The notes beneath the pieces are model-generated. The model was not told the origin of the DNA. It was given only the letters and a program-made list of their open reading frames with translations, and made no database searches. DNA of 64,000 nt from Caldilineaceae bacterium (lineage in GTDB: Bacteria; Chloroflexota; Anaerolineae; Caldilineales; Caldilineaceae): assembly GCA_022842065.1 (NCBI GenBank), contig JALHQH010000062.1:1-64000 (forward strand). Reading direction: 5' to 3'. Each line of letters opens with the position of its first letter. The first letter of the stretch is position 1. Below, piece after piece: positions 1-64,000 of the stretch. The translations under genes were made by a program, and so were the position numbers.

Positions 1-1
1 A

Positions 2-68
2 GCGTGCGTCGCACTGACCAAAGAATCTAGCGGACTGGAAACAGTTGGCGGTCAGTGCGACGCACGCG
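2..68. repeat. Inverted repeat, 18-bp perfect arms
   Basis: Positions 2-19 are the exact reverse complement of 51-68, separated by 31 nt. No T-run follows either arm, so a simple intrinsic terminator is unlikely. It is one of many long perfect dyads in this window. Confidence 0.85.
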
Positions 69-112
69 ATCCCGTTAGCCAGCAAAACGCCGGTTCTCAA
101 CTTGACTTCAGT

Positions 113-185
113 ATAACACAATCAAACCTGGCACAATCGTGTACTGCGCATCAGGGAATGCGCAGTACACGATTGTGCCAGGTTT
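113..185. repeat. Long perfect palindrome (28-bp arms, 6-nt loop), member of a dispersed repeat
   Basis: Arms 124-151 and 158-185 are exact reverse complements around a 6-nt loop. The 39 nt at 113-151 recur perfectly, inverted, at 21445-21483, so this is a dispersed element and not a local terminator only. It lies 15 nt past the stop of the minus-strand response regulator and could also act as a transcript end or RNA-stability hairpin for that operon. Confidence 0.9.
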
Positions 186-199
186 CTCTGCTTTCTCTA

Positions 200-907
200 T
201 TAGGATTTAGTGGCATTCGGCTGTGGCATGGATTGGCCTGCTTCAGCCGTGTCGTGATCCAACGCGCTGAGCCCTATTCGGAGGGCATACAAGGTGGCCT
301 GCACGCGATTGGCCAGGTGCAATTTGTCGAGGATATGGCTAATGTGTGTGCGCACTGTCACCTCTGTCACTGTCAGGGCGTCGGCGATGGCAGCATTGTC
401 AAGCCCTTTCGCCACCAGCGACAAGACTTCCAATTCACGCTCGGTTAGCGGATCCGGCGCGGTCTGCTGCGTTGGTGATTGGCGGATTTCGCGTAACAAT
501 TTGCGCGCAATATTGGGTGGCAGCGAAGGCTCGCCACGATAGACTTGATGAATCGCTGCGACCAACTCTTCCGGCTCGGCATCTTTGAGCAGATAACCCA
601 GTGCCCCGGCTTTGATGGCGGGAAAGACTTTATCATCGGTAGCAAAGCTGGTGAGGGCGAGGATGCGGACGGTGGGTTGGTTGGCGCTAATCTGCTGGAT
701 TGCGACAATACCATCAACCTTGGGCATCACCAAATCCATCAAAATGACATCCGGGCCGAGGATTGCAGCCTGGTCGATGGCAGCTTGCCCATCGGCGGCT
801 TCCCCGACGACTGTAATATTGGGGACTTGTGCCAGCAAGGCCATTGTGCCTTTACGGACAATGGCCTGGTCATCAACGATTAAAACGCGGATTGATCTTT
901 GCGCCAT
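200..907 (-). CDS. NarL/FixJ-family response regulator
   Basis: A 235-residue two-component transcription factor. The receiver domain (about residues 6-122) has the acidic pair D12-D13, phospho-acceptor D58 (in VILMDLVMP), T86 and K108. The C-terminal LuxR-type helix-turn-helix (about 152-215) starts with the family signature LTERELEVL. It lies 11 nt downstream of the histidine kinase on the same strand, so the two form an operon and very likely a cognate pair. Phosphorylation at D58 is expected to expose the DNA-binding domain. The signal and target genes cannot be told from sequence. Confidence 0.93.
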   Translation of the reverse strand: MAQRSIRVLIVDDQAIVRKGTMALLAQVPNITVVGEAADGQAAIDQAAILGPDVILMDLVMPKVDGIVAIQQISANQPTVRILALTSFATDDKVFPAIKAGALGYLLKDAEPEELVAAIHQVYRGEPSLPPNIARKLLREIRQSPTQQTAPDPLTERELEVLSLVAKGLDNAAIADALTVTEVTVRTHISHILDKLHLANRVQATLYALRIGLSALDHDTAEAGQSMPQPNATKS

Positions 908-918
908 GCGCTTTGCTC

Positions 919-2415
919 CTATTCTGCCGTGCCGTGGGGCATGGCAGCAAACGCTTGGGGGCTAAACACCGCGGGGCGCAGCCGGTCGGCAGCCACCGCT
1001 TGCGGCGTAACCAAATGGGTTTGCACCACAATTTGCAGCTTTGTGCCCTGGGTCAGCGTACTTTCGATCAGCAGCTTGCCCCCAATTTGCTGAATCCGTT
1101 CGGCGATACTGCGTAAGCCCATGCCACCGCTCCCTTGTGCCGTCGCCGGCTCAAAGCCAACGCCGTCATCCTGAATCGTCAGCTGACACTGTTGTTCGGT
1201 AAAGTGGAGGTGTACGGTGACCTGTTCCGCCTTGGCATGTTTGACGACGTTGTTCAGTGCTTCTTGGGCCACCTTGTAGAGCACATCTTCAATGGCAATC
1301 GGCAAGCTATTCTCGCCTTCGACGCGCAGGTCAATGCGCAGACCCGCACGCGCTTCAATTGCTTCCAGCCGCGCTTGCAGCGCGACCACCAACCCTTCTT
1401 CCTCCAGTTCGGGCGGGTGCAGGCGGAAGAGCAGCAGGCGCAGGTCGGCCATGGCCTGGCGCGCCAACGTGCGCAATTCATGGAGATTGGCGGCTGCTTC
1501 ACTCTTTTTGTCGGCGGCGAGGGCCAGCCGGGTGGCATCGGCATAGAGGATCACACTGTAAAGCACCTGGGTGACCGAATCGTGTAATTCACTGGCTAAC
1601 CGCTGCCGTTCCTTGGCCACCGCCTGCTGTTTTGCCTGTTCGTGGAGTTGGGCGTTGGTGATAGCAATCGCTGCTTGATCGGCAAACAAGCTCAGCAAGT
1701 GGGTATCCGCTTCGGTAAAACCACCCGGCTTGTTTACCACCTGTAACGTGCCGATCGCTTCGCCATTTAGTAAAAGCGGAATCGCCACCAACGATTTCAG
1801 CTCGGGATAGGGTTGGAAGAGGGGCGGAAAATGAGTTGGATCATTGGTGATCACCGCGGTTTTGGAGAGCAGGGCTACTTCGGAGTGGGCCTTGCCAATC
1901 GGAATCCGCTCCAGATTGGACATCACGTTGCCGGTTTGATGGAAGACGCGCAACCAGGCCTCATTTTCCAACAGCAAGAGTCTGGCCCCGCCGGCGCTGG
2001 TCAATTGTTGTGCCTCTAGGCAAACTAACGGCAAGACATCATCCAGCGTTTTTTGTTGCAAGAGCGCAGCCGTCAGTGACTGTAGGCGCTTGCTGTCGGC
2101 CAAATGTTGGTGCAGTTCTGTGTCGTGTTGTGTATGCGCTAATGGTATGAGCCCTGTTGCTGCCGCTGGCGTGGCGGTTTGGCTGACCAAAAGCTGGACC
2201 GGGCGCAGCCGCCCTTCGCGCAAGACTAGCAGATAAATGAGTAGCGTCGTGACCGCAATAAAGAGCAGCCCTTGGTATGTTGCAAATCGGGTGACGTGCT
2301 GCGGATTGGGGACAAAAATGCCCAGCAAATAGTCAGAAATGAAGATCCAGCAACTGACGAGGAGCGCATACAATAGACTGATGCGCCAAGCGGTTTGTAT
2401 ATTGTGGTTTTTCAT
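919..2415 (-). CDS. NarL-type sensor histidine kinase with GAF domain
   Basis: A membrane-anchored sensor kinase of 498 residues. From the chosen ATG it has two membrane helices (about residues 10-32 and 48-65) with no large extracytoplasmic domain, a GAF domain (about 120-260), a HisKA_3 dimerisation helix with the phospho-acceptor His (about H278, in ELHDSVTQVLY) and a HATPase_c domain with the G-box DDGVGF and GGMGL. A TTG start 42 nt upstream (2457) is also open, but the ATG at 2415 has AAGG just ahead of it and starts closer to the first helix. With only a short loop outside, the ligand is more likely sensed by the GAF domain or within the membrane. It is the upstream gene of the operon with the response regulator at 200-907. 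Confidence 0.92.
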   Translation of the reverse strand: MKNHNIQTAWRISLLYALLVSCWIFISDYLLGIFVPNPQHVTRFATYQGLLFIAVTTLLIYLLVLREGRLRPVQLLVSQTATPAAATGLIPLAHTQHDTELHQHLADSKRLQSLTAALLQQKTLDDVLPLVCLEAQQLTSAGGARLLLLENEAWLRVFHQTGNVMSNLERIPIGKAHSEVALLSKTAVITNDPTHFPPLFQPYPELKSLVAIPLLLNGEAIGTLQVVNKPGGFTEADTHLLSLFADQAAIAITNAQLHEQAKQQAVAKERQRLASELHDSVTQVLYSVILYADATRLALAADKKSEAAANLHELRTLARQAMADLRLLLFRLHPPELEEEGLVVALQARLEAIEARAGLRIDLRVEGENSLPIAIEDVLYKVAQEALNNVVKHAKAEQVTVHLHFTEQQCQLTIQDDGVGFEPATAQGSGGMGLRSIAERIQQIGGKLLIESTLTQGTKLQIVVQTHLVTPQAVAADRLRPAVFSPQAFAAMPHGTAE

Positions 2416-2519
2416 GAACCTTATCACGCTAGCCTTATGGATACTCTCCTCAGTCAACGGCGCTGATTGCAGTGGATTTCTACTAGCCCCTTTTCCGACG
2501 TCCTTTTCCTCGCCCCGCG

Positions 2520-2795
2520 CTAACCACGGTGGTAAAGTTTGGCTTCGGTTTCCATGAGGGCCAGGCGGGTATAATAGTCGGGAAATTCGTTGAGATGGGC
2601 AAGCGCCACTTTCCCGGTGAGGACTGGGCTATCATCGGTTACATTGGTAATGGCATTGACGGCACCATGTTCTAATTCAACGTTCAAGCCCATCTGAAAT
2701 TGCTCCACAGCAAAGTCTTGCCAGTTGATGCCGAGCTTTTCACCGATTTGTTTGGCTTCCTGTAGGCTAAATTCGTTTCGTTTTGACTTTGCCAT
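2520..2795 (-). CDS. DUF5661-like small protein (paralogue 1)
   Basis: A 91-residue soluble protein. The pattern AKQIGEKLGINW, ELEHGA, TNVTDD, TGKVALAHLNEFPDYYTRL matches what I know of the DUF5661 family, usually seen as a small cytosolic protein of unknown function. The next gene upstream (2858-3151) is a diverged paralogue sharing IG.KLGI.W and HLNEFPDYYT, so this is a local duplication. The start is well placed, with a purine-rich stretch upstream. No catalytic residue or signal peptide is visible; function unknown. Confidence 0.8.
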   Translation of the reverse strand: MAKSKRNEFSLQEAKQIGEKLGINWQDFAVEQFQMGLNVELEHGAVNAITNVTDDSPVLTGKVALAHLNEFPDYYTRLALMETEAKLYHRG

Positions 2796-2857
2796 GATGA
2801 CTTTCCTTTACTTCAGCTTCAAGATTTGATTAAACAGGGCAAACATTGCCTTTTGGC

Positions 2858-3151
2858 TTAGCGCTTGACGCGCTTGCGCACAGGTGTCTGTTTTGCCTCT
2901 TTTTCCCGCTGTGCCCAATCAGTATAGTAGTCGGGAAATTCATTGAGATGCGTCCGCACCGCTTTGCCGATCAGGATCGGGTCATCGCTGGCAAAGCTGG
3001 TCACCGGATTATACGCCCCATCCGCGCGTTCAGCATTCAGGCCCAGGCAAAATTGTTTGGGCTCAATCACCGTCCAGTCGATCCCTAACTTATCGCCAAT
3101 GACTTTTGCTTCGGCCAGGGTGAAGGGCTTGGGATTGGTCTTTGTTGACAT
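2858..3151 (-). CDS. DUF5661-like small protein (paralogue 2)
   Basis: A 97-residue paralogue of the downstream gene, sharing the core IGDKLGIDW and the HLNEFPDYYTDW block. The ATG at 3151 is preferred over an upstream ATG at 3202 because a GAAAGA-type ribosome site precedes it and homology to the paralogue begins here. The C-terminus is Lys/Arg-rich (VRKRVKR), unlike the paralogue. It is separated from the first paralogue by about 60 nt and is probably co-transcribed with it. Function unknown. Confidence 0.75.
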   Translation of the reverse strand: MSTKTNPKPFTLAEAKVIGDKLGIDWTVIEPKQFCLGLNAERADGAYNPVTSFASDDPILIGKAVRTHLNEFPDYYTDWAQREKEAKQTPVRKRVKR

Positions 3152-3265
3152 CTTTCTTTCTTTCGTAACGCAGTTGTAGCGATTAATCATTGACACCGGC
3201 AAACGGTAGCTACGTCAGTGCCAACGATCAATGATGGCGGCATCCAGTGGGCGAAGAAGCTGTGG

Positions 3266-3394
3266 TTACTTGCTGTTAAGAATGTTAATGCCATCCTTTT
3301 GGTCTTTCTTCTCTTTTTTCGCGAGCTTCTTTTCCTTCATGGTTTTTGCCGGCTTTTTCTTGTCGGACTTTTTACTATTTTGGCCTTTACTCAT
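3266..3394 (-). CDS. Tiny Lys-rich protein (42 aa)
   Basis: An open frame of 42 codons beginning MSKGQNSKKSDKKK and ending in a short hydrophobic tail (GINILNSK). About 40 percent of the residues are Lys. The ATG at 3394 has an AAGGA ribosome site 8 nt upstream. Small proteins of the form M(S/A)KG.(..K)n are common hypothetical products in environmental bacteria; a nucleic-acid-binding or ribosome-associated role would suit the charge but is only a guess. It is too short for normal gene-calling cut-offs. It is collinear with the DUF5661 pair downstream (115 nt gap). Confidence 0.6.
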   Translation of the reverse strand: MSKGQNSKKSDKKKPAKTMKEKKLAKKEKKDQKDGINILNSK

Positions 3395-3449
3395 GATTTT
3401 TTCCTTTGTTGGTCTAGGATTAGCGGGGGACGCGGCATCGTTATACTTT

Positions 3450-3544
3450 GCGCGGTATGAGAACTGGACTTTGGTTCAGCGGTAAAATGCTGGTTCTCAT
3501 TTTAACGGCACTATCGCAATTGTATACTCGGTAGTATACCGCGC
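3450..3544. repeat. Nested dyads
   Basis: Three inverted repeats are nested or adjacent here: 3450-3458 with 3536-3544 (9 bp), 3457-3464 with 3493-3500 (8 bp) and 3522-3527 with 3534-3539 (GTATAC both sides). This lies between the end of the MalT-like regulator and the small Lys-rich gene on the minus strand. It may be a transcription end or an operator; no T-run supports a classical terminator. Confidence 0.5.
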
Positions 3545-3641
3545 CAGATCAGCCTTGTCGTCTCCCCAAAGAGGGATGGCGCAGGGGTAAAAGCCGCGCA
3601 ACCGGCCCAACTGTCCCTCCAAAGGGGTAGTGGGTTGTTGG

Positions 3642-6563
3642 TTATAGCAGTTGCAACAGGCGCGCTTGGGCGACTGCCTGGGTACGGCTTTCCACTGCCA
3701 GCTTGCCATAGATGTGTTTAAGGTGGGTTTTAACGGTGCCGACAGAAACGACCAGTTGCTGGGCAATGGCGGCATTAGATAAGCCGTCCGTCACCAGGCG
3801 CAACACTTCGATCTCGCGGTCTGTGAGGGGTTCAATCAGGTTGGCGGCGGAGGGTGGGGCTGGCACGGTGGGGGTGCTCTGCACCGCCGGCAGGGGGGCG
3901 GCGTTGTTGCCAAAGGCGTGATAGAGTTTCGTGGCGTAGGGTAGCAAGTGGGCGTCTGCCGCGCTCGTGGCTGCTGTTCCCATCCACTCGATCCACTCAC
4001 CCAGTGCCAACTGCATGGGTTCGCCTTCATCGACAAAGATGCGCACGTAACCTTCCGGTTCGGCCAGCGCCAGGGTCCGGGTTAAACCAGCCATCGCCGC
4101 CGCGCTTTGCCCAGCCAGGCGCAGGGCCAGCATTTGCAACGTATACAGCTCGATCACACTGCCCTGGCGTTGCGCGGCTTCAACCACAGGCAGCCATTCC
4201 GCAAAGAGGGCGAGGACCTCGGTCGCATCCTGTTGTGCCAACAAGATCCGGATCAAGACCAATGTCTCAAATTCATGCAGATAGGTAAAGCGCGCCGCGG
4301 CGGTTTGGGTGCGGGCATAGCGCGTGGCCCACTGCTCAGCCGCCGCCCCTTCACCCAGCCGGAGCCGGATCAACGCCTCGAGCGCCGCGGCCCGCTCAAC
4401 ATCCAGGGCGATGCCGGTCTGTTGTGCTGTCTCTTTGGCCAAACCCACCGCGGCCAGCGCACCGCTGCGATCACCCACTGCTTGCCGGATGCGGGCCAGA
4501 ATGCTAAAGCGATGCAGCGGGCCGTCGGTGTAGGTCAGGTCGCGGCGTGGGCTTAACGCCAACCCCGTCTCAACCTGGCGCACCGCCGCCGCCAGGTCAT
4601 TCCATTGATAGAGCAGCTCCCCATAGCCAATGTGGGCCAACCCGACCACCGGCAACTGTTTGCGCGCGTGCGTCGCCGCACTTAGCAACTGTTGATAGGT
4701 CGTGGCGGCCTGCTGCAAATAGCCTTGGGCCATCAAAATGCGCGCTTCATGATAGCGCGCCGCAATACTCAAAAAGCTATCGTGGGCGGCCATACTCAAT
4801 TTTGCCGCTGCTTCATAGGCCTGTGAGGCTGCGCTCAGGGCACCTTGTTGCTGTGTAGCCAGGCCCAGTGCGTAGTAGGCATCGCCGCGTGGGGCACTAT
4901 CGCGTGGCATCAGGCTCAGCGCCTGTTGCGCCAGAGCCGCAGCCACGGTCGGTTCGCCACGGCGGGCCGCTAACAGCGCACGGAGGGCGGCGGCGCGCCC
5001 CAAGAGCAAATTGTGGGGGGTGGTTGTTTCTGCGGTGACCTTTTCCTGTTGCAGGGTCGCTTCTACCTGGCGTAGCGAAGCTTCGGCGGCCTCGATTTGG
5101 CCGGTTAAGGCCAGCCCCCAGGCGTAGGAAACATAAAGACTGGGCTGCCCCCATAAGGGTGCCGCAGCCAAAGGCGGGGCTGGGAGTGCCTGCATCCAGT
5201 TGAACAAGGTGGCGATTGCCCCTTGATTCCAAAGCGTGGGCCAGACCTGCTCGATCAGCGCGGCGGCGTAAACAAAATCGGCTGCCTGCAAGGCATGTTG
5301 GGTGGCATCGACCAGATAACCCTGTTGGGCATACCATTGGCTGGCGCGGTGGTGCAAGCGGGGCAAACGTGCTGGTTGGCTGTGGCGCAACCGATATTGT
5401 AATACCTCTGCAAAGAGCTGATGATAGCGATACCACTGGCCCAAATTGTCGAGCGGAACCAGGAAGAGGTTGGCCTGGTCGATCTGTTCCAGCATGGTCT
5501 GGCTATGCCAAGCTGGTGTTGGTTGCACGCCGGTTGCGGCCTCCCCTGCGTCACCCTCTCCGCCATTCTCTTCTCCATCGGCCATGACGGCATCACATAA
5601 GGAGCCACTCAGGCGCGTGAGAATTGAGGTACATAAGAGAAATTCTTGGACGGCCGGCGCTTGTTGATTGAGCACCTCTTCAATCAGATAGTTGAGAATA
5701 TAGCGGTGGCCGCCGGAGAACGAGCGCAGGAAACCAGCTTTGTCCTCATGGCCATGCATCGAAAGCGCGGCCAACTGTAGCCCGACAATCCAACCTTCGG
5801 TGCGGGCCGCCAATAATTCGACCTCATCCGGGGTCAGGTGAAGGCCCATCCGGTCATTGAGGAAGAGCACCGTCTCGGCTGGCGTAAAGCGCAGATCATC
5901 GGCCCGAATTTCTGAGAGTTGGCCCTGCGTGCGCAGCCGCGCAAGAGGCAAGGGCGGATCCGCGCGCGTGGTGATCACCAGGTGAAGGGTCGCGGGCAAG
6001 TGCTCTAACAAGAAGGTCAGGCTCTGGTGAATCGCCGGCGTAACAATCAGATGATAATCTTCTAAGATCAGGACCAGTGCCGGGCCAACTGTTTGGTCCG
6101 GCACTGGGTGCTGCGTGGCAGACCAACTGCGCAGATCGTTGAGCAGGATCGTGAGAATCGTTTCGATCGGCGGCGGTTCGGGCGATTGTAGCAACGGCAA
6201 GGTGTCGGCACTCAGGCCAGGGTGCATCGATTGCAGGGCCGCAATGAAATAGACCCAGAAGCGGATGGGGTCATTGTCACTCTCTTCCAACGAGAGCCAA
6301 CAGAAAGTTGGGCGGTGCCCTACAGGCTGTACCGTGGTTGCTGCCTCTGGCGCATCTTGTGGGTCGGCCACCGGTTCGCCGATCCAGTCGCTGAGCAAGG
6401 TTGATTTCCCAAAGCCGGCCGGCGCGGCAATCAAGGTGAGTTTACCGGCGAGGCCGGCTTCCAACTGGGCCAACAGTTGCGGACGCGCCACAAAAGTACT
6501 ACGCTGTGATAACGGCTGCCGACGCGGGATATAAAGTTTAGTAGATAACAATGGTGCGAACAA
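3642..6563 (-). CDS. MalT-like LuxR-family ATP-dependent transcriptional activator
   Basis: A large STAND-type regulator of about 973 residues. The start PLLSTKLYIPRR is typical of this family, followed by a P-loop (AAPAGFGKS, near residues 47-54), a Walker-B-like LILEDYH, a winged-helix region, a long TPR/superhelical sensor domain (about 420-860) and a C-terminal LuxR helix-turn-helix (LTDREIEVLRLV to the end). MalT-type proteins bind ATP and an inducer, oligomerise and activate transcription; the inducer here is unknown. The frame stays open upstream to an ATG at 6719, but that extension is Arg/Cys-rich and unlike the family. A TTG at 6563 has AAAGG 8 nt upstream and gives the canonical N-terminus, so I chose it. 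A TATACT hexamer near 6617-6622 would put transcription initiation between the two candidate starts. Confidence 0.88.
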   Translation of the reverse strand: MFAPLLSTKLYIPRRQPLSQRSTFVARPQLLAQLEAGLAGKLTLIAAPAGFGKSTLLSDWIGEPVADPQDAPEAATTVQPVGHRPTFCWLSLEESDNDPIRFWVYFIAALQSMHPGLSADTLPLLQSPEPPPIETILTILLNDLRSWSATQHPVPDQTVGPALVLILEDYHLIVTPAIHQSLTFLLEHLPATLHLVITTRADPPLPLARLRTQGQLSEIRADDLRFTPAETVLFLNDRMGLHLTPDEVELLAARTEGWIVGLQLAALSMHGHEDKAGFLRSFSGGHRYILNYLIEEVLNQQAPAVQEFLLCTSILTRLSGSLCDAVMADGEENGGEGDAGEAATGVQPTPAWHSQTMLEQIDQANLFLVPLDNLGQWYRYHQLFAEVLQYRLRHSQPARLPRLHHRASQWYAQQGYLVDATQHALQAADFVYAAALIEQVWPTLWNQGAIATLFNWMQALPAPPLAAAPLWGQPSLYVSYAWGLALTGQIEAAEASLRQVEATLQQEKVTAETTTPHNLLLGRAAALRALLAARRGEPTVAAALAQQALSLMPRDSAPRGDAYYALGLATQQQGALSAASQAYEAAAKLSMAAHDSFLSIAARYHEARILMAQGYLQQAATTYQQLLSAATHARKQLPVVGLAHIGYGELLYQWNDLAAAVRQVETGLALSPRRDLTYTDGPLHRFSILARIRQAVGDRSGALAAVGLAKETAQQTGIALDVERAAALEALIRLRLGEGAAAEQWATRYARTQTAAARFTYLHEFETLVLIRILLAQQDATEVLALFAEWLPVVEAAQRQGSVIELYTLQMLALRLAGQSAAAMAGLTRTLALAEPEGYVRIFVDEGEPMQLALGEWIEWMGTAATSAADAHLLPYATKLYHAFGNNAAPLPAVQSTPTVPAPPSAANLIEPLTDREIEVLRLVTDGLSNAAIAQQLVVSVGTVKTHLKHIYGKLAVESRTQAVAQARLLQLL

Positions 6564-6743
6564 GCTTGGTGCCTTTATGCACGACGAACGCGTTTGCCGC
6601 TGCGTTTCTCCCTTCAGTATAGCAGAGGTCGCCCCAATCAGCCGATCCGGGCGGGGTGTGCATGGCAAAGTGGCGCGCAATGCCATGCGCCGGCACCAAC
6701 AACCTTGCCGGCGGCGCAACTGGGCGCGATCGAATTTGCGCCC

Positions 6744-7934
6744 CTACGCCAGCGCATTTAAGAATTGGTCAATATCTTCGTCGTTATTGTAGACCGAAAT
6801 GCCAAGCCGTATGCCCTTGACCATAAGCCGCTCCCCTCGGTCATTCGTCCAATACCATTCGCGAAACGAGACTACTTGCTGGCCAAAGGCCCGATCAAGC
6901 TTGGCTTGGGTTGCCGCAAAATCGGCAGGCAGAAAGCTCACGATCGGGGTGGGCGCGTCCAGCGGTGTAATCGGTTGATAACCCAACGCGGGCAATTCCC
7001 GCTGCAAGCGCATGGTCAAGGGCTGCACATGCGCGCGAATCTGCTCGACCCCCAGCGCCGTCAGATAGCTGAGCCCCGCATGGGCACTGACGCCGGCGAG
7101 AAAAGCGATTTGGCTGCCCTCATAGCGGGTGGCATCGTCGTGGACGGCAAAGTCATAATCGGTCTGCGACCGCACCTGGCGCAGGCTAAAGCGGGTCGGC
7201 TCCACGATTTCCTGCAACCCCGCCCGCACAAAGAGAAAGCCAATCCCAAAGTCACCCATCAGCCATTTGTAGGTGGCACAGGCCGCAAAGTCGATCCCCA
7301 TTGCCGTCATATCAAGCGGCGTACAGCCGGCCGCCTGGATGATGTCGGCGTAGACATACGCCCCGTGCGCATGGGCAATGCGGCTGATCGCCCCGATCTC
7401 GGCCAGATAGCCGTTGACTTGCGAGACCAGCGCCAGCGAGACCAGCCGCGTCTGGTCATCAATCGCCGCTGCGATGTCGGCCAGGTTGATCTGCCAGTTG
7501 CGATGGGGTACGACGCGCAATTCGATGTTACCCGCTCGCGCCAACTGGGTGTAGATATATTTGGATGCTTCAAAGTGCAGGTCATCGATCACAATATTGC
7601 CCAGCCGCTTGGCCCCCGGTTGGCTCAAGCCCAGGCCGGCCAAGATGATATTTTCCCCATCTGTGGTGCTCTGCACAAAGGCGATTTCGGATGGCTTGGC
7701 CCCAATCAGCGCGGCAAAGTTTGCTTTGGTCGTCTGTTGCATCTCGGCAGTAAAACTTTGCCGATCCGCCCCTGGCCCCCAGGCGCGAAATTGGGCATAC
7801 TGTTCGATGGCCCGTAGGGTATGAGTGCTATAGGGGTGGGTCTCGGCCGCGGCTAGCCATAATTTCTCCGCTGCGCGGGGAAAGTCCGCACGGATGGCGG
7901 GGAAATTAGGCAGCGTGGATGAGTCGGTGAACAT
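6744..7934 (-). CDS. Class V aminotransferase (cysteine desulfurase-like fold)
   Basis: A 396-residue PLP enzyme. The Schiff-base lysine is K223 in ATYKWLMGDFG, the cofactor aspartate is D197 (YADIIQAAG) and H120 lies in the N-terminal PLP pocket (DLHFEASKY). The active-site loop cysteine of SufS-type desulfurases is not evident, so an aminotransferase, epimerase or lyase role is as likely as desulfuration. The ATG at 7934 is chosen (AAAGGTAG upstream), not the longer frame from 7991. The gene stands alone between the regulator and an Rpn nuclease, with no sulfur-mobilisation partners. Substrate unknown. Confidence 0.85.
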   Translation of the reverse strand: MFTDSSTLPNFPAIRADFPRAAEKLWLAAAETHPYSTHTLRAIEQYAQFRAWGPGADRQSFTAEMQQTTKANFAALIGAKPSEIAFVQSTTDGENIILAGLGLSQPGAKRLGNIVIDDLHFEASKYIYTQLARAGNIELRVVPHRNWQINLADIAAAIDDQTRLVSLALVSQVNGYLAEIGAISRIAHAHGAYVYADIIQAAGCTPLDMTAMGIDFAACATYKWLMGDFGIGFLFVRAGLQEIVEPTRFSLRQVRSQTDYDFAVHDDATRYEGSQIAFLAGVSAHAGLSYLTALGVEQIRAHVQPLTMRLQRELPALGYQPITPLDAPTPIVSFLPADFAATQAKLDRAFGQQVVSFREWYWTNDRGERLMVKGIRLGISVYNNDEDIDQFLNALA

Positions 7935-8014
7935 CAAACGCACTACCTTTCGTAACTGATAATAGATAACGGCTATCCACGTCTGGTTCAAACCGGGCTG
8001 CTACATGAGCAAGC

Positions 8015-9181
8015 TCACTTTGCGGTTTGTTCCACAACTGGAAGGTAGGAACGCACTGCTTCTTCAAACGCCGCGATGGTTGTGACACTGAGTAGCTGAT
8101 CAACCAATTGTGCCAGGTGATCGGAATGCTGGATCTGGTCAAAATCATGCACATAGCTTGCCTGTTGCTCGGCGCTCAGCTGAAACCGATGGGGGAGCAA
8201 GCGTGCCAACGTTTGGCGTTGTGCTGTGAGTTTACCCTGTTCGATGCCTTTTTCGATGCCCTGTTCGATGCCTTTTTCGATGCCTTTTTCGATGCCTTGA
8301 TCGATCCACTTTTGCGCCAAGGTCTTTGCCATTGTTTCACTCCTCTCTGGGAACACGCTCTTTACGGCGCGGAATAGCTCTGCTTCACTGACATGTTTGC
8401 CGGCGGCTGAGATGTAGATTAACAAGCTGTAAAACATCTCCAACCCGCTCGTTTGCTGTGCCATCTCGACCAGCAGGCCAAAGATTGTCGGCAGTTTGTG
8501 GACGAGATCAGGATCGGCAATGTGCTTGAGCAATAGGAGATTGGCTCGTAACCAGACTTCGCCGCGTAACTCGTCGTCGGAATAGGCCGAAAGATCGATC
8601 AACAAGTGCTGAAATGTCAGCGTATAGGGTTGCAAGGCTGCCGGTGCATTGATCAGATCAGCAAAGACTGGCGAATAGTGCCACTTTTCCTGTCCATGAT
8701 AAAAGACGATCGGCAGAATCGCTGACAAGGCACTGCGCCGTTTCCACTCTTTCTCCCAAATTCGCGTCATGTAACGCAAGAGTTGCAAGCGCATACCCAT
8801 ATCCGGCTGGCTCTTGTGCTCAAAGAGCAAATAGAGGTAGATGCGCCCATCGCCCCGCGCTGCTGATTGTTTGCGCCGTTTGCCGCGCTGCGTTTTCGGC
8901 TGTTCGGTTGCGATGTCCGGCCCAACCGGTGTCGCCACCGTAGACAAGGGGCTCTGCTTTAATGGCACACTGTACAGCACATCCGAATAGTGTTTGCGCA
9001 GACGGGCATCGACGAAAGTATCTTTCTCGATCCGCAGATTCGGCAGATCTAACAACGCGACCACTGGTGCGGGTAGATAGTTCTCGATAAAGTCCGCGGC
9101 ACTCTTTGGTTCAGATAGCAGTTGGCGAAATAACGTGTCGTGCGGGTCGAGCAAGTCGGCTTGCTCTAGCGGTTTGCTCAT
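8015..9181 (-). CDS. Rpn-family recombination-promoting nuclease / PD-(D/E)XK transposase-like protein
   Basis: A 388-residue protein. It begins with HDTLFRQLLSEP, continues with the conserved YSDVLYSV block and has the FEHKSQPD core; the D and E.K are the expected PD-(D/E)XK metal ligands. Rpn proteins are DNA endonucleases that stimulate recombination and are often multi-copy in Chloroflexota and cyanobacteria. The ATG at 9181 follows GGAAGGACAGG. Near the C-terminus a 12-bp tandem repeat encodes alternating IEKG/IEQG units, giving a charged helix typical of these proteins. It stands alone and can be seen as a selfish or accessory gene. Confidence 0.82.
   Translation of the reverse strand: MSKPLEQADLLDPHDTLFRQLLSEPKSAADFIENYLPAPVVALLDLPNLRIEKDTFVDARLRKHYSDVLYSVPLKQSPLSTVATPVGPDIATEQPKTQRGKRRKQSAARGDGRIYLYLLFEHKSQPDMGMRLQLLRYMTRIWEKEWKRRSALSAILPIVFYHGQEKWHYSPVFADLINAPAALQPYTLTFQHLLIDLSAYSDDELRGEVWLRANLLLLKHIADPDLVHKLPTIFGLLVEMAQQTSGLEMFYSLLIYISAAGKHVSEAELFRAVKSVFPERSETMAKTLAQKWIDQGIEKGIEKGIEQGIEKGIEQGKLTAQRQTLARLLPHRFQLSAEQQASYVHDFDQIQHSDHLAQLVDQLLSVTTIAAFEEAVRSYLPVVEQTAK
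8237..8296. repeat. 12-bp tandem repeat, five units, in the Rpn gene
   Basis: Five consecutive 12-nt units (8237, 8249, 8261, 8273, 8285), alternating between two versions differing at the first three bases, with a degenerate sixth. Unit length is a multiple of three, so copy-number change would lengthen or shorten the (IEKG/IEQG) helix without a frameshift. Confidence 0.9.
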
Positions 9182-9280
9182 CCTGTCCTTCCTCCGTTGC
9201 CGGTATGATAGCACAAAGTGGCGACAAATGAAAGGCAATGATCTGTCTACGGTGCGTCCCACGCAAGGGGTGAGTCGTAC

Positions 9281-9348
9281 AACGTCCCCGGCACTGGCGA
9301 AGCAATGGTACGCAAACGAACCAATTTTTCGCCAGTGCCGGGGACGTT
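9281..9348. repeat. Inverted repeat, 21-bp perfect arms
   Basis: Arms 9281-9301 and 9328-9348 are exact reverse complements with a 26-nt loop. It lies in the 316-nt gap between the divergent Rpn and NACHT genes, upstream of the NACHT promoter. There is no T-run; it may be a small non-autonomous element or REP-like hairpin. Confidence 0.9.
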
Positions 9349-9394
9349 TACCCCAAAATTGGGACGTACCCTGTGTCTATCGCGCTGCCTTTGC

Positions 9395-9423
9395 TTGCTT
9401 AAGCCTCTCTATCTTCGTATAAT
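9395..9423 (+). promoter_or_regulatory. Candidate sigma-70 promoter of the NACHT gene
   Basis: TTGCTT at 9395-9400, 17-nt spacer, TATAAT at 9418-9423. Transcription would begin about 68 nt before the ATG at 9498, which has AAAGGA upstream. Seen by eye only. Confidence 0.55.
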
Positions 9424-9497
9424 GACTAGCGGGTTGTCACCTGCGACAGCCGTGACTTTACCCGTGAACCTACCCACTATCCAAAAGGAAACTCGTT

Positions 9498-12400
9498 ATG
9501 GATCCCGCGCTTTGGCTGAAAGAAGCTCGCCAACGGTTAGCTGGTTTTGCACAGACGATTGAGGATTGGGCACCCAGTACGCTTTATGGTGCCATCGCGG
9601 GGGCAACGTTGTTACCCCTTGCCGCCACAAGTGGTGATCCGAAAGAGATATTGGCTGGTCTGATTGGTGGGATTGGGGCGAACCTGATTGCCAACCAATT
9701 AGAAGCGTGGCAAGCACGCAGTGATGGCGATGCAACTGGGTTGGCCAAGCAGTTGACGGAAGCTGCCAAAACGGATGGTGAATTGCGGACGAGCCTGGAT
9801 GATCTCTTGCAGCGTATTGGTGCGATCGAAGTTGTCATTCGCGCAACAGCCGCAGACGAGCGGGAAACGATCGTTCAGCAACTCACGCGTCAATTTGCCA
9901 AAGTTGCAAGCGCGATTCATGTCGATCAGATTTATGTTGGCGGTGACTGGATTACAGTTGGTGATATCACTAACAGCAGCTATGTTGCGATTGGCCACGA
10001 TATCGTGATTGCCGGCCCCGGCGCGCATGTGGGGGATATTTATCATCAACATTTTCCCAATCCGCCGGACCCCAAGGCCCGCAACGCCCGCCGCCAAGCG
10101 TACCTCTATCATCTTTATAGCGAAGCCCGGCGTCTCGCCCTGGATGGCATTGACCGTGAAAGTGCCGGCGAGGGCAAAGAGGTGGCGATGCCGCTCGATG
10201 CGATTTACACCGTGCTCCTAACAACACAACTCGAAGACGAAGCGCGCACAGTGGCCGCAAAGGAGCTGATTGCATTCCGCCGGGGTGACCAAACACCCAG
10301 AAAACGCTCGGCGTTAGCACAACTCAATCGCCACAAGCGGTTGGTGCTCCTGGGCGCACCGGGCAGTGGCAAAAGCACCTTTGTCAACTTCGTGACCCTC
10401 TGTTTGGCTGGTGATGCATTGGGCGATCGTGACGTGAACCTGGCCTTGCTGACGGCACCACTGCCAGAGGATGAGGAAAAGCCGCCCCGGCAACCCTGGG
10501 ATCATGCTGGCCTGATTCCGGTGCGGGTGATTTTGCGTCACTTTGCCGCCCATGGTCTGCCGGGGCCAACGGCAAAGGCGACCGCCAACCACCTCTGGCG
10601 TTATATCTGTGACGAATTGAATGCCGCCGCTGTGGGGGATTTTGCCGACGAATTGCAGGCTGAGTTGCGCCAGGATGGGGGGATCATTCTGCTCGATGGC
10701 CTGGACGAAGTGCCGGATGCTGATCAACAGCGTGCCCAACTGAAGGCGGTGATTAACGCCTTTGCCGGGACCTATCGCAAGTGTCGGATTCTGATCACCA
10801 GCCGACCTTATGCCTATCATCAGGAAGATTGGACGCTTGACGGGTTTGTTGACACGATGTTAGCCCCCTTTTCTGACGCCCAGATTCGTCTTTTTGTTGA
10901 ACGGTGGTATCAGCAAGTGGCGGTTGCACGTAGTTACAAAACGGATGATGCGACCGGCCGTGCTGAACGGCTGAAACGGGCGATCTTTTCTAGCGAGCGG
11001 TTGCATGCCCTAGCTGAACAGCCCCTCTTATTGACCTTGATGGCCGGCCTTCATGCCTGGCATGGCAGTGATCTGCCGGACCGCCGGGAGGAGCTTTATA
11101 AAGAAGCCGTTGATCTCCTGTTAAATCGATGGGAACGTCAGCGCGTCGAGAATCGGCGCGATGGCACACAACTCCTGCAACCAAGCTTGCAAGAGTATCT
11201 CCAAGTGGGGCGTGAGGCGATTCTCGCTTTATTGGAAAAGCTGGCCTTTGACGTGCATGCCGGGCAACCGAGTTTGGAAGGGTGCGCGGATATCGAGCGG
11301 GATAAGTTGATCCTTGGTCTGGTCGAGATTAGTAAAAATAAAGCGGTGAATTCAGGCGAGTTAATCAACTATCTCAGCCAACGGGCCGGTTTATTGCTGC
11401 CCGAAGGTAATACGCTCTATCGTTTTCCCCATCGGACCTTTCAAGAGTATCTGGCGGCCTGTTATCTGACCAGTCCCCGTGTAAAATATCCCAAAGCGAT
11501 CGGCACGCTGTTGCGCGATGAACCGGAGCGGTGGCGCGAGATTGTGCTGTTGGCGGCCGCCAAGGCCGGTCGAGGCCATGTCTCCTTAGTTTGGTCACTG
11601 GTGAATACGATCTGTCGAGTCGTGCCAACTGCGCCAGTCTTTACCCATGCCGATGCGTGGGGTGCCCAACTAGGTGGGCAAGCGTTGCTTGAAGCGGTGC
11701 CGCTGGATGAATTGGATCCCACTGAGCAACAGAGCTTGCAGCGTGTCCGCGAAGGATTGCTTTATCTCATGCGTTCGGCTGACTTTGAACCACCGGAACG
11801 CGCCTTGGCCGGCCGCACCCTGGCCGGATTGGGCGATCCCCGTTTTAACAAAGCTGCCTGGTATCTCCCCAACGATCCCATGCTCGGCTTCGTTGAAATG
11901 GCTGCCGGCACTTTCACGATGGGTGAAGGCGAGGAAGCACACTTGGTCACCTTGCCCCACTTCTACATTGCGCGCTACCCGGTCACCGTTGCGCAGTTTC
12001 GTGCCTTTGTCGAGGCCACCGGCGAGCAGCCAAAGGATAGTGATAGTTTAGCTGATCCCGACAATCATCCGGTGCGCTGGGTAACTTGGCATGAGGCGAC
12101 TCGCTACTGCGCTTGGTTGACTAAAACGTTACGTACGTGGGTGCAGACCCCGTCGTCACTGGCCGAGAAATTGCACCAGGGTTGGCAGATCATGTTGCCC
12201 AGTGAAGCGGAGTGGGAACTGGCTGCACGCGGTGCTGGTGGGCGGCACTATCCGTGGGGCGACGAGGCGGTAGACCCCAACCGCGCCAACTATAAAGCAA
12301 CCGGCATTGGTACAATCAGTGCGGTCGGCTGTTTTCCTGCTGGTGCGACGCCCGAAGGGGTCGAAGAGTTGAGCGGTAATATCTACGAATGGACAAGAAG

Positions 12401-12620
12401 CCGCTATCTGGACTATCCTTATCCCAGCGATGATCAAGGGCGCAGTGAGCGGGAGCGGTTTGAGGCAGAGGATCGAGATCTGTTTGTGCTGCGCGGGGGA
12501 TATTACGGTAGCAGGGATCAGAACATGCGTGCGCCCGCCCGTGACAACCCTCGCGCGGTCGACTACTTCAACGTCGACGGCGGTTTTCGGTTGGTGTTGG
12601 GTGCTGCCCCCGGCGGTTGA
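9498..12620 (+). CDS. NACHT NTPase with C-terminal SUMF1 domain (DGR target)
   Basis: A 1040-residue STAND-type protein. Residues 25-70 carry a Gly/Ala-rich hydrophobic segment (GAIAGATLLPLAA, LIGGIGANLIANQ). Residues about 144-185 form a Gly/Val/Ile-rich beta repeat. The NACHT domain has Walker A GAPGSGKST (K292) and Walker B GGIILLDGLDE (D400, D403), with FQEYLAACY in the helical region near residue 650. The last about 160 residues are a SUMF1/formylglycine-enzyme-like domain: VEMAAGTFTMG, EAEWELAARG, YPWGDE, GNIYEW, LRGG, GFRLVL. Such proteins are known or proposed immune/conflict sensors: ligand recognition drives NTPase-dependent oligomerisation. Residues 1017-1028 coincide with the DGR variable repeat, so the SUMF1 fold probably serves as a ligand-binding scaffold and not an enzyme. 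The gene stands alone; a candidate promoter is at 9395. No dedicated effector such as a nuclease is recognisable, so the output is unknown; the N-terminal hydrophobic segment could act at the membrane. Confidence 0.9.
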   Translation: MDPALWLKEARQRLAGFAQTIEDWAPSTLYGAIAGATLLPLAATSGDPKEILAGLIGGIGANLIANQLEAWQARSDGDATGLAKQLTEAAKTDGELRTSLDDLLQRIGAIEVVIRATAADERETIVQQLTRQFAKVASAIHVDQIYVGGDWITVGDITNSSYVAIGHDIVIAGPGAHVGDIYHQHFPNPPDPKARNARRQAYLYHLYSEARRLALDGIDRESAGEGKEVAMPLDAIYTVLLTTQLEDEARTVAAKELIAFRRGDQTPRKRSALAQLNRHKRLVLLGAPGSGKSTFVNFVTLCLAGDALGDRDVNLALLTAPLPEDEEKPPRQPWDHAGLIPVRVILRHFAAHGLPGPTAKATANHLWRYICDELNAAAVGDFADELQAELRQDGGIILLDGLDEVPDADQQRAQLKAVINAFAGTYRKCRILITSRPYAYHQEDWTLDGFVDTMLAPFSDAQIRLFVERWYQQVAVARSYKTDDATGRAERLKRAIFSSERLHALAEQPLLLTLMAGLHAWHGSDLPDRREELYKEAVDLLLNRWERQRVENRRDGTQLLQPSLQEYLQVGREAILALLEKLAFDVHAGQPSLEGCADIERDKLILGLVEISKNKAVNSGELINYLSQRAGLLLPEGNTLYRFPHRTFQEYLAACYLTSPRVKYPKAIGTLLRDEPERWREIVLLAAAKAGRGHVSLVWSLVNTICRVVPTAPVFTHADAWGAQLGGQALLEAVPLDELDPTEQQSLQRVREGLLYLMRSADFEPPERALAGRTLAGLGDPRFNKAAWYLPNDPMLGFVEMAAGTFTMGEGEEAHLVTLPHFYIARYPVTVAQFRAFVEATGEQPKDSDSLADPDNHPVRWVTWHEATRYCAWLTKTLRTWVQTPSSLAEKLHQGWQIMLPSEAEWELAARGAGGRHYPWGDEAVDPNRANYKATGIGTISAVGCFPAGATPEGVEELSGNIYEWTRSRYLDYPYPSDDQGRSERERFEAEDRDLFVLRGGYYGSRDQNMRAPARDNPRAVDYFNVDGGFRLVLGAAPGG
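12527..12610 (+). other. DGR variable repeat (VR)
   Basis: The last 84 nt of the NACHT-SUMF1 gene before its terminal codons align without gaps to 12794-12877. There are 12 differences: VR 12546, 12549, 12550, 12553, 12559, 12560, 12561, 12564, 12574, 12576, 12579 and 12580. In ten of them the other copy has A. They change residues 1017-1019, 1021-1023 and 1026-1028, all between the ARD and GFRLVL motifs, the surface-loop position where DGR-diversified C-type-lectin folds vary. The invariant GC/T-rich 3' part (12581-12610) would be the initiation-of-mutagenic-homology segment. Confidence 0.9.
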
Positions 12621-12793
12621 TCTTCTGATCTCTGGTTTTTCTCTGATCTCTGTTTTGTAAGAAATGACCAGTAGCAGTCATGTCGCCTGCCGCGGCTCCC
12701 TTCTTTACCGCCGGAGGCGGGCGAAATATTTTTGCAATTCCAGTCTTTTCTTCAGCAATGAGGATTGGGCTGTTTTGCGGGGGCCGGTTGATA

Positions 12794-12877
12794 GCGTGCG
12801 CCCGCCCGTGACCACAATCACGCGGATAACAACTTCAACGACAACAACGGTTTTCGGTTGGTGTTGGGTGCTGCCCC
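12794..12877 (+). other. DGR template repeat (TR)
   Basis: A non-coding near-copy of 12527-12610 lying 174 nt past the NACHT stop codon. Read in the VR frame it encodes ARD-HNHADNNFNDNN-GFRLVLGA, with AAC/GAC/CAC codons exactly at the variable sites, the hallmark of DGR templates. It contains 17 adenines; 10 differ in the VR, against 2 of 67 non-adenine positions. Upstream (about 12766-12793) homology to the VR gene continues only weakly and lacks about 17 nt, so the 5' part of the template is trimmed or decayed. No reverse transcriptase or Avd gene follows. Confidence 0.9.
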
Positions 12878-13268
12878 ACGGCGTTCACCCCAGGTACCTC
12901 CGGGTAGTTGGGCCAGAAATCTGCGTCGGTTACGGCTTACGCAGCGCGGAATGATCGCCGGTGCGACCAGTTCCTGGCCGCGCCAATGGCCATCATCGTT
13001 ACCCTTACCGGGCAAGACGGCAAGGGGCGCGATGGTCTATCAAGGGCCGGGCAAATAGTAAACCGGGGCTGCACCCTACCCGAATCCGCTTTGCGGCCGG
13101 GCCGGTGCAGCCCCACCTATTTTTGCTCGTGACAACGCTCAGCGTCGTCATGCCCCCGGGACGCTCTGCGTCCGCCCAGTGAGCAGCGTGCTGCAAGCTG
13201 ACTCGATGCGGGGCATGGGCGCGCCCTCTCCAAATGGTGCGGATGGCACGTGAAACCAAAATTAGTGC
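12878..13268. other. Intergenic stretch after the TR: hairpins, no gene seen
   Basis: No credible coding frame, and in particular no reverse transcriptase or Avd remnant, was found here. It contains an 11-bp inverted repeat (13065-13075 with 13104-13114) and two short hairpins (13130-13150 with one mismatch, 13158-13173) built on ACGC-NNN-GCGT cores, like those at 25644 and 26908. Confidence 0.7.
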
Positions 13269-13297
13269 TTGCAAACTATAGTTTGCACTGCTATACT
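13269..13297 (+). promoter_or_regulatory. Promoter overlapped by a palindromic operator (toxin-antitoxin autoregulation)
   Basis: TTGCAA (13269-13274), 17-nt spacer, TATACT (13292-13297). A perfect 18-bp palindrome (13270-13287) covers the -35 element and most of the spacer. An antitoxin HTH dimer binding here would block RNA polymerase, the usual autoregulatory arrangement of HigBA modules. The toxin ATG is 26 nt downstream. Confidence 0.7.
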
Positions 13298-13322
13298 ATT
13301 TAACGAAATAAAGGGATCGTGA

Positions 13323-13661
13323 ATGGCGAGCGCGCAACAAGCCAAAACGGTTATCATCTATCGCGATTCGGCCGACAACGAACCTTTTACGAACTGGCTA
13401 AACAGCCTGCGTGATCGGACCACACGCCGGCGTATTCTGCAGCGATTGTTACGCGTGGAAAGTGGCCATTATGGCGACTATAAACCAGTCGGTGAAGGTG
13501 TTAATGAATTGCGCCTCTTTTTCGGCCCAGGTTATCGGATCTACTTTGGTGAAGATGGCGATACCCTTGTGATCTTGCTCTGTGGCGGCGACAAAGATAG
13601 CCAAAACCGCGATATCGAGCAAGCCCAGGGATATTGGCAGGAGTACAAAACCCATGTCTAA
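13323..13661 (+). CDS. RelE/HigB-like addiction-module toxin
   Basis: A 112-residue protein with the FTNWLNSLRDRTTRRRI, G.GVNELRLFFGPGYRIYF and LCGGDKDSQNRDI blocks of the phage-Gp49/HigB-like addiction-module killer family. Members are ribosome-dependent or free mRNA interferases neutralised by the adjacent antitoxin. The toxin comes first and overlaps the antitoxin start by 8 nt, the normal order for this sub-family. AGGGA precedes the ATG. The promoter-operator upstream supports an intact, regulated module next to the DGR/NACHT locus. Confidence 0.88.
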   Translation: MASAQQAKTVIIYRDSADNEPFTNWLNSLRDRTTRRRILQRLLRVESGHYGDYKPVGEGVNELRLFFGPGYRIYFGEDGDTLVILLCGGDKDSQNRDIEQAQGYWQEYKTHV

Positions 13662-13971
13662 CTACCGGACTCTTGAAGAAGTCAGCGTTGCCTATTTTAC
13701 TCAACATCCTGACGAGATCGAAGCCTTTCTCCGCGAGATCTTTGCCGATTATGCCGCTGATGGTGATGCTGCGGCCTTACTCTCTGCACTGCGCATCATT
13801 GCCCGTGCGAAAGGGATTTCTACCCTGGCTGAAGAAGTGGGCATGACCCGGCAAGGGTTGCAAAAGGCCTTGTCCGCCAATGGCAACCCCCGTTTGGATA
13901 ATATCAACGCGATCATGCGTGCCCTGGGTTATCAACTGCTGCCCCAGCCGCTGACGACTTCGACCGTCTAG
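13654..13971 (+). CDS. Addiction-module antitoxin, XRE/HTH type
   Basis: A 105-residue partner of the toxin. The ATG at 13654 overlaps the toxin stop (ATGTCTAA), which suggests translational coupling. Residues about 52-95 form a Cro/C1-like helix-turn-helix (ISTLAEEVGMTRQGLQKALS) followed by NPRLDNINAIMRALGYQL, characteristic of the addiction-module antidote that pairs with this toxin. The DNA-binding half presumably binds the 18-bp palindrome at 13270-13287. Confidence 0.9.
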   Translation: MSNYRTLEEVSVAYFTQHPDEIEAFLREIFADYAADGDAAALLSALRIIARAKGISTLAEEVGMTRQGLQKALSANGNPRLDNINAIMRALGYQLLPQPLTTSTV

Positions 13972-13991
13972 CCGCTATACAAGTCACCTGC

Positions 13992-14393
13992 CTACGCCGC
14001 GCTGATCTCTACCCGCCGCGTCCCACGCACCCGCCCGATCACCCAGCCGGACAAGCCAAGCACGGTCCCATAACTCACCCCGCTGATCAGGCCAACCAGC
14101 ACAAAAAAGAGGCCAAAGGACCACATGTAAGCTTCGGCTTGATCGAGGTTATTCGCCAGATAGGTGTTGACAAAAAGTTGCCCTACCAGTGCTTCCACCG
14201 CACCGATTAACAAGCCTAACACAAGCCCATGCTGGGCATGGCTGGTTTCCACCTTTTTCGCCAGGGCAAAGGTGCAGATCATAAAGCCGATGGCGTAGGG
14301 ATATGGTGCCGTTGCCGCCCACCGGCCAAAGACCGCCATGAATCCTGACACTAAGCCGAGGGTGCTCAGGGCGAGAAGTAATTTCCATTGCAT
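13992..14393 (-). CDS. Small membrane protein, four predicted helices
   Basis: 133 residues, almost entirely hydrophobic, with about four transmembrane segments (about 4-20, 26-42, 55-75, 90-118) and a short Arg-rich C-terminus (RVRGTRRVEISAA). The ATG at 14393 follows GGAAGA at 8-nt spacing and is preferred over 14420. No family recognised. It is convergent with the toxin-antitoxin operon, 20 nt apart. Confidence 0.7.
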   Translation of the reverse strand: MQWKLLLALSTLGLVSGFMAVFGRWAATAPYPYAIGFMICTFALAKKVETSHAQHGLVLGLLIGAVEALVGQLFVNTYLANNLDQAEAYMWSFGLFFVLVGLISGVSYGTVLGLSGWVIGRVRGTRRVEISAA

Positions 14394-14633
14394 AGGTGCT
14401 CTTCCTTTTGGTGTTGGCAATGCGCGCAGGTTGCCTGTAAAAGTGACTGCCGCTGGAGAAATGCAGGGGGCAATGGTGTCCGCGCCTAGGCACCGGCGGC
14501 AGTCGAAATGAAAATGTAACGAGTGGGCTATGTAAGGAAATTTATGATAAAACGGTCAAGGTAGAAAATTCCTTACAATTGTGTGTCAATGTGGAGAGTG
14601 AAGTGGTACGGAATATGGGGAGGATGGGGAGCA

Positions 14634-14755
14634 TAGAAAACACAGAGAGCACAGAGCGCACGGAGAACACAGAGGAATAGAGACGCTAGGTGCATAGCGC
14701 TAAAAACAACGCGATCTTCTCTGTGGCCTCTGTGTGCTCTGTGTTCCCTGTGGCA
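14634..14755. repeat. CACAGAG/CTCTGTG repeat element
   Basis: A run of imperfect ACACAGAG(A/C)GCACAG units (about 14638-14675) is followed after a spacer by the reverse-complementary CTCTGTG units (14719-14753), making a long imperfect stem. This kind of element is widespread in environmental bacterial genomes and produces spurious HREHRGHRE-type frames. No gene is seen in 14394-14862. Confidence 0.75.
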
Positions 14756-14795
14756 AAATAATCTCCCATACTCCATCAGTTATACGAGCACAAAG

Positions 14796-14830
14796 AAAAG
14801 GGGGATGGCAGCTAGTGCCATCCCCCTTTT
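14796..14830. terminator. Intrinsic terminator of the ABC-transporter operon (bidirectional)
   Basis: Perfect 15-bp arms (14796-14810 with 14816-14830), 5-nt loop, T-rich flanks on both strands. It lies 33 nt beyond the stop of the binding-protein gene. Confidence 0.8.
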
Positions 14831-14862
14831 CTTTTACATCTGCTACCCTTTAGCCCTCGGCG

Positions 14863-16701
14863 TTATTCTGCCGGCTGTAGGTTGATAAAGCTCAACATAA
14901 AGTCATGTTGCCACGAATGGGGGAAGCCGTATGGATTGGCTTCCAGCGGCCAGTTGGTCCAGTATTGGGTGCTCATGGGGTAGCGGATGATCAGCTGGCC
15001 GACGTAGATGTCGGGCATTTCGCTCACCCAGATGTCCATGGCCTGAAGGAAGAGTTCCATCGCCTCGGGCGAATCAACTTCGAGCGGGGCGATCTGTTCG
15101 ACCAGGGCATCGTACTCGGCGTTTTGCCAGCGGGAAGTGGCCCACCAGGTCGGGGCTGGTTCGCCGGTGGGGCGGAAGTATTGCGCACCATAGATCGAGA
15201 GCATGAAGTAGGGGTCCATGCCCAAGACGCCGCTTGGCCCTTTGCAGCCAAAGGATTCCAACTGCTCGCCAGTCTGCACGGCGGTGCCCAGGCCAGGCGA
15301 GTTGTCAAAGGACGCATTAAAGCCGGCATCCTGAAGCTGTTGCGCCAACGGTGGGCCATACGCCTTCAGCCAGTCGGGGATATAGATGTTCATATCGAAA
15401 GTGGCGCCATCTTTGGCCCAGAAGCCGTCACCATTCTTCTCCCAGCCCTTGCCAGTCATAATCTCATCGACTTTGTCCAGATGCGGGGCGGTGTCATAGG
15501 TGTATTTGGAGAAGACCTCAGCTTGCAAGCGCTCCTCAAAGGGGGCAAACCAGCCATAGGGGGTGAATTGATGCAGTGCGGGCACGCCGGCCCCCGCTTC
15601 GGCAATCGCCACCAGCTTTTCACGATCCAGCGCATAGCTGATCGCCCAGCGGATATCCTTGTCATCATAGGGCGCGGCGCTGGCATTGAGATTGAGGTCA
15701 ATCGGACACCAGTCAAGGTACCCATAGGGTGGCTCTTGGCCGGTAAACATGGTGACTTTGGGATTCTGCTCCAACACACTCTTCAAGGTCGAGACCTGCA
15801 TAATCGGCCCCATGTCCAGTTCGCCGTTGATCATCAACTGCGCAGCCTGGCTTTCATCCTGGGACGGGAGGTAGATAATGCGTTCGACATTGGGCAAAGT
15901 TTTGAAGCCCGTCTCGACTGCCCACCAATCATCACGGCGGTCATAGATCTTCTGTTGCGGCGAGGCAAAAACTAACTTGAAGGGGCCGGAGCCGACGGGC
16001 AGCCCATTGGCGATGTCATGGTTGGTAAATTCGAGCGGATTCTGATCTTTCCAGATGTGCTCTGGCACCACGATCGGGCCGTGGTTGGTGGTCAAGGTCG
16101 TGGCCCAGAAAGAGGGGCTGGGGCTCTTGAGCACCAACTTGACGGTCAGGTCATCAACTTTGACCGCTTCCTGCAAGAAGGTAGGCAGGTCGGCCAAGTG
16201 GACCATCGAGTCGGCATTATCGCGGTTCATGTTGAAGGTGTAGACCACATCATCGGCGTCGAGCGCTTCGCCATCATCCCACTTGATGCCGGGGCGCAAC
16301 TTCAGGGTGATCTCGGTGTACTCGGCGTTGTATTCCCAGCTTTCGGCCAGCCAGTTCTCATATTCACCGGTGAGCACGTTGAACATGATCAGCGGTTCGT
16401 ACATTGCGGGCAGGGTGCCGGTGTGAAAAGCCTGATCCGAGCCGGGAATAAAGGGATTCTGGTTGTCAAACTGGGCATACTGGTTGGGACCACCGGCCAT
16501 CACCACCAGCGTCTTCTCACGGGCAACTTCAGCAATCTCTGGTGCATCGGCGGCCGGTGCGGCGGCTTCGGCGGGTGCGGCTGCGGTATCGCCACCCTCG
16601 GCCGGGGCCGGGGTCGACGAGGGGCAGGCGGTTAATAAGAGCGCGGCGATGATACTCATGAGCATCACGCGCCAGCCAAGCGCATACTTCTTTGTTGTCA
16701 T
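14863..16701 (-). CDS. ABC transporter substrate-binding lipoprotein, family 5
   Basis: 612 residues. A type II signal peptide ends in the lipobox LLLTAC (lipidated Cys 26), followed by a Pro/Ala/Glu-rich linker and the family-5 fold (TYEPLI-like MYEPLIMF, WEYNAEYTEITLKLRPGIKWDDG, DVVYTFNMNRD). It captures a peptide, nickel-chelate or oligosaccharide outside the cell and delivers it to the permeases. It is last in the five-gene minus-strand operon, behind both ATPase genes. The 172-nt gap before it holds a 14-bp hairpin that may allow separate mRNA stability and so more binding protein than membrane parts. In Chloroflexota many family-5 systems carry sugars; the substrate here is unknown. Confidence 0.9.
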   Translation of the reverse strand: MTTKKYALGWRVMLMSIIAALLLTACPSSTPAPAEGGDTAAAPAEAAAPAADAPEIAEVAREKTLVVMAGGPNQYAQFDNQNPFIPGSDQAFHTGTLPAMYEPLIMFNVLTGEYENWLAESWEYNAEYTEITLKLRPGIKWDDGEALDADDVVYTFNMNRDNADSMVHLADLPTFLQEAVKVDDLTVKLVLKSPSPSFWATTLTTNHGPIVVPEHIWKDQNPLEFTNHDIANGLPVGSGPFKLVFASPQQKIYDRRDDWWAVETGFKTLPNVERIIYLPSQDESQAAQLMINGELDMGPIMQVSTLKSVLEQNPKVTMFTGQEPPYGYLDWCPIDLNLNASAAPYDDKDIRWAISYALDREKLVAIAEAGAGVPALHQFTPYGWFAPFEERLQAEVFSKYTYDTAPHLDKVDEIMTGKGWEKNGDGFWAKDGATFDMNIYIPDWLKAYGPPLAQQLQDAGFNASFDNSPGLGTAVQTGEQLESFGCKGPSGVLGMDPYFMLSIYGAQYFRPTGEPAPTWWATSRWQNAEYDALVEQIAPLEVDSPEAMELFLQAMDIWVSEMPDIYVGQLIIRYPMSTQYWTNWPLEANPYGFPHSWQHDFMLSFINLQPAE

Positions 16702-16751
16702 AACATGTTCTCCTGGTGAATATTACTTTTGATATATAGCAAGCTACCCCA

Positions 16752-16866
16752 CCCTAACCCTCCCCAGTTTGGGGAGGGGATCTTACAGGGGAATCCAGAC
16801 GACCTTGCTGTTCAGGTAAGCTGGGAAGGTCGCCAGGTTCTCTCCCTTCGCAGGGGAGGGTTAGGG
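16752..16866. repeat. Intercistronic inverted repeat (14-bp arms)
   Basis: Arms 16752-16765 and 16853-16866 (CCCTAACCCTCCCC and its complement) flank the gap between the second ATPase gene and the binding-protein gene. A further local GC-rich hairpin lies inside the left part (TCCCC AGTTT GGGGA). It is probably a dispersed repeat that also acts as an mRNA-processing or stability element. Confidence 0.7.
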
Positions 16867-16873
16867 AGGGGTT

Positions 16874-17845
16874 CTACGGCTGATATAAATAACACGCCGC
16901 CACACGATCTTCTTCGATCGGATAGAGCGTGGGCGGCTGGGTTGTACAGTGGCTCATGACCTGGGGGCAACGGTCGGCAAATTTACAGCCCCCTTGGCTG
17001 CTAACTTTGCCATTGGTTTTTCCTGTTTTTAACTCGGCATCACCCCACGTGCGGTTGAGATCGGGCCAGGGGATCGAATTGACCAGCAGTTGGGTGTAGG
17101 GATGTTTTGGATCTTTGATCACCCGGTCAACCGTGCCCTGCTCCGCCACCGACCCCTTGTAGAGCACAAAGATGTCGTTGCTGATGTGGTAAGCGGTGGT
17201 CAGATCGTGGGTGATGTAGAGAATGGTGATGCCAAAGTCGCGGTTGAGCGCGCGCAGACTTTCCAAAATTGTGGCGCGCAGCGAGGCATCAACCATCGAG
17301 ACCGGCTCATCGGCGATGATCAGCTTGGGTTTGGTGAGCAGCGCGCGCGCCACCATAATCCGCTGCCGTTGGCCACCGCTGAGCTGGTGGGGAAAGCGCC
17401 CCAAGGTCTCTTCGGCGCGTAGCCCCACCCCCGCCAACGCCTCTTCGATCAAATCGCGGGCCGCCTTTTTGGAATTAGCCAGCTTGAACTTGGCAATCGG
17501 CACAGTCAACACATGATCAATCGGGTAAAACGGATTGTAGACCGAAAAGGGATCTTGAAAGACCGCTTGCACTTCACGGCGAAACTGCATGTGCTCGGCC
17601 CGCGTCAGGAGCGCCATCGGCTTGCCCTGGTACAGGACTTCGCCACTGCTGGGGGCGAGAAAACCCAACAGGATCAAGGCCAGCGTCGACTTGCCGCTGC
17701 CACTTTCGCCGGCTATTGCGCGCACCGTCGGCTGCGCGGTATCAACCGTCAACGAAAAGTTATCGAGCGCGACCGTACGCTTTTTGTGGAAAAGTCCACC
17801 GCCAAAAATTTTAGAGACATTCCGTAATTCGAGGAACGGAGCCAT
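16874..17845 (-). CDS. Oligopeptide/dipeptide-type ABC transporter ATP-binding protein (OppF-like)
   Basis: 323 residues. Walker A GESGSGKST, Q-loop VFQDPFSVYNPF, signature LSGGQRQR, Walker B LIIADEPVSMVD and switch His in ITHDL are all present, then the OppD/F C-terminal Cys-containing extension (GGCKFADRCP). It energises import together with the ATPase at 17907-18905. The ATG at 17845 starts the canonical APFLELRNVSKIF; the frame open to 17896 runs into a palindromic element and is not native. Confidence 0.93.
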   Translation of the reverse strand: MAPFLELRNVSKIFGGGLFHKKRTVALDNFSLTVDTAQPTVRAIAGESGSGKSTLALILLGFLAPSSGEVLYQGKPMALLTRAEHMQFRREVQAVFQDPFSVYNPFYPIDHVLTVPIAKFKLANSKKAARDLIEEALAGVGLRAEETLGRFPHQLSGGQRQRIMVARALLTKPKLIIADEPVSMVDASLRATILESLRALNRDFGITILYITHDLTTAYHISNDIFVLYKGSVAEQGTVDRVIKDPKHPYTQLLVNSIPWPDLNRTWGDAELKTGKTNGKVSSQGGCKFADRCPQVMSHCTTQPPTLYPIEEDRVAACYLYQP

Positions 17846-17874
17846 GGCTGGTCCTTTAGGATTTAGGTAAATCG

Positions 17875-17942
17875 GTAAATCAGGAAATCGGTACATCGGT
17901 GAGCATCTACTGATTTACCGATGTACCGATTTCCTGATTTAC
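17875..17942. repeat. Perfect inverted repeat (26-bp arms) supplying the 3' end of the upstream ATPase gene
   Basis: Arms 17875-17900 and 17917-17942 are exact complements with a 16-nt loop. The right arm is translated on the minus strand as the last about 11 residues (VNQEIGTSVNQ) of the ATPase ending at 17907, and its stop codon lies in the loop. The element therefore inserted across the old 3' end or donated a new one. Confidence 0.85.
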
Positions 17943-18905
17943 TGCTCCCTCATACAGATGACAGGCCACGCGCTGGGTGCCGGGGGCGTTGACCAGCACG
18001 GGCGCGATCGTTTTGCATTTGTCCATCACTTGGGGGCAGCGGGGGTGGAAGACACAGCCGCCGGGGGGATTCAAGAGCGATGGCGCGACGCCGGGGATGC
18101 CCTGCAATTCGCCTTTGTGCGCCAGTTGCGGCAAGCTGCTGATTAACATTTGGGAATAGGGGTGCTGCGGGGTGGTAAAAAGTTCGCGCACGGTGCCCAT
18201 TTCGGCCACCTTGCCCGCATACATCACCACCATACGGTCGACAAATTGGACCATCAGCCCCATGTCGTGGCCGATCAGGATCACCGCCGCACCCAACTCG
18301 TGTTGCACCCGGCGGATCGTCTCCATCACCTGACGCTGCACCACCACATCGAGCGCGCTCGTCGGCTCGTCGGCGATGATCACCTTGGGGCGCAACAGGA
18401 TCGCAATCGCGATACAGACGCGCTGCTTCATGCCGCCACTCAACTCGTGGGGGAACATGTTGGCGACTGCCGGCTCCAGATCGACCCATTCCAATACCTG
18501 GGCGATGCGTAACCCTTCTTCGCGGCTCGTCAACTGCACATCGTGGGCGCGCATGGCGTCAACCATCTGGCGGCGAATGCGCACCACCGGGTTGAGCGAA
18601 TTCATCGCGCCTTGGGGGATCATGCTGATCTCACTCAGCCGGGCCTGGCGCATCGCTTCCGGTGACAATTGGGCGAGATCGCGGTTGCCCAACCAGAGTT
18701 CGCCCCCTTCGATGTGGCCCGGCGGCTTGATCATGCGCATCAGCGCCAGCGCCATCGTCGACTTGCCCGAACCCGACTCGCCCACCAGGCCCAGCCGCGT
18801 CCCCGCCGCCAATTCAAAGCTGACGCCATCCACCGCCTTCACCGGCCCGCGCGCTGTGTGATAGTGAACGCGTAAATCCTTAACCCGCAATACTGCTTCC
18901 GACAT
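17907..18905 (-). CDS. Oligopeptide/dipeptide-type ABC transporter ATP-binding protein (OppD-like)
   Basis: 332 residues with Walker A GESGSGKST, Q-loop SMIPQGAMNSLNP, signature LSGGMKQR, Walker B VIIADEPTSALD, switch GHDMGL and the OppD-type C-terminal region (PPGGCVFHPRCPQVMDKC). It pairs with the OppF-like ATPase. The final residues after CHLYEGA are encoded by the inverted repeat at 17875-17942 and are unlike the family, so the original C-terminus has been replaced. It is third in the operon; a repeat-filled gap of about 120 nt separates it from the second permease gene. Confidence 0.93.
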   Translation of the reverse strand: MSEAVLRVKDLRVHYHTARGPVKAVDGVSFELAAGTRLGLVGESGSGKSTMALALMRMIKPPGHIEGGELWLGNRDLAQLSPEAMRQARLSEISMIPQGAMNSLNPVVRIRRQMVDAMRAHDVQLTSREEGLRIAQVLEWVDLEPAVANMFPHELSGGMKQRVCIAIAILLRPKVIIADEPTSALDVVVQRQVMETIRRVQHELGAAVILIGHDMGLMVQFVDRMVVMYAGKVAEMGTVRELFTTPQHPYSQMLISSLPQLAHKGELQGIPGVAPSLLNPPGGCVFHPRCPQVMDKCKTIAPVLVNAPGTQRVACHLYEGAVNQEIGTSVNQ

Positions 18906-18944
18906 AGTTTGCTTTACCAGTGTGGTATTTCTAAAGGGTGATGC

Positions 18945-19028
18945 GTGATGCGTAAAACGTAAAACGTAAGGGGTGAAACGTGAAACGGTTCGGCAGATGC
19001 ACTTTACGTTTCACGTTTTACGCATCAC
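18945..19028. repeat. Inverted repeat (16-bp arms) between permease and ATPase genes
   Basis: Arms 18945-18960 and 19013-19028; the interior is a run of direct AAACGT/GAAACGT heptamer-like units. The right arm overlaps the stop codon of the permease gene, the same placement seen for 17875-17942. Confidence 0.8.
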
Positions 19029-19870
19029 ACCGCTTTCCGCAACTTGGGATTGGCAATCTGATCCAGCCCCAACGAGATCAGGAAGAGCCCCATGAAGGTG
19101 AGGATGATCACCAGAATGGGCGGTCCCCACCACCACCAGAGCCCCCGCAGGATCGCGGTGGAGTAGAGCGCCCAGTAGATGGTCATGCCCAAGGTGGGCT
19201 CATTCTGTGGTCCCAGCCCGAGGGCTTCCAGGCCAATCGTCGCCAGAATCGCCGAGCCGACTGCGCTGACAAAACTGGCGGCGAGATAGGGCAACAGGTT
19301 GGGGATCAGCTCGCGGACGATGATCTCAAAGCCGCCCATGCCATTGAGGCGGGCGACCATCACAAACTGCCGTTCGCGCAGGGTAAGCACCTGGGCACGG
19401 ATTGTGCGCGTCGGCCACATCCACGCCAGCGAGGCGACCACCAGCGCCATCATGTTGACACTGACCGCGCCGCGCAAGGTGGTGGCGATCACCACCAAAA
19501 AGAGCAAGCCGGGCACCGTCAACAAGACATCGGCCGCGCCTTTGATCAAGGTATCGACCCAGCCACCAAAGTAGCCGGCCATAAAACCAAAGACAATTCC
19601 GATGCCCAGCCCAATCGCCCCGGCGATCAGCCCAATGCGCAGGGTCAACGGCGTGCCGGCCACCATCACCGGCAGGATCTCGCGGCCATAGGTGTCTGTG
19701 CCCAAAGGGTATTCTGCCGAAGGTTTTTCATCTGGCATGGCAGAGCCTAACCGCGCCCCCTTGATATCGACAAAACGCCCCATCACCGGTCCAAAAAGCG
19801 TTAAGACAATCATAATCGCCAACCCCCACCAGAGCAACGGGTGTTGGCGGAGCGAAGCAAATAGGTTCAT
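19025..19870 (-). CDS. ABC transporter permease, OppC/DppC-like
   Basis: 281 residues, about six membrane helices, with the BPD inner-membrane signature region VARLNGMGGFEIIVRELIPNLLPY (EAA-type loop that docks the ATPase). The N-terminus NLFASLRQHPLLWWGLAIMIVL is typical for this family. The ATG at 19870 overlaps the TGA of the preceding permease (ATGA), so the two are translationally coupled. Periplasmic motif YPLGTDTYGRE is the usual OppC mark. It forms the channel with the 19870-20874 product. Confidence 0.93.
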   Translation of the reverse strand: MNLFASLRQHPLLWWGLAIMIVLTLFGPVMGRFVDIKGARLGSAMPDEKPSAEYPLGTDTYGREILPVMVAGTPLTLRIGLIAGAIGLGIGIVFGFMAGYFGGWVDTLIKGAADVLLTVPGLLFLVVIATTLRGAVSVNMMALVVASLAWMWPTRTIRAQVLTLRERQFVMVARLNGMGGFEIIVRELIPNLLPYLAASFVSAVGSAILATIGLEALGLGPQNEPTLGMTIYWALYSTAILRGLWWWWGPPILVIILTFMGLFLISLGLDQIANPKLRKAV

Positions 19871-20874
19871 CAGCGCCCCTGATAAGTGATACGTGGGTCT
19901 AACAATGGATAGAGCAGATCGATAATCAGCGTGGCCAGCGCAATCGCCAGAATCAACATCATCACCACGCCATAGATGACAAAATAGTCGAACAGGCGAA
20001 TCGCCTGGTAGAGCACGGTGCCGACGCCCGGATAACCAAAGACCACCTCGACCAGCACTGCGCCCGAAACAATGTAGCCCAATGAAAGCGCCAGCGATGT
20101 GGTCTGCGGCAGCAAGGCGTTGCGCAGGGCGTAGCGGTAAAAGATCTCCTTGTCCTTTAGCCCCTTGGCTTCCGCAAAGGTAATATAATCCTCGCCCAGC
20201 CCGGAGATCATCATGCCGCGCATGCCAATCGCCCATGAGCCAAGCGAGGCCAGAATAATCGAAAAGGCTGGCAACACCGAGTGATGGGCTACATCCATGA
20301 TAAAGGCCCAGTCGAGGCTGGGGATCGTCATCTGATTATAGCCGCCGCTCAGTGGGAACCACTTGAGGGTAAAGGCGAGCAGATAAACGAGGATCAAGCC
20401 TAGGATGTAAAAGGGGATCGACGACAGGGCGATCAACGGCGACAAGAGTAGGTTGACGATGAGCGGCGTCTGCGGCCAAGCCGCCAGCGCGCCCAATAAG
20501 GTGCCGATGACAAAGGCAAAGAGTGTCGAGATCAGCAGCAGCCCAATCGTCCACGGCAGCGCACGCAGGATAATGTCGATCACTTTGCTGGGGAAGTTGG
20601 CAATTGAGATGCCAAAATCCAGGCGCACCATGTCAAACATATAGTTGACATATTGGCGCCAGAGGGGCTGATCCAGCCCAAATTTGGCCTCGTAGTTTTT
20701 GACCACCGCCTCCATATCCGTCTTGCCCGCGCCACCAAAAGAGACGGCCTGCAGCAGCTTTTCGCGGATTGGGTTGACGGGGGCGAGCCGGGGTAAGAGA
20801 AAACTCAAGGTCGATGCCAACCAGATAATAATTAGGAATACACCGAACCGTCTGAGCAGATAACCGACATTCAT
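19870..20874 (-). CDS. ABC transporter permease, OppB/DppB-like
   Basis: 334 residues starting MNVGYLLRRFGVFLIIIW, six predicted helices, and the EAA-type motif EAKGLKDKEIFYRYALRNALLP. The loop between helices 1 and 2 carries FGLDQPLWRQYVNYM, also typical of OppB. It is the first gene of the importer operon (order B-C-D-F-binding protein), upstream of which lie 875 nt without an intact gene. Substrate unknown; the nearby sugar-catabolic cluster (24-28 kb) makes a carbohydrate possible but is 3 kb away and on the other strand. Confidence 0.93.
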   Translation of the reverse strand: MNVGYLLRRFGVFLIIIWLASTLSFLLPRLAPVNPIREKLLQAVSFGGAGKTDMEAVVKNYEAKFGLDQPLWRQYVNYMFDMVRLDFGISIANFPSKVIDIILRALPWTIGLLLISTLFAFVIGTLLGALAAWPQTPLIVNLLLSPLIALSSIPFYILGLILVYLLAFTLKWFPLSGGYNQMTIPSLDWAFIMDVAHHSVLPAFSIILASLGSWAIGMRGMMISGLGEDYITFAEAKGLKDKEIFYRYALRNALLPQTTSLALSLGYIVSGAVLVEVVFGYPGVGTVLYQAIRLFDYFVIYGVVMMLILAIALATLIIDLLYPLLDPRITYQGR

Positions 20875-21430
20875 CGTCTATTTTTCTCTCCAACTATGCG
20901 GTTATGGTTTTGGGCTCAGCACGCAACAGGTAGCCAATGAGCAGCATACCTCGACCAGCGAATGCAGCTACCGATTTGCACAATGAGCAAGCTTGTTGAT
21001 GTGGCGGAATTTCGTAGAAACAGTGAGCGGGGAACGCTTTGGAAGTTATTATACATGACTTCGGCAAAACGCGCAATGTGCTTTTACGCGCGTAAATTTC
21101 ACCGTCTATTGTGCAGATCGAACTGACAACCGCTAATTGACAACCGACCACCGCAGTTGTCAGTTAGCGGTCGTCAGTCGTCTTTTTCAGCGCTGGCGAT
21201 CAGGTCAATCCACGACTCCCCGGCCTTCTGCACCGCGCTGATCCCCGTCACGCCGGTGATGTTCATACCGGCCTAGGGGCCAAGGACGCGCACGGTTGTA
21301 ACGGGTCAAATCGTATGGCTTCTAGCAAAAGCCGCACTTCCGGCTTGGCCGATGTAGGTGCTCTTACGCACCGATTTGGCCTTTTCCGCTATGCTAATAG
21401 ACAAAGCAAATAGAGTTGACACAAAGCGGG
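20875..21430. other. Intergenic region with decayed sequence
   Basis: No intact gene. A dyad lies around 21122-21174 (two copies of TGACAACCGCTAA-like sequence in inverse orientation). A 30-codon minus-strand frame at 21174-21266 starting MNITGVTGISAVQKAGESW looks like the tail of a lost gene but cannot be assigned. The importer operon promoter should lie near 20880-21060; I could not pick a convincing one. Confidence 0.5.
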
Positions 21431-21483
21431 CTGCGCATCAGGGGATGCGCAGTACACGATTGTGCCAGGTTTGATTGTGTTAT
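21431..21483. repeat. Second copy of the dispersed palindromic repeat
   Basis: 21445-21483 equals the reverse complement of 113-151 over 39 nt without mismatch. Only the inner 8 bp of the opposite palindrome arm remain here (21431-21438 pairs with 21445-21452), so the element is truncated on its left. It abuts the broken ccdA-like fragment. Confidence 0.9.
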
Positions 21484-21515
21484 CTATAAGGCTGTACAAA
21501 AGCGAAATGCCCATA

Positions 21516-21632
21516 CCTCAGTGCCCCTTGGTTCGCCGTGGCAGTATCACCAGCGAGAAAGAGGATGCTGCTCAGGATCGGTCCAATACAAGGCACCCAC
21601 CCGGCGCTAAAACTGACGCCCAAGCGCGCATG
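21516..21632 (-). pseudogene. Fragment of a CcdA-type cytochrome c biogenesis/thiol-disulfide membrane protein
   Basis: On the minus strand the frame reads LGVSFSAGWVPCIGPILSS then ILFLAGDTATANQGAL, matching the GW.PCIGPIL core of CcdA (the redox-active Cys region). An upstream in-frame stop and loss of homology past GALR leave about 39 codons, so it is a remnant. CcdA passes electrons across the membrane to TlpA/ResA-like thioredoxins; a TlpA-like gene follows at 21750 on the other strand, so a ccdA-tlpA neighbourhood may have been rearranged here. Confidence 0.6.
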
Positions 21633-21634
21633 GT

Positions 21635-21660
21635 ATCACTCCACTAAGTGGTGGAGTGAT
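21635..21660. terminator. Hairpin (10-bp arms) upstream of the TlpA-like gene
   Basis: ATCACTCCAC (21635-21644) pairs with 21651-21660 around a 6-nt loop, followed by ATCGCAAAAA and not a T-run. It may be a regulatory hairpin or another small repeat. Confidence 0.4.
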
Positions 21661-21749
21661 ATCGCAAAAACATTACTGGGTATGTTTGGATGGATTCGGA
21701 TTGTACGTGGTCTTGCTCGCATGGCAGGCTATCCTGAAATGAGGTTACA

Positions 21750-22400
21750 GTGATCGTTCAATATCGCACACTGATTAATTCCCGATGGCATTTGATTTGG
21801 CAAACAGGTGGTTTTATCGCGGTGACCCGGTTGGTGTTAATCTTCCTTCTCAGCGCCTGTGGAACGGAGTCAGCGCCAAGTCCAGCGCTAACCGAATCGC
21901 CGCCCATCACCCTCGCTGCCCTTCCGGTCGGTGTAGGCCGGGGATTCCCATCGGTAGAAATTAACCAGGCTGAAGCTAACAATGTTGGTTTGCAGAAGGG
22001 CAACGTTGCGCCAAATTTTCGTCTCGTGTTAGCTGATGGCCGTCACCTTAGTTTACACGATTTGCGTGGTCAACCAGTGCTACTGAACTTTTGGGCAACC
22101 TGGTGCGGACCCTGTCGGCTGGAGATGCCGGAGATCGTCAGCCTGGCCGCAACCAATCCAGATGTGGTGGTGCTGGCGATTAATGTACAGGAGACGATAG
22201 AACAGATTCAACCTTTTGCGGAAGAATTCCAGATGACAGTGCCGGTTGTACGCGACACGAACGGCGAATTGCGCAATCTGTATGAAGTGCGTGGCATGCC
22301 TACCAGTGTCTTCATTGACCGCGATGGGGAAATTTTTACAATCTGGGTCGGCATGTTGACCATAGAGCTGCTACAGGAAATTGTGGCTGATCTGGCGTAA
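21750..22400 (+). CDS. TlpA-like thioredoxin-fold lipoprotein
   Basis: 216 residues. A signal peptide ends at a lipobox-like LLSAC (Cys 37), followed by a Pro/Ser-rich linker and a TlpA/AhpC-type thioredoxin domain (about 82-216) with FWATWCGPC (C119, C122) and the cis-Pro loop GMPTSVFIDRDG. It should reduce or shuffle disulfides in extracytoplasmic proteins, perhaps for cytochrome maturation. The start is GTG at 21750 with GAGG upstream; it overlaps the stop of a short upstream frame encoding a hydrophobic stretch. Its electron donor (CcdA/MauE-type) is not intact here. Confidence 0.88.
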   Translation: MIVQYRTLINSRWHLIWQTGGFIAVTRLVLIFLLSACGTESAPSPALTESPPITLAALPVGVGRGFPSVEINQAEANNVGLQKGNVAPNFRLVLADGRHLSLHDLRGQPVLLNFWATWCGPCRLEMPEIVSLAATNPDVVVLAINVQETIEQIQPFAEEFQMTVPVVRDTNGELRNLYEVRGMPTSVFIDRDGEIFTIWVGMLTIELLQEIVADLA

Positions 22401-22523
22401 AAATCGCGTAGGTTCACTTTCGTACCAATGAGCCTCAAGAGGTAAGACTTTTCAGGGGACGAGAGTTACTGGTTGTGCTGTCCGTGCGTATAAATGATTG
22501 TAAATAAATTTGCACGCCTATCG

Positions 22524-23732
22524 CTATTGCGGGTCAACCATAAAAATTTCTGTCTCTGGGTAAAATGCCTGCCAGGCAAACCAGAAGTGATCAAAGGCAA
22601 CGACTTGCGTAAGCTGTTTGCCCACTAGGGGCCCGGCAATCGCTTCGCCAATCATATTCCAAGTGCTGCCCGTCTCTGTATCGTTGAAAGTGCCCTCTGC
22701 CGTTGCTTGAAAAGTCAACACCTGGTTCTCCACCTGGCGGTCGAAAACCACTGTGCTTCCCACATCACGCCCTTGGTTGATGATGGCGGTATCCAAGGCG
22801 CTGCTCACCCCCTTCTTAAAAAAGATCACGATGGGGGTAGTGGCCAGCTCATCGTTGACAACCTCTTGTTTGGCCAGCTCAGAAAAGGCGTAGGCTTTGG
22901 TGCTCTCATTAAGACTGACGCCGACTACCCGTTCTGTCGCCGGCAACCGCGCATCTAACACCCCATCATAAAGAAAGGGGCGCGCCGTACTATCATAGCC
23001 TTCATACGGGTTTCTCCCATAGGAACGGCTGAAGGCTGCCGGAATGGCCAACACTTCACCGGCAGGAAATGCCGCCGCAAAATCACCAAAACTCATGATC
23101 TGGCTGGGCAGGAAGTTCAGGCGCGTGCCGGTCAGTTCGCCGGCAATCGCCTCGCCCACTGCTTGCTGCCACCAAGTTTCCGTTTGTCGATCGTACATGA
23201 TGAGATCGCTCTTGCGCAGTTTGCCGGTCGTGCCAAAGTCGAGTGTGCGGTCGCCGACCCGGCGGTCAAAGACAATGCTGGCATTACACAAGGGGCAAAA
23301 GGTAACCGTCACCGGTTGCCCATCCACCACATCGTTGACAATCTCATGCCAGATGAGAATTTCCAGCGGATAGGCGCGTGTTACGCCCCCATGGGCAAAA
23401 AAGAGCACCGGTGACTGTTCGGCGAGGCGTTCACCGGCGGCTTCAATGCTTTCAAAGGTTGGTTCGTCAATTGCCGGGATGCCATCCTTGGGGGGACCGC
23501 CCGATAGTACTTCTTCCCAATCAATGCTACGTCTGGTGAAATCAGTCTTCCAGCCGGTGGTGCTAAAAGGGGGCGGTTCGCTGGGCAGTAATTCGGGGGT
23601 CGCTTCTCCGGCGGTTGCATCGACGGGTGCTGCTGCCCCACTGGATTCAACCGGGGCCACCGGCTGCACAATACACCCGGCCAGCAGGATCAAGCAAGAG
23701 AACAGGAAGAAAACAACAGCGTTGATTTTCAT
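22524..23732 (-). CDS. DUF3179-domain lipoprotein
   Basis: 402 residues with a type II signal peptide (lipobox LLAGC, Cys 20), an acidic/Ala-rich linker, then the DUF3179 fold: AYPLEILIWHEIVND, VTFCPLCNASIVFDR (CPLC motif), LDFGTTGKLRKSDLIMYD, TETWWQQ and LTGTRL. The second half repeats the pattern in diverged form (VVFDRQVENQVLTFQ, GSTWNMIGEAIAG). The family is common in Chloroflexota and haloarchaea; function is not known, and the Cys pair suggests metal or redox chemistry outside the membrane. It is convergent with the TlpA-like gene. Confidence 0.88.
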   Translation of the reverse strand: MKINAVVFFLFSCLILLAGCIVQPVAPVESSGAAAPVDATAGEATPELLPSEPPPFSTTGWKTDFTRRSIDWEEVLSGGPPKDGIPAIDEPTFESIEAAGERLAEQSPVLFFAHGGVTRAYPLEILIWHEIVNDVVDGQPVTVTFCPLCNASIVFDRRVGDRTLDFGTTGKLRKSDLIMYDRQTETWWQQAVGEAIAGELTGTRLNFLPSQIMSFGDFAAAFPAGEVLAIPAAFSRSYGRNPYEGYDSTARPFLYDGVLDARLPATERVVGVSLNESTKAYAFSELAKQEVVNDELATTPIVIFFKKGVSSALDTAIINQGRDVGSTVVFDRQVENQVLTFQATAEGTFNDTETGSTWNMIGEAIAGPLVGKQLTQVVAFDHFWFAWQAFYPETEIFMVDPQ

Positions 23733-23966
23733 AGGCTCCTCCAGATTAAGTGGTTTGAAATTTGTACGACATCAGGCAGATCGTCCCAGCGCGAGGATAT
23801 TTTCCTTCAGCACCACTATACGCTGCTTTGTCCAAAGCGTGTGTGTTTGAACTTACGCAAATAATAGACACATTATTTAAACATGGCACAATCTACCGCA
23901 GAACTCGATAGGGTGAGATGGTCCATGTTTAAGTGTCATCTCTATAAGGTGGCATAAAAAATCGGG
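23733..23966. other. Gap between divergent genes; no gene seen
   Basis: The 302-nt space between the DUF3179 gene and the glycosidase-like gene holds the promoter region for both. Apart from the candidate promoter at 23967-23995 I see no repeat or coding frame. Confidence 0.5.
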
Positions 23967-23995
23967 TTGCGGCAATCTGCTCCTTCGTATACAAT
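23967..23995 (+). promoter_or_regulatory. Candidate promoter of the sugar-catabolic cluster
   Basis: TTGCGG (23967-23972), 17-nt spacer, TACAAT (23990-23995), about 40 nt upstream of the ATG at 24035. Confidence 0.45.
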
Positions 23996-24034
23996 TTTTT
24001 TAGCAATCTTTCCCTAATCAAACTTAGATATCCT

Positions 24035-25603
24035 ATGCCTAAACTAAACAACGTCAACACCACCGATATCCCCGCGGCGATTCGCCTGGGGTGCCAGACG
24101 ATGCAAAATGTCTTCAACGCCGATGACAACAACATCCCCTTCTTTGGCTCGCGCGTGCGACCGGCGGCCAGGTTGAGCTTTAGCTGGGCGCACTCGGAAG
24201 CGCATGTGCCGGGCCGCCATCTCAACGCGCTGCTCAACGCCGAAGATGTGCTTGGCATCACGCTCGATGAAGATGCGGTGGAAAAGCAGCTGGTCGCCGC
24301 GCTCTATGCCTACAGCGGATCGCTGCCCTTGCCGCTCAACCGCCAAACCATCGACGGGCCATTGGTCAACTTCATGACCCACAATGTGCGCGAAGGTTTC
24401 CATGCGCTCTACGCGCTGACCCACTTTCGCCACTCGACCGCGGCCCGCGCCATTGCCGAAAGTAGCATCAACCAGATTCTTCACCTCTGGGATCCAGCAA
24501 CAGGGTGGAACCGCCAACGTATCGAGGCGGAGTTAGGGCTGAAGCTGATCGACTCGACCTTTATCGTCGGGCTGGCGCGGGCACTGGGGCCGCTGGTCAA
24601 ATTCTACCGGGTGACCGGTTATGCGCCGGCTTTACAACTGGCGCTGCTGCTCAAGGAAAAGTTGATCAACGAGTTCTTCCTACCCAGCGGTGACTACAAC
24701 CGCGAGACCTTTGGCACCCACACCCACTCGACCACCTGTGTCATGTCCTCCCTGGCCCAGTTGGCCGAATTGACCCGTGACGCCGGGTTGATCGAACGGG
24801 TGCGCGCCTTCTACGACAACGGCCTCTGGCAGATCCGCGACCAGTTGGGCTGGGTAATCGAAATGAGTGGCGACGACGCTGACCCCGACAAGGGCGAATG
24901 CAACAACACCGGCGACATTGTCGAAACCGCACTGATCCTGGGGCGCTGGGGCTATCCCCAATACTATGGCGACGCCGAACGCATCGTGCGCACCCATCTG
25001 CTGCCGGCGCAATTGCGCGATACCAGCTTTATCGTTGACCCACCCAATCCTGCCAACGAAGATGGTAAGCGCGCTGTGGCCGCCCGTCATCTTGGTGCCT
25101 TTGGGTTTCCTGCCCCCTATGGCCATGAACCGGTGGGCGCTGATCATGTCAGCTTTAACATGGACATTGTCGGCGGCGCGGTCGCCTCGCTCTGCGAAGT
25201 CTATCGAGAAATTACCCGTTTTGACGCGGCCGGCCACTGGGTAAACCTGCTCTTTGACCACGAAACCGCCCACATTGTGGTTGAGTCGCCTTATACCCAC
25301 GAGGGGCTGCGCATTCGGATCAAACAGCCGGGGCCGCTCTTTGTGCGCTTGCCAGGGTGGGTCTTACCAGAGATGGTGCGCTGTGATGACTTGATTACAG
25401 CGTATTATTTTACGAACGGCTATCTCTGCATCCCCCAACCGCCGATCAACCGCCCCGTGCGGATCGACTTCCCGCTGGTAGAGGAGACGATCACCCTGCA
25501 GCATCGCACCCGTGACATTCGGGTGTGCCTGCGTGGAGATGAAGTGCTGGCGATGGAGAACTTTGGGGCTGATTTGACCTTTTTTGATGAGTTGCCGGTA
25601 TAA
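24035..25603 (+). CDS. Six-hairpin glycosidase-like protein (GH127/DUF1680-related, tentative)
   Basis: 522 residues, cytosolic (no signal peptide). The N-terminal two thirds are rich in Ala/Leu helices with aromatic and acid residues (SWAHSEAHVPGRHLNALL, GPLVNFMTHNVREGFHALYALTHF, GDYNRETFGTHTHSTTC, GECNNTGDIVETALILGRWGYPQYY), consistent with an (alpha/alpha)6 barrel. The C-terminal part is beta-rich (LFVRLPGWVLP, IPQPPINRPVRIDFPL), as in GH127-type beta-L-arabinofuranosidases and relatives. It heads a plus-strand set with a rhamnonate dehydratase-like enzyme and a PhyH oxygenase, so a role in plant or exopolysaccharide sugar breakdown is plausible. Family assignment is by pattern only. Confidence 0.6.
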   Translation: MPKLNNVNTTDIPAAIRLGCQTMQNVFNADDNNIPFFGSRVRPAARLSFSWAHSEAHVPGRHLNALLNAEDVLGITLDEDAVEKQLVAALYAYSGSLPLPLNRQTIDGPLVNFMTHNVREGFHALYALTHFRHSTAARAIAESSINQILHLWDPATGWNRQRIEAELGLKLIDSTFIVGLARALGPLVKFYRVTGYAPALQLALLLKEKLINEFFLPSGDYNRETFGTHTHSTTCVMSSLAQLAELTRDAGLIERVRAFYDNGLWQIRDQLGWVIEMSGDDADPDKGECNNTGDIVETALILGRWGYPQYYGDAERIVRTHLLPAQLRDTSFIVDPPNPANEDGKRAVAARHLGAFGFPAPYGHEPVGADHVSFNMDIVGGAVASLCEVYREITRFDAAGHWVNLLFDHETAHIVVESPYTHEGLRIRIKQPGPLFVRLPGWVLPEMVRCDDLITAYYFTNGYLCIPQPPINRPVRIDFPLVEETITLQHRTRDIRVCLRGDEVLAMENFGADLTFFDELPV

Positions 25604-25614
25604 ACAAATGCTCG

Positions 25615-25705
25615 TTCCAACCGTCTCGGTTGGAATGCAGGTAGGACGCTCCGCGTCCCCTGGACGCGGAGCGTCCCAACGGCATAACTACGCGGAGCGT
25701 AGTTA
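25615..25705. repeat. Array of four small hairpins
   Basis: 25615-25635, 25644-25658, 25662-25676 and 25685-25705 are each nearly perfect palindromes with 3-nt loops. The last three share the core ACGC-NNN-GCGT while their outer arms differ yet stay complementary. The array fills the gap between the glycosidase-like and rhamnonate dehydratase-like genes. Confidence 0.85.
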
Positions 25706-25735
25706 CGAGCACATGAGAAAGGAATTGCACGCGCA

Positions 25736-26899
25736 ATGAAAATTACCGAGATTCGCACGTCGCGGCTCACCCCGCCGCCGCATGAGAGCAAGACCAAGGC
25801 GCGCCGCCCCTCGTGGTGGGTGGAGAGCGAAGTCGCCAACCCGATGTCGCGCTACCCCAAAGTCAAGCGCCACCGCGAACTGTGGCTGCCCAAGTGGGAG
25901 AGCGTCTGGTGCCAGGTCACCGCCGAAGATGGCACGACTGGCTATGGCATGACCTCGCATGGCCGCGCCGTCGCCGCAGTGATCGAAGATCATCTGGCCC
26001 CGCAACTGGTGGGGGAGGATTGTTTTGCCACCGAAAAGATCGCCGACATGATGTTCCGCATGACCAAACCCTATGGCTCGACGGGTTTGGCCGCCTATGC
26101 GGTCAGCGCGGTCGATCTGGCCCTGTGGGATCTGCGCGGTAAATTGTTGGGGCAACCGGTCTATCAACTGCTGGGCGGCAAACAGAAGGAGCGCATCTTC
26201 TGTTACGCCACCGGCAATGATGTGGACTGGTATCAAGAGTTGGGCTTTCGCGGCTTCAAACTGGCCTGCCCCTATGGCCCGGCGGATGGCTGGGAGGGCA
26301 TCCGCAAAAATGAGGCGTTTGTGGCCAAAACGCGCGAGCAGATCGGCGACGACTGTGAGCTGATGCTCGACTGTTGGATGGCCTTTGATGTGGAGTACAC
26401 CGTGCGGCTGGCCGAAACCCTGCGCCCCTATCGGCTGAAGTGGCTGGAAGAGTGCCTGATGCCCGAGGATCTCGATGCGCACGTGGCGTTACGGCAACGG
26501 CTGCCCTGGCAAACGCTAGCCACCGGCGAACATTGGTATACCCATGTGCCCTTTCAGTGGGCCGTCGCGCACAAGGTCACCGATATTTTGCAGCCCGACA
26601 TTCAGTGGTGTGGTGGCGTCTCCACCTGTCAGAAGATCGCCGCCGCGGCCGATGCGGGTGGCGTCAGTGTGATTTTGCATGGCGGCGGCAACAGCGCCTA
26701 TGGCCAACACTTTAGCATCGCCACCCCCGCCGTGCCCTGGCTCGAATGTTTTGTCGGCACCGCCCCCGGTGTCCCCCTGTCCGAAGGGTGGCAGCTCCCC
26801 GGCCAGGCCACCCCCCTGGATGGCTGGTTAACCCCCAACGACGCCCCCGGCTTCGGCCTGGAACTGCCGATCCAATGGTTTTCGCCTTTCTTTGGTTAA
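25736..26899 (+). CDS. rhmD: Enolase-superfamily dehydratase, L-rhamnonate dehydratase-like
   Basis: 387 residues. The layout follows E. coli RhmD closely: ANPMSRYP near the N-terminus, VDLALWDLRGK, YATG, then metal ligands D212 (LMLDCWM), E238 (LEECL) and E265 (GEHW), with D288 (LQPDIQWCGG) and catalytic H315 (LHGGG). RhmD removes water from L-rhamnonate to give 2-keto-3-deoxy-L-rhamnonate in non-phosphorylative rhamnose catabolism. All five catalytic positions are present; a related acid sugar (for example L-lyxonate or L-mannonate) cannot be excluded. It lies between the glycosidase-like and PhyH genes on the same strand; no aldolase or dehydrogenase of the pathway is in view. Confidence 0.8.
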   Translation: MKITEIRTSRLTPPPHESKTKARRPSWWVESEVANPMSRYPKVKRHRELWLPKWESVWCQVTAEDGTTGYGMTSHGRAVAAVIEDHLAPQLVGEDCFATEKIADMMFRMTKPYGSTGLAAYAVSAVDLALWDLRGKLLGQPVYQLLGGKQKERIFCYATGNDVDWYQELGFRGFKLACPYGPADGWEGIRKNEAFVAKTREQIGDDCELMLDCWMAFDVEYTVRLAETLRPYRLKWLEECLMPEDLDAHVALRQRLPWQTLATGEHWYTHVPFQWAVAHKVTDILQPDIQWCGGVSTCQKIAAAADAGGVSVILHGGGNSAYGQHFSIATPAVPWLECFVGTAPGVPLSEGWQLPGQATPLDGWLTPNDAPGFGLELPIQWFSPFFG

Positions 26900-26907
26900 G
26901 CAAGGCT

Positions 26908-26998
26908 GGTTCCCACGCTGAGCGTGGGAACCCCTGTGGGACGCTCTGCGTCCCGAGACGCGGTGCGTCTCAAACCGCATTCCACGCGGAGCGTGGAA
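26908..26998. repeat. Array of four small hairpins
   Basis: 26908-26932, 26938-26954, 26955-26971 and 26980-26998 are perfect palindromes with 3-nt loops, all with the core ACGC-NNN-GCGT and different complementary outer arms. They fill the gap before the PhyH gene, like the array at 25615-25705. Confidence 0.9.
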
Positions 26999-27032
26999 CG
27001 AGTACTGATCAATCTATAAAGGAACCAATCCC

Positions 27033-27830
27033 ATGTCCACCTATCTCGCCGGCCAAACGGCCAGCCCGGAACAGATCGAAAGCTGGGTCGAACAGTTTCA
27101 CCAAGATGGCTATCTCTTTCTGGAAAATGTGCTGCCACCGGATTTGTGCGCCGAATTGCGCGCCGATCTCGACTGGGCGCTGGAACACAACCCGAATGGC
27201 CACAATGCCAGCAACAGCAAGTTGATCCTGGCCCATCGCCTCTTTGAGACCAGCCCGGCCAACGTCCGCCTGTTTGATCTGGAGCCGATTGTCAGCCTGG
27301 CCGAAGCACTGATCGCGCCCAACTGCCATGTGATCCACAACAACTCCTTCAAAACGCCCACCGGCTTTGGCATCGACACCTGGCACCAGGATGACGCCCC
27401 CCACTACCTGGTGACCGAAGGTGAACCGCCCAAAAATGTGCGACTGCCTGTGCTCTTCTTCACCGCCAACTACTACCTCACCGATGTCACCGAGCCAGCC
27501 AATGGCGGCACCGAAGTGATCCCCGGTTCCCATCTCTTCGGCGCGCCATGTCCCCCGGTGATCGAAGGCACCCAGTGGGAGAGCCAGGTGCGCTATAACT
27601 GTGGCGGTGCCGGCAGCGTGGTCCTCTTCAACAATCAAGTTTGGCATCGTGGTGGCCCTAACAAAAGTGAGCGTACGCGTTACATTACCCAGGTTACCTA
27701 CGCCCGGCGCATCATCGGCCACAAGTATTATCCCTTTATGAACTACCAGATGCCCGAACATGTTTACCAGGATGCTGACCCGCGCTTGAAGCGGCTGCTG
27801 GGTTTCTTGCCCCATGGGGCGTATGGGTGA
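27033..27830 (+). CDS. Phytanoyl-CoA dioxygenase (PhyH) family protein
   Basis: 265 residues, cupin-like Fe(II)/2-oxoglutarate oxygenase fold. Metal ligands H118 and D120 (TWHQDD) and H205 (QVWHRGG), with Arg 214/216 positioned to bind 2-oxoglutarate. GGTEVIPGSH is the typical PhyH block. Bacterial members hydroxylate small molecules or halogenate; the substrate is unknown, but the neighbours suggest a carbohydrate-linked compound. GAACC precedes the ATG at 27033, a weak ribosome site. A fragment of a second copy of this gene lies at 28596-28692. Confidence 0.85.
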   Translation: MSTYLAGQTASPEQIESWVEQFHQDGYLFLENVLPPDLCAELRADLDWALEHNPNGHNASNSKLILAHRLFETSPANVRLFDLEPIVSLAEALIAPNCHVIHNNSFKTPTGFGIDTWHQDDAPHYLVTEGEPPKNVRLPVLFFTANYYLTDVTEPANGGTEVIPGSHLFGAPCPPVIEGTQWESQVRYNCGGAGSVVLFNNQVWHRGGPNKSERTRYITQVTYARRIIGHKYYPFMNYQMPEHVYQDADPRLKRLLGFLPHGAYG

Positions 27831-27977
27831 TGGGGCGCGTCGCACTGTTGCGACAACACCTGATTCTGGGTTGATTATTGTGCCACCGCATAGGGCGGAT
27901 TTTTGAGGCGTAGGCGCACTTTGTGTACAGCCGCACAGAAGAGCTCAGGCGACAGGTTGAGCTGATTAGAAAGAAAC

Positions 27978-28024
27978 AGATAGTGCGCTGCGCCTCTATA
28001 CCAAAAGGGCGCAGCGCACTATCT
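27978..28024. terminator. Strong hairpin (17-bp arms) between convergent genes
   Basis: 27978-27994 pairs perfectly with 28008-28024 around a 13-nt loop. It lies between the convergent PhyH gene and the HTH gene and may end transcription from either side. There is no clear T-run. Confidence 0.6.
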
Positions 28025-28063
28025 GGGAAAAGGATTAGATTCCATATAACCCATCTGCATTTC

Positions 28064-28498
28064 CTACGCCTCTGCTACCAGCGCATCAAGAGTGGCTTCT
28101 CGCTCCCGATCGATAGTGGTTTTATAGGCAATCACATCTTCCTGCCGAATTCGTCTATGTTTGCCAACTTTTCGATATGGGATGCGGCCTTCTTCAAGTA
28201 ACTTGATGAGAAATGGGCGGGAAACATTTAGCAGATCCGCGGCTTCCACGGTCGTGAGTTCAGCATTTTCTGAAATCAAGGTGATGCCACGTCTAGATGC
28301 CATCGTATCCAGAATATCCACCAATAGTGCAACGGCTCCCGCCGGCAGTTCTATCGCTTGCTCCTGCTCTGCATCCGTTACATGCATGCGCAAAGGGCGG
28401 TCAGTGGCGGTGTAGCGAGCTAGCAACCGACCGGAGGTACTCGCTCGCGCGGCATCATCTGCGGTTGGCGGAAGCTGTCTCTGCATAATGTCATTCAT
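28064..28498 (-). CDS. Excisionase-type HTH protein, orphan antitoxin-like
   Basis: 144 residues. The C-terminal half is a MerR/excisionase-type winged helix (TTVEAADLLNVSRPFLIKLLEEGRIPYRKVGKHRRIRQEDV, about 81-122). The N-terminal half (residues 25-75) is typical of HTH antitoxins paired with PIN-domain ribonucleases. The expected PIN toxin gene directly downstream is missing: 27831-28063 holds only a hairpin. It is therefore an orphan antitoxin or a solo repressor. An AGGAGAG-like site precedes the ATG (28498). Confidence 0.8.
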   Translation of the reverse strand: MNDIMQRQLPPTADDAARASTSGRLLARYTATDRPLRMHVTDAEQEQAIELPAGAVALLVDILDTMASRRGITLISENAELTTVEAADLLNVSRPFLIKLLEEGRIPYRKVGKHRRIRQEDVIAYKTTIDREREATLDALVAEA

Positions 28499-28595
28499 TT
28501 GCTCTCCTTTTCTTCCTTACTTGATCATACCTCTACCATAGCAGATAAATGCTTTAAATGAAATTAGTGAAATATGTGCAATGATGTGAAGCATC

Positions 28596-28692
28596 GATAA
28601 TCAAGTCTCCACTGGGGTGGCCCTAATAAAGTGAGCGCACGCGCTATATCATCTAGGTCACCTATGCCCGGCGCATTATCGGTCACAAGTAC
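28596..28692 (+). pseudogene. Fragment of a second PhyH gene
   Basis: About 97 nt match 27633-27728 of the PhyH gene with scattered mismatches and small indels (the stretch covering QVWHRGGPNK through TYARRIIGHKY). Both ends stop abruptly and there is no open frame through it. It is a decayed partial duplicate, 770 nt beyond the intact gene. Confidence 0.85.
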
Positions 28693-29287
28693 TCAGCAAT
28701 TATCAATTTGCAATCGGAACCAGTGTACGGCGCATCCCCCGCAAGGGCGCGTCGCATACTTGCGCGTCCACGGGCGTACCCGACGCGTGTACTCGTCGCG
28801 GTTTCCCGATGCGCAGCACAGTTCTTATGTGCCCGTTCGCATCAGGGGATGCTCACTACACGTTTCCATAGCGAATTTTCAAAGTGGGTCAACGATAGTC
28901 AGTAGAGCGCAATCTTGCGCAGCATGGTGGGTGACCTGCCGCCAGTCACGGACTGGCTAGGCACAGCGTGTTATGGTCTACTTCTCTGTCCAATTGCACC
29001 CTACAATTGTACCTTTCGCCTATATCTATATTTATATTCACCCAGGCTGATCCCCAGTAGACTGCCTTATGATCGTACGCGCGATGGTTCACTGCCGGCC
29101 AGTTGACTTTTCGCAAGGCGATTAAACACCAGTGCCCCCAGCACTTTGCTGTTGCCCAAAGCACATTCCTACTCTTCACTGCGCTTGTCTGTCTCCCTGT
29201 CACCAATGGGCTAAGCAATGGGCAAATGATTTGGTCGCGTCTGCGGTGTCAACTGGCCGCCTATGATAGAAGAAAGATCGTCATCTT
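28693..29287. other. Gene-poor stretch with degenerate repeats
   Basis: No coding region is supported. At about 28829-28862 there is a diverged version of the GCATCAGGGGATGC palindrome core seen at 124-185 and 21431-21452. The promoter of the AI-2E operon should lie in the last about 150 nt; no clear hexamers were chosen. Confidence 0.5.
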
Positions 29288-30619
29288 ATGCCGCATAGCG
29301 TTAAGGTGCTTGAAAATGGCAACACTCCGGCGACCCTCCTCGGGCCTGAGCGCTTATCCCCTAAATGGACGCCGCGTGCCGTGGTGTTGGCCACCGTCAT
29401 GGCGGTTGCGATTGGGCTTGGCTTTCTCCTGCTCTATCGCTTTTACATGATTGTGTTTCTCTTTTTTGTGGGCTTTAGCCTGGCCACGGCGTTGAAACCG
29501 CTAGCGCTTTGGCTGCAACGACGCAAGCTGCCCGTGGCACTGGGGATCATTCCCATCTATTTAGTGGGCATCTCGGCGCTGGTAGGGTTGTTTTCGATGA
29601 TTAGCCCGGCGGTGGGCACCCAACTGGTGGCGGTAATTGAGGAGCTACCCACGTATTATGCGTCGTTGCGGGGCTATCTACAAACTTCGCCGAATGGCAT
29701 TTTGCAGTCACTGGGCGGTTTCCTGCCGAGTGACTTAACCTTGCCCATGCGCCAGATGTCAGCCGTCGCGACCGCGGAAACGGTCGATCCGATTGGTATG
29801 TTAGGCGAGGCCGTTGGCAACACCTCTAAGGTCATCTTTTTGTTGATCGGCGTTTTCTTGATTGCCTATTACTGGTTGATCGAGGGCGAGATGATCATCC
29901 GGCGCTTGCTCTTGCGCACCCGGCTGGAAAAGCGCGAGGGGCTGCGCAACCTTATTACCGAAATTGAAGACAAGATCGGCGCCTATTTCCGTGGTCAGTT
30001 CTTGCTCTGTCTGATCATTGGCGCGCTTTCCCTGATTGCCTTTTTGATCATTGGGGTGCCCCATGCGCTGACGCTGGCGCTGATTAGTGGGATTACCGAG
30101 GCCGTGCCCGTGCTGGGGCCGACAATAGGCGCGATACCAGCCATTCTGTTCACCCTGGCGATTGCGCCGGAGAAAGCGTTGTGGGTCGTTCTCGCGTTGG
30201 TGGTGATTCAAAGTGTGGAAAATCATCTGCTGGTGCCCCAGGTCATGGACCGCTCGGTTGGCGTTCATCCCCTGGTCACGATTCTGGCCATCGCGGCCTT
30301 TGGCCTGCTGTTTGGCATTGTCGGTGCCATTCTGGCGATTCCTCTGGCCGCCATTCTGCAAATCCTCATGCAACGGCTCTTCTTTTCGGTGGCCGCGGTC
30401 GAAGAGAGTGCTGATGCGAACATTGCCGAGCAAACCCCGGTCCGCAACCGGTTTGCGGTCTTGCGCTTAGAGGCAGAAGATCTGGCGCAGGATGTGCGCA
30501 AACAGGTGCGCAAGCGGGGGAACGATACGGGGACAGCCAAGGTCGAAGAGGCGGAAGATCTGATTGAAACGGTGGCGCTTAATTTGCAAGGGTATCTGCT
30601 GCAAAAGGAAAGTGCCTGA
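29288..30619 (+). CDS. AI-2E family transporter (paralogue 1)
   Basis: 443 residues, about eight membrane helices, with the family marks PLALWLQRRKLPVALGIIP near the N-terminus and the C-terminal LVIQSVENHLLVPQVMDRSVGVHPLVTILAI block. The family (TqsA/YdiK/PerM-like) includes exporters of autoinducer-2 and Na+/H+ antiporters; substrate cannot be read from sequence. The hydrophilic C-terminal tail (about 380-443) is unusually long and charged. Its TGA overlaps the ATG of the second paralogue (TGATG), so the two are translationally coupled and may form a heteromer. Confidence 0.88.
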   Translation: MPHSVKVLENGNTPATLLGPERLSPKWTPRAVVLATVMAVAIGLGFLLLYRFYMIVFLFFVGFSLATALKPLALWLQRRKLPVALGIIPIYLVGISALVGLFSMISPAVGTQLVAVIEELPTYYASLRGYLQTSPNGILQSLGGFLPSDLTLPMRQMSAVATAETVDPIGMLGEAVGNTSKVIFLLIGVFLIAYYWLIEGEMIIRRLLLRTRLEKREGLRNLITEIEDKIGAYFRGQFLLCLIIGALSLIAFLIIGVPHALTLALISGITEAVPVLGPTIGAIPAILFTLAIAPEKALWVVLALVVIQSVENHLLVPQVMDRSVGVHPLVTILAIAAFGLLFGIVGAILAIPLAAILQILMQRLFFSVAAVEESADANIAEQTPVRNRFAVLRLEAEDLAQDVRKQVRKRGNDTGTAKVEEAEDLIETVALNLQGYLLQKESA

Positions 30620-31797
30620 TGAAAGATCTCGCCCTAACGATCACCACGACCTTAGTGACCCTTGCTGTGATCTTTATCTTGTGGCAACTGCATAGCATTG
30701 TTTTGCTTTTTCTCTTTTCGATTATTATCGCCGCCGCCTTGCGGGCGCCGATTGATCACTTAATCCGGCACCGTTGGCCGCGCTGGCTGGCGATGTTATT
30801 TGTTTACACAAATGTTTCGTTAATTTTGGTCGGTCTAGCGCTGATCATCGCGCTATCGCTGGGTGCTGAAATTGAACTGCTGGCCAAAGAATTTGTCAAC
30901 TATTATGAGCGGGGCTATGGCTTGGTCCAGCGCGAGCTGAATGTAGCCGGCTCTTGGTTCAACCGCTTGCCGCCGACGGAGCTGGTCGGCGAATTTTTGC
31001 TCGGTGACAGCCAGTCGCCCAGGTTGGTCAATCGCCTGTTGGGCTTGACACAAAACTTCGCTTATTTCGTCGGCCAGGCCATTCTAGCCATTGTCATTAG
31101 CATCTACTGGACGGCTGATGAATGGCATTTTGAGCGGCTGTTGCTCTCCTTCTTGGCCCCTGTGCAACGAAAACGGATGCGTGAACTATGGCGTAAGTTA
31201 GAAAGTAATGTGGGGGCCTACATCCGTAGTGAAGTCAGCCAGAGTGTGCTGGCGAGTGCCATATTGACCTTGGGCTTCTGGCTGATGGGCTTTCCCTATC
31301 CCTTTGTCATGGCCACGATTGGCGCTTTTGCCTGGTTCATTCCCATCGTCGGTGCCTTCATCGCCATTGCCTTAATTGCGCTTGTGGCGCTGCTACATGG
31401 GACGGTTATCGCGATTGCCGCGATTGTTTATACGGTGGTTGTCTTCTTGATTTTAGAATTCTTGGTCGAACCACGCCTTTATCAAAACAATCAATATGGT
31501 GTCATTCTGGTGATTCTGGTGATGATGGCCATGATAGATGCCTTTGGGCTGCTGGGCTTGCTGTTGGCACCACCGTTGGCGTTAACCCTCCAAATTGGGT
31601 TAGAAGAATGGCTCAGTTCACCGTTAACCCCTGCCACCATGACCACGATTTCGCTGGAGGAGATTGAGGAACAGTTACAACAAGTGCAATCGACCGTTGC
31701 GGTAACTGAGTCAACGTCGCCGCGAATTACCAGCATGCTGGCCCGCCTGGAGCAGTTGTTGCAGGAAACAAAAGTGGCCAGTCACACGGCCTCGTAA
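30619..31797 (+). CDS. AI-2E family transporter (paralogue 2)
   Basis: 392 residues, a diverged partner of the preceding gene with the same topology. It keeps the FPYPFVMATIGAFAWFIPIVGAFIA and LEFLVEPRLYQNNQYGVILVI blocks. It starts one base inside the stop of the first gene. The C-terminal 70 residues are a soluble, Glu/Thr/Ser-rich tail with possible coiled coil. Function as for paralogue 1; the obligatory pairing suggests a two-component permease. Confidence 0.88.
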   Translation: MKDLALTITTTLVTLAVIFILWQLHSIVLLFLFSIIIAAALRAPIDHLIRHRWPRWLAMLFVYTNVSLILVGLALIIALSLGAEIELLAKEFVNYYERGYGLVQRELNVAGSWFNRLPPTELVGEFLLGDSQSPRLVNRLLGLTQNFAYFVGQAILAIVISIYWTADEWHFERLLLSFLAPVQRKRMRELWRKLESNVGAYIRSEVSQSVLASAILTLGFWLMGFPYPFVMATIGAFAWFIPIVGAFIAIALIALVALLHGTVIAIAAIVYTVVVFLILEFLVEPRLYQNNQYGVILVILVMMAMIDAFGLLGLLLAPPLALTLQIGLEEWLSSPLTPATMTTISLEEIEEQLQQVQSTVAVTESTSPRITSMLARLEQLLQETKVASHTAS

Positions 31798-31805
31798 CCA
31801 AACCA

Positions 31806-31878
31806 AGGACTTAGGCTGCTACCGGCGGCTGAGCGGGTGCCTTTCGGGCGCGAAGCCAGAGGTAGCGGCCTAAGTCCT
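31806..31878. repeat. Inverted repeat (17 of 18 bp) between genes
   Basis: 31806-31823 pairs with 31861-31878 with one mismatch. It sits between the second AI-2E gene and the next membrane protein and may attenuate or process the transcript. Confidence 0.75.
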
Positions 31879-31911
31879 AAAAACAAGTTTCGCATACGAA
31901 AGGATAAAATC

Positions 31912-32658
31912 ATGAGTGAAGTTATCAATCGACAACCAGCGGTTGCCGATCTGCCCAAACAACTTTTACTACGTTCCTGGCCCAAGATGCTCTTCTTCTG
32001 GCCCACAGCCCTGGTCGCGTTGATCGCCGGAATTGGGACCATAATGAATCCGGTCATGAATGAACGCTGGGAACTCTGGGGCACCTTATTCTTGGTCGTC
32101 TTCGCGCTCAATTTGATGATCTTAACCTTTGAGTTTCCGCGCAGTGCCTCTTTAACCCTGGTTTTGGTCTGTATTGCGCTGGCGTGGATCTTTGTCGAAG
32201 TCAATCGCCGCTATAACATTATTGCACCCTTGCGCGATTTTATCGAGTCGTTGCAACTGGCAGCGACCCCTGATTTCTATTTTACCGTTTTTATTGTGTA
32301 CTTGCTGCTGCTGATTGGGATGTTTATCAGCACGCGCTTTAGCTATTGGGAAGTGACGAATAATGAGTTGGTGCACCACAAAGGGTTGATGCAGGATGTT
32401 GATCGTTATGCCACGGAAGGGCTGCATTACAGCAAGGAAATTACCGATTTCTTTGAATATATCATTGGCCGTTCTGGGCGTTTGGTCATTATCTCGCCAT
32501 CGATTGAAAGGCCCGTGGTGTTAAGTAATGTAATCGGGATTAATCGGGTTGCCGATGTGCTTGATCAGCTTTTGGAGAATAAACGGGTGATTGTGAGCAA
32601 TGCTGCTGGCCAATCTGTGGCACCGCCATCAGTCGTAGTCCCCGCTGATCAAGTTTGA
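31912..32658 (+). CDS. Uncharacterised membrane protein
   Basis: 248 residues. Four hydrophobic helices in the first 155 residues (WPKMLFFWPTALVALIAGIG, LWGTLFLVVFALNLMILTF, LTLVLVCIALAWIFV, FTVFIVYLLLLIGMFI) are followed by a cytosolic PH-like/beta domain (YWEVTNNELVHHKGLMQD, FFEYIIGRSGRLVII) that resembles the bPH2/DUF304 pattern. The ATG at 31912 has AAAGGA upstream and is chosen over 31837, which lies inside the inverted repeat. Same strand as the AI-2E pair, 114 nt downstream. Function unknown. Confidence 0.7.
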   Translation: MSEVINRQPAVADLPKQLLLRSWPKMLFFWPTALVALIAGIGTIMNPVMNERWELWGTLFLVVFALNLMILTFEFPRSASLTLVLVCIALAWIFVEVNRRYNIIAPLRDFIESLQLAATPDFYFTVFIVYLLLLIGMFISTRFSYWEVTNNELVHHKGLMQDVDRYATEGLHYSKEITDFFEYIIGRSGRLVIISPSIERPVVLSNVIGINRVADVLDQLLENKRVIVSNAAGQSVAPPSVVVPADQV

Positions 32659-32694
32659 TGCGCTTGTGCTGGTGGACTTAGCATTCATATCAGT

Positions 32695-32784
32695 CACGGC
32701 GTGGCGGCCTAAGCGCCGAGGGTTTTAACCCTCGGCGCTTAGGCCAGCCTTAAAAGGCTGGCCTACTTCTGCCGCCACGCCGTG
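32695..32784. repeat. Three-armed palindrome (cloverleaf-like)
   Basis: Outer stem 32695-32708 with 32771-32784 (14 bp), first inner hairpin 32708-32724 with 32727-32743 (17 bp, 2-nt loop), second inner hairpin 32743-32751 with 32754-32762 (9 bp, 2-nt loop). All three stems are perfect. It lies 37 nt after the membrane-protein stop and 47 nt before the convergent gene end. Confidence 0.9.
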
Positions 32785-32830
32785 GCTAAACTAACGTCAA
32801 AATTTGCCTCACCCTGGATTAGGCCCTGGA

Positions 32831-33319
32831 TTAGGATTGATCGACAAACGCCGCTTTGGCGACTTGCAGCCGCAATTGCCCTACGCGCTGTTGCTGCGCT
32901 TGGGTCTGTTCGATCAGCCCGTTATAATCCATCCCCTGCAACCCAGGCACTGCTTCAGCCGTCACCGCCAAGGATTGCCAGAGCGACCGTTTGCCCTCTA
33001 GCCCGGTGGCCACCACTTCAAGTGCTTCGAGTAAACGCAATGCCTCGCCGGTCGGGCTGTCCAACCGCAATTTGAGTTGCGTTACCTTCTCCACTAGCCA
33101 GGTGGCGCGCTGGCGTAGGGTATTCTCGCTAATCGCCAGTCGCTGCATCAGCGCTTCTAATTCGTGGCGCTCGGTTAGGATGTCAGCATGCAAAGTTGCG
33201 AAGAAGTCGCCTACGTCACTCCCCTCATGGGTTGCCTGTAGCTGTGCTAAAAGCTCGATGATCGCCGTCGAGGCGGCTAAATGATTATTCAAATAAGTTG
33301 CGAGTTGCTGGTTGGCCAT
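32831..33319 (-). CDS. Uncharacterised all-helical protein
   Basis: 162 residues, no signal peptide or membrane helix, almost entirely amphipathic helix with heptad-like Leu/Ala spacing (LAASTAIIELLAQLQ, HADILTERHELEALMQRL, LRLLEALEVVATGLEGKRSLWQSL). The opening resembles ferritin-like/DUF892-type bundles, but no metal-ligand set (E..H) is clear. The ATG at 33319 is taken as the start. Convergent with the plus-strand membrane protein. Function unknown. Confidence 0.65.
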   Translation of the reverse strand: MANQQLATYLNNHLAASTAIIELLAQLQATHEGSDVGDFFATLHADILTERHELEALMQRLAISENTLRQRATWLVEKVTQLKLRLDSPTGEALRLLEALEVVATGLEGKRSLWQSLAVTAEAVPGLQGMDYNGLIEQTQAQQQRVGQLRLQVAKAAFVDQS

Positions 33320-33443
33320 TGCTAATCACCTTTACATTTTTCCGAGAGAAAAACTCTACGTCGTGCTACTTTACCATCCAGCGTAGCACCCGTACAGGGT
33401 CTGGATACAGAGTACAGATAGAAAAATGGTGGCGATTCAGCTT
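33320..33443. other. Start of an 886-nt gene-free stretch (to 34205)
   Basis: Between the helical protein and hsdR no gene is supported. The stretch contains three long inverted repeats, annotated separately at 33444, 33971 and 34107. Confidence 0.6.
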
Positions 33444-33502
33444 GGACGTACGCAATTTCCGGCGGCTGCGCGTAGCGCAGCCGCCGGAAATTGCGTACGT
33501 CC
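33444..33502. repeat. Perfect palindrome (28-bp arms, 3-nt loop)
   Basis: 33444-33471 and 33475-33502 are exact complements around GTA. There is no T-run. It would readily extrude as a cruciform. Confidence 0.95.
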
Positions 33503-33970
33503 GTTTACTTTTAGCGTGAATTTTAGGCGCGCACGCGGGATCGCCAGATCTCGCGACGGAACCAGGATCTGACGATCCCCGGTGAGCCATCTGATGATAC
33601 GTGCGCAATTGCCCTGCCCAAAATTGCCGTAGGGCGGGAGGCGCTAGCCCTCTAGGCCATCGGCGGTGCTGCCGGACACAGGAGGATAGGGTGGGCAGCA
33701 GTAGTCCAACTTTTTCTAAACCACACCCCTTTCGCTATAATTGATGCTATCGACTTTACAATTTTGTTGTTTACTGTGGCTGTTGTGGCAAGATCGGCGC
33801 GACTTCTACGACTTTTGAAGGATTTCCTCCTTCAGGCCGATTACTATATTAGCGGTTGCCATTAAGTAATAGTTCTACCAGAGCTAGAAGTGCTACTTCA
33901 CTCAGGTTACGCAGAGAGTAAGGGAACACGCTGTCAGCGGATTTTGGGAACAGATTGAACGGATTCAGCG

Positions 33971-34014
33971 CACCCAAATCCGTTCTACCAGCTACGCAAG
34001 AACGGATTTGGGTG
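33971..34014. repeat. Inverted repeat (16-bp perfect arms)
   Basis: 33971-33986 pairs with 33999-34014; loop 12 nt. A third, direct copy of the AACGGATTCAG-like flank lies just upstream (33957-33968). Confidence 0.85.
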
Positions 34015-34106
34015 CCGCTGACCGCGTCTGTTGCGTAACATGAATTACTTTAGGCAGCGCATCAGTATAGAAGGAAGCGTTACTGCCTCAAGATTAACCA
34101 TTGATA

Positions 34107-34171
34107 ATCAGTAGACCGCAACGCTCTCTGGCTAAGCCTGTCGAAGCCAGAGAGCGTTGCGGTCTACTGAT
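34107..34171. repeat. Perfect inverted repeat (27-bp arms) upstream of hsdR
   Basis: 34107-34133 and 34145-34171 are exact complements around an 11-nt loop, ending 34 nt before the hsdR ATG. In the transcript it could hinder translation initiation or protect the 5' end. Confidence 0.95.
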
Positions 34172-34205
34172 AGTTGTTTTGCTTACCCTCGGAAAAAGAG
34201 TGCCC

Positions 34206-36680
34206 ATGGACAAACAAGTGTTGACCGAACAAGAGATCCGCACGCGCTATATTACCCCGGCGATCCAAGCGGCGGGCTGGCAGCCCAACCAGATCCGCGA
34301 GGAGCTTTACCTGACCGACGGGCGGATCATTGTGCGCGGGCGCATGGCGGTGCGCAGTCAACAGCGTAAGCGCGCCGATTATATCCTCTATCACAAGCCC
34401 AATGTGCCGTTGGCGATTGTCGAGGCGAAAGATAACAACCACACGATAAGCGCGGGGATGGACCAGGCGCTCGACTATGCCACCTTGCTGGATGTGCCCT
34501 TTGTCTACACCTCCAACGGCGACGGCTTTATGGAGCATGACCGCACCGCGGCCAGCGGCCCAGTGGAACGGGCCTTGACGCTCGCTGAATTCCCTAGCCC
34601 GGCGCAATTGTGGGAACGCTATGTGCAACAGGGTCAATTGCAACCGGCCGTGGCCGACGCCGTGGCGGAGGATTACTTCTTTGACCGCAGTGGCCGCGCC
34701 CCGCGCTACTATCAAATAGTGGCGATCAACCGCGCGGTTAAGGCGGTTGCCGAGGGCCAAAAGCGGATTTTGCTCGTGATGGCGACCGGCACCGGCAAAA
34801 CCTACACTGCCTTTCAGATCATCTGGCGACTCTGGCGCACGCGCCAGGTCAAACGGGTGCTCTTTCTGGTCGACCGCAACATTCTGGCCGACCAGACCAT
34901 GACCAACGACTTTCGCCACTTTGGCGACAAGATGACCAAAATCACCGGCCGCCAGATCGACAAGTCCTTTGAGATCTATCTGGCGCTCTACCAGGGCATC
35001 TCCGGCACGGAAGAGTGGCAGAATATCTACCGCGACTTTTCGCCCGACTTTTTTGACCTGATTGTGGTCGATGAATGTCATCGGGGCAGCGCAGCCGCGG
35101 ACTCGGCCTGGCGCGAGGTGCTCGAATATTTTACCAGCGCGGCCCAACTGGGGCTGACCGCGACGCCCAAAGAGACGGCCACGGTCTCGAACAGTGATTA
35201 CTTTGGCGACCCCCTCTACACCTACTCGCTCAAACAGGGGATTGCCGATGGCTTTCTCGCCCCCTACAAGGTGATTCGGATTGACCTCGACAAAGATGTG
35301 GATGGCTGGCAACCGCGGCGTGATGAGTTGGACCGCTATGGGGTGCCGATCCCGGAAGGGCTCTACAAAGCGCGTGACTTTGACCGCACCCTGGTGATCG
35401 ACGAACGCACCAAGGTGGTGGCCTGGCGCATCACGGAGTATCTCAAACAGAGTGGTCGCTATCAAAAGACGATTATCTTCTGTGAGGATATTGACCACGC
35501 CGAACGCATGCGCCACGCCATTGCCAACATGAATGGCGACCTGGTCCATGAAAACTGGCGCTATGTGGTGCGCATCACCGGCGACAACGCGGTGGGCAAG
35601 GCGGAACTGGATAACTTTATTGCGCCGGAGGAAACCTATCCGGTCATCGCCACCACCTCCAAGCTGATGACCACGGGGGTCGATGCCCAGACCTGCAAGT
35701 TAATTGTGCTCGACCGCACGATCAACTCGATGACCGAGTTCAAGCAGATCATTGGCCGCGGCACGCGCATCAACGAGGATCATGGCAAGCAGTGGTTTGC
35801 GATTATGGATTTCCGCCATGTGACCAAACTCTTCCAAGATCCCGACTTTGACGGCGACCCGGTGCAGATCTACGTGCCGCCACCTGGTGGTGGTGATACC
35901 GCCCCACCAGATGATCTCGCTCTCCCTGATGATACCGGGGCTGATGATACCGGGGCTGATGATACCGGGGCTGATGATACCGGGGCTGATGATACCGGGG
36001 CTGATGATGCCGGGGCTGAGGGTGCCGGCGAGGCGGGCGAAAATGCGGGTGAGAACGCGGGCGGTGGTATAATCGACAAGCAACCGTCCGGCCGCCAGAA
36101 ATATTATGTCGATGGGGTGGCGGTCACCATTCTGGCCGAACGGGTGCAATATTATGACAAGGACGGCAAACTCAAGACGCTCTCTTTTGTCGAGTTTAGC
36201 CGCGAAAATCTGCGCAAACAGTACGTTTCGCTCGACCGCTTCTTGACCAAGTGGCAAAGTGCCGAACGCAAAGCCGCCATCTTGGAAGAGTTGCTCGAAC
36301 AAGGCTTTCTGCTTGATGAACTGATGGCCCAAGTGCAGGATCAACAGCTTGATCCCTTTGACCTGATCTGCTATGTCGCCTTTGACCGCAAGCCGCTGAG
36401 TCGCAACGAGCGCGCCCGCAGCGCCCAAAAGAGCGCCGCCTTCGATGCCTTGAGCGCCACCGCGCGCAAAGTGATCGACGCGCTGCTCGACAAATATGCC
36501 AGCGAGGGGGTCGCTTCGCTCGAAGAGGCGCAGGATGCCGGCAAAGTTGCCCAGATCCTGCAACTGGCCCCCTTTAACGGGATCGGCACCCCGGTCGAAA
36601 TTGTACGTGCCTTTGGTGGTCGCCAAAAATTTCTCGACGCCGTGCGTAACCTGGAAGAGGAAGTGTACCGGGCGGCGTAG
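34206..36680 (+). CDS. hsdR: Type I restriction endonuclease subunit R
   Basis: 824 residues. The N-terminal HSDR_N nuclease has D58, E73 and K75 (ADYILYHK, IVEAKD). A SF2 translocase follows with motif I ATGTGKT (K198), motif II DECH (289-292), TATPKE and motif VI QIIGRGTRIN, then an EcoEI-R-like C-terminal domain that docks HsdM/HsdS. The complex cuts DNA lacking the cognate methylation after ATP-driven translocation. The ATG at 34206 starts MDKQVLTEQEIRTRYI, typical for the family. Residues about 575-605 are a 15-bp-repeat-encoded acidic DDTGA linker between translocase and C-terminal domain. First gene of an hsdR-hsdM-hsdS operon. Confidence 0.93.
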   Translation: MDKQVLTEQEIRTRYITPAIQAAGWQPNQIREELYLTDGRIIVRGRMAVRSQQRKRADYILYHKPNVPLAIVEAKDNNHTISAGMDQALDYATLLDVPFVYTSNGDGFMEHDRTAASGPVERALTLAEFPSPAQLWERYVQQGQLQPAVADAVAEDYFFDRSGRAPRYYQIVAINRAVKAVAEGQKRILLVMATGTGKTYTAFQIIWRLWRTRQVKRVLFLVDRNILADQTMTNDFRHFGDKMTKITGRQIDKSFEIYLALYQGISGTEEWQNIYRDFSPDFFDLIVVDECHRGSAAADSAWREVLEYFTSAAQLGLTATPKETATVSNSDYFGDPLYTYSLKQGIADGFLAPYKVIRIDLDKDVDGWQPRRDELDRYGVPIPEGLYKARDFDRTLVIDERTKVVAWRITEYLKQSGRYQKTIIFCEDIDHAERMRHAIANMNGDLVHENWRYVVRITGDNAVGKAELDNFIAPEETYPVIATTSKLMTTGVDAQTCKLIVLDRTINSMTEFKQIIGRGTRINEDHGKQWFAIMDFRHVTKLFQDPDFDGDPVQIYVPPPGGGDTAPPDDLALPDDTGADDTGADDTGADDTGADDTGADDAGAEGAGEAGENAGENAGGGIIDKQPSGRQKYYVDGVAVTILAERVQYYDKDGKLKTLSFVEFSRENLRKQYVSLDRFLTKWQSAERKAAILEELLEQGFLLDELMAQVQDQQLDPFDLICYVAFDRKPLSRNERARSAQKSAAFDALSATARKVIDALLDKYASEGVASLEEAQDAGKVAQILQLAPFNGIGTPVEIVRAFGGRQKFLDAVRNLEEEVYRAA
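35928..36017. repeat. 15-bp tandem repeat in hsdR (six units)
   Basis: Five identical 15-nt units from 35928 and a sixth with one change (36003-36017), encoding (DDTGA)n. Slippage would alter linker length by five residues without loss of frame. Confidence 0.95.
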
Positions 36681-36704
36681 AATCGCCCCGCCATGAATGG
36701 ACGG

Positions 36705-36780
36705 GGCTACGAAACAACGCCCGCTGAAGCGGGCTTTTTCGGCGGTACAAGCCCGCTTCAGCGGGCGTTGTTTCGTAGCC
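36705..36780. repeat. Perfect inverted repeat (32-bp arms) between hsdR and hsdM
   Basis: 36705-36736 and 36749-36780 are exact complements around 12 nt. It could terminate or attenuate read-through from hsdR into hsdM, uncoupling nuclease from methylase. There is also an internal GCCCGCTGAAGCGGGC hairpin in each arm. Confidence 0.95.
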
Positions 36781-36853
36781 GCGCCCCAGGGGCACCCGCT
36801 TTAGCCCCCGGCGGTCCCGGTTTACCGAAACATTGAACCTAGAAAGCACCTGC

Positions 36854-38326
36854 ATGTCCATCACCACCACCATCAAATCGATCCAAGACATTATGCGCCA
36901 GGATGCGGGGGTCGATGGCGATGCCCAGCGTATCTCGCAACTGGTCTGGCTGCTCTTCCTCAAGATCTTTGACGACAAAGAGCAGGAATACGAACTCGAC
37001 CCCACCTACCATTCGCCGGTGCCCGAGCGGCTGCGGTGGCGTGCCTGGGCCGCGAATGATGAGGGGCTGACCGGCGATGAGTTGCTCGCCTTTATCAACA
37101 ACGACCTCTTTCCCAGGCTCAAGGAGTTGCAGGTGGGGCCGGGCGATGACCCGCGCGGGGCGATTGTCCAGGAAGTCTTTACCGACGCCTATAACTACAT
37201 GAAGTCGGGCACCTTGATCCGCCAGGTGATCAACAAGCTCAACCAGATCGACTTCAACGCCATGCAGGATCGCCACCTCTTCAACGACCTCTATGAGAAG
37301 ATCCTGCGCGATCTGCAAAACGCGGGCAATGCCGGCGAATATTATACGCCGCGCGCGGTCACCCAATTTATGGTCGATATGACCAACCCGCAACTGGGCG
37401 GCGTGGTGCTTGATCCGGCCTGTGGCACTGGTGGCTTTCTCGTCTGCGCCCTCGAACATCTGCGGGCGCAGGTGACGACGACCGCCGAGCGCGAACGGCT
37501 GCACCAGGCGATCCGCGGGGTGGAGAAGAAACCGCTGCCCCATCTGCTCGCCATCACCAACTTGATCCTGCACGATGTCGAAGTGCCCCACATTGAGCGG
37601 GACAACGCCCTGGCGCGCCAACCCTACCGCGCCTACAGTGAGCGCGACCGCGTCGACTACATCCTCACCAATCCGCCCTTTGGGGGCATGGAAGAGCCGG
37701 GGATTGAGAGCAACTTTCCCAGCCAATTTCAGACCAAAGAGACCGCCGACCTCTTTCTGGCCTTGATTGTCCATCTGCTGCGGGATGGCGGCAAGGGCGC
37801 GATTGTGCTGCCCGATGGCTCGCTCTTTGGCGAAGGGGTGAAGACGCGGCTCAAGGAGCACCTGTTGGAACGATGCAACCTGCACACGATTGTGCGCCTG
37901 CCCAACGGCGTCTTTGCGCCCTATACCGACATCAACACCAACCTGCTCTTTTTTACCAAGGGCGAACCGACGCAGGATGTCTGGTACTTTGAACATCGGT
38001 TGCCCGAGGGCTACAAAAAATATACCAAGACCCGCCCGATTCGCATCGAGGAGTTTGACCAAGAAAAAGCGTGGTGGCACCACCGCGTGGAGACTGACTA
38101 CGCCTGGCGCGTGCCCATCGACGCCATCAAAGCGCGCAACTACAACCTGGACATCAAAAACCCCAGCACCAGCGACCCCACCCACGGCGACCCGTTGACC
38201 CTGCTGGCCGCCTATCGTGATCTCCAAGCCGAAATTGCCGCCGACCGTGCCGCACTCAAGGCCGAATTGCTGGCCGCGCTGGGCGCCAGCGCTACTGTGT
38301 CCACCTCGATCGGCGGTGGCCAGTGA
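36854..38326 (+). CDS. hsdM: Type I DNA methyltransferase subunit M
   Basis: 490 residues. An N-terminal HsdM_N helical domain (about 5-150) is followed by an N6-adenine methyltransferase with motif I DPACGTGGF (187-195) and motif IV NPPF (273-276), and the GEYYTPRAV loop ahead of it. With HsdS it methylates adenines in the recognition site using S-adenosylmethionine. The ATG at 36854 begins SITTTIKSIQDIMRQDAG, as in homologues; the frame open to 36833 adds a poor extension. The last bases overlap the hsdS GTG start (GTGA). Confidence 0.95.
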   Translation: MSITTTIKSIQDIMRQDAGVDGDAQRISQLVWLLFLKIFDDKEQEYELDPTYHSPVPERLRWRAWAANDEGLTGDELLAFINNDLFPRLKELQVGPGDDPRGAIVQEVFTDAYNYMKSGTLIRQVINKLNQIDFNAMQDRHLFNDLYEKILRDLQNAGNAGEYYTPRAVTQFMVDMTNPQLGGVVLDPACGTGGFLVCALEHLRAQVTTTAERERLHQAIRGVEKKPLPHLLAITNLILHDVEVPHIERDNALARQPYRAYSERDRVDYILTNPPFGGMEEPGIESNFPSQFQTKETADLFLALIVHLLRDGGKGAIVLPDGSLFGEGVKTRLKEHLLERCNLHTIVRLPNGVFAPYTDINTNLLFFTKGEPTQDVWYFEHRLPEGYKKYTKTRPIRIEEFDQEKAWWHHRVETDYAWRVPIDAIKARNYNLDIKNPSTSDPTHGDPLTLLAAYRDLQAEIAADRAALKAELLAALGASATVSTSIGGGQ

Positions 38327-39168
38327 CGGTCACCTTGGAACTGCTCTTCCCCCACCTCGACGAATTAATTCAGACTCCCGCCGATGTGCAGCGTCTCAAC
38401 GAAGCGATCCTCCAGTTGGCCGTCCAGGGCAAACTCGTCCCGCAAGATCCGCAGGATGAGCCGGCAGGGGAGTTGTTGAAGCGGATTGCGGTGGAGAAGG
38501 AACGATTGGTGGCGGAAGGAAAGATCGGAAACGAAAAGCCATTGCCACCAATTGCTGAGGATGAGATGCCGTTTGCATTGCCCTATGGATGGGAGTGGGC
38601 AAGATTAGAATCTTTAACGAATTTCATTGATTACCGTGGGAAAACCCCTGAAAAGATTGAATCGGGACTACCCCTGATAACTGCAAAAAATGTGCGCATG
38701 GGGTACTTAAGCAGAGAACCAAAGGAATATGTTGATCCTAAAATTTATGATGGCTGGATGACACGAGGTATACCGCGAAAAGGTGATGTTTTGTTCACAA
38801 CAGAAGCACCGTTAGGGAACGTTGCATTACTTGATACCGATGAGCCTTTGGTGCTAGCCCAGCGCATTATTACGTTACAACCATATTGGGTGAATTTCAA
38901 CTCAGCATATTTGAAGTACGCACTGATGAGTGCTCCAATTCGAGAGCTTATTGAAAGCAAGGCCACGGGCACAACAGCGCAAGGAATCAAAGCTAGCCGA
39001 TTGAAATTGATTCTTATCCCTATCCCACCTCTGGCCGAACAAAAACGCATCGTCGCCAAAGTGGACGAACTCCTCGCCCGCTGCGCCGCGCTCGAAAGTA
39101 AGCTGGGCCAGGCGCAGGGCGCGGGGCGTCAACTCACCGCGGCGGTGTTGCAAGGGGTGGTGGGGTAG
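38323..39168 (+). CDS. hsdS: Half-size type I specificity subunit S
   Basis: 281 residues, about two thirds of the usual 400-450. An N-terminal segment (LNEAILQLAVQGKLVPQD, about 25-45) precedes one target-recognition domain (about 75-225: YGWEWARLESLTNFIDYRGKTP to IPIPPLAEQKRIVAKV) and one conserved coiled-coil helix (225-275). A full-length HsdS has two target domains; a one-domain protein may dimerise, giving a palindromic bipartite site. It starts at GTG 38323 inside the hsdM stop. Its last 123 nt occur again at 40474-40596, on the far side of a repeat array and transposase, so the second half may have been lost or moved when those elements arrived. The TRD has lower GC than flanking sequence, as usual for exchanged TRDs. 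Confidence 0.9.
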   Translation: MTVTLELLFPHLDELIQTPADVQRLNEAILQLAVQGKLVPQDPQDEPAGELLKRIAVEKERLVAEGKIGNEKPLPPIAEDEMPFALPYGWEWARLESLTNFIDYRGKTPEKIESGLPLITAKNVRMGYLSREPKEYVDPKIYDGWMTRGIPRKGDVLFTTEAPLGNVALLDTDEPLVLAQRIITLQPYWVNFNSAYLKYALMSAPIRELIESKATGTTAQGIKASRLKLILIPIPPLAEQKRIVAKVDELLARCAALESKLGQAQGAGRQLTAAVLQGVVG

Positions 39169-39178
39169 GGTGGTGAAA

Positions 39179-39676
39179 GGTGACTGTCACTGTCCCAGGC
39201 CAATCCCCATGATCCCGACGGTGTACGGACAGTGACTGTCACCTTGGCTTTCACGACCGCGCCTTCAGGTGACAGTCACTGCCCGCGAAGCGGTTGGGTG
39301 ATGTCGGTCGAACGTGGGCAGTGACGGTCACCCTGTCGCGCACTGGTGACCGTCACTGTCCCAGGCCAATCCCCATGATCCCGCCGGCGTGTGGACAGTG
39401 ACGGTCACCTCGATACTTCGCTGCGCGATCGCGCCTTCAGGTGACAATCACTGCCCGTGAAGTGGTTGGGTGATGTAGATCGAACGTGGGCAGTGACGGT
39501 CACCCTGTCGCCCACTGGTGACCGTCACTGTCCCAGACTAGTCCCCATGATCCCGCCGGCGTGTGGACAGTGACTGTTACCTCGATACCTCGCTGCGCGA
39601 CCGCGCCATCTGGTGACAGTCACTGCCCGCGAAGTGGTTGGGTGATGTAGGTCGAGCGTGGGCAGTGACTGTCACC
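39179..39676. repeat. BIME-like array: six 65-nt palindromic units alternating in two types
   Basis: Units start at 39179 (A1), 39268 (B1), 39345 (A2), 39440 (B2), 39517 (A3) and 39612 (B3); each is 65 nt and bounded by GGTGAC.(G/A)TCACTG and its complement. A-type units carry a CCAGGCCAATCCCCATGAT-like interior, B-type a CGAAG.GGTTGGGTGATGT interior. A-B spacers are 24-30 nt, B-A spacers 12 nt; A-to-A period is 166 and 172 nt. Such alternating REP-type hairpins are the typical substrates and companions of RAYT transposases, and one is encoded 160 nt downstream. Confidence 0.92.
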
Positions 39677-39836
39677 AGATGTAAGCAATTTACGTGAATT
39701 GACGGTAGACAAGCAATTTTGATGGGCGTAAGCTACGCAGGTGGCGCAGGGGCAGTGACTGCGCCTGATGAGATTTGTCCAATCTACGTTGGCTAGAGGC
39801 TGTCATCTGGCCGTCAATCAATATAGGGTCCACCCT

Positions 39837-40436
39837 ATGCCGAATGCAAGGCAGGATGAAATCGAGTGGCTGCCGGGCCACTTCTATCATATTTTTAACC
39901 GTGGTGCACGTCGGGTGACGATCTTTCGCGAAGAGCGAAATTATATCTTTGTTTTAACACGGATCAAGAAGTATTGTACTGCCTTTTCGCTGACCCTGAT
40001 CGCCTACGTTCTGATGCCAAATCATTACCATTTTCTCGTGCGCCAGGACAAAGAGGCACCGGCCGGCCTGCTACCGCAACGGGTGTTCAATAGCTACTCT
40101 AAAGCGTATAACAAGCTTTATCAGCACAGTGGTACGCTCTTTGAAGGGCGCTTCAAGACGATTCCCGTAGAGGATGATGCGTACTTACGCCACCTCTGTC
40201 ACTACATCCACGCCAATCCGGTGAAAGATGGCATTGTCCATCAACTCGACGCCTGGCCTTTTTCTAACTACTTGGATTGGGTAGGCAAGCGACAGGGCAA
40301 GTTGGTTGATCAGCGCTTTGTTCAGGAGTATTTTGGCAGTGCAACGCACTATGATGTGTCCCTGAACGCGTTTATCCAGCAGCGACGCTATCTGGATAAA
40401 CACTTTGATTCATTGAATTGGCAGGATCGGGGATAG
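39837..40436 (+). CDS. REP-associated tyrosine transposase (RAYT, Y1 family)
   Basis: 199 residues, IS200-like HUH nuclease fold. The metal-binding HUH motif is H63-Y-H65 (LMPNHYHFLVR); the NSYSKAYNKLYQHSGTLFEGRFK block supplies the catalytic Tyr region and HYIHANPVKDGIV is typical for RAYTs. These enzymes nick and rejoin single-stranded REP/BIME hairpins and are usually single-copy, domesticated genes. Here the gene lies just beyond six palindromic units (39179-39676) and between two copies of the hsdS 3' end, so it may have moved the array or rearranged hsdS. The ATG at 39837 fits the family N-terminus (RQDEIEWLPGHFYHIFNRG). Confidence 0.92.
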   Translation: MPNARQDEIEWLPGHFYHIFNRGARRVTIFREERNYIFVLTRIKKYCTAFSLTLIAYVLMPNHYHFLVRQDKEAPAGLLPQRVFNSYSKAYNKLYQHSGTLFEGRFKTIPVEDDAYLRHLCHYIHANPVKDGIVHQLDAWPFSNYLDWVGKRQGKLVDQRFVQEYFGSATHYDVSLNAFIQQRRYLDKHFDSLNWQDRG

Positions 40437-40473
40437 TTAACTGGCACTCCTAAAACTTGGAATGTATTCAAAG

Positions 40474-40596
40474 CGCATCGTCGCCAAAGTGGACGAACTC
40501 CTTGCCCGCTGCGCCGCCCTCGAAAGCAAGCTGGGCCAGGCGCAGGGCGCGGGGCGTCAACTCACCGCGGCGGTGTTGCAGGGGGTGATGGGGTAA
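40474..40596 (+). pseudogene. Duplicated hsdS 3' end
   Basis: 123 nt with 117 matches to 39046-39168, in the same frame and ending in a stop (VAKVDELLARCAALES to LQGVMG). No target-recognition domain precedes it; it starts abruptly after the transposase gene. It is the terminus of a former second hsdS or of the original full-length gene. Confidence 0.92.
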
Positions 40597-40603
40597 GGCC
40601 AGC

Positions 40604-40960
40604 TTACGCAGCCGCCATTGGGCGCATGGCGATCTCTGCTTTGATGCGGTCACCGACTTTGGCTTCCGCCAACCGCAAGTCATAGTTGCTCTGCAGGTTC
40701 ATACAAAACTGGGGCGTGGTGCCAAAGTAACGGGCTAGCCGCAAGGCGGTGTCCGCACTCACCCCGCGCATAGACGCAAGAATGGCCGTGATCCGGTTGG
40801 TCGGTACCTGGAGCGCGGCCGCCAGCGCGTTGGCGCTCAACCCTAGTGGTTCCATAAAGTCGTGCAACAAAATGTCCCCTGGACTGACCGGCTGTAGTTG
40901 CCCTCCTGTGGCTACCTCTGAAAAGTCAGTGATAGCGAGCTCTTCCATACGAATTGACAT
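40604..40960 (-). CDS. higA: HigA-family antitoxin (XRE type)
   Basis: 118 residues. The HigA block PVSPGDILLHDFMEPLGLSANALAAALQVPTNRI and RGVSADTALRLARYFGTTPQFCMNLQ is intact; the HTH is about 38-90. It neutralises HigB and represses the operon. It starts 2 nt after the stop of the broken toxin on the same strand, the normal higB-higA order. With the toxin frameshifted, it may persist as an anti-addiction antitoxin. Confidence 0.92.
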   Translation of the reverse strand: MSIRMEELAITDFSEVATGGQLQPVSPGDILLHDFMEPLGLSANALAAALQVPTNRITAILASMRGVSADTALRLARYFGTTPQFCMNLQSNYDLRLAEAKVGDRIKAEIAMRPMAAA

Positions 40961-40962
40961 AC

Positions 40963-41240
40963 CTACTCCTCATGATAATCCACGATCTCCACAGCAAGTG
41001 CACCGCCATTGGCAAAGGTGAAGCAAATTCGCCAGTGGTTGTTGATGCGAATACTCCACTGTCCGGCCCGGTCACCGCTGCGCTTTTCCAGCCGATTGTG
41101 GGTAGAATGCGCAAATCATCCACGGTATGGGCGGCGTTCAGCAACGCGAGTTTTTCCGCTGCGCGCTGCTGAAGCTCACGTGGCAGCCTGCGCACTTCCA
41201 AGCCGGCGAAAATGGCGGCAGTGGTTTTGAGAGGGAAGTG
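40963..41240 (-). pseudogene. higB: Frameshifted HigB toxin
   Basis: The 5' part reads TTAAIFAGLEVRRLPRELQQRAAEK then LALLNAAHTVDDLRI; the frame must shift near 41098-41105 to recover HNRLEKRSGDRAGQWSIRINNHWRICFTF to IVDYHEE, the conserved HigB C-terminus. There is also no ATG for the 5' part (an in-frame TGA lies at about 41253-41255; only a TTG at 41201). Both defects point to inactivation. All catalytic-region blocks are otherwise recognisable. A sequencing error at one site is possible. Confidence 0.85.
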
Positions 41241-41346
41241 TAGGATAGTTTTTCAGAGAATAGGTTATCTGCATAACCCCTCGAAAAGGTATAGTTCAGA
41301 AACACCAGTAGTGTATAGCAAACAAATGACAATGTTTTATAGCAAC

Positions 41347-41835
41347 TCACCCATCATGCTTCCGCCACATCCACTTTGTAATTTCATAAGTGATGTAAAG
41401 ACCACCACCCCACACGCCTGCTGCATTTGCCAAGTTAAACTTGCTATCGGACATGCTGCCAATGAATAACCCTAAGACAATTGTTATTGCCAGACATCCC
41501 AAAAATATGAACACAGCTTTCACATGATGGGCCACAGGCTCAACTGTATCATTGCGGGTCGTAATTGGTTGCTGCGCTGGGGAATATTGACCCTGGGAAT
41601 GCACTGGCTTTATCATTCCAGTACTCGGTAATCCCAATTGTTGCGCTTTACCTGAGCCTAGTTTTGGCCCCAACCCCGATTTTATGGTTTCTGCGCCTTC
41701 TTTTTTTCTCTTTACTATGTCCCGAATGATGCCATGCTCTATGTCTGTAATGTGATCTTGGTTTCTTGCTGTGGCTCGATCCCACATTGCCTTGGCAGTC
41801 TGGGCTGCCCTTTGTTGATCATTCATTGATGGCAT
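41347..41835 (-). CDS. Uncharacterised membrane-anchored protein
   Basis: 162 residues. A hydrophilic N-terminal half (about 1-100, Gln/Lys/Ala-rich, one helix DHITDIEHGIIRDIVKRKKEG) is followed by two hydrophobic helices (about 106-128 and 136-152) and a charged end (KWMWRKHDG). AGGAGG lies 5 nt before the ATG at 41835, one of the best ribosome sites in the window. No family recognised. Same strand as the CHAT-SUMF1 gene but 368 nt downstream of it. Confidence 0.65.
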   Translation of the reverse strand: MPSMNDQQRAAQTAKAMWDRATARNQDHITDIEHGIIRDIVKRKKEGAETIKSGLGPKLGSGKAQQLGLPSTGMIKPVHSQGQYSPAQQPITTRNDTVEPVAHHVKAVFIFLGCLAITIVLGLFIGSMSDSKFNLANAAGVWGGGLYITYEITKWMWRKHDG

Positions 41836-42203
41836 ATATGCCTCCTGTTTCTAGATTACAAAGGCAAATTTCAAGTCAGGTATCAGTGTAAAGCGAAGTA
41901 ATTAACTGTTTCCAGTGTACAACAAAATCAATTATTGCAGACCGGTCATGTAGAGAGTCTTTCCCCCTGGCTTGAAGGATAGGCACGAAAGCTTTTTCTA
42001 TTTTGGGAGTATGCAAAAACCCTGGAAAAGGTGCATTAGCATTGTGGGCGCATTAAGTGTGTTGATAAGAGCCGTTTTCTAGCGATTCGATGCCCCATTC
42101 CTTAGCTTACTCTTTAATCCGTTTCGTGCCGTGAGCCCTACTTGTGTAAAAACATGGTGATAACCAGAATTTACACAGCAGTTCAACATCCAGAACTTCA
42201 AGA
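41836..42203. other. 368-nt gap; nothing recognised
   Basis: No coding frame, strong hairpin or repeat was found between the CHAT-SUMF1 stop and the next gene. Composition is more AT-rich than the surroundings. Confidence 0.5.
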
Positions 42204-44132
42204 TCAAATGTGGGATACTGCCACTCGAAATCCTCTGTCCGAGTCCCAACCTTCGATAGATCCCTTATTATCACGGTAGGCACAGCGAAAGTCGCTGTTC
42301 TCTACATTGAACCATGAGCTACCCCGTAATACCCGTAAATCTGTTCCTCTAAGATAACCCTTGGTCCATTCATCTTCTTGAACATCATAGGGATATGATT
42401 TACCCCATTTGGTAGCGCACCACTCCCATACATTTCCAGCCATATCTAGCGCACCATAATAGCTGGCGCCCTCGGGGTAAGCGTCCACTGGTGTGGTGTC
42501 TTTCGGGCCACTTTTTTGATTATTACAAAGCTTTGTCTCCCAATGATCACCCCAGGGATAGATGCGTCCGTCTGGACCTCTGGCTGCCTTTTCCCACTCA
42601 GCCTCTGTGGGCAGGCGATATGGCTTTTCAGTAATTTGGGCCAGCCACTGGCAAAAGGCTACTGCATCCAGCCAAGTAACCCAAACCACTGGGTTGTCTT
42701 CTTTACCTTCTGGTATCTTGTCCATTTTCCAATGGTCCGGCCGGCGATGACCAGTAGCTTGGACAAAAGCCTCGTACTGGATGTTGGTCACGGGTGTCTT
42801 GGCAATGTAGTAATCAGGTAAATAAAGCGAATGTTGAGGCTGCTCATCATCCTTGGTGTCTTTGTCAACTTCGGGGTCGCTGCCCATCCGAAATGGACCG
42901 GCCGCGATGAGCACCGTCTCCGGCTCAAAGGGTTTGCTTGGGACATCTGGCTGGAGGGGCGTGACATTTGTTGTCGTCACATTGGGCAATGCCAAGATGC
43001 GGTTGTCCGCCGAACGGCTGAAAAAGACGGGCGTACCCCATTCTAAGAGACTACCCAGCGTGTAAATCGCCTTGCGCGCCTCGGTCAGCGCGGCGTCAAC
43101 GCTCACGCCTTTGGCAAGGGTGCCGTAAAACGTCTGGCTAAGGCGCATGGCGGCAGCATCCGTGATGGGAAACTGCATGGCGATCACGGCGGGCACGCCC
43201 TGGCGCACCAGATACTGGGCGGTGCCGGAGAAAGCCGCTGCGTTGTCTGTGCGCGCCCCTTCGCAGGCGTTGAGAAACAGCAGCCGCAACGCTTGATGAC
43301 CGTGCAACAGCACGCCGAGCACATCGGCTGCAACCTTGTCAGCGCGACCCGCCGTGTCCTCGCACACTAGGCCATTGCCGCCGGCGTCGAACCAGCCGTG
43401 ACCGATGAAGTGCAGGACATGCACATCATCGGCACCCAAGCGCTGCCGGAGGCTGTCGACGGTGACCGCGGACAGCTGGTCGAGCACCACCTGGTCGGCG
43501 CCAAGCCCGCTGATAGCCTCTTGCAGCAACGCCCACTCGCGGCCCACATCCAGTCGCGGGACGATGTCCACCGGATCGGAGAGGACGGCCAGAACGCGCA
43601 GAGGCGGCGCGACCGGCAGCACCGCCTCCGGCTCCGGCAGATCCAGATAGCGTACGATCGAGAGCTCATCCACCAGCGCGAGGAATTGGTCGCGGCTCCG
43701 GTCGAAGAGATATTCCCAGGGCAGCGCGGCCAACGCGGGCGCGCCGGTCAGCCGCAGCCGAATGCGCAGCCTGGCCTCGGCGCGCAGCGCAGCGTCCAGG
43801 CTGCGCCGCAGGCAGACGACAATCTCACCACGCATGACAGCCTCGAAGAGCTGCGTACCCAACTTCTTTGGTTCCAACTCGCCGGGCATTACCGTTGGCA
43901 GCCCTGCGTTCGCCTTGTCACCCACCGGTCGAAACTGGCGAACGGCCCCGCCCAGCATGTCTAGCGGCTGCTGCAGCTCATGCTCGCTAAAGGGCAGGAC
44001 GATCAAAGCCTCAGCCTGCCCAACAGGCGAAAAGATCACCTGCGCCAGATAGCCTTGCGCGGCGGGGACAATCTGAAGATCGAGGTTTAGATAGCTCTGC
44101 ATGTAGCCGGTCAGCTCACTTTCATTTGTCAA
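42204..44132 (-). CDS. CHAT protease-like protein with C-terminal SUMF1 domain
   Basis: 642 residues. A CHAT (caspase-HetF-associated with TPRs) domain spans about 130-375 with the His-Cys dyad H245 (HFIGHGWFD) and C290 (LFLNACEG). A SUMF1/FGE-like domain spans about 400-642 (VLIAAGPFRMGSD, YYIAKTPVTN, RLPTEAEWEKAARG, YPWGDHW, AGNVWEWC, LRGSSWFN, GFRVAVSHI). CHAT proteins are caspase-like proteases in conflict and cell-death systems. The end, LRGSSW..to..RCAYR..GFRV, is where DGR variable repeats of such proteins lie, so this may be a remote DGR target; no template for it is in the window. The start is uncertain: TTG at 44132 gives the full frame, an ATG at 44102 is an alternative. It follows two minus-strand genes of unknown function, 83 nt apart. 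Confidence 0.88.
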   Translation of the reverse strand: MTNESELTGYMQSYLNLDLQIVPAAQGYLAQVIFSPVGQAEALIVLPFSEHELQQPLDMLGGAVRQFRPVGDKANAGLPTVMPGELEPKKLGTQLFEAVMRGEIVVCLRRSLDAALRAEARLRIRLRLTGAPALAALPWEYLFDRSRDQFLALVDELSIVRYLDLPEPEAVLPVAPPLRVLAVLSDPVDIVPRLDVGREWALLQEAISGLGADQVVLDQLSAVTVDSLRQRLGADDVHVLHFIGHGWFDAGGNGLVCEDTAGRADKVAADVLGVLLHGHQALRLLFLNACEGARTDNAAAFSGTAQYLVRQGVPAVIAMQFPITDAAAMRLSQTFYGTLAKGVSVDAALTEARKAIYTLGSLLEWGTPVFFSRSADNRILALPNVTTTNVTPLQPDVPSKPFEPETVLIAAGPFRMGSDPEVDKDTKDDEQPQHSLYLPDYYIAKTPVTNIQYEAFVQATGHRRPDHWKMDKIPEGKEDNPVVWVTWLDAVAFCQWLAQITEKPYRLPTEAEWEKAARGPDGRIYPWGDHWETKLCNNQKSGPKDTTPVDAYPEGASYYGALDMAGNVWEWCATKWGKSYPYDVQEDEWTKGYLRGTDLRVLRGSSWFNVENSDFRCAYRDNKGSIEGWDSDRGFRVAVSHI

Positions 44133-44215
44133 CTCGAAGGACGTCAGGCATCCTGACGTGTGCAGTTAATACCCAGCCGGTATGTACTCCGTCCAGAGGA
44201 GGATCACTTATCCAA

Positions 44216-45850
44216 TCACCACCCCACCGACGAATTAAACTCATCCATCAACTCGGGTTTAATCTTTTCGTACACCATCAAACTCTCTTTATCCACTACT
44301 ACCCATACTTCTGTGGAATCATCCACTTGCCCTGATCCCAGGGTATTTAGCGAATGTATTGATTGAAATGTCTCCTTAGGTAAGAAGCCGAGTTTTTCGA
44401 ACGCGTCACTTTTTATGTAATCCTTTGTTAGTCTAACTCGTCTGGAGTAATTACCAATATTGACGTAAGCAACCGATAAGCTTGTACGGGAAAGATCTAT
44501 ATCACGGGATTCTACCATGAGTTCTTGCCACTTCTTATCTGGAAAGGCAGGAAGTTGATCGATACCGTAGAGGACCGCAACCTGTACTTTTAAACAAGTC
44601 AAAAGGATATCGCTTTTTTGGCTTTCCGTGAGTTGCTCCTTCGAATTAAGAGACAGAAGTCCGCAGTCTTTTTCCGGGACTTTGACTCGAGCCTCGTAAA
44701 ACTCTTGTCCGACAGCTTCCTCCAAATATTCGCGGAACCTCTCCCTTTCTTCAACGTTCTGTCTGAAAATTGCTCCATAGATACCCATCACTCGACTTTC
44801 CAAAACTTTTTTCATATACAAAGGATCCGATGCAGGTGATCGGAAAGGGAAGAACAGAAGCGAGCCCCCTAAAACCAAAATTATTAATAGGGGAATGGAA
44901 AAAAATCTAAACATTTTTCCCATACGTTTCTCAGAGGGCAGAGCCGCGTTGTCAACAGAGCGCCATGCTTCATGGAGGCTGTATATGCTGATTGGGATCA
45001 TAATGATCAACATGAACCAGACGTATCGAGTTCTATTCAATGTTAGTTCTCCAACATTGAAGCTGACTGTTATTACACCAAGAAGTATAATGGCTCCTAT
45101 CGCTATCAACGGAAAGCTTATGAAAAGTAAACGACCGATCGTAGCGTCTTTGGACTCTTCTTGACCTTGTCTCTTTTCTCTTTTTCTGCCCAATATGAAA
45201 AACATCTGCACTGTGGTCGCCACTACTAAGCCTAGAATCAGAAATCCCCCGATTTCCAGAAAACGATAAAAGGGTACAAATATATACTTCCAATCGGCTA
45301 TCGGTTCTTGGATAAATCTATACAGACCAGAGAACAATCCCTTTCCTACGGGACCCCAGAACGGTTCCTCAAACCCAGGGTCTACCAAGTATCTGTCACT
45401 CCAAATTCCCAAAACAAGGATTATCAGAAAAGCTCTAATTTTCGCGGATCCCCAATTTTCGCGTCTCTGGAGATCAGCAACGGGTTCTCTGCCATCTTCA
45501 AGCCGTAGTTTTAGCAGATAGAAATACCAAGCAAATGCTATATACATAAGGATTTGCTTAAAGTAGGTTAGCTGACCCGCCACCTGATGATTGGCTGGTG
45601 TTCCAATACCAAGCGGCTCAAACCATTCAAGTGCAAGACGATCTCTCAACGGATTTGGCCCAAAAATCTGGATGGGGGGAAATAGTGCGATCAGAAGTAA
45701 TTGTGCCAAATAGAGTGCTGCTATAGTGGAAATTGGATACAGACAGATAATCAAAACTAAGCGTGAAACTAGCTTGCGCAGAGCGCCGCTGATCATCCTT
45801 TTCTGCAAGCTCAACCAGTGTAAGATTTGATTCTTGGTAATTTGTATCAT
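44216..45850 (-). CDS. Uncharacterised seven-helix membrane protein
   Basis: 544 residues. About seven hydrophobic helices lie in the first 350 residues (LVLIICLYPISTIAALYLAQ, ILMYIAFAWYFYLL, FLIILVLGIW, IGGFLILGLVVATTVQMFF, LLFISFPLIAIGAIILLGVI, YVWFMLIIMIPISIYSL, FFSIPLLIILVLGGSLLFF). A hydrophilic C-terminal domain of about 190 residues probably lies outside the cell. AT-rich and Lys/Glu-rich compared with neighbours, which suggests recent acquisition. No family recognised. Placed between the SH3/Ig lipoprotein and CHAT-SUMF1 genes, same strand, gaps 124 and 83 nt; possibly one transcription unit. Confidence 0.75.
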   Translation of the reverse strand: MIQITKNQILHWLSLQKRMISGALRKLVSRLVLIICLYPISTIAALYLAQLLLIALFPPIQIFGPNPLRDRLALEWFEPLGIGTPANHQVAGQLTYFKQILMYIAFAWYFYLLKLRLEDGREPVADLQRRENWGSAKIRAFLIILVLGIWSDRYLVDPGFEEPFWGPVGKGLFSGLYRFIQEPIADWKYIFVPFYRFLEIGGFLILGLVVATTVQMFFILGRKREKRQGQEESKDATIGRLLFISFPLIAIGAIILLGVITVSFNVGELTLNRTRYVWFMLIIMIPISIYSLHEAWRSVDNAALPSEKRMGKMFRFFSIPLLIILVLGGSLLFFPFRSPASDPLYMKKVLESRVMGIYGAIFRQNVEERERFREYLEEAVGQEFYEARVKVPEKDCGLLSLNSKEQLTESQKSDILLTCLKVQVAVLYGIDQLPAFPDKKWQELMVESRDIDLSRTSLSVAYVNIGNYSRRVRLTKDYIKSDAFEKLGFLPKETFQSIHSLNTLGSGQVDDSTEVWVVVDKESLMVYEKIKPELMDEFNSSVGW

Positions 45851-45974
45851 TGTTGCCTACCAATCTCGACCGCAACCTATTAACTAAATGGAGTATGGAC
45901 TATGCGGAGTGAGCAAAACTAACGTCCCACCAAACCCGGTTGCCGCCGCATAGTCCATTTTTCGCTAGAGACCA

Positions 45975-47357
45975 TCAGGTTGGAATATAGGTGACTAGCA
46001 CCTCATTACCTTGTACTTGTAAGCTTTGCACAGAGCCAGGTAGCATTCCCTCAAGCGTTTTATCTAGTTTCGACATGAAATCGTCGAAGTTCTCGTTTAT
46101 GGCCTCGAAACCGCACACGGTTTCATGGACGGGTCCCGTAGGATTTTTCCGCTTAAAATCCAGGCTACACGGCCAACTGCCGGCCTCTACCCGGAACCAG
46201 GTTACCTGGGTCTTCAGCCGATCTCCCTGAATATATAGTCGCAGGTTTGCCGTCACTTTCGCGTCGCGCTTTTTTGCTGTGAACTTGGTTTCTACAAGCA
46301 CTTCATTGTCCCCTGCCCCCTCCAATGTCACTCTTATGTTGGCGCGGTCATGATCCGCTTGACTTGTCATCCGCCTCACTAGGTTCTTAATATCATCTTC
46401 AGTCAACTGTACGGTAACAACTGCCGGGGGCCTTACAGATACAGTTGCTTCGTAATCCTGAGTTCCAGTAGCAGTTACAACGCGCAAAGTATAGGTCTGA
46501 GTTTCCTTCGGGCAAGCAGTAGTGCTACCGCGTTCAACGACACGTTCTCCATCGAGGGATACAGCCTGTACGTTCTTGACATCCCACCTGAGGGTTGTGC
46601 ATTCACCGCTCTGAATTGTGTAATTGTCTGCAGCAAACTGTACATCAACTGCGCCAACTGATACAATCACAACGTAGCTAGCTGTTTCAGAAGCGGTTAC
46701 GACAGTCAAACCATAGAAATGAGTTTTCATCGGGCAAATAGTCTTGCTACCGTGTCCGTCGACATCTTCTCCATCGAGGGATACAGATTTTACGTTCTCA
46801 ACATCCCACCTGAGGGTCGTGCATTCACCCTCTACAACAGTAGTATCGTCGGCGTCAAACTTAACTTGCTCAGGAAGATCTGTTGACGCAGGGGGCGTGC
46901 CATCAACGGGCAGACTACTCAGTGGCCCAGAACAAGATACATAACGACTTGATGCATTGACCCAACCCTCCTCATTGCTCCCCTGAACCTGGACCTTAAT
47001 CCAGTCAGTATCTTCATGACGAGATAAGGGCACAAGAACTGTGCCTCGGTAAACACTGCGGATTGGAGGGGAATATTCCGTACCTGGTCCAAAACGAAGA
47101 TTGAGTGCGCCGGTCGCCACTGTACACAGAAACAGCGGCTGATCTCCGTCAAACCCAGATGCTGATGGTCCATTGACTGCAGGAGATACATCCTCCACCG
47201 TGGCAGATGGAGCGGACGAATCTCCTGCTGCTGACTGAGAATCGGGTCCAGTTTCAGGCGATTCAGCAGCAGCACAGGCAACAGTGAGCAAAACTATTAA
47301 CAACACGTAACATGTAAGATTTCGATACTTGAGATACATAGTTGTTCGCTCTGTCAT
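45975..47357 (-). CDS. Lipoprotein with SH3b and tandem Ig-like repeats
   Basis: 460 residues. A lipoprotein-type signal peptide (LLIVLLTVACAA) leads to a Ser/Pro linker, an SH3b domain (about 75-145: CTVATGALNLRFGPGTEYSP, GWVNASSRYV), two homologous beta repeats (about 165-235 and 240-310; each with GECTTLRWDV, V.SVSLDGE, TICP/TACP, TVVTA), and a C-terminal alpha/beta domain of unknown type (about 315-460). AAGGGGG lies 5 nt before the ATG at 47357. It is an envelope protein, perhaps binding cell wall or glycans. First gene of the run that ends with CHAT-SUMF1. Confidence 0.75.
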   Translation of the reverse strand: MTERTTMYLKYRNLTCYVLLIVLLTVACAAAESPETGPDSQSAAGDSSAPSATVEDVSPAVNGPSASGFDGDQPLFLCTVATGALNLRFGPGTEYSPPIRSVYRGTVLVPLSRHEDTDWIKVQVQGSNEEGWVNASSRYVSCSGPLSSLPVDGTPPASTDLPEQVKFDADDTTVVEGECTTLRWDVENVKSVSLDGEDVDGHGSKTICPMKTHFYGLTVVTASETASYVVIVSVGAVDVQFAADNYTIQSGECTTLRWDVKNVQAVSLDGERVVERGSTTACPKETQTYTLRVVTATGTQDYEATVSVRPPAVVTVQLTEDDIKNLVRRMTSQADHDRANIRVTLEGAGDNEVLVETKFTAKKRDAKVTANLRLYIQGDRLKTQVTWFRVEAGSWPCSLDFKRKNPTGPVHETVCGFEAINENFDDFMSKLDKTLEGMLPGSVQSLQVQGNEVLVTYIPT

Positions 47358-47384
47358 ATTTGCCCCCTTGTAACGTTAGACAAC

Positions 47385-47666
47385 AAGCGGAAAATAGCCA
47401 GGATCAGCGCTGGTTTGCTGGTGTGTAAACGGGTTTCGTCGTGAACAAATGACTGCCTCCTGTTGAGCGGTCCAACGCGACGGTACGTAGGAGGACTGTG
47501 TGCGTATGCATACAGGGGAGGAGCGTAAAGTGGTTAACTACTTGTAAGTATACAGTATATTAGACAGTCCAGCACCCCCCAGGTGGTGGAACAATTTCCT
47601 AGTCAGCTGGATAGCAAAGTGGCACAGCCTTGACCCTGACTAACAGTGGGCGTGCTGTGCCACTTT
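47385..47666. repeat. Long dispersed repeat, copy 1 (peptidase-locus flank)
   Basis: The sequence recurs at 53462-53820 and about 59349-59663: CGGAAAATAGCCAGGAT start, GTAAACGGGTTTCG, CGGTCCAACGC.ACGGTACG and CCCAGGTGGT.GAACAA blocks in the same order. Copy 1 lacks about 80 nt present in the other two. It ends in a 13-bp hairpin (47616-47628 with 47654-47666). The three copies bracket two peptidase units and mark their tandem duplication. Confidence 0.88.
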
Positions 47667-47675
47667 ACGCTCGAA

Positions 47676-47725
47676 GTTCAGCGCTTAGTGGCGGGTCTGC
47701 CGAGCCCTGCCACTAAGCGCTGAAC
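47676..47725. terminator. Hairpin (17-bp perfect arms) beyond the M36 remnant
   Basis: 47676-47692 pairs with 47709-47725; loop 16 nt. It lies 25 nt past the stop of the minus-strand remnant and could end transcription on either strand. No T-run is seen. Confidence 0.55.
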
Positions 47726-47749
47726 ATACCACGCTCTTGTCTGCGATCT

Positions 47750-48585
47750 TTACCTTTCTACCCACGGCAAGTAGGTTTTGTCCATCAGCTCGCCGGCCGT
47801 TTTTACCAGACCAAAGCGCACGGAGCCATCGTTGGTCGTCACGGCTGCGCTTTGACCCCTGTGTGTGCCCACCGAGGCGGGCAGGTCGCCGGCAAAGGTG
47901 ATGAGGCTGGTGTCGGCTTGCCCGGCGGGGGGCACCTGGACGGTAAAGGTGATGTTGGCCAGCGGCCCATCGGGCAGGGTGATAAAGGGCAAGCTGAAAT
48001 CGGCAAGCGCAATCTGAATGCGCTGATTGTCAACGACCATGACACTAGCGGCAACGCCCTCCGGCAAGGCTAAAGCTGATGGCGTCGGGAATGCCGTTGC
48101 CGTCGCGGTCAGTGGGGTCAAGCTGTAGAACGGCCGGATCAAAGGTGATGGCAAAGACCGCCGCGGCCGTCGCATTGCCATTTGCCATAAAGTTTACCGG
48201 CACGGTCACCAGGTTGCCCGGCTGCACGCGCAGATCATCGGGAATGGTCAGCGTTGCCGGGGCGGCTGACGTACTGCTGGCGATGCTGTCGCCGCGATGA
48301 CAGGCGTCTTGGCCCTGGAAGATCGTCAACACGGTACAGAGGATGTCACCGGCGTCAATCTGTTGATCCAGATTCGCGTCACACCCTTGTGGGCTGCCGA
48401 CAAAGGTGCCACCGGGGGCAGCGTGGCCAATGCTCAACGCTAGGGCCAGCGCGTGGAGGGTAACGGGGATGTCAAGGTTGGACTCATCCCAATCATTGCT
48501 GCGCACCCGCAGGATGGCGCGGTATTCGCCATCGACAATTTCTGGCGCACCCGCATCGATGGTGACAGCGATGGTCTGTACGCGT
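47750..48585 (-). pseudogene. 3' remnant of a second M36 peptidase gene
   Basis: Homologous to the 3' end of the M36 gene (to KTYLPWVER and beyond the stop). Relative to the intact gene it lacks everything between LSIG(H/R)A and PGGTF(V/A)GSP, that is the first cohesin-like module and the first dockerin half. A one-base insertion near 48070 shifts the frame between the dockerin/cohesin part (48045-48506) and the C-terminal part (47750-48181). Homology begins abruptly at about 48585. Confidence 0.9.
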
Positions 48586-48628
48586 CAACAGTGATCTTCC
48601 AGGTTAGATGAGTGTCAAGTTTTTCCCC

Positions 48629-48650
48629 GTGGGGGATTTTTTTGCTGCGC
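48629..48650 (-). terminator. Short hairpin with T-run
   Basis: TCCCC..GGGGA stem with T-runs on both sides (TTTTTCCCC and GGGGATTTTTTT); it is placed 47 nt downstream of the small secreted frame at 48697-48843. Confidence 0.45.
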
Positions 48651-48696
48651 TCAAAACTGCCACTGCAGTTGGGGACGGGATCGCTGTTGTTGTCGT

Positions 48697-48843
48697 CTAC
48701 GTATCACGGACATTCGTGCCGGTATCGTTGCCATTCGTGATGAGCGGCAAGTAGATCTGAGCTGAGACGATTTGCAACGTTGCCAGCGCGGCCAATACCA
48801 GCAGCGATAGAGCGATCAAGGGTCTTCTATAGATGGAAAACAT
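48697..48843 (-). CDS. Small secreted peptide with YLPLI motif (48 aa; possibly truncated gene)
   Basis: The frame starts MFSIYRRPLIALSLLVLAAL, a clear signal peptide, continues QIVSAQIYLPLITNG and stops at TAG. GAGGAGGTG lies at good spacing before the ATG (48843), so it is very likely translated. The mature part is only about 20 residues and carries the YLPLI motif seen as a C-terminal tail on the large secreted peptidases here. It may be a real short exported peptide or the 5' stub of a broken secreted protein. Confidence 0.5.
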   Translation of the reverse strand: MFSIYRRPLIALSLLVLAALATLQIVSAQIYLPLITNGNDTGTNVRDT

Positions 48844-49006
48844 ATTACACCTCCTCGCTTTCCTAAATAGCACCCAAAAAACTCAGGATTGTCTTGTTCT
48901 TGGCATTGTACTGCCGCTATACCCACGAGCAGCACAAGAAAGTACCATTATCCCCTGTAAAACGTGTACCTTCTTGGCGCTCGTTGGTATACAGCCACAA
49001 TCGGTA

Positions 49007-52000
49007 TTACTTCGTACTAATCACCGGCAGATAGACAAGGTGTTGCCGTGCAGGCTGTGATCCGCAGTTGGTCTTAACATCAAAGCTTGCGGAACCGATG
49101 GCCACATTACCCAGCGCATCCGTCACCTCCGCCCGCACCGTATACACACCACAGGTTAGATAAGAATGGCCGACTTCCGGCATCAAGTAGGGTGTACTAT
49201 AACTGCTGCCATCGCCAAAGTCCCAGCGATAACTAACTGCGGCAGGGGCAGTTTGCGCCGCCTGTACAGCGCTGGGCGCCAGCGTCGCCTTAAAGAAGGT
49301 CATGTTGCTTGCGGTGATGGAGAGCGGTGTCGTATTACTGATCGTGACCTGCCCCGGCTCGGACCAGGCCCAATTTAGGAACGTACCCAGTAATTCGGAA
49401 CGGTTGGTCGGCGTAATGCCAAAGGTCGCGCTAAAGTTGTTGCTGACGCCTTCAAGCCCAAAGCTGGCATAGACGCTGCGCCCGCTATAGAACACACCGG
49501 CGCGTTCGAGTGAAGGCTGGTGCCGATTGGCCAGGGTTACATAGCCGTTATAGCGCTTGCTCACCCCTGGGTAACTGAACAACGGCACACTGGTGAAGTG
49601 CGATTCGGGCTCCAACCCATAGGGGTCTTCCTGGCCATTGTGCCAGTGGTTGTCTAGCTCGTCGATGGAAGGTTGATTCGCGCGCTCGGCTGGCTCAACC
49701 TGACCACGGATTTCGCCAGCACCGTTCACCGTCGTGCGTACGTTGATGTAGAGCAGGTCATCCAGCATCTGGTTGACTTCTGTCACCGTCAAGCTGGGGG
49801 TCACTATGCCGGTGATGGTCAGGCTGTCGGTGACCAATATCGGTAGGGTCAGATTGGCACTTGTGGCAAGGTCGCGCATGACAGCGCCCGCTGTCCCGGC
49901 GGCTCCGACCTGGATATACACACCAGTGACCGTGATCGGCGTGGTTGGCGTCGGCACAACGGTCACCGCAAATGCTAGGCGCTGCTGATCAATATCGTAG
50001 TGCAGCGCAAATTCGCCAGTCGTCTCCGTCGTTACGGGGGGAGTTTCAGCTACTCCCGTCAGATCGCCCGTTGCATCGTACTGGCGCGGCGCAGTGAGAT
50101 CCACCCGCATCGTGCGGAAGGCAGCGGGCGTTTCGCCAGGCGGCAGCAACAACTGACTGGGCGTATTCTGGCCGGTGAGACTGTTTTGAATCCAATTGGC
50201 GCTCAGTTGATAGGTGTAGACAAAGACTGGTTGATCCGGGTCAGTCTGATCAGCGCCCCAGGTCGCGGCCAGATTTTGCCCCATGACGATCACTGTACCG
50301 CCGTGGTTGAGATATTCGGTCAAGCTGTTGTTATCGACGGGGCTTAGATTGTTATCGCCGCTAAAGAGCACGATGGCCTTGTAGCCAGTGAGCATTGCCG
50401 CGCTGGGCAGTGCTTCAGTATCGTAGTCAAGCACCGCATAGGCGTACCCTAGCTCATCGAGGGCATTGGTGTAATACCAACGATAATCTTCGTTAGGGAA
50501 GCCGAAAGCGGGGCCAAGCGTGCTAAAGTCATTGTCGATCAACAACACATCGGCCAGGGGTATGGCCGGGATGACGCGCGCCCAGGCCGCCAGGTGCGCA
50601 TCGTGCGCGGGGCCATCCATCACGATATAGCCCTGGTTATCGCCCATGCCGGCACTAGTAGCCACGTCGAAGTTGACCACAACTTGCTTAGTTTCCCCCG
50701 GATTCAAGGTGAGCGATGTAGGGTTAACCGTGAAGCCGGCCAAAGGGACGGTCTGCGTGAAACCACTGCCGGTAAAGCGCGTGCTGAGCGTGTATAGCTC
50801 GGCTGCATTCGCCACGCTGGTCACCGTGACGGTGATCGTCTTTTGGGAACCTGACACGACCAAACCATAGCTCAAGCTGGGGGGGCTGAGGATCACGCCA
50901 GGATCGGCGGCTTGCGCTAGATCAAGGCGGCCGGCCCCCATGTCGAGCGGCTGTGCGGGGGTCACACCATCGGTCAGATAGATGTCGATGTACTTAGCGG
51001 TCGACATCAGTGCCGATTTAATGGCCGCATTTGACCAGGTCGGATGGATCTGGCGCAGCAGCGCGGCCGCGCCGGCCACATGGGGTGAGGCCATCGAAGT
51101 CCCTGATACCTGGCCATACCCAAAATGACGCGCCTCACCGGTCACGCCTTCGGTGTAGCCTTGTGACAAGATGTTGACGCCTGGTGCAGCAATGTCGGGT
51201 TTCAACGTATTGCCCACCCCGGGACCGCGGCTGCTAAAGGCGGCAATCAGATCAGGCGCAGAACCTGCCTGGTAAATCGACGTGTCAAAACGCAGGATGG
51301 AAGCCGCCGCCCCATTATCGCTATAGAAGTTGACCATGGCTTCGCCGTTGCTGTTGCCGACAAAAACCGCAGCGATCGTAACCTGGTCGCCGACCGCACC
51401 GGGCGCCATACCGAGCAATTCGTCACCACCGTCTGCGCTGTTGTAGACAACAACAAACGCTGCTCCAGCCTGCTCGGCGTTCAGCACCTTGAGACCAAAT
51501 TCACAACTGCCACGGCGAATCAGGGCGGCTTTGCCGGTAAAGGTTCCTGCCGGCCAGGGATCGCAGCCGAGGACGTTGGCTGGATCGACAGCAGCGGATG
51601 GCAAATATAGATAGTCAAACACCTGCCCAACCGGTGGCGTTGCCCCAAAGCCTGCCATGATGAAGGCAAATGCTTGCAGCGTCGGGCTATCTTTCACCCC
51701 CAGGCGGCCGGCCGCTAGCGTACCGCCGGTCGTGCTGGCAGCCACGTTGATATAGTCCGGCGCGGGGTGGTCGTTGGTGCCCAGGTTGGGGCCACTGTTG
51801 CCATTCGACAAGGCGACAAAGACGCCGGCCAGCCAGGCGTTGCGCAACGCTTGATCGACCGGATCGAACGGGCCACCGCTGCTGATCGGGCCGCTGCCCC
51901 AGGAGTTATTAACCACGTCGGCGCCATCTTTGACTATATCCTCCAGGGCTGCCAGCATTTCGGTGGTATAGGAGCTTTCATTGGCGTTGACACTGGCATA

Positions 52001-52918
52001 GAAGACACGATAGCTCATGATATAGGCGTGTGGCACCACGCCGCTGATGGCGCCGACATTGAACCCTTGATCGGTGGCAGTGACAATGCCACCGGCCGCA
52101 ATCCCGGCGGTATGCACGCCATGCGGTGTGCCGTTTTGGCCCGGCCAAGGATTTTCGTCGCCCGGTGCAGGTGGATCCCAAGGGCGGAAATAGGCGCGTG
52201 ACGCGATGATCTTGCCGTTATTATTGGCTGTCAATCCGAGTCCATTGGTGCCATAACCAGGTGGATAGTGATAGCCTGCACCACTAAACATAGGGGCATC
52301 ATGGTGTACACCGCCATCGATTGAAGCGAGCTTCACACCCGCCCCCCCATTGGCGCGTCCACCTACGGCTGCACTATTCCACAACACAGGCGCATTGATC
52401 AGCGCCGTGCTGGTGTAGAGATCCGTGTGATAGGGAACATCAAGGTAAACCGCCTTGACATTGGGCAATCCTTCAAGAACGTGGCGGGCTGTTTCGCGAT
52501 CCATAGAACCAACATCGACAGAGAGACCATTGAACAACACCTGATAGGTCGCCGCTTTTGCAGCGCCAAGTTCATCGATATAAGTGCTGACGGTGGCCGC
52601 GTTCAAAGTCGCCTGCATGTTGCTCACAAATGTGGCTTGTTCCGCCTGGAGCTGGCTAATATAGGCTTGCGCTGTGGTCGCGTTAGCATCAAGCCTACCG
52701 TTAGCGGCTGCCGCACCCACCAGCCCTTGAAAAGCCACCGCCAGCGGTGGTGTTTGTAGTTGTACGATCAAGCGGGGCGATGTGTTAGGCAGCCCTGAGG
52801 CAGTGCGGGGACCGTCGGTGATGGTCGGTGGCCGCACTTCAGCCGATGCCAGTGGTGCGCACACTAAACCAAGCACAATCACGACTACAGCAACGATGGA
52901 ACGTCGGGTTCGCAGCAT
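49007..52918 (-). CDS. Secreted subtilisin-like (S8) peptidase with PA, CHRD and PKD modules
   Basis: 1303 residues. Signal peptide (1-26), an I9-like propeptide (about 48-165), and an S8 catalytic domain with D201 (SIDGG), H266 (PHGVHTAG), the SNGNSG oxyanion region and S608 (GTSMASPHVAG). A PA domain is inserted in the catalytic domain (about 440-545). After the catalytic part follow a beta region, a CHRD domain (about 960-1075: EFALHYDIDQQRLAF, GEIRGQVEP) and a PKD domain (about 1190-1280: YRWDFGDGSS). The end is HLVYLPVISTK, a YLP tail common on Chloroflexota exported proteins. GGAGA is 7 nt before the ATG. It is an extracellular protease for nutrient acquisition, perhaps cell-surface retained. 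It sits exactly between the 5' and 3' remnants of a second M36 gene. Confidence 0.92.
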   Translation of the reverse strand: MLRTRRSIVAVVVIVLGLVCAPLASAEVRPPTITDGPRTASGLPNTSPRLIVQLQTPPLAVAFQGLVGAAAANGRLDANATTAQAYISQLQAEQATFVSNMQATLNAATVSTYIDELGAAKAATYQVLFNGLSVDVGSMDRETARHVLEGLPNVKAVYLDVPYHTDLYTSTALINAPVLWNSAAVGGRANGGAGVKLASIDGGVHHDAPMFSGAGYHYPPGYGTNGLGLTANNNGKIIASRAYFRPWDPPAPGDENPWPGQNGTPHGVHTAGIAAGGIVTATDQGFNVGAISGVVPHAYIMSYRVFYASVNANESSYTTEMLAALEDIVKDGADVVNNSWGSGPISSGGPFDPVDQALRNAWLAGVFVALSNGNSGPNLGTNDHPAPDYINVAASTTGGTLAAGRLGVKDSPTLQAFAFIMAGFGATPPVGQVFDYLYLPSAAVDPANVLGCDPWPAGTFTGKAALIRRGSCEFGLKVLNAEQAGAAFVVVYNSADGGDELLGMAPGAVGDQVTIAAVFVGNSNGEAMVNFYSDNGAAASILRFDTSIYQAGSAPDLIAAFSSRGPGVGNTLKPDIAAPGVNILSQGYTEGVTGEARHFGYGQVSGTSMASPHVAGAAALLRQIHPTWSNAAIKSALMSTAKYIDIYLTDGVTPAQPLDMGAGRLDLAQAADPGVILSPPSLSYGLVVSGSQKTITVTVTSVANAAELYTLSTRFTGSGFTQTVPLAGFTVNPTSLTLNPGETKQVVVNFDVATSAGMGDNQGYIVMDGPAHDAHLAAWARVIPAIPLADVLLIDNDFSTLGPAFGFPNEDYRWYYTNALDELGYAYAVLDYDTEALPSAAMLTGYKAIVLFSGDNNLSPVDNNSLTEYLNHGGTVIVMGQNLAATWGADQTDPDQPVFVYTYQLSANWIQNSLTGQNTPSQLLLPPGETPAAFRTMRVDLTAPRQYDATGDLTGVAETPPVTTETTGEFALHYDIDQQRLAFAVTVVPTPTTPITVTGVYIQVGAAGTAGAVMRDLATSANLTLPILVTDSLTITGIVTPSLTVTEVNQMLDDLLYINVRTTVNGAGEIRGQVEPAERANQPSIDELDNHWHNGQEDPYGLEPESHFTSVPLFSYPGVSKRYNGYVTLANRHQPSLERAGVFYSGRSVYASFGLEGVSNNFSATFGITPTNRSELLGTFLNWAWSEPGQVTISNTTPLSITASNMTFFKATLAPSAVQAAQTAPAAVSYRWDFGDGSSYSTPYLMPEVGHSYLTCGVYTVRAEVTDALGNVAIGSASFDVKTNCGSQPARQHLVYLPVISTK

Positions 52919-52944
52919 AAAGCGTTCTCCTTTACGGTAGAATA

Positions 52945-53181
52945 ACCGAGCCTTGTGGTCTGCTGCTGGAGATAATTTAGGGCAATCTCCACGGCGTCGC
53001 CACTGGTAGGGCCAGTCAAGAAACCACTTGCCCCTTGGTCAGGCGGTGGGGCAGGTTGGGCCGTGGCCGTTTCAGCGACAACTTCCGCCCCCCTTGCCCA
53101 CAAGTGGCGCAGGGTGGCTTGCCCAAAGCTGATCAACAAGAGAAATAAGCCAATCAAGAGCAATACAAATTGCCTTCGCAT
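52945..53181 (-). pseudogene. 5' remnant of a second M36 peptidase gene
   Basis: Encodes the first about 79 residues of the M36 protein almost unchanged (MRRQFVLLLIGLFLLLISFG to LNYLQQQTTRLG) including the ribosome site GGGGAGG, then runs into unrelated sequence upstream of the S8 gene and ends in frame at 52885. It matches 58950-59186. A secreted stub with a signal peptide could still be made. Confidence 0.92.
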
Positions 53182-53323
53182 AAGGCCTCCCCTCAGATGG
53201 AATAATGGCGCAATTCAGCGGCACACTGCAAGGCCAGCCTACTCCTCCAAAAAGACCCCCGCCTGTTCATATCCATAGGCCGTCAGCTTTGAAACAGCAA
53301 AATGTAGGCAGCAGCTAAGCTAG

Positions 53324-53461
53324 TTTCTGTTGCGAAAACGCTTGATCACCGCTAAGGCCACGAAGGCCGCAAAGTTTCGCCAAGGATTTTCTCTGGCGAG
53401 TCTTTGCGTTCTTTGCGCTCTTGGCGGTAGAAATCGCGTTTCGCAACAAGAACTAAACTAG
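53324..53461. mobile_element. MITE-like insertion (138 bp) with empty-site comparison
   Basis: The sequence GCAGCTAAGCTAG-CCAACAAGC at 59341-59363 is uninterrupted; at 53311-53470 the same junction is split by 138 bp. The insert is flanked by TAAGCTAG (53316-53323) and TAAACTAG (53454-53461), a probable 8-bp target duplication with one change. Its ends are imperfect inverted repeats (TTTCTGTTGCGAAAACGC at left, GCGTTTCGCAACAAGAAC at right) and the interior is a long imperfect hairpin of CGCAAAG/CTTTGCG units. It has no coding capacity. Confidence 0.8.
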
Positions 53462-53820
53462 CCAACAAGCGGAAAATAGCCAGGATCAGCGCTGGTTTGA
53501 TGGTGCGTAAACGGGTTTCGCAGCGAAAAAATTACAGCCTCCTTCGGCTAGGTTGGCGACCATCCGCGCCGCAAAGGCCGCGCGCCAGCCAAGCTTTGCG
53601 AATAGACGCCCGTGCGTTGAGCGGTCCAACGCAACGGTACGCAGGAGGACTATGTGCGCGTGCACACAGAGGAGGAGCGTAAAGTGGTTAACTATTTGTT
53701 AGTATATGATATAATGGACGGTCCAGCACCCCCCAGGTGGTGGAACAATTTCCTAGTCAGTTGGACAGTAAAGTGGCACAGCCCCAACCCTGCCTGACAG
53801 CGGGTGTGTTGTGCCACTTT
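53462..53820. repeat. Long dispersed repeat, copy 2
   Basis: Collinear with copy 3 (about 59354-59663) over its whole length and with copy 1. Its right end is an inverted repeat (about 53768-53782 with 53807-53821, AGTAAAGTGGCACA and complement). It lies between the 5' remnant of the broken M36 gene and the 3' end of the intact one, as expected at a tandem-duplication joint. Confidence 0.88.
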
Positions 53821-53829
53821 ACTAGAGCT

Positions 53830-53932
53830 TATACCGATTTGTTTGTACACCTGTGAGAGGATGACAGGATGACCGGATGAATAATCGCTGTCATCTTGTC
53901 ATCCTCTCAGACGACAGAATTAAATCGGTATA
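53830..53932. terminator. Nested inverted repeats downstream of the M36 gene
   Basis: Outer arms 53830-53840 with 53922-53932 (11 bp); inner arms 53854-53873 with 53890-53909 (19 of 20 bp). It lies 25 nt beyond the M36 stop and is a likely transcript end, although without a T-run. Absent from the corresponding place next to the M36 remnant, where 47676-47725 sits instead. Confidence 0.65.
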
Positions 53933-53957
53933 GGCTCCACGCTCTTGTCTGCGATCG

Positions 53958-56900
53958 TTACCTTTCTACCCACGGTAAGTAGGTTTTGTCCGTCAGTTCC
54001 TCGGCGGCTCTCCCCAGCCCAAAGTGCACGGACCCATCGTTGGTCGTCACGGCTGCGCTTTGACCCCTGTGTGTGCCCACCGAGGCGGGCAGGTCGCCGG
54101 CAAAGGTGATGAGGCTGGTGTCGGCTTGCCCGGCGGGGGGCACCTGGACGGTAAAGGTGATGTTGGCCAGCGGCCCATCGGGCAGGGTGATAAAGGGCAA
54201 GCTGAAATCGGCAAGCGCAATCTGAATGCGCTGATTGTCAACGACCATGACGCTGGCGGCAACGCCCTCCGGCAAGGGTAAGCTGATGGCGTCGGGAATG
54301 CCGTTGCCGTCGCGGTCAGTGGGGTCAAGCTGTAGATAGGTTGGATCAAAGGTGATGGCAAAGACCGCCGCGGCCGTCGCATTGCCATTTGCCATAAAGT
54401 TTACCGGTACCGTCACCTGGTTGCCCGGCTGCACGCACAGATCATCGGGAATGGTCAGTGTTGCCGGGGTGGCTGACGTACTGCTGGCGATGTTGTCGCT
54501 GCGATGACAGGCACCTTGGCCCTGGAAGATCGTCAACACCGTGCAGAGAATGTCACCGGCGTCAATCTGTTGATCCAGGTTCGCGTCACACCCTTGGGGG
54601 CTACCGGCAAAGGTGCCACCGGGGGCATCGAGCCAGAAGGTCCCGTCGCCATCAAAAAGTTCCAACACACAAGAGATGCCATCGGCGGCATTGACAACGC
54701 CATCCTGGTTACAGTCACCGGGGAGCCCCGTCTGAATTTCCACTGCACCCTCCACCAACCGCACAGGGCGCGCAACCCCGTTGAGATCACTCAATGAGGC
54801 TGGCAGTGCAGTGCTGAAGCCAACGCGGATCACTAGCGGTGTCGGCTGTGGCTGACAACTTGCAGTGAAGTCAAGCGTCAACAGCGCGCCGTCAGGCAAG
54901 GCCGTGAGCGGCGGGGTCAGGTCGCCGATGAAGAGATCGAGTTCGCTGTTGACATCGCTGAGGTCCGCATGGGCCACCAGCTCAAAGCCTGGCGGGGTCG
55001 TCAGCGTGATCGCATCCGGAATGCCGTTGTTGTCGGCATCGGCTGGATCAAAGTGCAGACATTGTTCGTCAAAATCGATCGAGAAGGCCGTGGCCGCAAT
55101 CGCCAAGCCATTGCTGCGGAAGTTGATCGGCAGCTGGACCGGCCGCCCAAAGTAGCTCTGGGCGCGGCCAATGCTCAGCGCTGGGGCTATTGCGTGGAGG
55201 GTAACAGGGATGTCAAGGCTGGACTCATCCCGATCATTGCTGCGCACCCGCAGGATGGCGCGGTATTCGCCATCGACAATCTCTGGCGCACCCGCATCGA
55301 TGGTGACAGCGATGGTTTGTACGCCTTCAACCGCCACAGTGCCCGTGACGGGGGTGGCGGAGAGCCACGCGGCATCAATGCCGACCTGCGTCTGTAGCCA
55401 GATAATGCTGTTATGCACCACCAGGTCAACATCGCCGGTCCACGAAAAGCCATCGGCCAGGAAGGTATTTAAGGCGACAACCCGTCCTTTCGTCGCCACA
55501 AACTCATCATCGCTCCACGCCGCCACTAGTTCGGCATCCGGTGCCAGTTCCATGACTTGCCGGAAATAGTCGCTTGCTTGATCCACGCCCTGCATAATCG
55601 GATGGGTGGCATTGAAGTCGCCCAAGGCAGCAAAGGTGAACCAGTCGCCGCTGCCGATCAGTGGGCTGTACCCCTCGCTGACCCAACGGCCTTGTAAACC
55701 CCAGCCGTTGCCGGAGGCATCGTAGAAGGTGGCCACCGTCTGAATCACGGTGCCGCCATCATCCACATACGCGGCCAACCGATTGCCCACGTCGGTCGGA
55801 CTGGCAAAGGCGTTATTGGCGATCACAATGATCGTATCATAGGCCGCCAACTGTGCCGGCGTGGGTGTGTCCAGGCGCGCATCGTAAATATCTATCTGAC
55901 CCAGATCAGTATAAGTCGCCAAGATCGCCTGAATCTGCAAGACATCGGCGGTGGCCAGGAGCAGGACATTGGGGTTGCCCTGCGTGTCTATCATGCGTGA
56001 GCCGGTTAACCCAGCGCGCTTGGGAACGGTCACCGCCGTTGTCTGTGCGTTTAGCCGGTCACCGGCATAACTGACCGCTGTGGGCGTGGTCGGTTGACCA
56101 GCCATCGCCTGGGGCAGGGTAGTCGTCGGCGCGTCGCTCGCTGTGAGTGCAGCAGCGGTCAGGGCCGTTGTTTGTTGTGCTAATTCAGTCAAGGCAAAAC
56201 GTAGCGGCGCTGTGCCACTGTTGGTAATGGTCAAGGTGTGTACGACCTTGGCACCGACGTTGAGGGTCGCTTCAATCACCAGTGGGGTCACGTCGATTTC
56301 AGGGGTTTTGATTACTTGATTCTGGCTGGTGGCGGTGGTGCTCAAGCCTTCGTTGCTGGTCAGTGTTGCACTGTTCATCACCGCTTGCGTCACAATGAGC
56401 TGCACATCATCCAGATACCAGCCACGCGCCGTCGCCGAGCCATCAGCATGGAAGGCAAAGCGCAGCCAGATGCGCTGACCAGCATAGGCCGACAAATCCG
56501 CCGTAACTTCATGCCATTGATTGCTGCTTTGGCTAGCACTCCAAACCCGGCTGAAGTTGACGCCATCCGTGGCGACAAGCGCTTCTACCCTATCACAACA
56601 GCTTTCATACACTTCCCAGCTCATAAACTTGAGCGTCACCTTGCCATCCGGCAGGGTAATCGGGTTGACGGTGGTCAATTCACCACTGCTGTTATCGGTG
56701 TAGAGACAGTCGGGCGCTTGCCCATAGTACCAACTGTGGGTGGGGCTGGCACTGTTGCCGCAAGGATCGGTGTCAGCTTGCAGATGCCAAAGCCCTGTCG
56801 CTGCCCAATTAGTGCCGCCATTTTCCATATCATCCAAGAAGAGTGCCACCGGATCGGGATAAGCACGGTCGATCATAACTTGGAAGGTGCGCACCGCACG

Positions 56901-59186
56901 CTCATCCGGGTTGAGGACGGGCAGTTGCCAGGTGACGCTGCCGCCAACTTCGCTGCCGCCATCGCTGGCCGATCCTGCCACATAGCTGGTGTGCGCCGGG
57001 ATCGGGTCACTCAGCACCAGGCCGGTCAAGGGTTGCGCCGTGTAGTTGTTGGCGACCAATTCATAGGTGAGCACCTTGCCGGCTTCGGCCGGATCCGGCG
57101 CGCCGTGTTTGGTTAAGCTTAGATCATCGCGACAGACGGTTGGCAGATCAAAGGCCGCCACCCCATCGAAGGTGTTATCGGAACGGCCTTGTTGCGCGCT
57201 CCAGCCCAGCCCACGTTTGGCAAAGGTCTGCCAGATGGTGCACTGGTTGGCACCGTTGTTGTTCACCTGGTCAGCAAGCAAGATGGCATCACGGGCGTCC
57301 ACAAAGCCTGGCTCACAGGGCACAAACTTCATCCCATCCATCACGAGGCGCAGCGCCAGGTTATTGCCGCCGGTGCCAGTGTAGAAGTTGGGATCAAAGC
57401 CATGCTGCGCGATCAAGTTCCACTGTAGGTCCCAGAGCATCGTGGCCCAGATTTGGCCGACTATATAGATATCACTAGTCGTTTTGAGATCCTGGTAGGT
57501 GAATGGATCGATACTCATGTCTGTACTGTAAAGGTAACGCCGGACGCCAGGCCCATCCAGCGGTTGTCCCAGTGGATAGGTCATGAAACTGCGCGCTTTT
57601 GCACCGGTGTCACTGGCTTTTGTCGTCAGCGCCAACGTAAACCAGTCGCTCCAGCCTTCGCCCATCTGTTCAGCGTTATAGAGGCAATAGATATTGCTGG
57701 GGCCACCGACCAACCGGGTCGAGATGCCGTGGGCGTATTCATGGATGACGATGCCGTTGTCCAGCGCGCTGTCACGATTGGGGGTCGTCAAATCAAAGAC
57801 GAAGGTTCCCAAGCGCGGCGGCACGCCATCGGGGGCGGTCATAAAGTAGGCATTGTTGCGCACCCCAAAGTCATAGGCGTCTTGGGCGTCGGCTTGTATC
57901 GCGTCAGCGCCCAGACCGCCACGGCCATAGCTGTTCTCTTGAAAGTTGCCGCTCACTTCGTCAAAGCCATAGCGATAGGCAATGTCGTGCAGGACGTTGT
58001 TCCAGTAGAAGAGGTTGATAATGGCGACGGCCGGATTGTTGCCGTCGATTGGGTTACTAGTCGCGTCAAAGGGATAATTGAAGTTGAACTTCTTTGGCTG
58101 CTTCCCCGTGGGCCGGAAACCGTCGGCATTGTCATCGTTGCGGTCTTCTTGGGCGGCAACATTGTTGCCGCGTGTATCGGTGAATTCGTGACCGGGCTGG
58201 CCGTCAATATCATGCCAACCATAGGGTGACGCCAGCGCATCGGCCGGATTGTTCACCACTGTTTGCGAGTTGGGTAAGCCGGTGCCATCATTGGGATGTT
58301 CCAACGGCAACGGGAAGACGCGGTAAGTCGGGGGGGTGAGTGGGGAAGGCGGCTGTTTGACCTCTGCCGCGGTCGTAGTCGTAGTCGTAGTCGGTTGCGC
58401 CTGTTTGGTGAGGGTCTGCCAGGTCGGTAACCAGCGATCAGAGAGGATTAAATCATCCTTGGCCAAGATTTTGCCACTGATCGCATCGACGCGCAGATGC
58501 CACCGGTGTTGCTGGGCCGGCGGCTCAATGATCAGCGCCCAGACCAACCGTAGCTTACCATCAGCTTGGCGTTGGTAGAGGAGTTTGGCGGGGATCTCAG
58601 TCTTGGAAATGCCGGCAGTGCTGAGCGCGACTTCACGGGCCGGGCCATTCCGATCTTTCAGGATCGTCACGGGTGCCGTCAGCGGTAAGTTCAACTGCTG
58701 GGCCGCATATGCCACGGCGGCCGTGGCGTTAAAAGCGGGGGTCACTGTGTTAACCGCTTGGGCCAGCTTAGGCACGAAGCGATTGCCCAGATTAATCACT
58801 TCGCCCTGGCGGCTGATATTGAGATTGATCAGGCCATTGAGCACTGCAATCCCCTGATAACGTTGCTGCAGGTAAAGATGGGTGACCCCATTCTGCTGGG
58901 TGACGTAGCGATCGATGACAGTGATGTCAGCCAGATCAGCCGCATCTAAACCGAGCCTTGTGGTCTGCTGCTGGAGATAATTTAGGGCAATCTCCACCGC
59001 GTCGCCACTGGTGGGGCCAGTCAAGAACCCATTTGCCCCTTGGCCAAGCGGTGGGGCAGGTTGGGCCGTGGCCGTTTCAGCAGCAACGTCCGCTCCCATT
59101 GCCCACAAATGGTGCAGGGTGGCTTGCCCAAAGCTGATCAACAAGAGAAATAAGCCAATCAAGAGCAATACAAATTGCCTTCGCAT
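53958..59186 (-). CDS. Secreted M36 (fungalysin-type) metallopeptidase with DUF11, cohesin-like and dockerin-like modules
   Basis: 1742 residues. Signal peptide or anchor (1-25), FTP propeptide (about 70-150) and PepSY-like part (about 155-240), then the M36 catalytic domain with HEYAH (H482, E483, H486) and a downstream Glu in MGEGWSDW (about E510). Next come a DUF11-like module (about 692-775), a jelly-roll/CBM-like part (about 780-930), a Rossmann-like part (about 1080-1270), a cohesin-like module (about 1340-1480), a dockerin-like pair of Ca-binding loops (GDCNQDGVVNAADGISC and GCDANLDQQIDAGDILC, about 1485-1560) and a second cohesin-like module (about 1570-1720). It ends TYLPWVER. It degrades extracellular protein; the cohesin/dockerin parts could drive self-assembly. 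A second copy of this locus (47750-53181) has been broken. Confidence 0.92.
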   Translation of the reverse strand: MRRQFVLLLIGLFLLLISFGQATLHHLWAMGADVAAETATAQPAPPLGQGANGFLTGPTSGDAVEIALNYLQQQTTRLGLDAADLADITVIDRYVTQQNGVTHLYLQQRYQGIAVLNGLINLNISRQGEVINLGNRFVPKLAQAVNTVTPAFNATAAVAYAAQQLNLPLTAPVTILKDRNGPAREVALSTAGISKTEIPAKLLYQRQADGKLRLVWALIIEPPAQQHRWHLRVDAISGKILAKDDLILSDRWLPTWQTLTKQAQPTTTTTTTAAEVKQPPSPLTPPTYRVFPLPLEHPNDGTGLPNSQTVVNNPADALASPYGWHDIDGQPGHEFTDTRGNNVAAQEDRNDDNADGFRPTGKQPKKFNFNYPFDATSNPIDGNNPAVAIINLFYWNNVLHDIAYRYGFDEVSGNFQENSYGRGGLGADAIQADAQDAYDFGVRNNAYFMTAPDGVPPRLGTFVFDLTTPNRDSALDNGIVIHEYAHGISTRLVGGPSNIYCLYNAEQMGEGWSDWFTLALTTKASDTGAKARSFMTYPLGQPLDGPGVRRYLYSTDMSIDPFTYQDLKTTSDIYIVGQIWATMLWDLQWNLIAQHGFDPNFYTGTGGNNLALRLVMDGMKFVPCEPGFVDARDAILLADQVNNNGANQCTIWQTFAKRGLGWSAQQGRSDNTFDGVAAFDLPTVCRDDLSLTKHGAPDPAEAGKVLTYELVANNYTAQPLTGLVLSDPIPAHTSYVAGSASDGGSEVGGSVTWQLPVLNPDERAVRTFQVMIDRAYPDPVALFLDDMENGGTNWAATGLWHLQADTDPCGNSASPTHSWYYGQAPDCLYTDNSSGELTTVNPITLPDGKVTLKFMSWEVYESCCDRVEALVATDGVNFSRVWSASQSSNQWHEVTADLSAYAGQRIWLRFAFHADGSATARGWYLDDVQLIVTQAVMNSATLTSNEGLSTTATSQNQVIKTPEIDVTPLVIEATLNVGAKVVHTLTITNSGTAPLRFALTELAQQTTALTAAALTASDAPTTTLPQAMAGQPTTPTAVSYAGDRLNAQTTAVTVPKRAGLTGSRMIDTQGNPNVLLLATADVLQIQAILATYTDLGQIDIYDARLDTPTPAQLAAYDTIIVIANNAFASPTDVGNRLAAYVDDGGTVIQTVATFYDASGNGWGLQGRWVSEGYSPLIGSGDWFTFAALGDFNATHPIMQGVDQASDYFRQVMELAPDAELVAAWSDDEFVATKGRVVALNTFLADGFSWTGDVDLVVHNSIIWLQTQVGIDAAWLSATPVTGTVAVEGVQTIAVTIDAGAPEIVDGEYRAILRVRSNDRDESSLDIPVTLHAIAPALSIGRAQSYFGRPVQLPINFRSNGLAIAATAFSIDFDEQCLHFDPADADNNGIPDAITLTTPPGFELVAHADLSDVNSELDLFIGDLTPPLTALPDGALLTLDFTASCQPQPTPLVIRVGFSTALPASLSDLNGVARPVRLVEGAVEIQTGLPGDCNQDGVVNAADGISCVLELFDGDGTFWLDAPGGTFAGSPQGCDANLDQQIDAGDILCTVLTIFQGQGACHRSDNIASSTSATPATLTIPDDLCVQPGNQVTVPVNFMANGNATAAAVFAITFDPTYLQLDPTDRDGNGIPDAISLPLPEGVAASVMVVDNQRIQIALADFSLPFITLPDGPLANITFTVQVPPAGQADTSLITFAGDLPASVGTHRGQSAAVTTNDGSVHFGLGRAAEELTDKTYLPWVER

Positions 59187-59290
59187 AAGGCCTCCCCTCA
59201 GATGGAATAATGGCGCAATTCAGTTGTTTCGGTTGTGGTAAAGGTCTGTCATGGGAGAATCGTCACTCCGTGACTAAATGCGCGCGGCGG

Positions 59291-59663
59291 GCCTGTTCAT
59301 ATCCATCGGCCATCAGTTTTGAAACAGCAAAATGTAGGCAGCAGCTAAGCTAGCCAACAAGCAGAAAATAGCCAGGATTAGCGCTGGGTTGCTGGTGTGT
59401 AAACGGGTTTCGTCGTGAAAAAATGACAGCCTCCTTCGGCTAGGTTGGCAACCATCCGCGCGACCAAGGCCGCGCGCCAGCCAAGCTTTACGAATAAACG
59501 CCCGTGCGTTGATCGGTCCAACGCAACGGTACGCAGGAGGACTGTGTGCGCGTGCACACAGGGGAGGAGCGTAAAGTGGTTAACTGTTTGTAAGTATACA
59601 ATATAATGGATGGTTCAGAACCACCCAGGTGGTCGAACAACTTCCTAGTCAGCTGGATAGTGT
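59291..59663. repeat. Long dispersed repeat, copy 3 (upstream of the M36 gene)
   Basis: Shares GCCTGTTCATATCCAT and GAAACAGCAAAATGTAGGCA with 53262-53310, then the CGG/CAGAAAATAGCCAGGAT-to-CCCAGGTGG blocks with copies 1 and 2. It carries the empty site for the MITE-like insertion. AATATAAT at about 59600-59607 after TTGTAAG could serve as a plus-strand -10 box. No gene is seen in 59187-59929. Confidence 0.85.
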
Positions 59664-59929
59664 GGTACTTTGGATAGTGTAGCACTGGGGCTAGCAACCT
59701 GATCCCATTACCTGGCTGCCTGTGCGGCCACTGCTAACGCCACCGTCGTCACTGCCGGCAATGCTATCGTCTGCTGATCGGCGAGTAGCGCCCCGGCGCA
59801 GCTGTCGTGGCGCAGTGGGTGAGTGGGTCGTGTTGATTGGGGGTCGCTGAAGTTGTTAGTTTGTGATACACTTTTTGTAAAACTGTGCGCGCAACTAACA
59901 ACCGCAATCACCCCCTTGCCCAGAACGAA

Positions 59930-60793
59930 ATGAAGCCAATGCTGAACAACGAAATTCATATCGATGCGCTCCTGCCCGTCGAAATGGCCCAGCGCGCCGA
60001 GCAGATCGGCGTGCGTAAGGCCGCGCTGGCGCCGTTGAATCTCTTTGCGCTGGCGCTGCTGGCCGGCGCGTTTGTCGCTTTGGGGGCCATCTTCTCCACA
60101 ACCGTGGCGGCCGGCACCAGCGCCGTATTACCCTATGGCCTAACCCGGTTGCTGATTGGGCTCAGCTTCTGTCTGGGCCTCATTTTGATCATTGTGGGCG
60201 GGGCCGAACTCTTTACCGGCAATACGTTGATCGTCATGGCCTGGGCCAGCGGCAAGGTCTCAACCACGGCGCTGTTGCGCAATTGGCTGATCGTCTATGT
60301 GGGCAACTTTGTCGGCGCGTTGGGGACGGCGATCTTGCTGCTTGTCAGCAAACAGTACACCTTTGGCGCGGGCAGCGTGGGGATCACGGCCTTAGCGATT
60401 GCCAACAGCAAACTCCACTTTGGTTTTCTGCAGGCAATCGCGTTGGGGGCTTTGTGCAATGCCCTTGTTTGCCTGGCGGTCTGGCTCACCTTTAGCGCGC
60501 GCCGCACCACCGACAAGATTATGGCCATCATCTTTCCGATCACCGCCTTTGTCACCGCCGGTTTTGAGCATAGTATTGCCAACATGTATTTCATCCCGCT
60601 GGCCCTGCTCATCAAAACGTTTGACCCTGTTTTTGCCGCGGCAAGCGGTCTGGATTTGACTGCCTTGACTTGGCAAGCCTTTCTAGTAAAAAATTTGTTG
60701 CCGGTCACGGTTGGCAATATGGGCGGCGGCGTTGTGCTGGTGGCTGCCGTCTATTGGCTAGTCTTTTTGCAGCACCGCCCGTCCGCCACATAA
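59930..60793 (+). CDS. Formate/nitrite transporter (FNT) family channel
   Basis: 287 residues, six helices. FNT marks include GGAELFTGN (about 80-90, the P-site), VYVGNFVGA, GALCNALVCLAVWL and FEHSIANMYFIPL, the H of which gates anion/proton passage. The family moves formate, nitrite or hydrosulfide across the inner membrane. The ATG at 59930 is preferred over the GTG at 59885 because homologues begin close to it; another ATG at 59939 cannot be excluded. It is convergent with the flavodoxin operon and not near formate or nitrite enzymes in this window. Confidence 0.9.
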   Translation: MKPMLNNEIHIDALLPVEMAQRAEQIGVRKAALAPLNLFALALLAGAFVALGAIFSTTVAAGTSAVLPYGLTRLLIGLSFCLGLILIIVGGAELFTGNTLIVMAWASGKVSTTALLRNWLIVYVGNFVGALGTAILLLVSKQYTFGAGSVGITALAIANSKLHFGFLQAIALGALCNALVCLAVWLTFSARRTTDKIMAIIFPITAFVTAGFEHSIANMYFIPLALLIKTFDPVFAAASGLDLTALTWQAFLVKNLLPVTVGNMGGGVVLVAAVYWLVFLQHRPSAT

Positions 60794-60835
60794 TAGAGGT
60801 TATCCCGATTTGATTTATAGACCGATGACAAGCGT

Positions 60836-61315
60836 TTACATCGGGTGGGTTACGGGGTTATGCACCTCGATGCGGTTATGCAACGTACGTGCCCAATGGG
60901 CTGCGCGTTGGATCTCGCCTGCCTCTAACGGCCCCGCCCGCCCTTTCACAAAGAAACTTTCCGGGGCCGTGAGCAAGACTGCGCCCAACTTGCGCATGGG
61001 GCGGACCATGACCTGCGCGGCCGAACCAGTGATGAAGCGTGGCAGGTGAAAGCGTGTATCAAAACACGCGACATCCAGCCCACACAACGCCTGCGGTGTC
61101 ATCGTGTTGAGAAAAGCCAGCATGGCAGAGGGCGGACGCCAGCCCTGGGTGGGGCAACCGAGCACCAGCAGATCGACATCTTGTAGCTTACTCATCGTAA
61201 CCTTGTTTACTGGTGTGGCATCGGCTAGGCCAAACTCACGTAAGGTTTGGGCGATCGCCTCGGCAAGCTGTTGCGTATTCCCATATTGGGAGTCGTATAC
61301 GACCAACGTATTCAT
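60836..61315 (-). CDS. Flavodoxin-like protein
   Basis: 159 residues. The N-terminal FMN phosphate loop is SQYGNTQQLAE (about 8-18), followed by LLVLGCPTQGWRPPSAM, as in flavodoxins/protoporphyrinogen-oxidase-like flavoproteins. It would carry electrons via FMN. The ATG at 61315 is chosen: MNTLVVYDSQYGNT is canonical and AGGGGA precedes it. It begins 13 nt after the SLC13 gene stop on the same strand, so the two are co-transcribed. Confidence 0.9.
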   Translation of the reverse strand: MNTLVVYDSQYGNTQQLAEAIAQTLREFGLADATPVNKVTMSKLQDVDLLVLGCPTQGWRPPSAMLAFLNTMTPQALCGLDVACFDTRFHLPRFITGSAAQVMVRPMRKLGAVLLTAPESFFVKGRAGPLEAGEIQRAAHWARTLHNRIEVHNPVTHPM

Positions 61316-61328
61316 AAGTTTTCCCCTG

Positions 61329-63107
61329 TTACAGGCTGACAAAGCCCAAGAGCCACCAGATCCAAACGGCGGCAAAACTGAGTAGCAGCACGCCCAGCAA
61401 GTCGACCACAATGCCGCGCCGGAAGATCTCGCTGGTGCGGAAATAGCCGGTGGCATAGGCCATCATCGTGGGTGGTGTGCCGACCACTAAGGCAAAATCG
61501 ATTGAGGAACCAATCGCCACCACGGCGACCAGCAGGCGCGGATCCAAGCCAAGTAGTTGCGCCAGGGGAATCGCTAACGGGATTAGCATCGCCGCGCACG
61601 CGGTGTTCGAAATAAACGCGCCAATCAGCAGGGTAAGGCTGGCCACCAGGAAAATGACCAGTAACGTGGGCAACGTGTTCAACCCGACTAGTTGCAGCGC
61701 GATCCAATCGGAAACCCCGCTGCTGACCAAGAGTGTACCAATCGCCAGGCCGCCGCCAAAGGTGAGCAGGGCATTCCAATTGATGCGGTTTAGATCATCT
61801 TCTTGCACAATCCGTAGGAGGAAGAGACAAATCGCCCCGCCCAGCGCCACAATCGCCGTGTCGATGCCATGCCATTCCTCCGTTACCCAGAACAACATCA
61901 CGCCAGCAAAGATCGCCAAAATCAACTTTTGCGTCGGGCGTAATGGCCCCAACGTCGTGAGTTCCTGCGCATAGTCGTTATGTTGGATCGTTAACGCTAC
62001 CCGCTGGGGTCGTAGCCCAAACGAAAGCAGCAGATAAAGCCAGGTGAGGGGCAACATGAGCAGCACAAATGGTAAGCCATAGGCAAACCAGTCGACAAAG
62101 GCGAGCTGGGTGTCGGTATATTTATTGAGAAAGGTCATGGCGAGCATGTTGGCCGGCGTGCCAATCGCCGAACCGACGCCGCCCAGGGTCGCTGCGTAGG
62201 CAATCGACAGGATCAGGGCTTTGCGAAAACCAGTCGGCTCTTGCTCATCTGGTAACTTGGCCAGGATCGCCAGCGCAATCGGCAGCACGATGGCCACGCT
62301 GGCCGTGTTCGACATCCACATCGAGAGAAAGGCGGTCAAGCCCATCATCGTCAACATCAGATAGGCGGGCTGTACACTCGCCCGTTGCAGAATTTGGAGC
62401 GCCACCCAGCGGTCAACGCCCGTGCGCCGCATGCCCTCGGCCATGAGAAAACCGGCAAGAAAGAGCATAATGATCGGATCAGCAAAGGTGGTAAAGACGG
62501 CACCGGCCTCCGCCACCCCAGCCACCACGGCGACCAACGGGATCAGCAGCGCTGTCGCCGCCAGCGGGATCAGTTCGGTGAGCCAGAGTCCAGCCACCGC
62601 AAAGAGCAGGGCGAGCACGATCTTGGCTTTGATCGGCATGCGCATGGTAAAGAGCAACCAGGTCGCGCCATCCGCCTCTATGACCGCAGTGGGGGGTAGT
62701 GCTTGCCGGTAACTGTCACCAACGATGGTGGAGGTGACAGCACTGAGGTCGAGCGCGAGGGGGCTGCCGGCCTCGTCAACCGCGCGTACGCGATAAAGAA
62801 TGCGTTGGCCAATTTGCTGCTGATAACTTTCGTTGCCGGCGACAAAAAGCGTAAGATCGCCTTGGGTTGTGGTTTGCGTTGTCGCCGCCCCTGCTTGCGC
62901 AGCGACCGTAAAAGGCAAGTCAACCGTAAGCGTTTCACCGCGGATGGTGGCTGTAATCTGGGCGCGGTATGAACCTATTGCCAGGGTGGCTGGGGCGATT
63001 TGGTAGCCGATCAGAGCCAGCAGGATCACCAGCAATAGCTGGGCAAGGGGTACCAACCACGGGTGTGAGACACTCAATAATCGCTCCGTTTTCATGATCT
63101 CTACCAT
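61329..63107 (-). CDS. SLC13/DASS-family anion permease with N-terminal extracytoplasmic domain
   Basis: 592 residues. After one N-terminal helix (about 18-38) a beta-rich segment of about 120 residues (YRAQITATIRGETLTVDLPF, DLTLFVAGN) precedes the transporter, an unusual addition. The transport part has about twelve helices with the SNTASVAI and SNTACAAM loops, GTPANML and GTPPTMMAYATGYF, the DASS substrate/Na+ motifs. The family moves dicarboxylates, sulfate or phosphate with Na+. The ATG at 63107 has GGAGGG at 7 nt. It is the first gene of a two-gene unit with the flavodoxin. Confidence 0.9.
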   Translation of the reverse strand: MVEIMKTERLLSVSHPWLVPLAQLLLVILLALIGYQIAPATLAIGSYRAQITATIRGETLTVDLPFTVAAQAGAATTQTTTQGDLTLFVAGNESYQQQIGQRILYRVRAVDEAGSPLALDLSAVTSTIVGDSYRQALPPTAVIEADGATWLLFTMRMPIKAKIVLALLFAVAGLWLTELIPLAATALLIPLVAVVAGVAEAGAVFTTFADPIIMLFLAGFLMAEGMRRTGVDRWVALQILQRASVQPAYLMLTMMGLTAFLSMWMSNTASVAIVLPIALAILAKLPDEQEPTGFRKALILSIAYAATLGGVGSAIGTPANMLAMTFLNKYTDTQLAFVDWFAYGLPFVLLMLPLTWLYLLLSFGLRPQRVALTIQHNDYAQELTTLGPLRPTQKLILAIFAGVMLFWVTEEWHGIDTAIVALGGAICLFLLRIVQEDDLNRINWNALLTFGGGLAIGTLLVSSGVSDWIALQLVGLNTLPTLLVIFLVASLTLLIGAFISNTACAAMLIPLAIPLAQLLGLDPRLLVAVVAIGSSIDFALVVGTPPTMMAYATGYFRTSEIFRRGIVVDLLGVLLLSFAAVWIWWLLGFVSL

Positions 63108-63247
63108 ACTTTTACCCTCCACGCGCCAGTGCCGCAATTTTTAACAGTAGCCGCAAAAGGCATGTACAACAGCTGAAGTGGTGAGTGGTCAGTGACCACT
63201 GTTTACTGACCACTGAAAATCGGTTGTGCTTATCTGTATCTGGTTAT

Positions 63248-63613
63248 TTACCGGGTTGTCCGCAACTGCGCCCAGTAGCGCCAATCCAGCAGATAAAGTA
63301 GCCCGATCAGCAAGGGCGGGCCGGTGATCAACCAGAGCACCTCGACTGACAAATTACCCCAAGCTATGAACAAGTACCAAGCAACAAAGCCAAGAAAGCC
63401 CAGCGCCCCCACCCCTGGCCAGCGCCAGGCCAAGGCCAGAGCAAGTAAGAGCGCAAAGGTGGGCAACAGGTGCATCAAGAGGGCGATGATCGTCTCACCG
63501 ATGGTGTAGCCGGCCCCAAAAACATCCAGGGCAAAGAGGCTCAAGAAAAGGGCAAAGAGGATGCCCAGGATGCGCGGTGTCCAAAGGAGTGAACGTTTTA
63601 ACAGAGTATTCAT
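63248..63613 (-). CDS. Small membrane protein, four predicted helices
   Basis: 121 residues, four hydrophobic helices (about 10-30, 38-56, 58-80, 88-106). Resembles DUF7670-like small membrane proteins of unknown role, but I cannot fix the family. GGGAGGA lies 5 nt before the ATG at 63613, a strong start. Lies 140 nt upstream of the SLC13 gene on the same strand, so it may be transcribed separately or ahead of it. Confidence 0.7.
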   Translation of the reverse strand: MNTLLKRSLLWTPRILGILFALFLSLFALDVFGAGYTIGETIIALLMHLLPTFALLLALALAWRWPGVGALGFLGFVAWYLFIAWGNLSVEVLWLITGPPLLIGLLYLLDWRYWAQLRTTR

Positions 63614-63630
63614 GATTATCCTCCCAACCA

Positions 63631-63664
63631 AAAGACCCTAGCCGTTGCAGCGGCTAGGGTCTTT
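63631..63664. terminator. Hairpin (14-bp perfect arms)
   Basis: 63631-63644 pairs with 63651-63664 around TTGCAG, with AAAG/CTTT at the ends. It is upstream of the small membrane protein and would end transcription entering from the right on the minus strand. Confidence 0.6.
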
Positions 63665-63888
63665 AATGCTAGCCAGCGAGGGCGATTGTGAAGCGTACAA
63701 TGGCGGTGTAAAGTATGACAGCAAGGAGAAGGTTGTGAGGAACCAGGAGCTCTGTCTTCACAGCGACCGCCAATGGCGATTATGCTCTAGTTTAGCAGAA
63801 GCTGATGCCTGCCTTACTAGCCAACAGCATAGTTGTTCGCCTAGCTTGGCAGTTAGTTTTGTGTTGTTTGGACTGATGTGAAAATTTC

Positions 63889-63945
63889 TACCGCGAAGAG
63901 CGCTAAGAAAAGCATTCCTTCGCGCTCTTGGCGTGCTTCGCGGTA
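63889..63945. repeat. CGCGAAG hairpin repeat
   Basis: 63889-63898 pairs with 63936-63945 (TACCGCGAAG and complement) with partly complementary interior (GAGCGC with GCGCTC). It is the same type as the interior of the MITE at 53324-53461. No gene is supported in 63665-64000. Confidence 0.65.
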
Positions 63946-64000
63946 AAAAATTTTCGTCGTTATTAGTGCCGCCAAGGCATGTTGCCTGCTATGGAAATGG

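Follow-up and report, generated by a model that had tools for sequence, protein, structure and literature searches.

In the accessible text of Dore et al. (2024, PMC10907252), diversity-generating retroelements (DGRs) 3 and 6 of Thiohalocapsa PB-PSB1, which belong to clade 5, are described as having NACHT/nSTAND targets that end in an FGE/CLec domain. The same text reports that some Thiohalocapsa loci lack a working reverse transcriptase (RT) and that trans activity best accounts for some of the targets, and it names filamentous chloroflexi among the DGR hosts. Remote variable proteins located away from the RT are described for cyanobacterial DGRs (Vallota-Eastman et al. 2020, PMC7517822), and partial DGRs consisting of a target and a variable repeat (VR) only are described for nanoarchaea (Paul et al. 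2015, PMC4372165). A link between FGE-type domains, DGRs, and the conflict systems of multicellular bacteria is drawn in PMC7159879. The large DGR survey in PMC8144416, according to its accessible text, took as its starting point an RT gene no more than 1 kb from a repeat, and it states that remote targets would go undetected.

The locus considered here lies in the window, i.e., the whole analyzed stretch of Caldilineaceae DNA (64 kb), and contains the following features:

9498–12620, plus strand: target gene (1040 aa) with a helical N-terminal part, a NACHT domain, and a C-terminal FGE/SUMF1 domain
10341–10910, plus strand: NACHT domain, residues 282–471 (Pfam NACHT, 2.5e-10)
11889–12596, plus strand: FGE/SUMF1 domain, residues 798–1033 (Pfam FGE-sulfatase, 7.1e-39)
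12527–12610, plus strand: VR, 84 nt, at the 3′ end of the NACHT-SUMF1 gene
12543–12581, plus strand: variable core, residues 1016–1028, between predicted strands 1014–1016 and 1028–1030
12794–12877, plus strand: template repeat (TR); its 17 adenines include 10 that differ in the VR
12878–13060, plus strand: TR 3′ flank, related to the TR flank of Chlorohelix and a candidate counterpart of the BPP-1 spacer
12913–12944, plus strand: flank core, CCAGAAAT followed by a possible hairpin with the loop CGGTTACGGCTT, folding no better than shuffles

The locus shares with Thiohalocapsa DGRs 3 and 6, as far as these are described in the accessible text, a STAND NTPase target, a VR in the FGE/C-type-lectin end, and adenine-directed changes; it differs from the Thiohalocapsa DGRs in that the TR and the target stand together, no RT was found in 64 kb, and the host belongs to Chloroflexota. 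As in the cyanobacterial remote variable proteins, the target is away from an RT and has a C-terminal lectin-fold domain, whereas the TR of the cyanobacterial remote targets lies in a DGR elsewhere and that of the window adjoins its target. The incomplete locus and the adenine-directed change are shared with the nanoarchaeal partial DGRs, which, however, have no TR described in the accessible text and whose targets are unrelated.

The VR and the TR, which starts 183 bases past the VR end, were aligned without gaps over 84 bases and differed at 12 positions, at 10 of which the TR had A. Thus, 10 of the 17 TR adenines were changed, compared with two of the 67 other bases (p = 3.9e-7, hypergeometric), the latter being C>A at 12546 and T>C at 12560, so that non-A identity was 65/67. 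All 10 adenine changes fell on the first or second codon position of the NACHT-SUMF1 gene, and the sole third-position change in the VR was at a non-adenine site. Nine residues were changed (1017–1019, 1021–1023, and 1026–1028), flanked by RAPARD and GFRLVL. The TR codons could yield approximately 1.2e10 possible proteins, with zero stops reachable by adenine change. The counts of changed bases and of altered residues agree with those of the first-pass annotation, which had read the two copies as the VR/TR pair of a DGR. That reading is supported by the adenine bias, which was unique among the window's 23 imperfect self-repeat pairs spanning 45 nt or more with six or more mismatches: the fraction of mismatches at A (or T, on the other strand) in one copy was 0.83 for the VR/TR pair and at most 0.50 for the other 22. 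A near-identical TR and a VR at a gene 3′ end, as in complete DGRs, were thus present, and the share of mismatches at TR adenines (10/12) lay above the thresholds given in the accessible texts of PMC8144416 (≥75%) and PMC7517822 (>80%). Self-comparison and the adenine-bias scan revealed no second TR in the 64-kb window. A cruciform-like inverted repeat 3′ of the VR was not found at the set limits, and the terminator scan gave a 7-pair stem with G-T pairs at 12595–12615 (two such sites versus 1.2 expected).

The same kind of scan recovered TR/VR pairs in all seven loci with an intact RT that were examined (Nostoc, Fischerella, Microcystis FD4, Anabaena 90, Acaryochloris, Ideonella, and Prosthecochloris). 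In 13 control pairs, 0.81–1.00 of the changes fell on template A and 0–3.1% of the non-A sites were changed; the corresponding values for the window pair were 0.83 and 3.0%. Since these lie within the control range, the last transfer from TR to VR seems at least as recent as at loci where an enzyme is retained. VR1 of Anabaena 90 was omitted from the control comparison because of a gapped alignment (13/13 mismatches at A), and under the loose scan threshold pairs of Microcystis FD4 and Acaryochloris also passed with TR and VR swapped, an assignment that had fewer mismatches at adenines. No adenine-biased pair was found in the scanned stretches of Microcystis NIES-2481, Thiodictyon, and Herpetosiphon. 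On plasmid p1 of M. aeruginosa NIES-2481 (36425–37350), a DGR RT with one in-frame stop was observed, followed by a TR-like stretch that matches the window TR.

The architecture of the target gene corresponds to that of the clade 5D STAND NTPase targets in the accessible text of PMC10907252 (central NTPase and C-terminal CLec/FGE domain with the VR), as well as to the plan of bacterial NACHT (NLR-like) anti-phage proteins (N-terminal part, central NACHT, and C-terminal sensor). The first-pass annotation had assigned the target to the C-type-lectin fold, and this holds: in addition to the Pfam match, the family profile matched FGEs of solved structure as well as TvpA, a solved variable protein of a DGR (2y3c, E = 3.5e-11), so that the ligand-binding fold of the target domains of complete DGRs is present. 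The predicted structure model of the target had a mean pLDDT of 78.8 and a pTM of 0.63, with a pLDDT of 76–78 in the blocks around the variable core. A Foldseek search with this model returned NOD2, NLRC4, and NLRP3 with modest target-normalised TM-scores (0.22–0.47), and the formylglycine-generating-enzyme-like entries shown had scores of 0.55–0.66. PADLOC gave no family match for the target gene at E = 1e-3. The gene is predicted to encode a bacterial immune sensor.

Two other SUMF1- or repeat-related regions of the window were observed. A CHAT-SUMF1 gene (caspase-like protease and FGE domain; 42204–44132, minus strand), with a SAVED_CHAT-like PADLOC match (6e-16), lies near a type I restriction-modification operon (34101–39168); it was rejected as a second target of the TR, since neither a TR or VR match nor a repeat with adenine bias was found there. 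At 46400–59700, near-identical repeats as long as 695 bases (94%) surround M36 metalloprotease and S8 protease genes with cohesin- or PKD-like domains.

The closest organism-named relative of the target was found in a Caldilineaceae MAG (59% identity). Two further relatives, P0002 and P0003, were 91% and 74% identical to the target, respectively. P0002 shared 524 of 530 residues over positions 261–790, around the NACHT domain, and 172 of 219 residues in the SUMF1 domain ahead of the VR; in the VR core, the identity to the target was 3/13 in P0002 and 3/13 in P0003. Both varied mostly at sites with template adenines, and 11 of the 13 core residues in P0002 and 12 of the 13 in P0003 were reachable from the window TR by adenine changes alone; variation without adenine bias, which had been named beforehand as an observation against a DGR, was thus not seen in them. 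At residue 1017, the TR has CAC, whereas the residues of the three VRs (N, S, and D) fit AAC and not CAC; F1024L of P0002 is not yielded by the window TR, and residues 1034, 1036, and 1037 of P0003, outside the core, differ beyond the reach of the TR. Codon 1017 and these unreachable residues suggest that the TR copy has changed since or that another copy served. A protein search with residues 996–1040 found only the query, P0002, and P0003, and no relative came up when genome contigs and viral contigs were searched with the target protein or its alignment. Viral contigs contained three matches to a degenerate TR/VR pattern, which look like chance occurrences in phage genes; the window TR and VR matched these three contigs only by short pieces in one of them (L006, best E = 0.002), and a distant DNA search of phages found none.

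No significant match to a DGR RT was found in the six frames of the 64-kb window. A tblastn search with eight DGR RTs gave best E-values of 0.009 and 0.014; the first match (54 residues, 22% identity) lay within the S8 protease gene, and the second (108 residues, 27% identity) opposite the HsdM gene. An RT HMM on the six frames gave a best E-value of 1.8 and a cyanobacteria-only RT HMM 2.5, the latter having found the held-out Prosthecochloris and Ideonella RTs with E-values from 9.8e-76 to 6.6e-99. An Avd HMM (seven sequences) on the 64-kb window gave a best E-value of 0.12, and Pfam identified zero RTs in 35 of the 107 window ORFs. The RT and Avd of a complete DGR are thus not seen in the window, and because of the absence of an RT the locus was filed as the template-target half of a DGR and not as a complete one. 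Among the best 120 of 8000 matches to the Nostoc RT, the organism-named ones were cyanobacterial, with no Chloroflexota RT. Approximately 445 bases past the TR, where an RT might be expected, Gp49/HigB-like and HI1420/HigA-like genes were located (13323–13971, plus strand).

The same layout was found by tblastn on the complete plasmid unnamed3 (NZ_CP128403, 54,957 bp) of Candidatus Chlorohelix allophototropha (Chloroflexota), which carries a NACHT-SUMF1 gene with a VR and a TR 343 bases further, start to start. In this pair, 18 of the 23 differences were at template A and zero at VR A (p = 4.5e-9). Two further SUMF1 genes had ends that matched this TR: one on unnamed3, 19 kb off (15 of 21 changes at A), and one on plasmid unnamed1 (19 of 25). 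SUMF1 gene ends that fit this single TR with an adenine bias thus number at least three, spread over both plasmids. Two weaker matches (23/36 at A, and 16/25 at A with four VR adenines) may represent paralogous domains and were left out of the bias comparison; a pair on plasmid 1 with 5/7 changes at A was taken as chance. Neither Pfam RVT_1 nor the Nostoc RT query detected an RT on plasmids unnamed1 and unnamed3. Plasmid unnamed2 encodes one RVT_1 protein of 561 residues, which, from its motifs, we take to be a group II intron maturase. The window and NZ_CP128403 therefore share a NACHT-SUMF1 gene with a VR, a TR behind it, the adenine bias, a related flank, and the absence of a detected RT on the replicon or stretch searched. 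They differ in that the Chlorohelix protein has an N-terminus that reads as TIR-like, the TR is 118 nt long versus 84 nt in the window, one TR matches several SUMF1 gene ends on two plasmids, and non-A change is greater (5.7–7.2% in three pairs, above the 3.0% of the window), so that the Chlorohelix pairs could date back further or have had a different TR as their source.

The kinship of the two TR flanks was assessed by scoring the window flank (183 bases) against plasmids unnamed1 and unnamed3, which were cut on both strands into a total of 14,330 overlapping segments. The top match was the Chlorohelix TR flank, with a score of 56 and a modest lead over the next unrelated segment (50); reciprocally, among 4,256 window segments, the Chlorohelix flank matched the window TR flank best (56, next unrelated 47). 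This score was reached by 1 of 1000 shuffles, and the kinship rests on two loci. A single copy of the core CCAGAAAT-N8-10-TTACGG was present in the window and one more in the two plasmids combined; it begins 36 bases past the end of the TR in the window and 52 bases past it in Chlorohelix. Eight leading bases and 10 of 12 loop bases were kept between the two flanks. The six-base hairpin arms differed yet were mostly complementary, with five of six pairs changed on both sides and one mismatch in Chlorohelix; the probability of random arms being equally good in both flanks was 1.4e-4 before allowing for site choice, and in the shuffle control, with the best of the slid versions taken, 19 of 500 did as well. 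The hairpin core folded no better than shuffles (179/200 and 193/200 shuffles at least as good), and the 286-base TR region folded slightly better (z = −1.73; 11/200). Comparison of the window flank with eight TR flanks of RT-bearing loci, cyanobacterial and other, revealed no clear likeness (best Acaryochloris, 6/200 shuffles as high); for the Chlorohelix flank against the Nostoc flank, 1/200 shuffles scored as high. A search with the flank pattern gave four matches; on visual inspection none seemed to lie behind a TR, and tblastn detected no RT at any of them. Rfam gave no match in the window at the gathering score. The TR 3′ flanks of six cyanobacterial DGR loci, five of them with an intact RT, had a mean column identity of 70% and possibly represent an RNA family. 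In BPP-1, according to the accessible text of PMC12875486, the spacer that follows the TR on its 3′ side serves to recruit RT-Avd and supplies an adenine that primes cDNA synthesis; because the BPP-1 spacer recruits RT-Avd, a kept flank fits use by an enzyme acting in trans.

Taken together, these data make it probable that the window holds the template-target half of a DGR whose RT and Avd act in trans from elsewhere in the genome, supply in trans being likely because searches of the window turned up neither. In this scheme, a transcript would cover the TR together with its 3′ flank, and a common DGR RT-Avd complex would bind the flank and reverse-transcribe the TR, inserting random bases across from its adenines; the resulting cDNA would then take the place of the VR. 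Judging by the domain plan and the proposal in PMC10907252, the rewritten lectin-fold loop would form the ligand-binding surface of the sensor, and it is predicted that, on ligand binding, the NACHT NTPase would be switched and the N-terminal part set off. Present activity of the TR/VR system, like each of these steps, is inferred. The trans reading is supported as follows: the adenine bias lies in the range of RT-bearing loci; the VR core varies while the NACHT part of P0002 stays 524/530 identical; neither RT nor Avd turned up in the six frames of the window, with a held-out RT control that worked; a complete RT-less Chlorohelix plasmid has the same layout, bias, and a related flank; and trans activity at RT-less Thiohalocapsa loci and recruitment of RT-Avd by the BPP-1 spacer are described in the accessible texts of PMC10907252 and PMC12875486, respectively. 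It is weakened by the imperfect template (codon 1017 and F1024L), by the small lead of the flank match (56 versus 50) at two loci with a hairpin no better than shuffles, and by the non-A change of Chlorohelix and the lack of an inverted repeat behind the VR.

An unlikely but serious alternative is that a complete DGR once stood here, that its RT and Avd were recently lost, and that the VR is now frozen. Such a loss explains their absence from the window equally well, and RT loss and RT interruption in Thiohalocapsa are described in the accessible text of PMC10907252; the toxin-antitoxin-like genes behind the TR and the TR base at codon 1017, which fits none of the three VRs, are also consistent with it. 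However, a dead locus leaves a kept TR 3′ flank in two enzyme-less loci unexplained, and the non-A identity of TR and VR is as high as at RT-bearing loci. It is improbable that another TR beside an RT elsewhere, in a live DGR, serves the VR and that 12794–12877 is an unused duplicate: no second TR was found in the 64-kb window, TR and VR are identical at 65 of the 67 non-A sites, and the flank 3′ of the TR has been retained, although such a source would account for codon 1017 and for codon 1021 (GAT in the TR, GTC in the VR), and in the accessible text of PMC10907252 the VRs of Thiohalocapsa DGRs 4 and 5 fit a distant TR better. Tandem duplications of gene ends are known to occur, but a plain partial duplication followed by drift, with no retroelement, is very improbable and was rejected on the adenine bias, since the 17 adenines in one copy account for 10 of the 12 changes, each of these 10 at a first or second codon position, the other 22 self-repeats of the window have no such bias, and the variation in P0002 and P0003 already points to template adenines.

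In relation to what has been described, NACHT sensors diversified by DGRs and targets supplied in trans have been reported before. The novelty, within the reach of our searches, is a template-target unit in Chloroflexota that lacks the enzyme and has a related flank; these searches, which covered the main texts of open PMC papers, found no report of such units in Chloroflexota. On the trans reading, we tentatively suggest that Chloroflexota may possess a two-part hypermutation system, in which enzyme-less template-target modules, some of them plasmid-borne, carry, 3′ of each TR, a shared RNA handle of CCAGAAAT and a hairpin with the loop CGRTTACGGYTT, and one RT-Avd encoded elsewhere serves all of them in trans. 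New sensors would then join by acquiring a tagged template, and repeat surveys that begin with the RT gene would miss all such modules; RT-less template-target units are in any case invisible to the survey in PMC8144416 because, according to its accessible text, it starts from the RT gene. If an RT in trans serves such units, bacterial self-diversifying immune-like receptors would outnumber current counts, and one enzyme could equip many NLR-like sensors, somewhat as a single recombinase acts on many vertebrate receptor loci. The TR 3′ flank, being related at the two loci, gives a concrete and testable starting point for asking which feature designates an RNA as a template.
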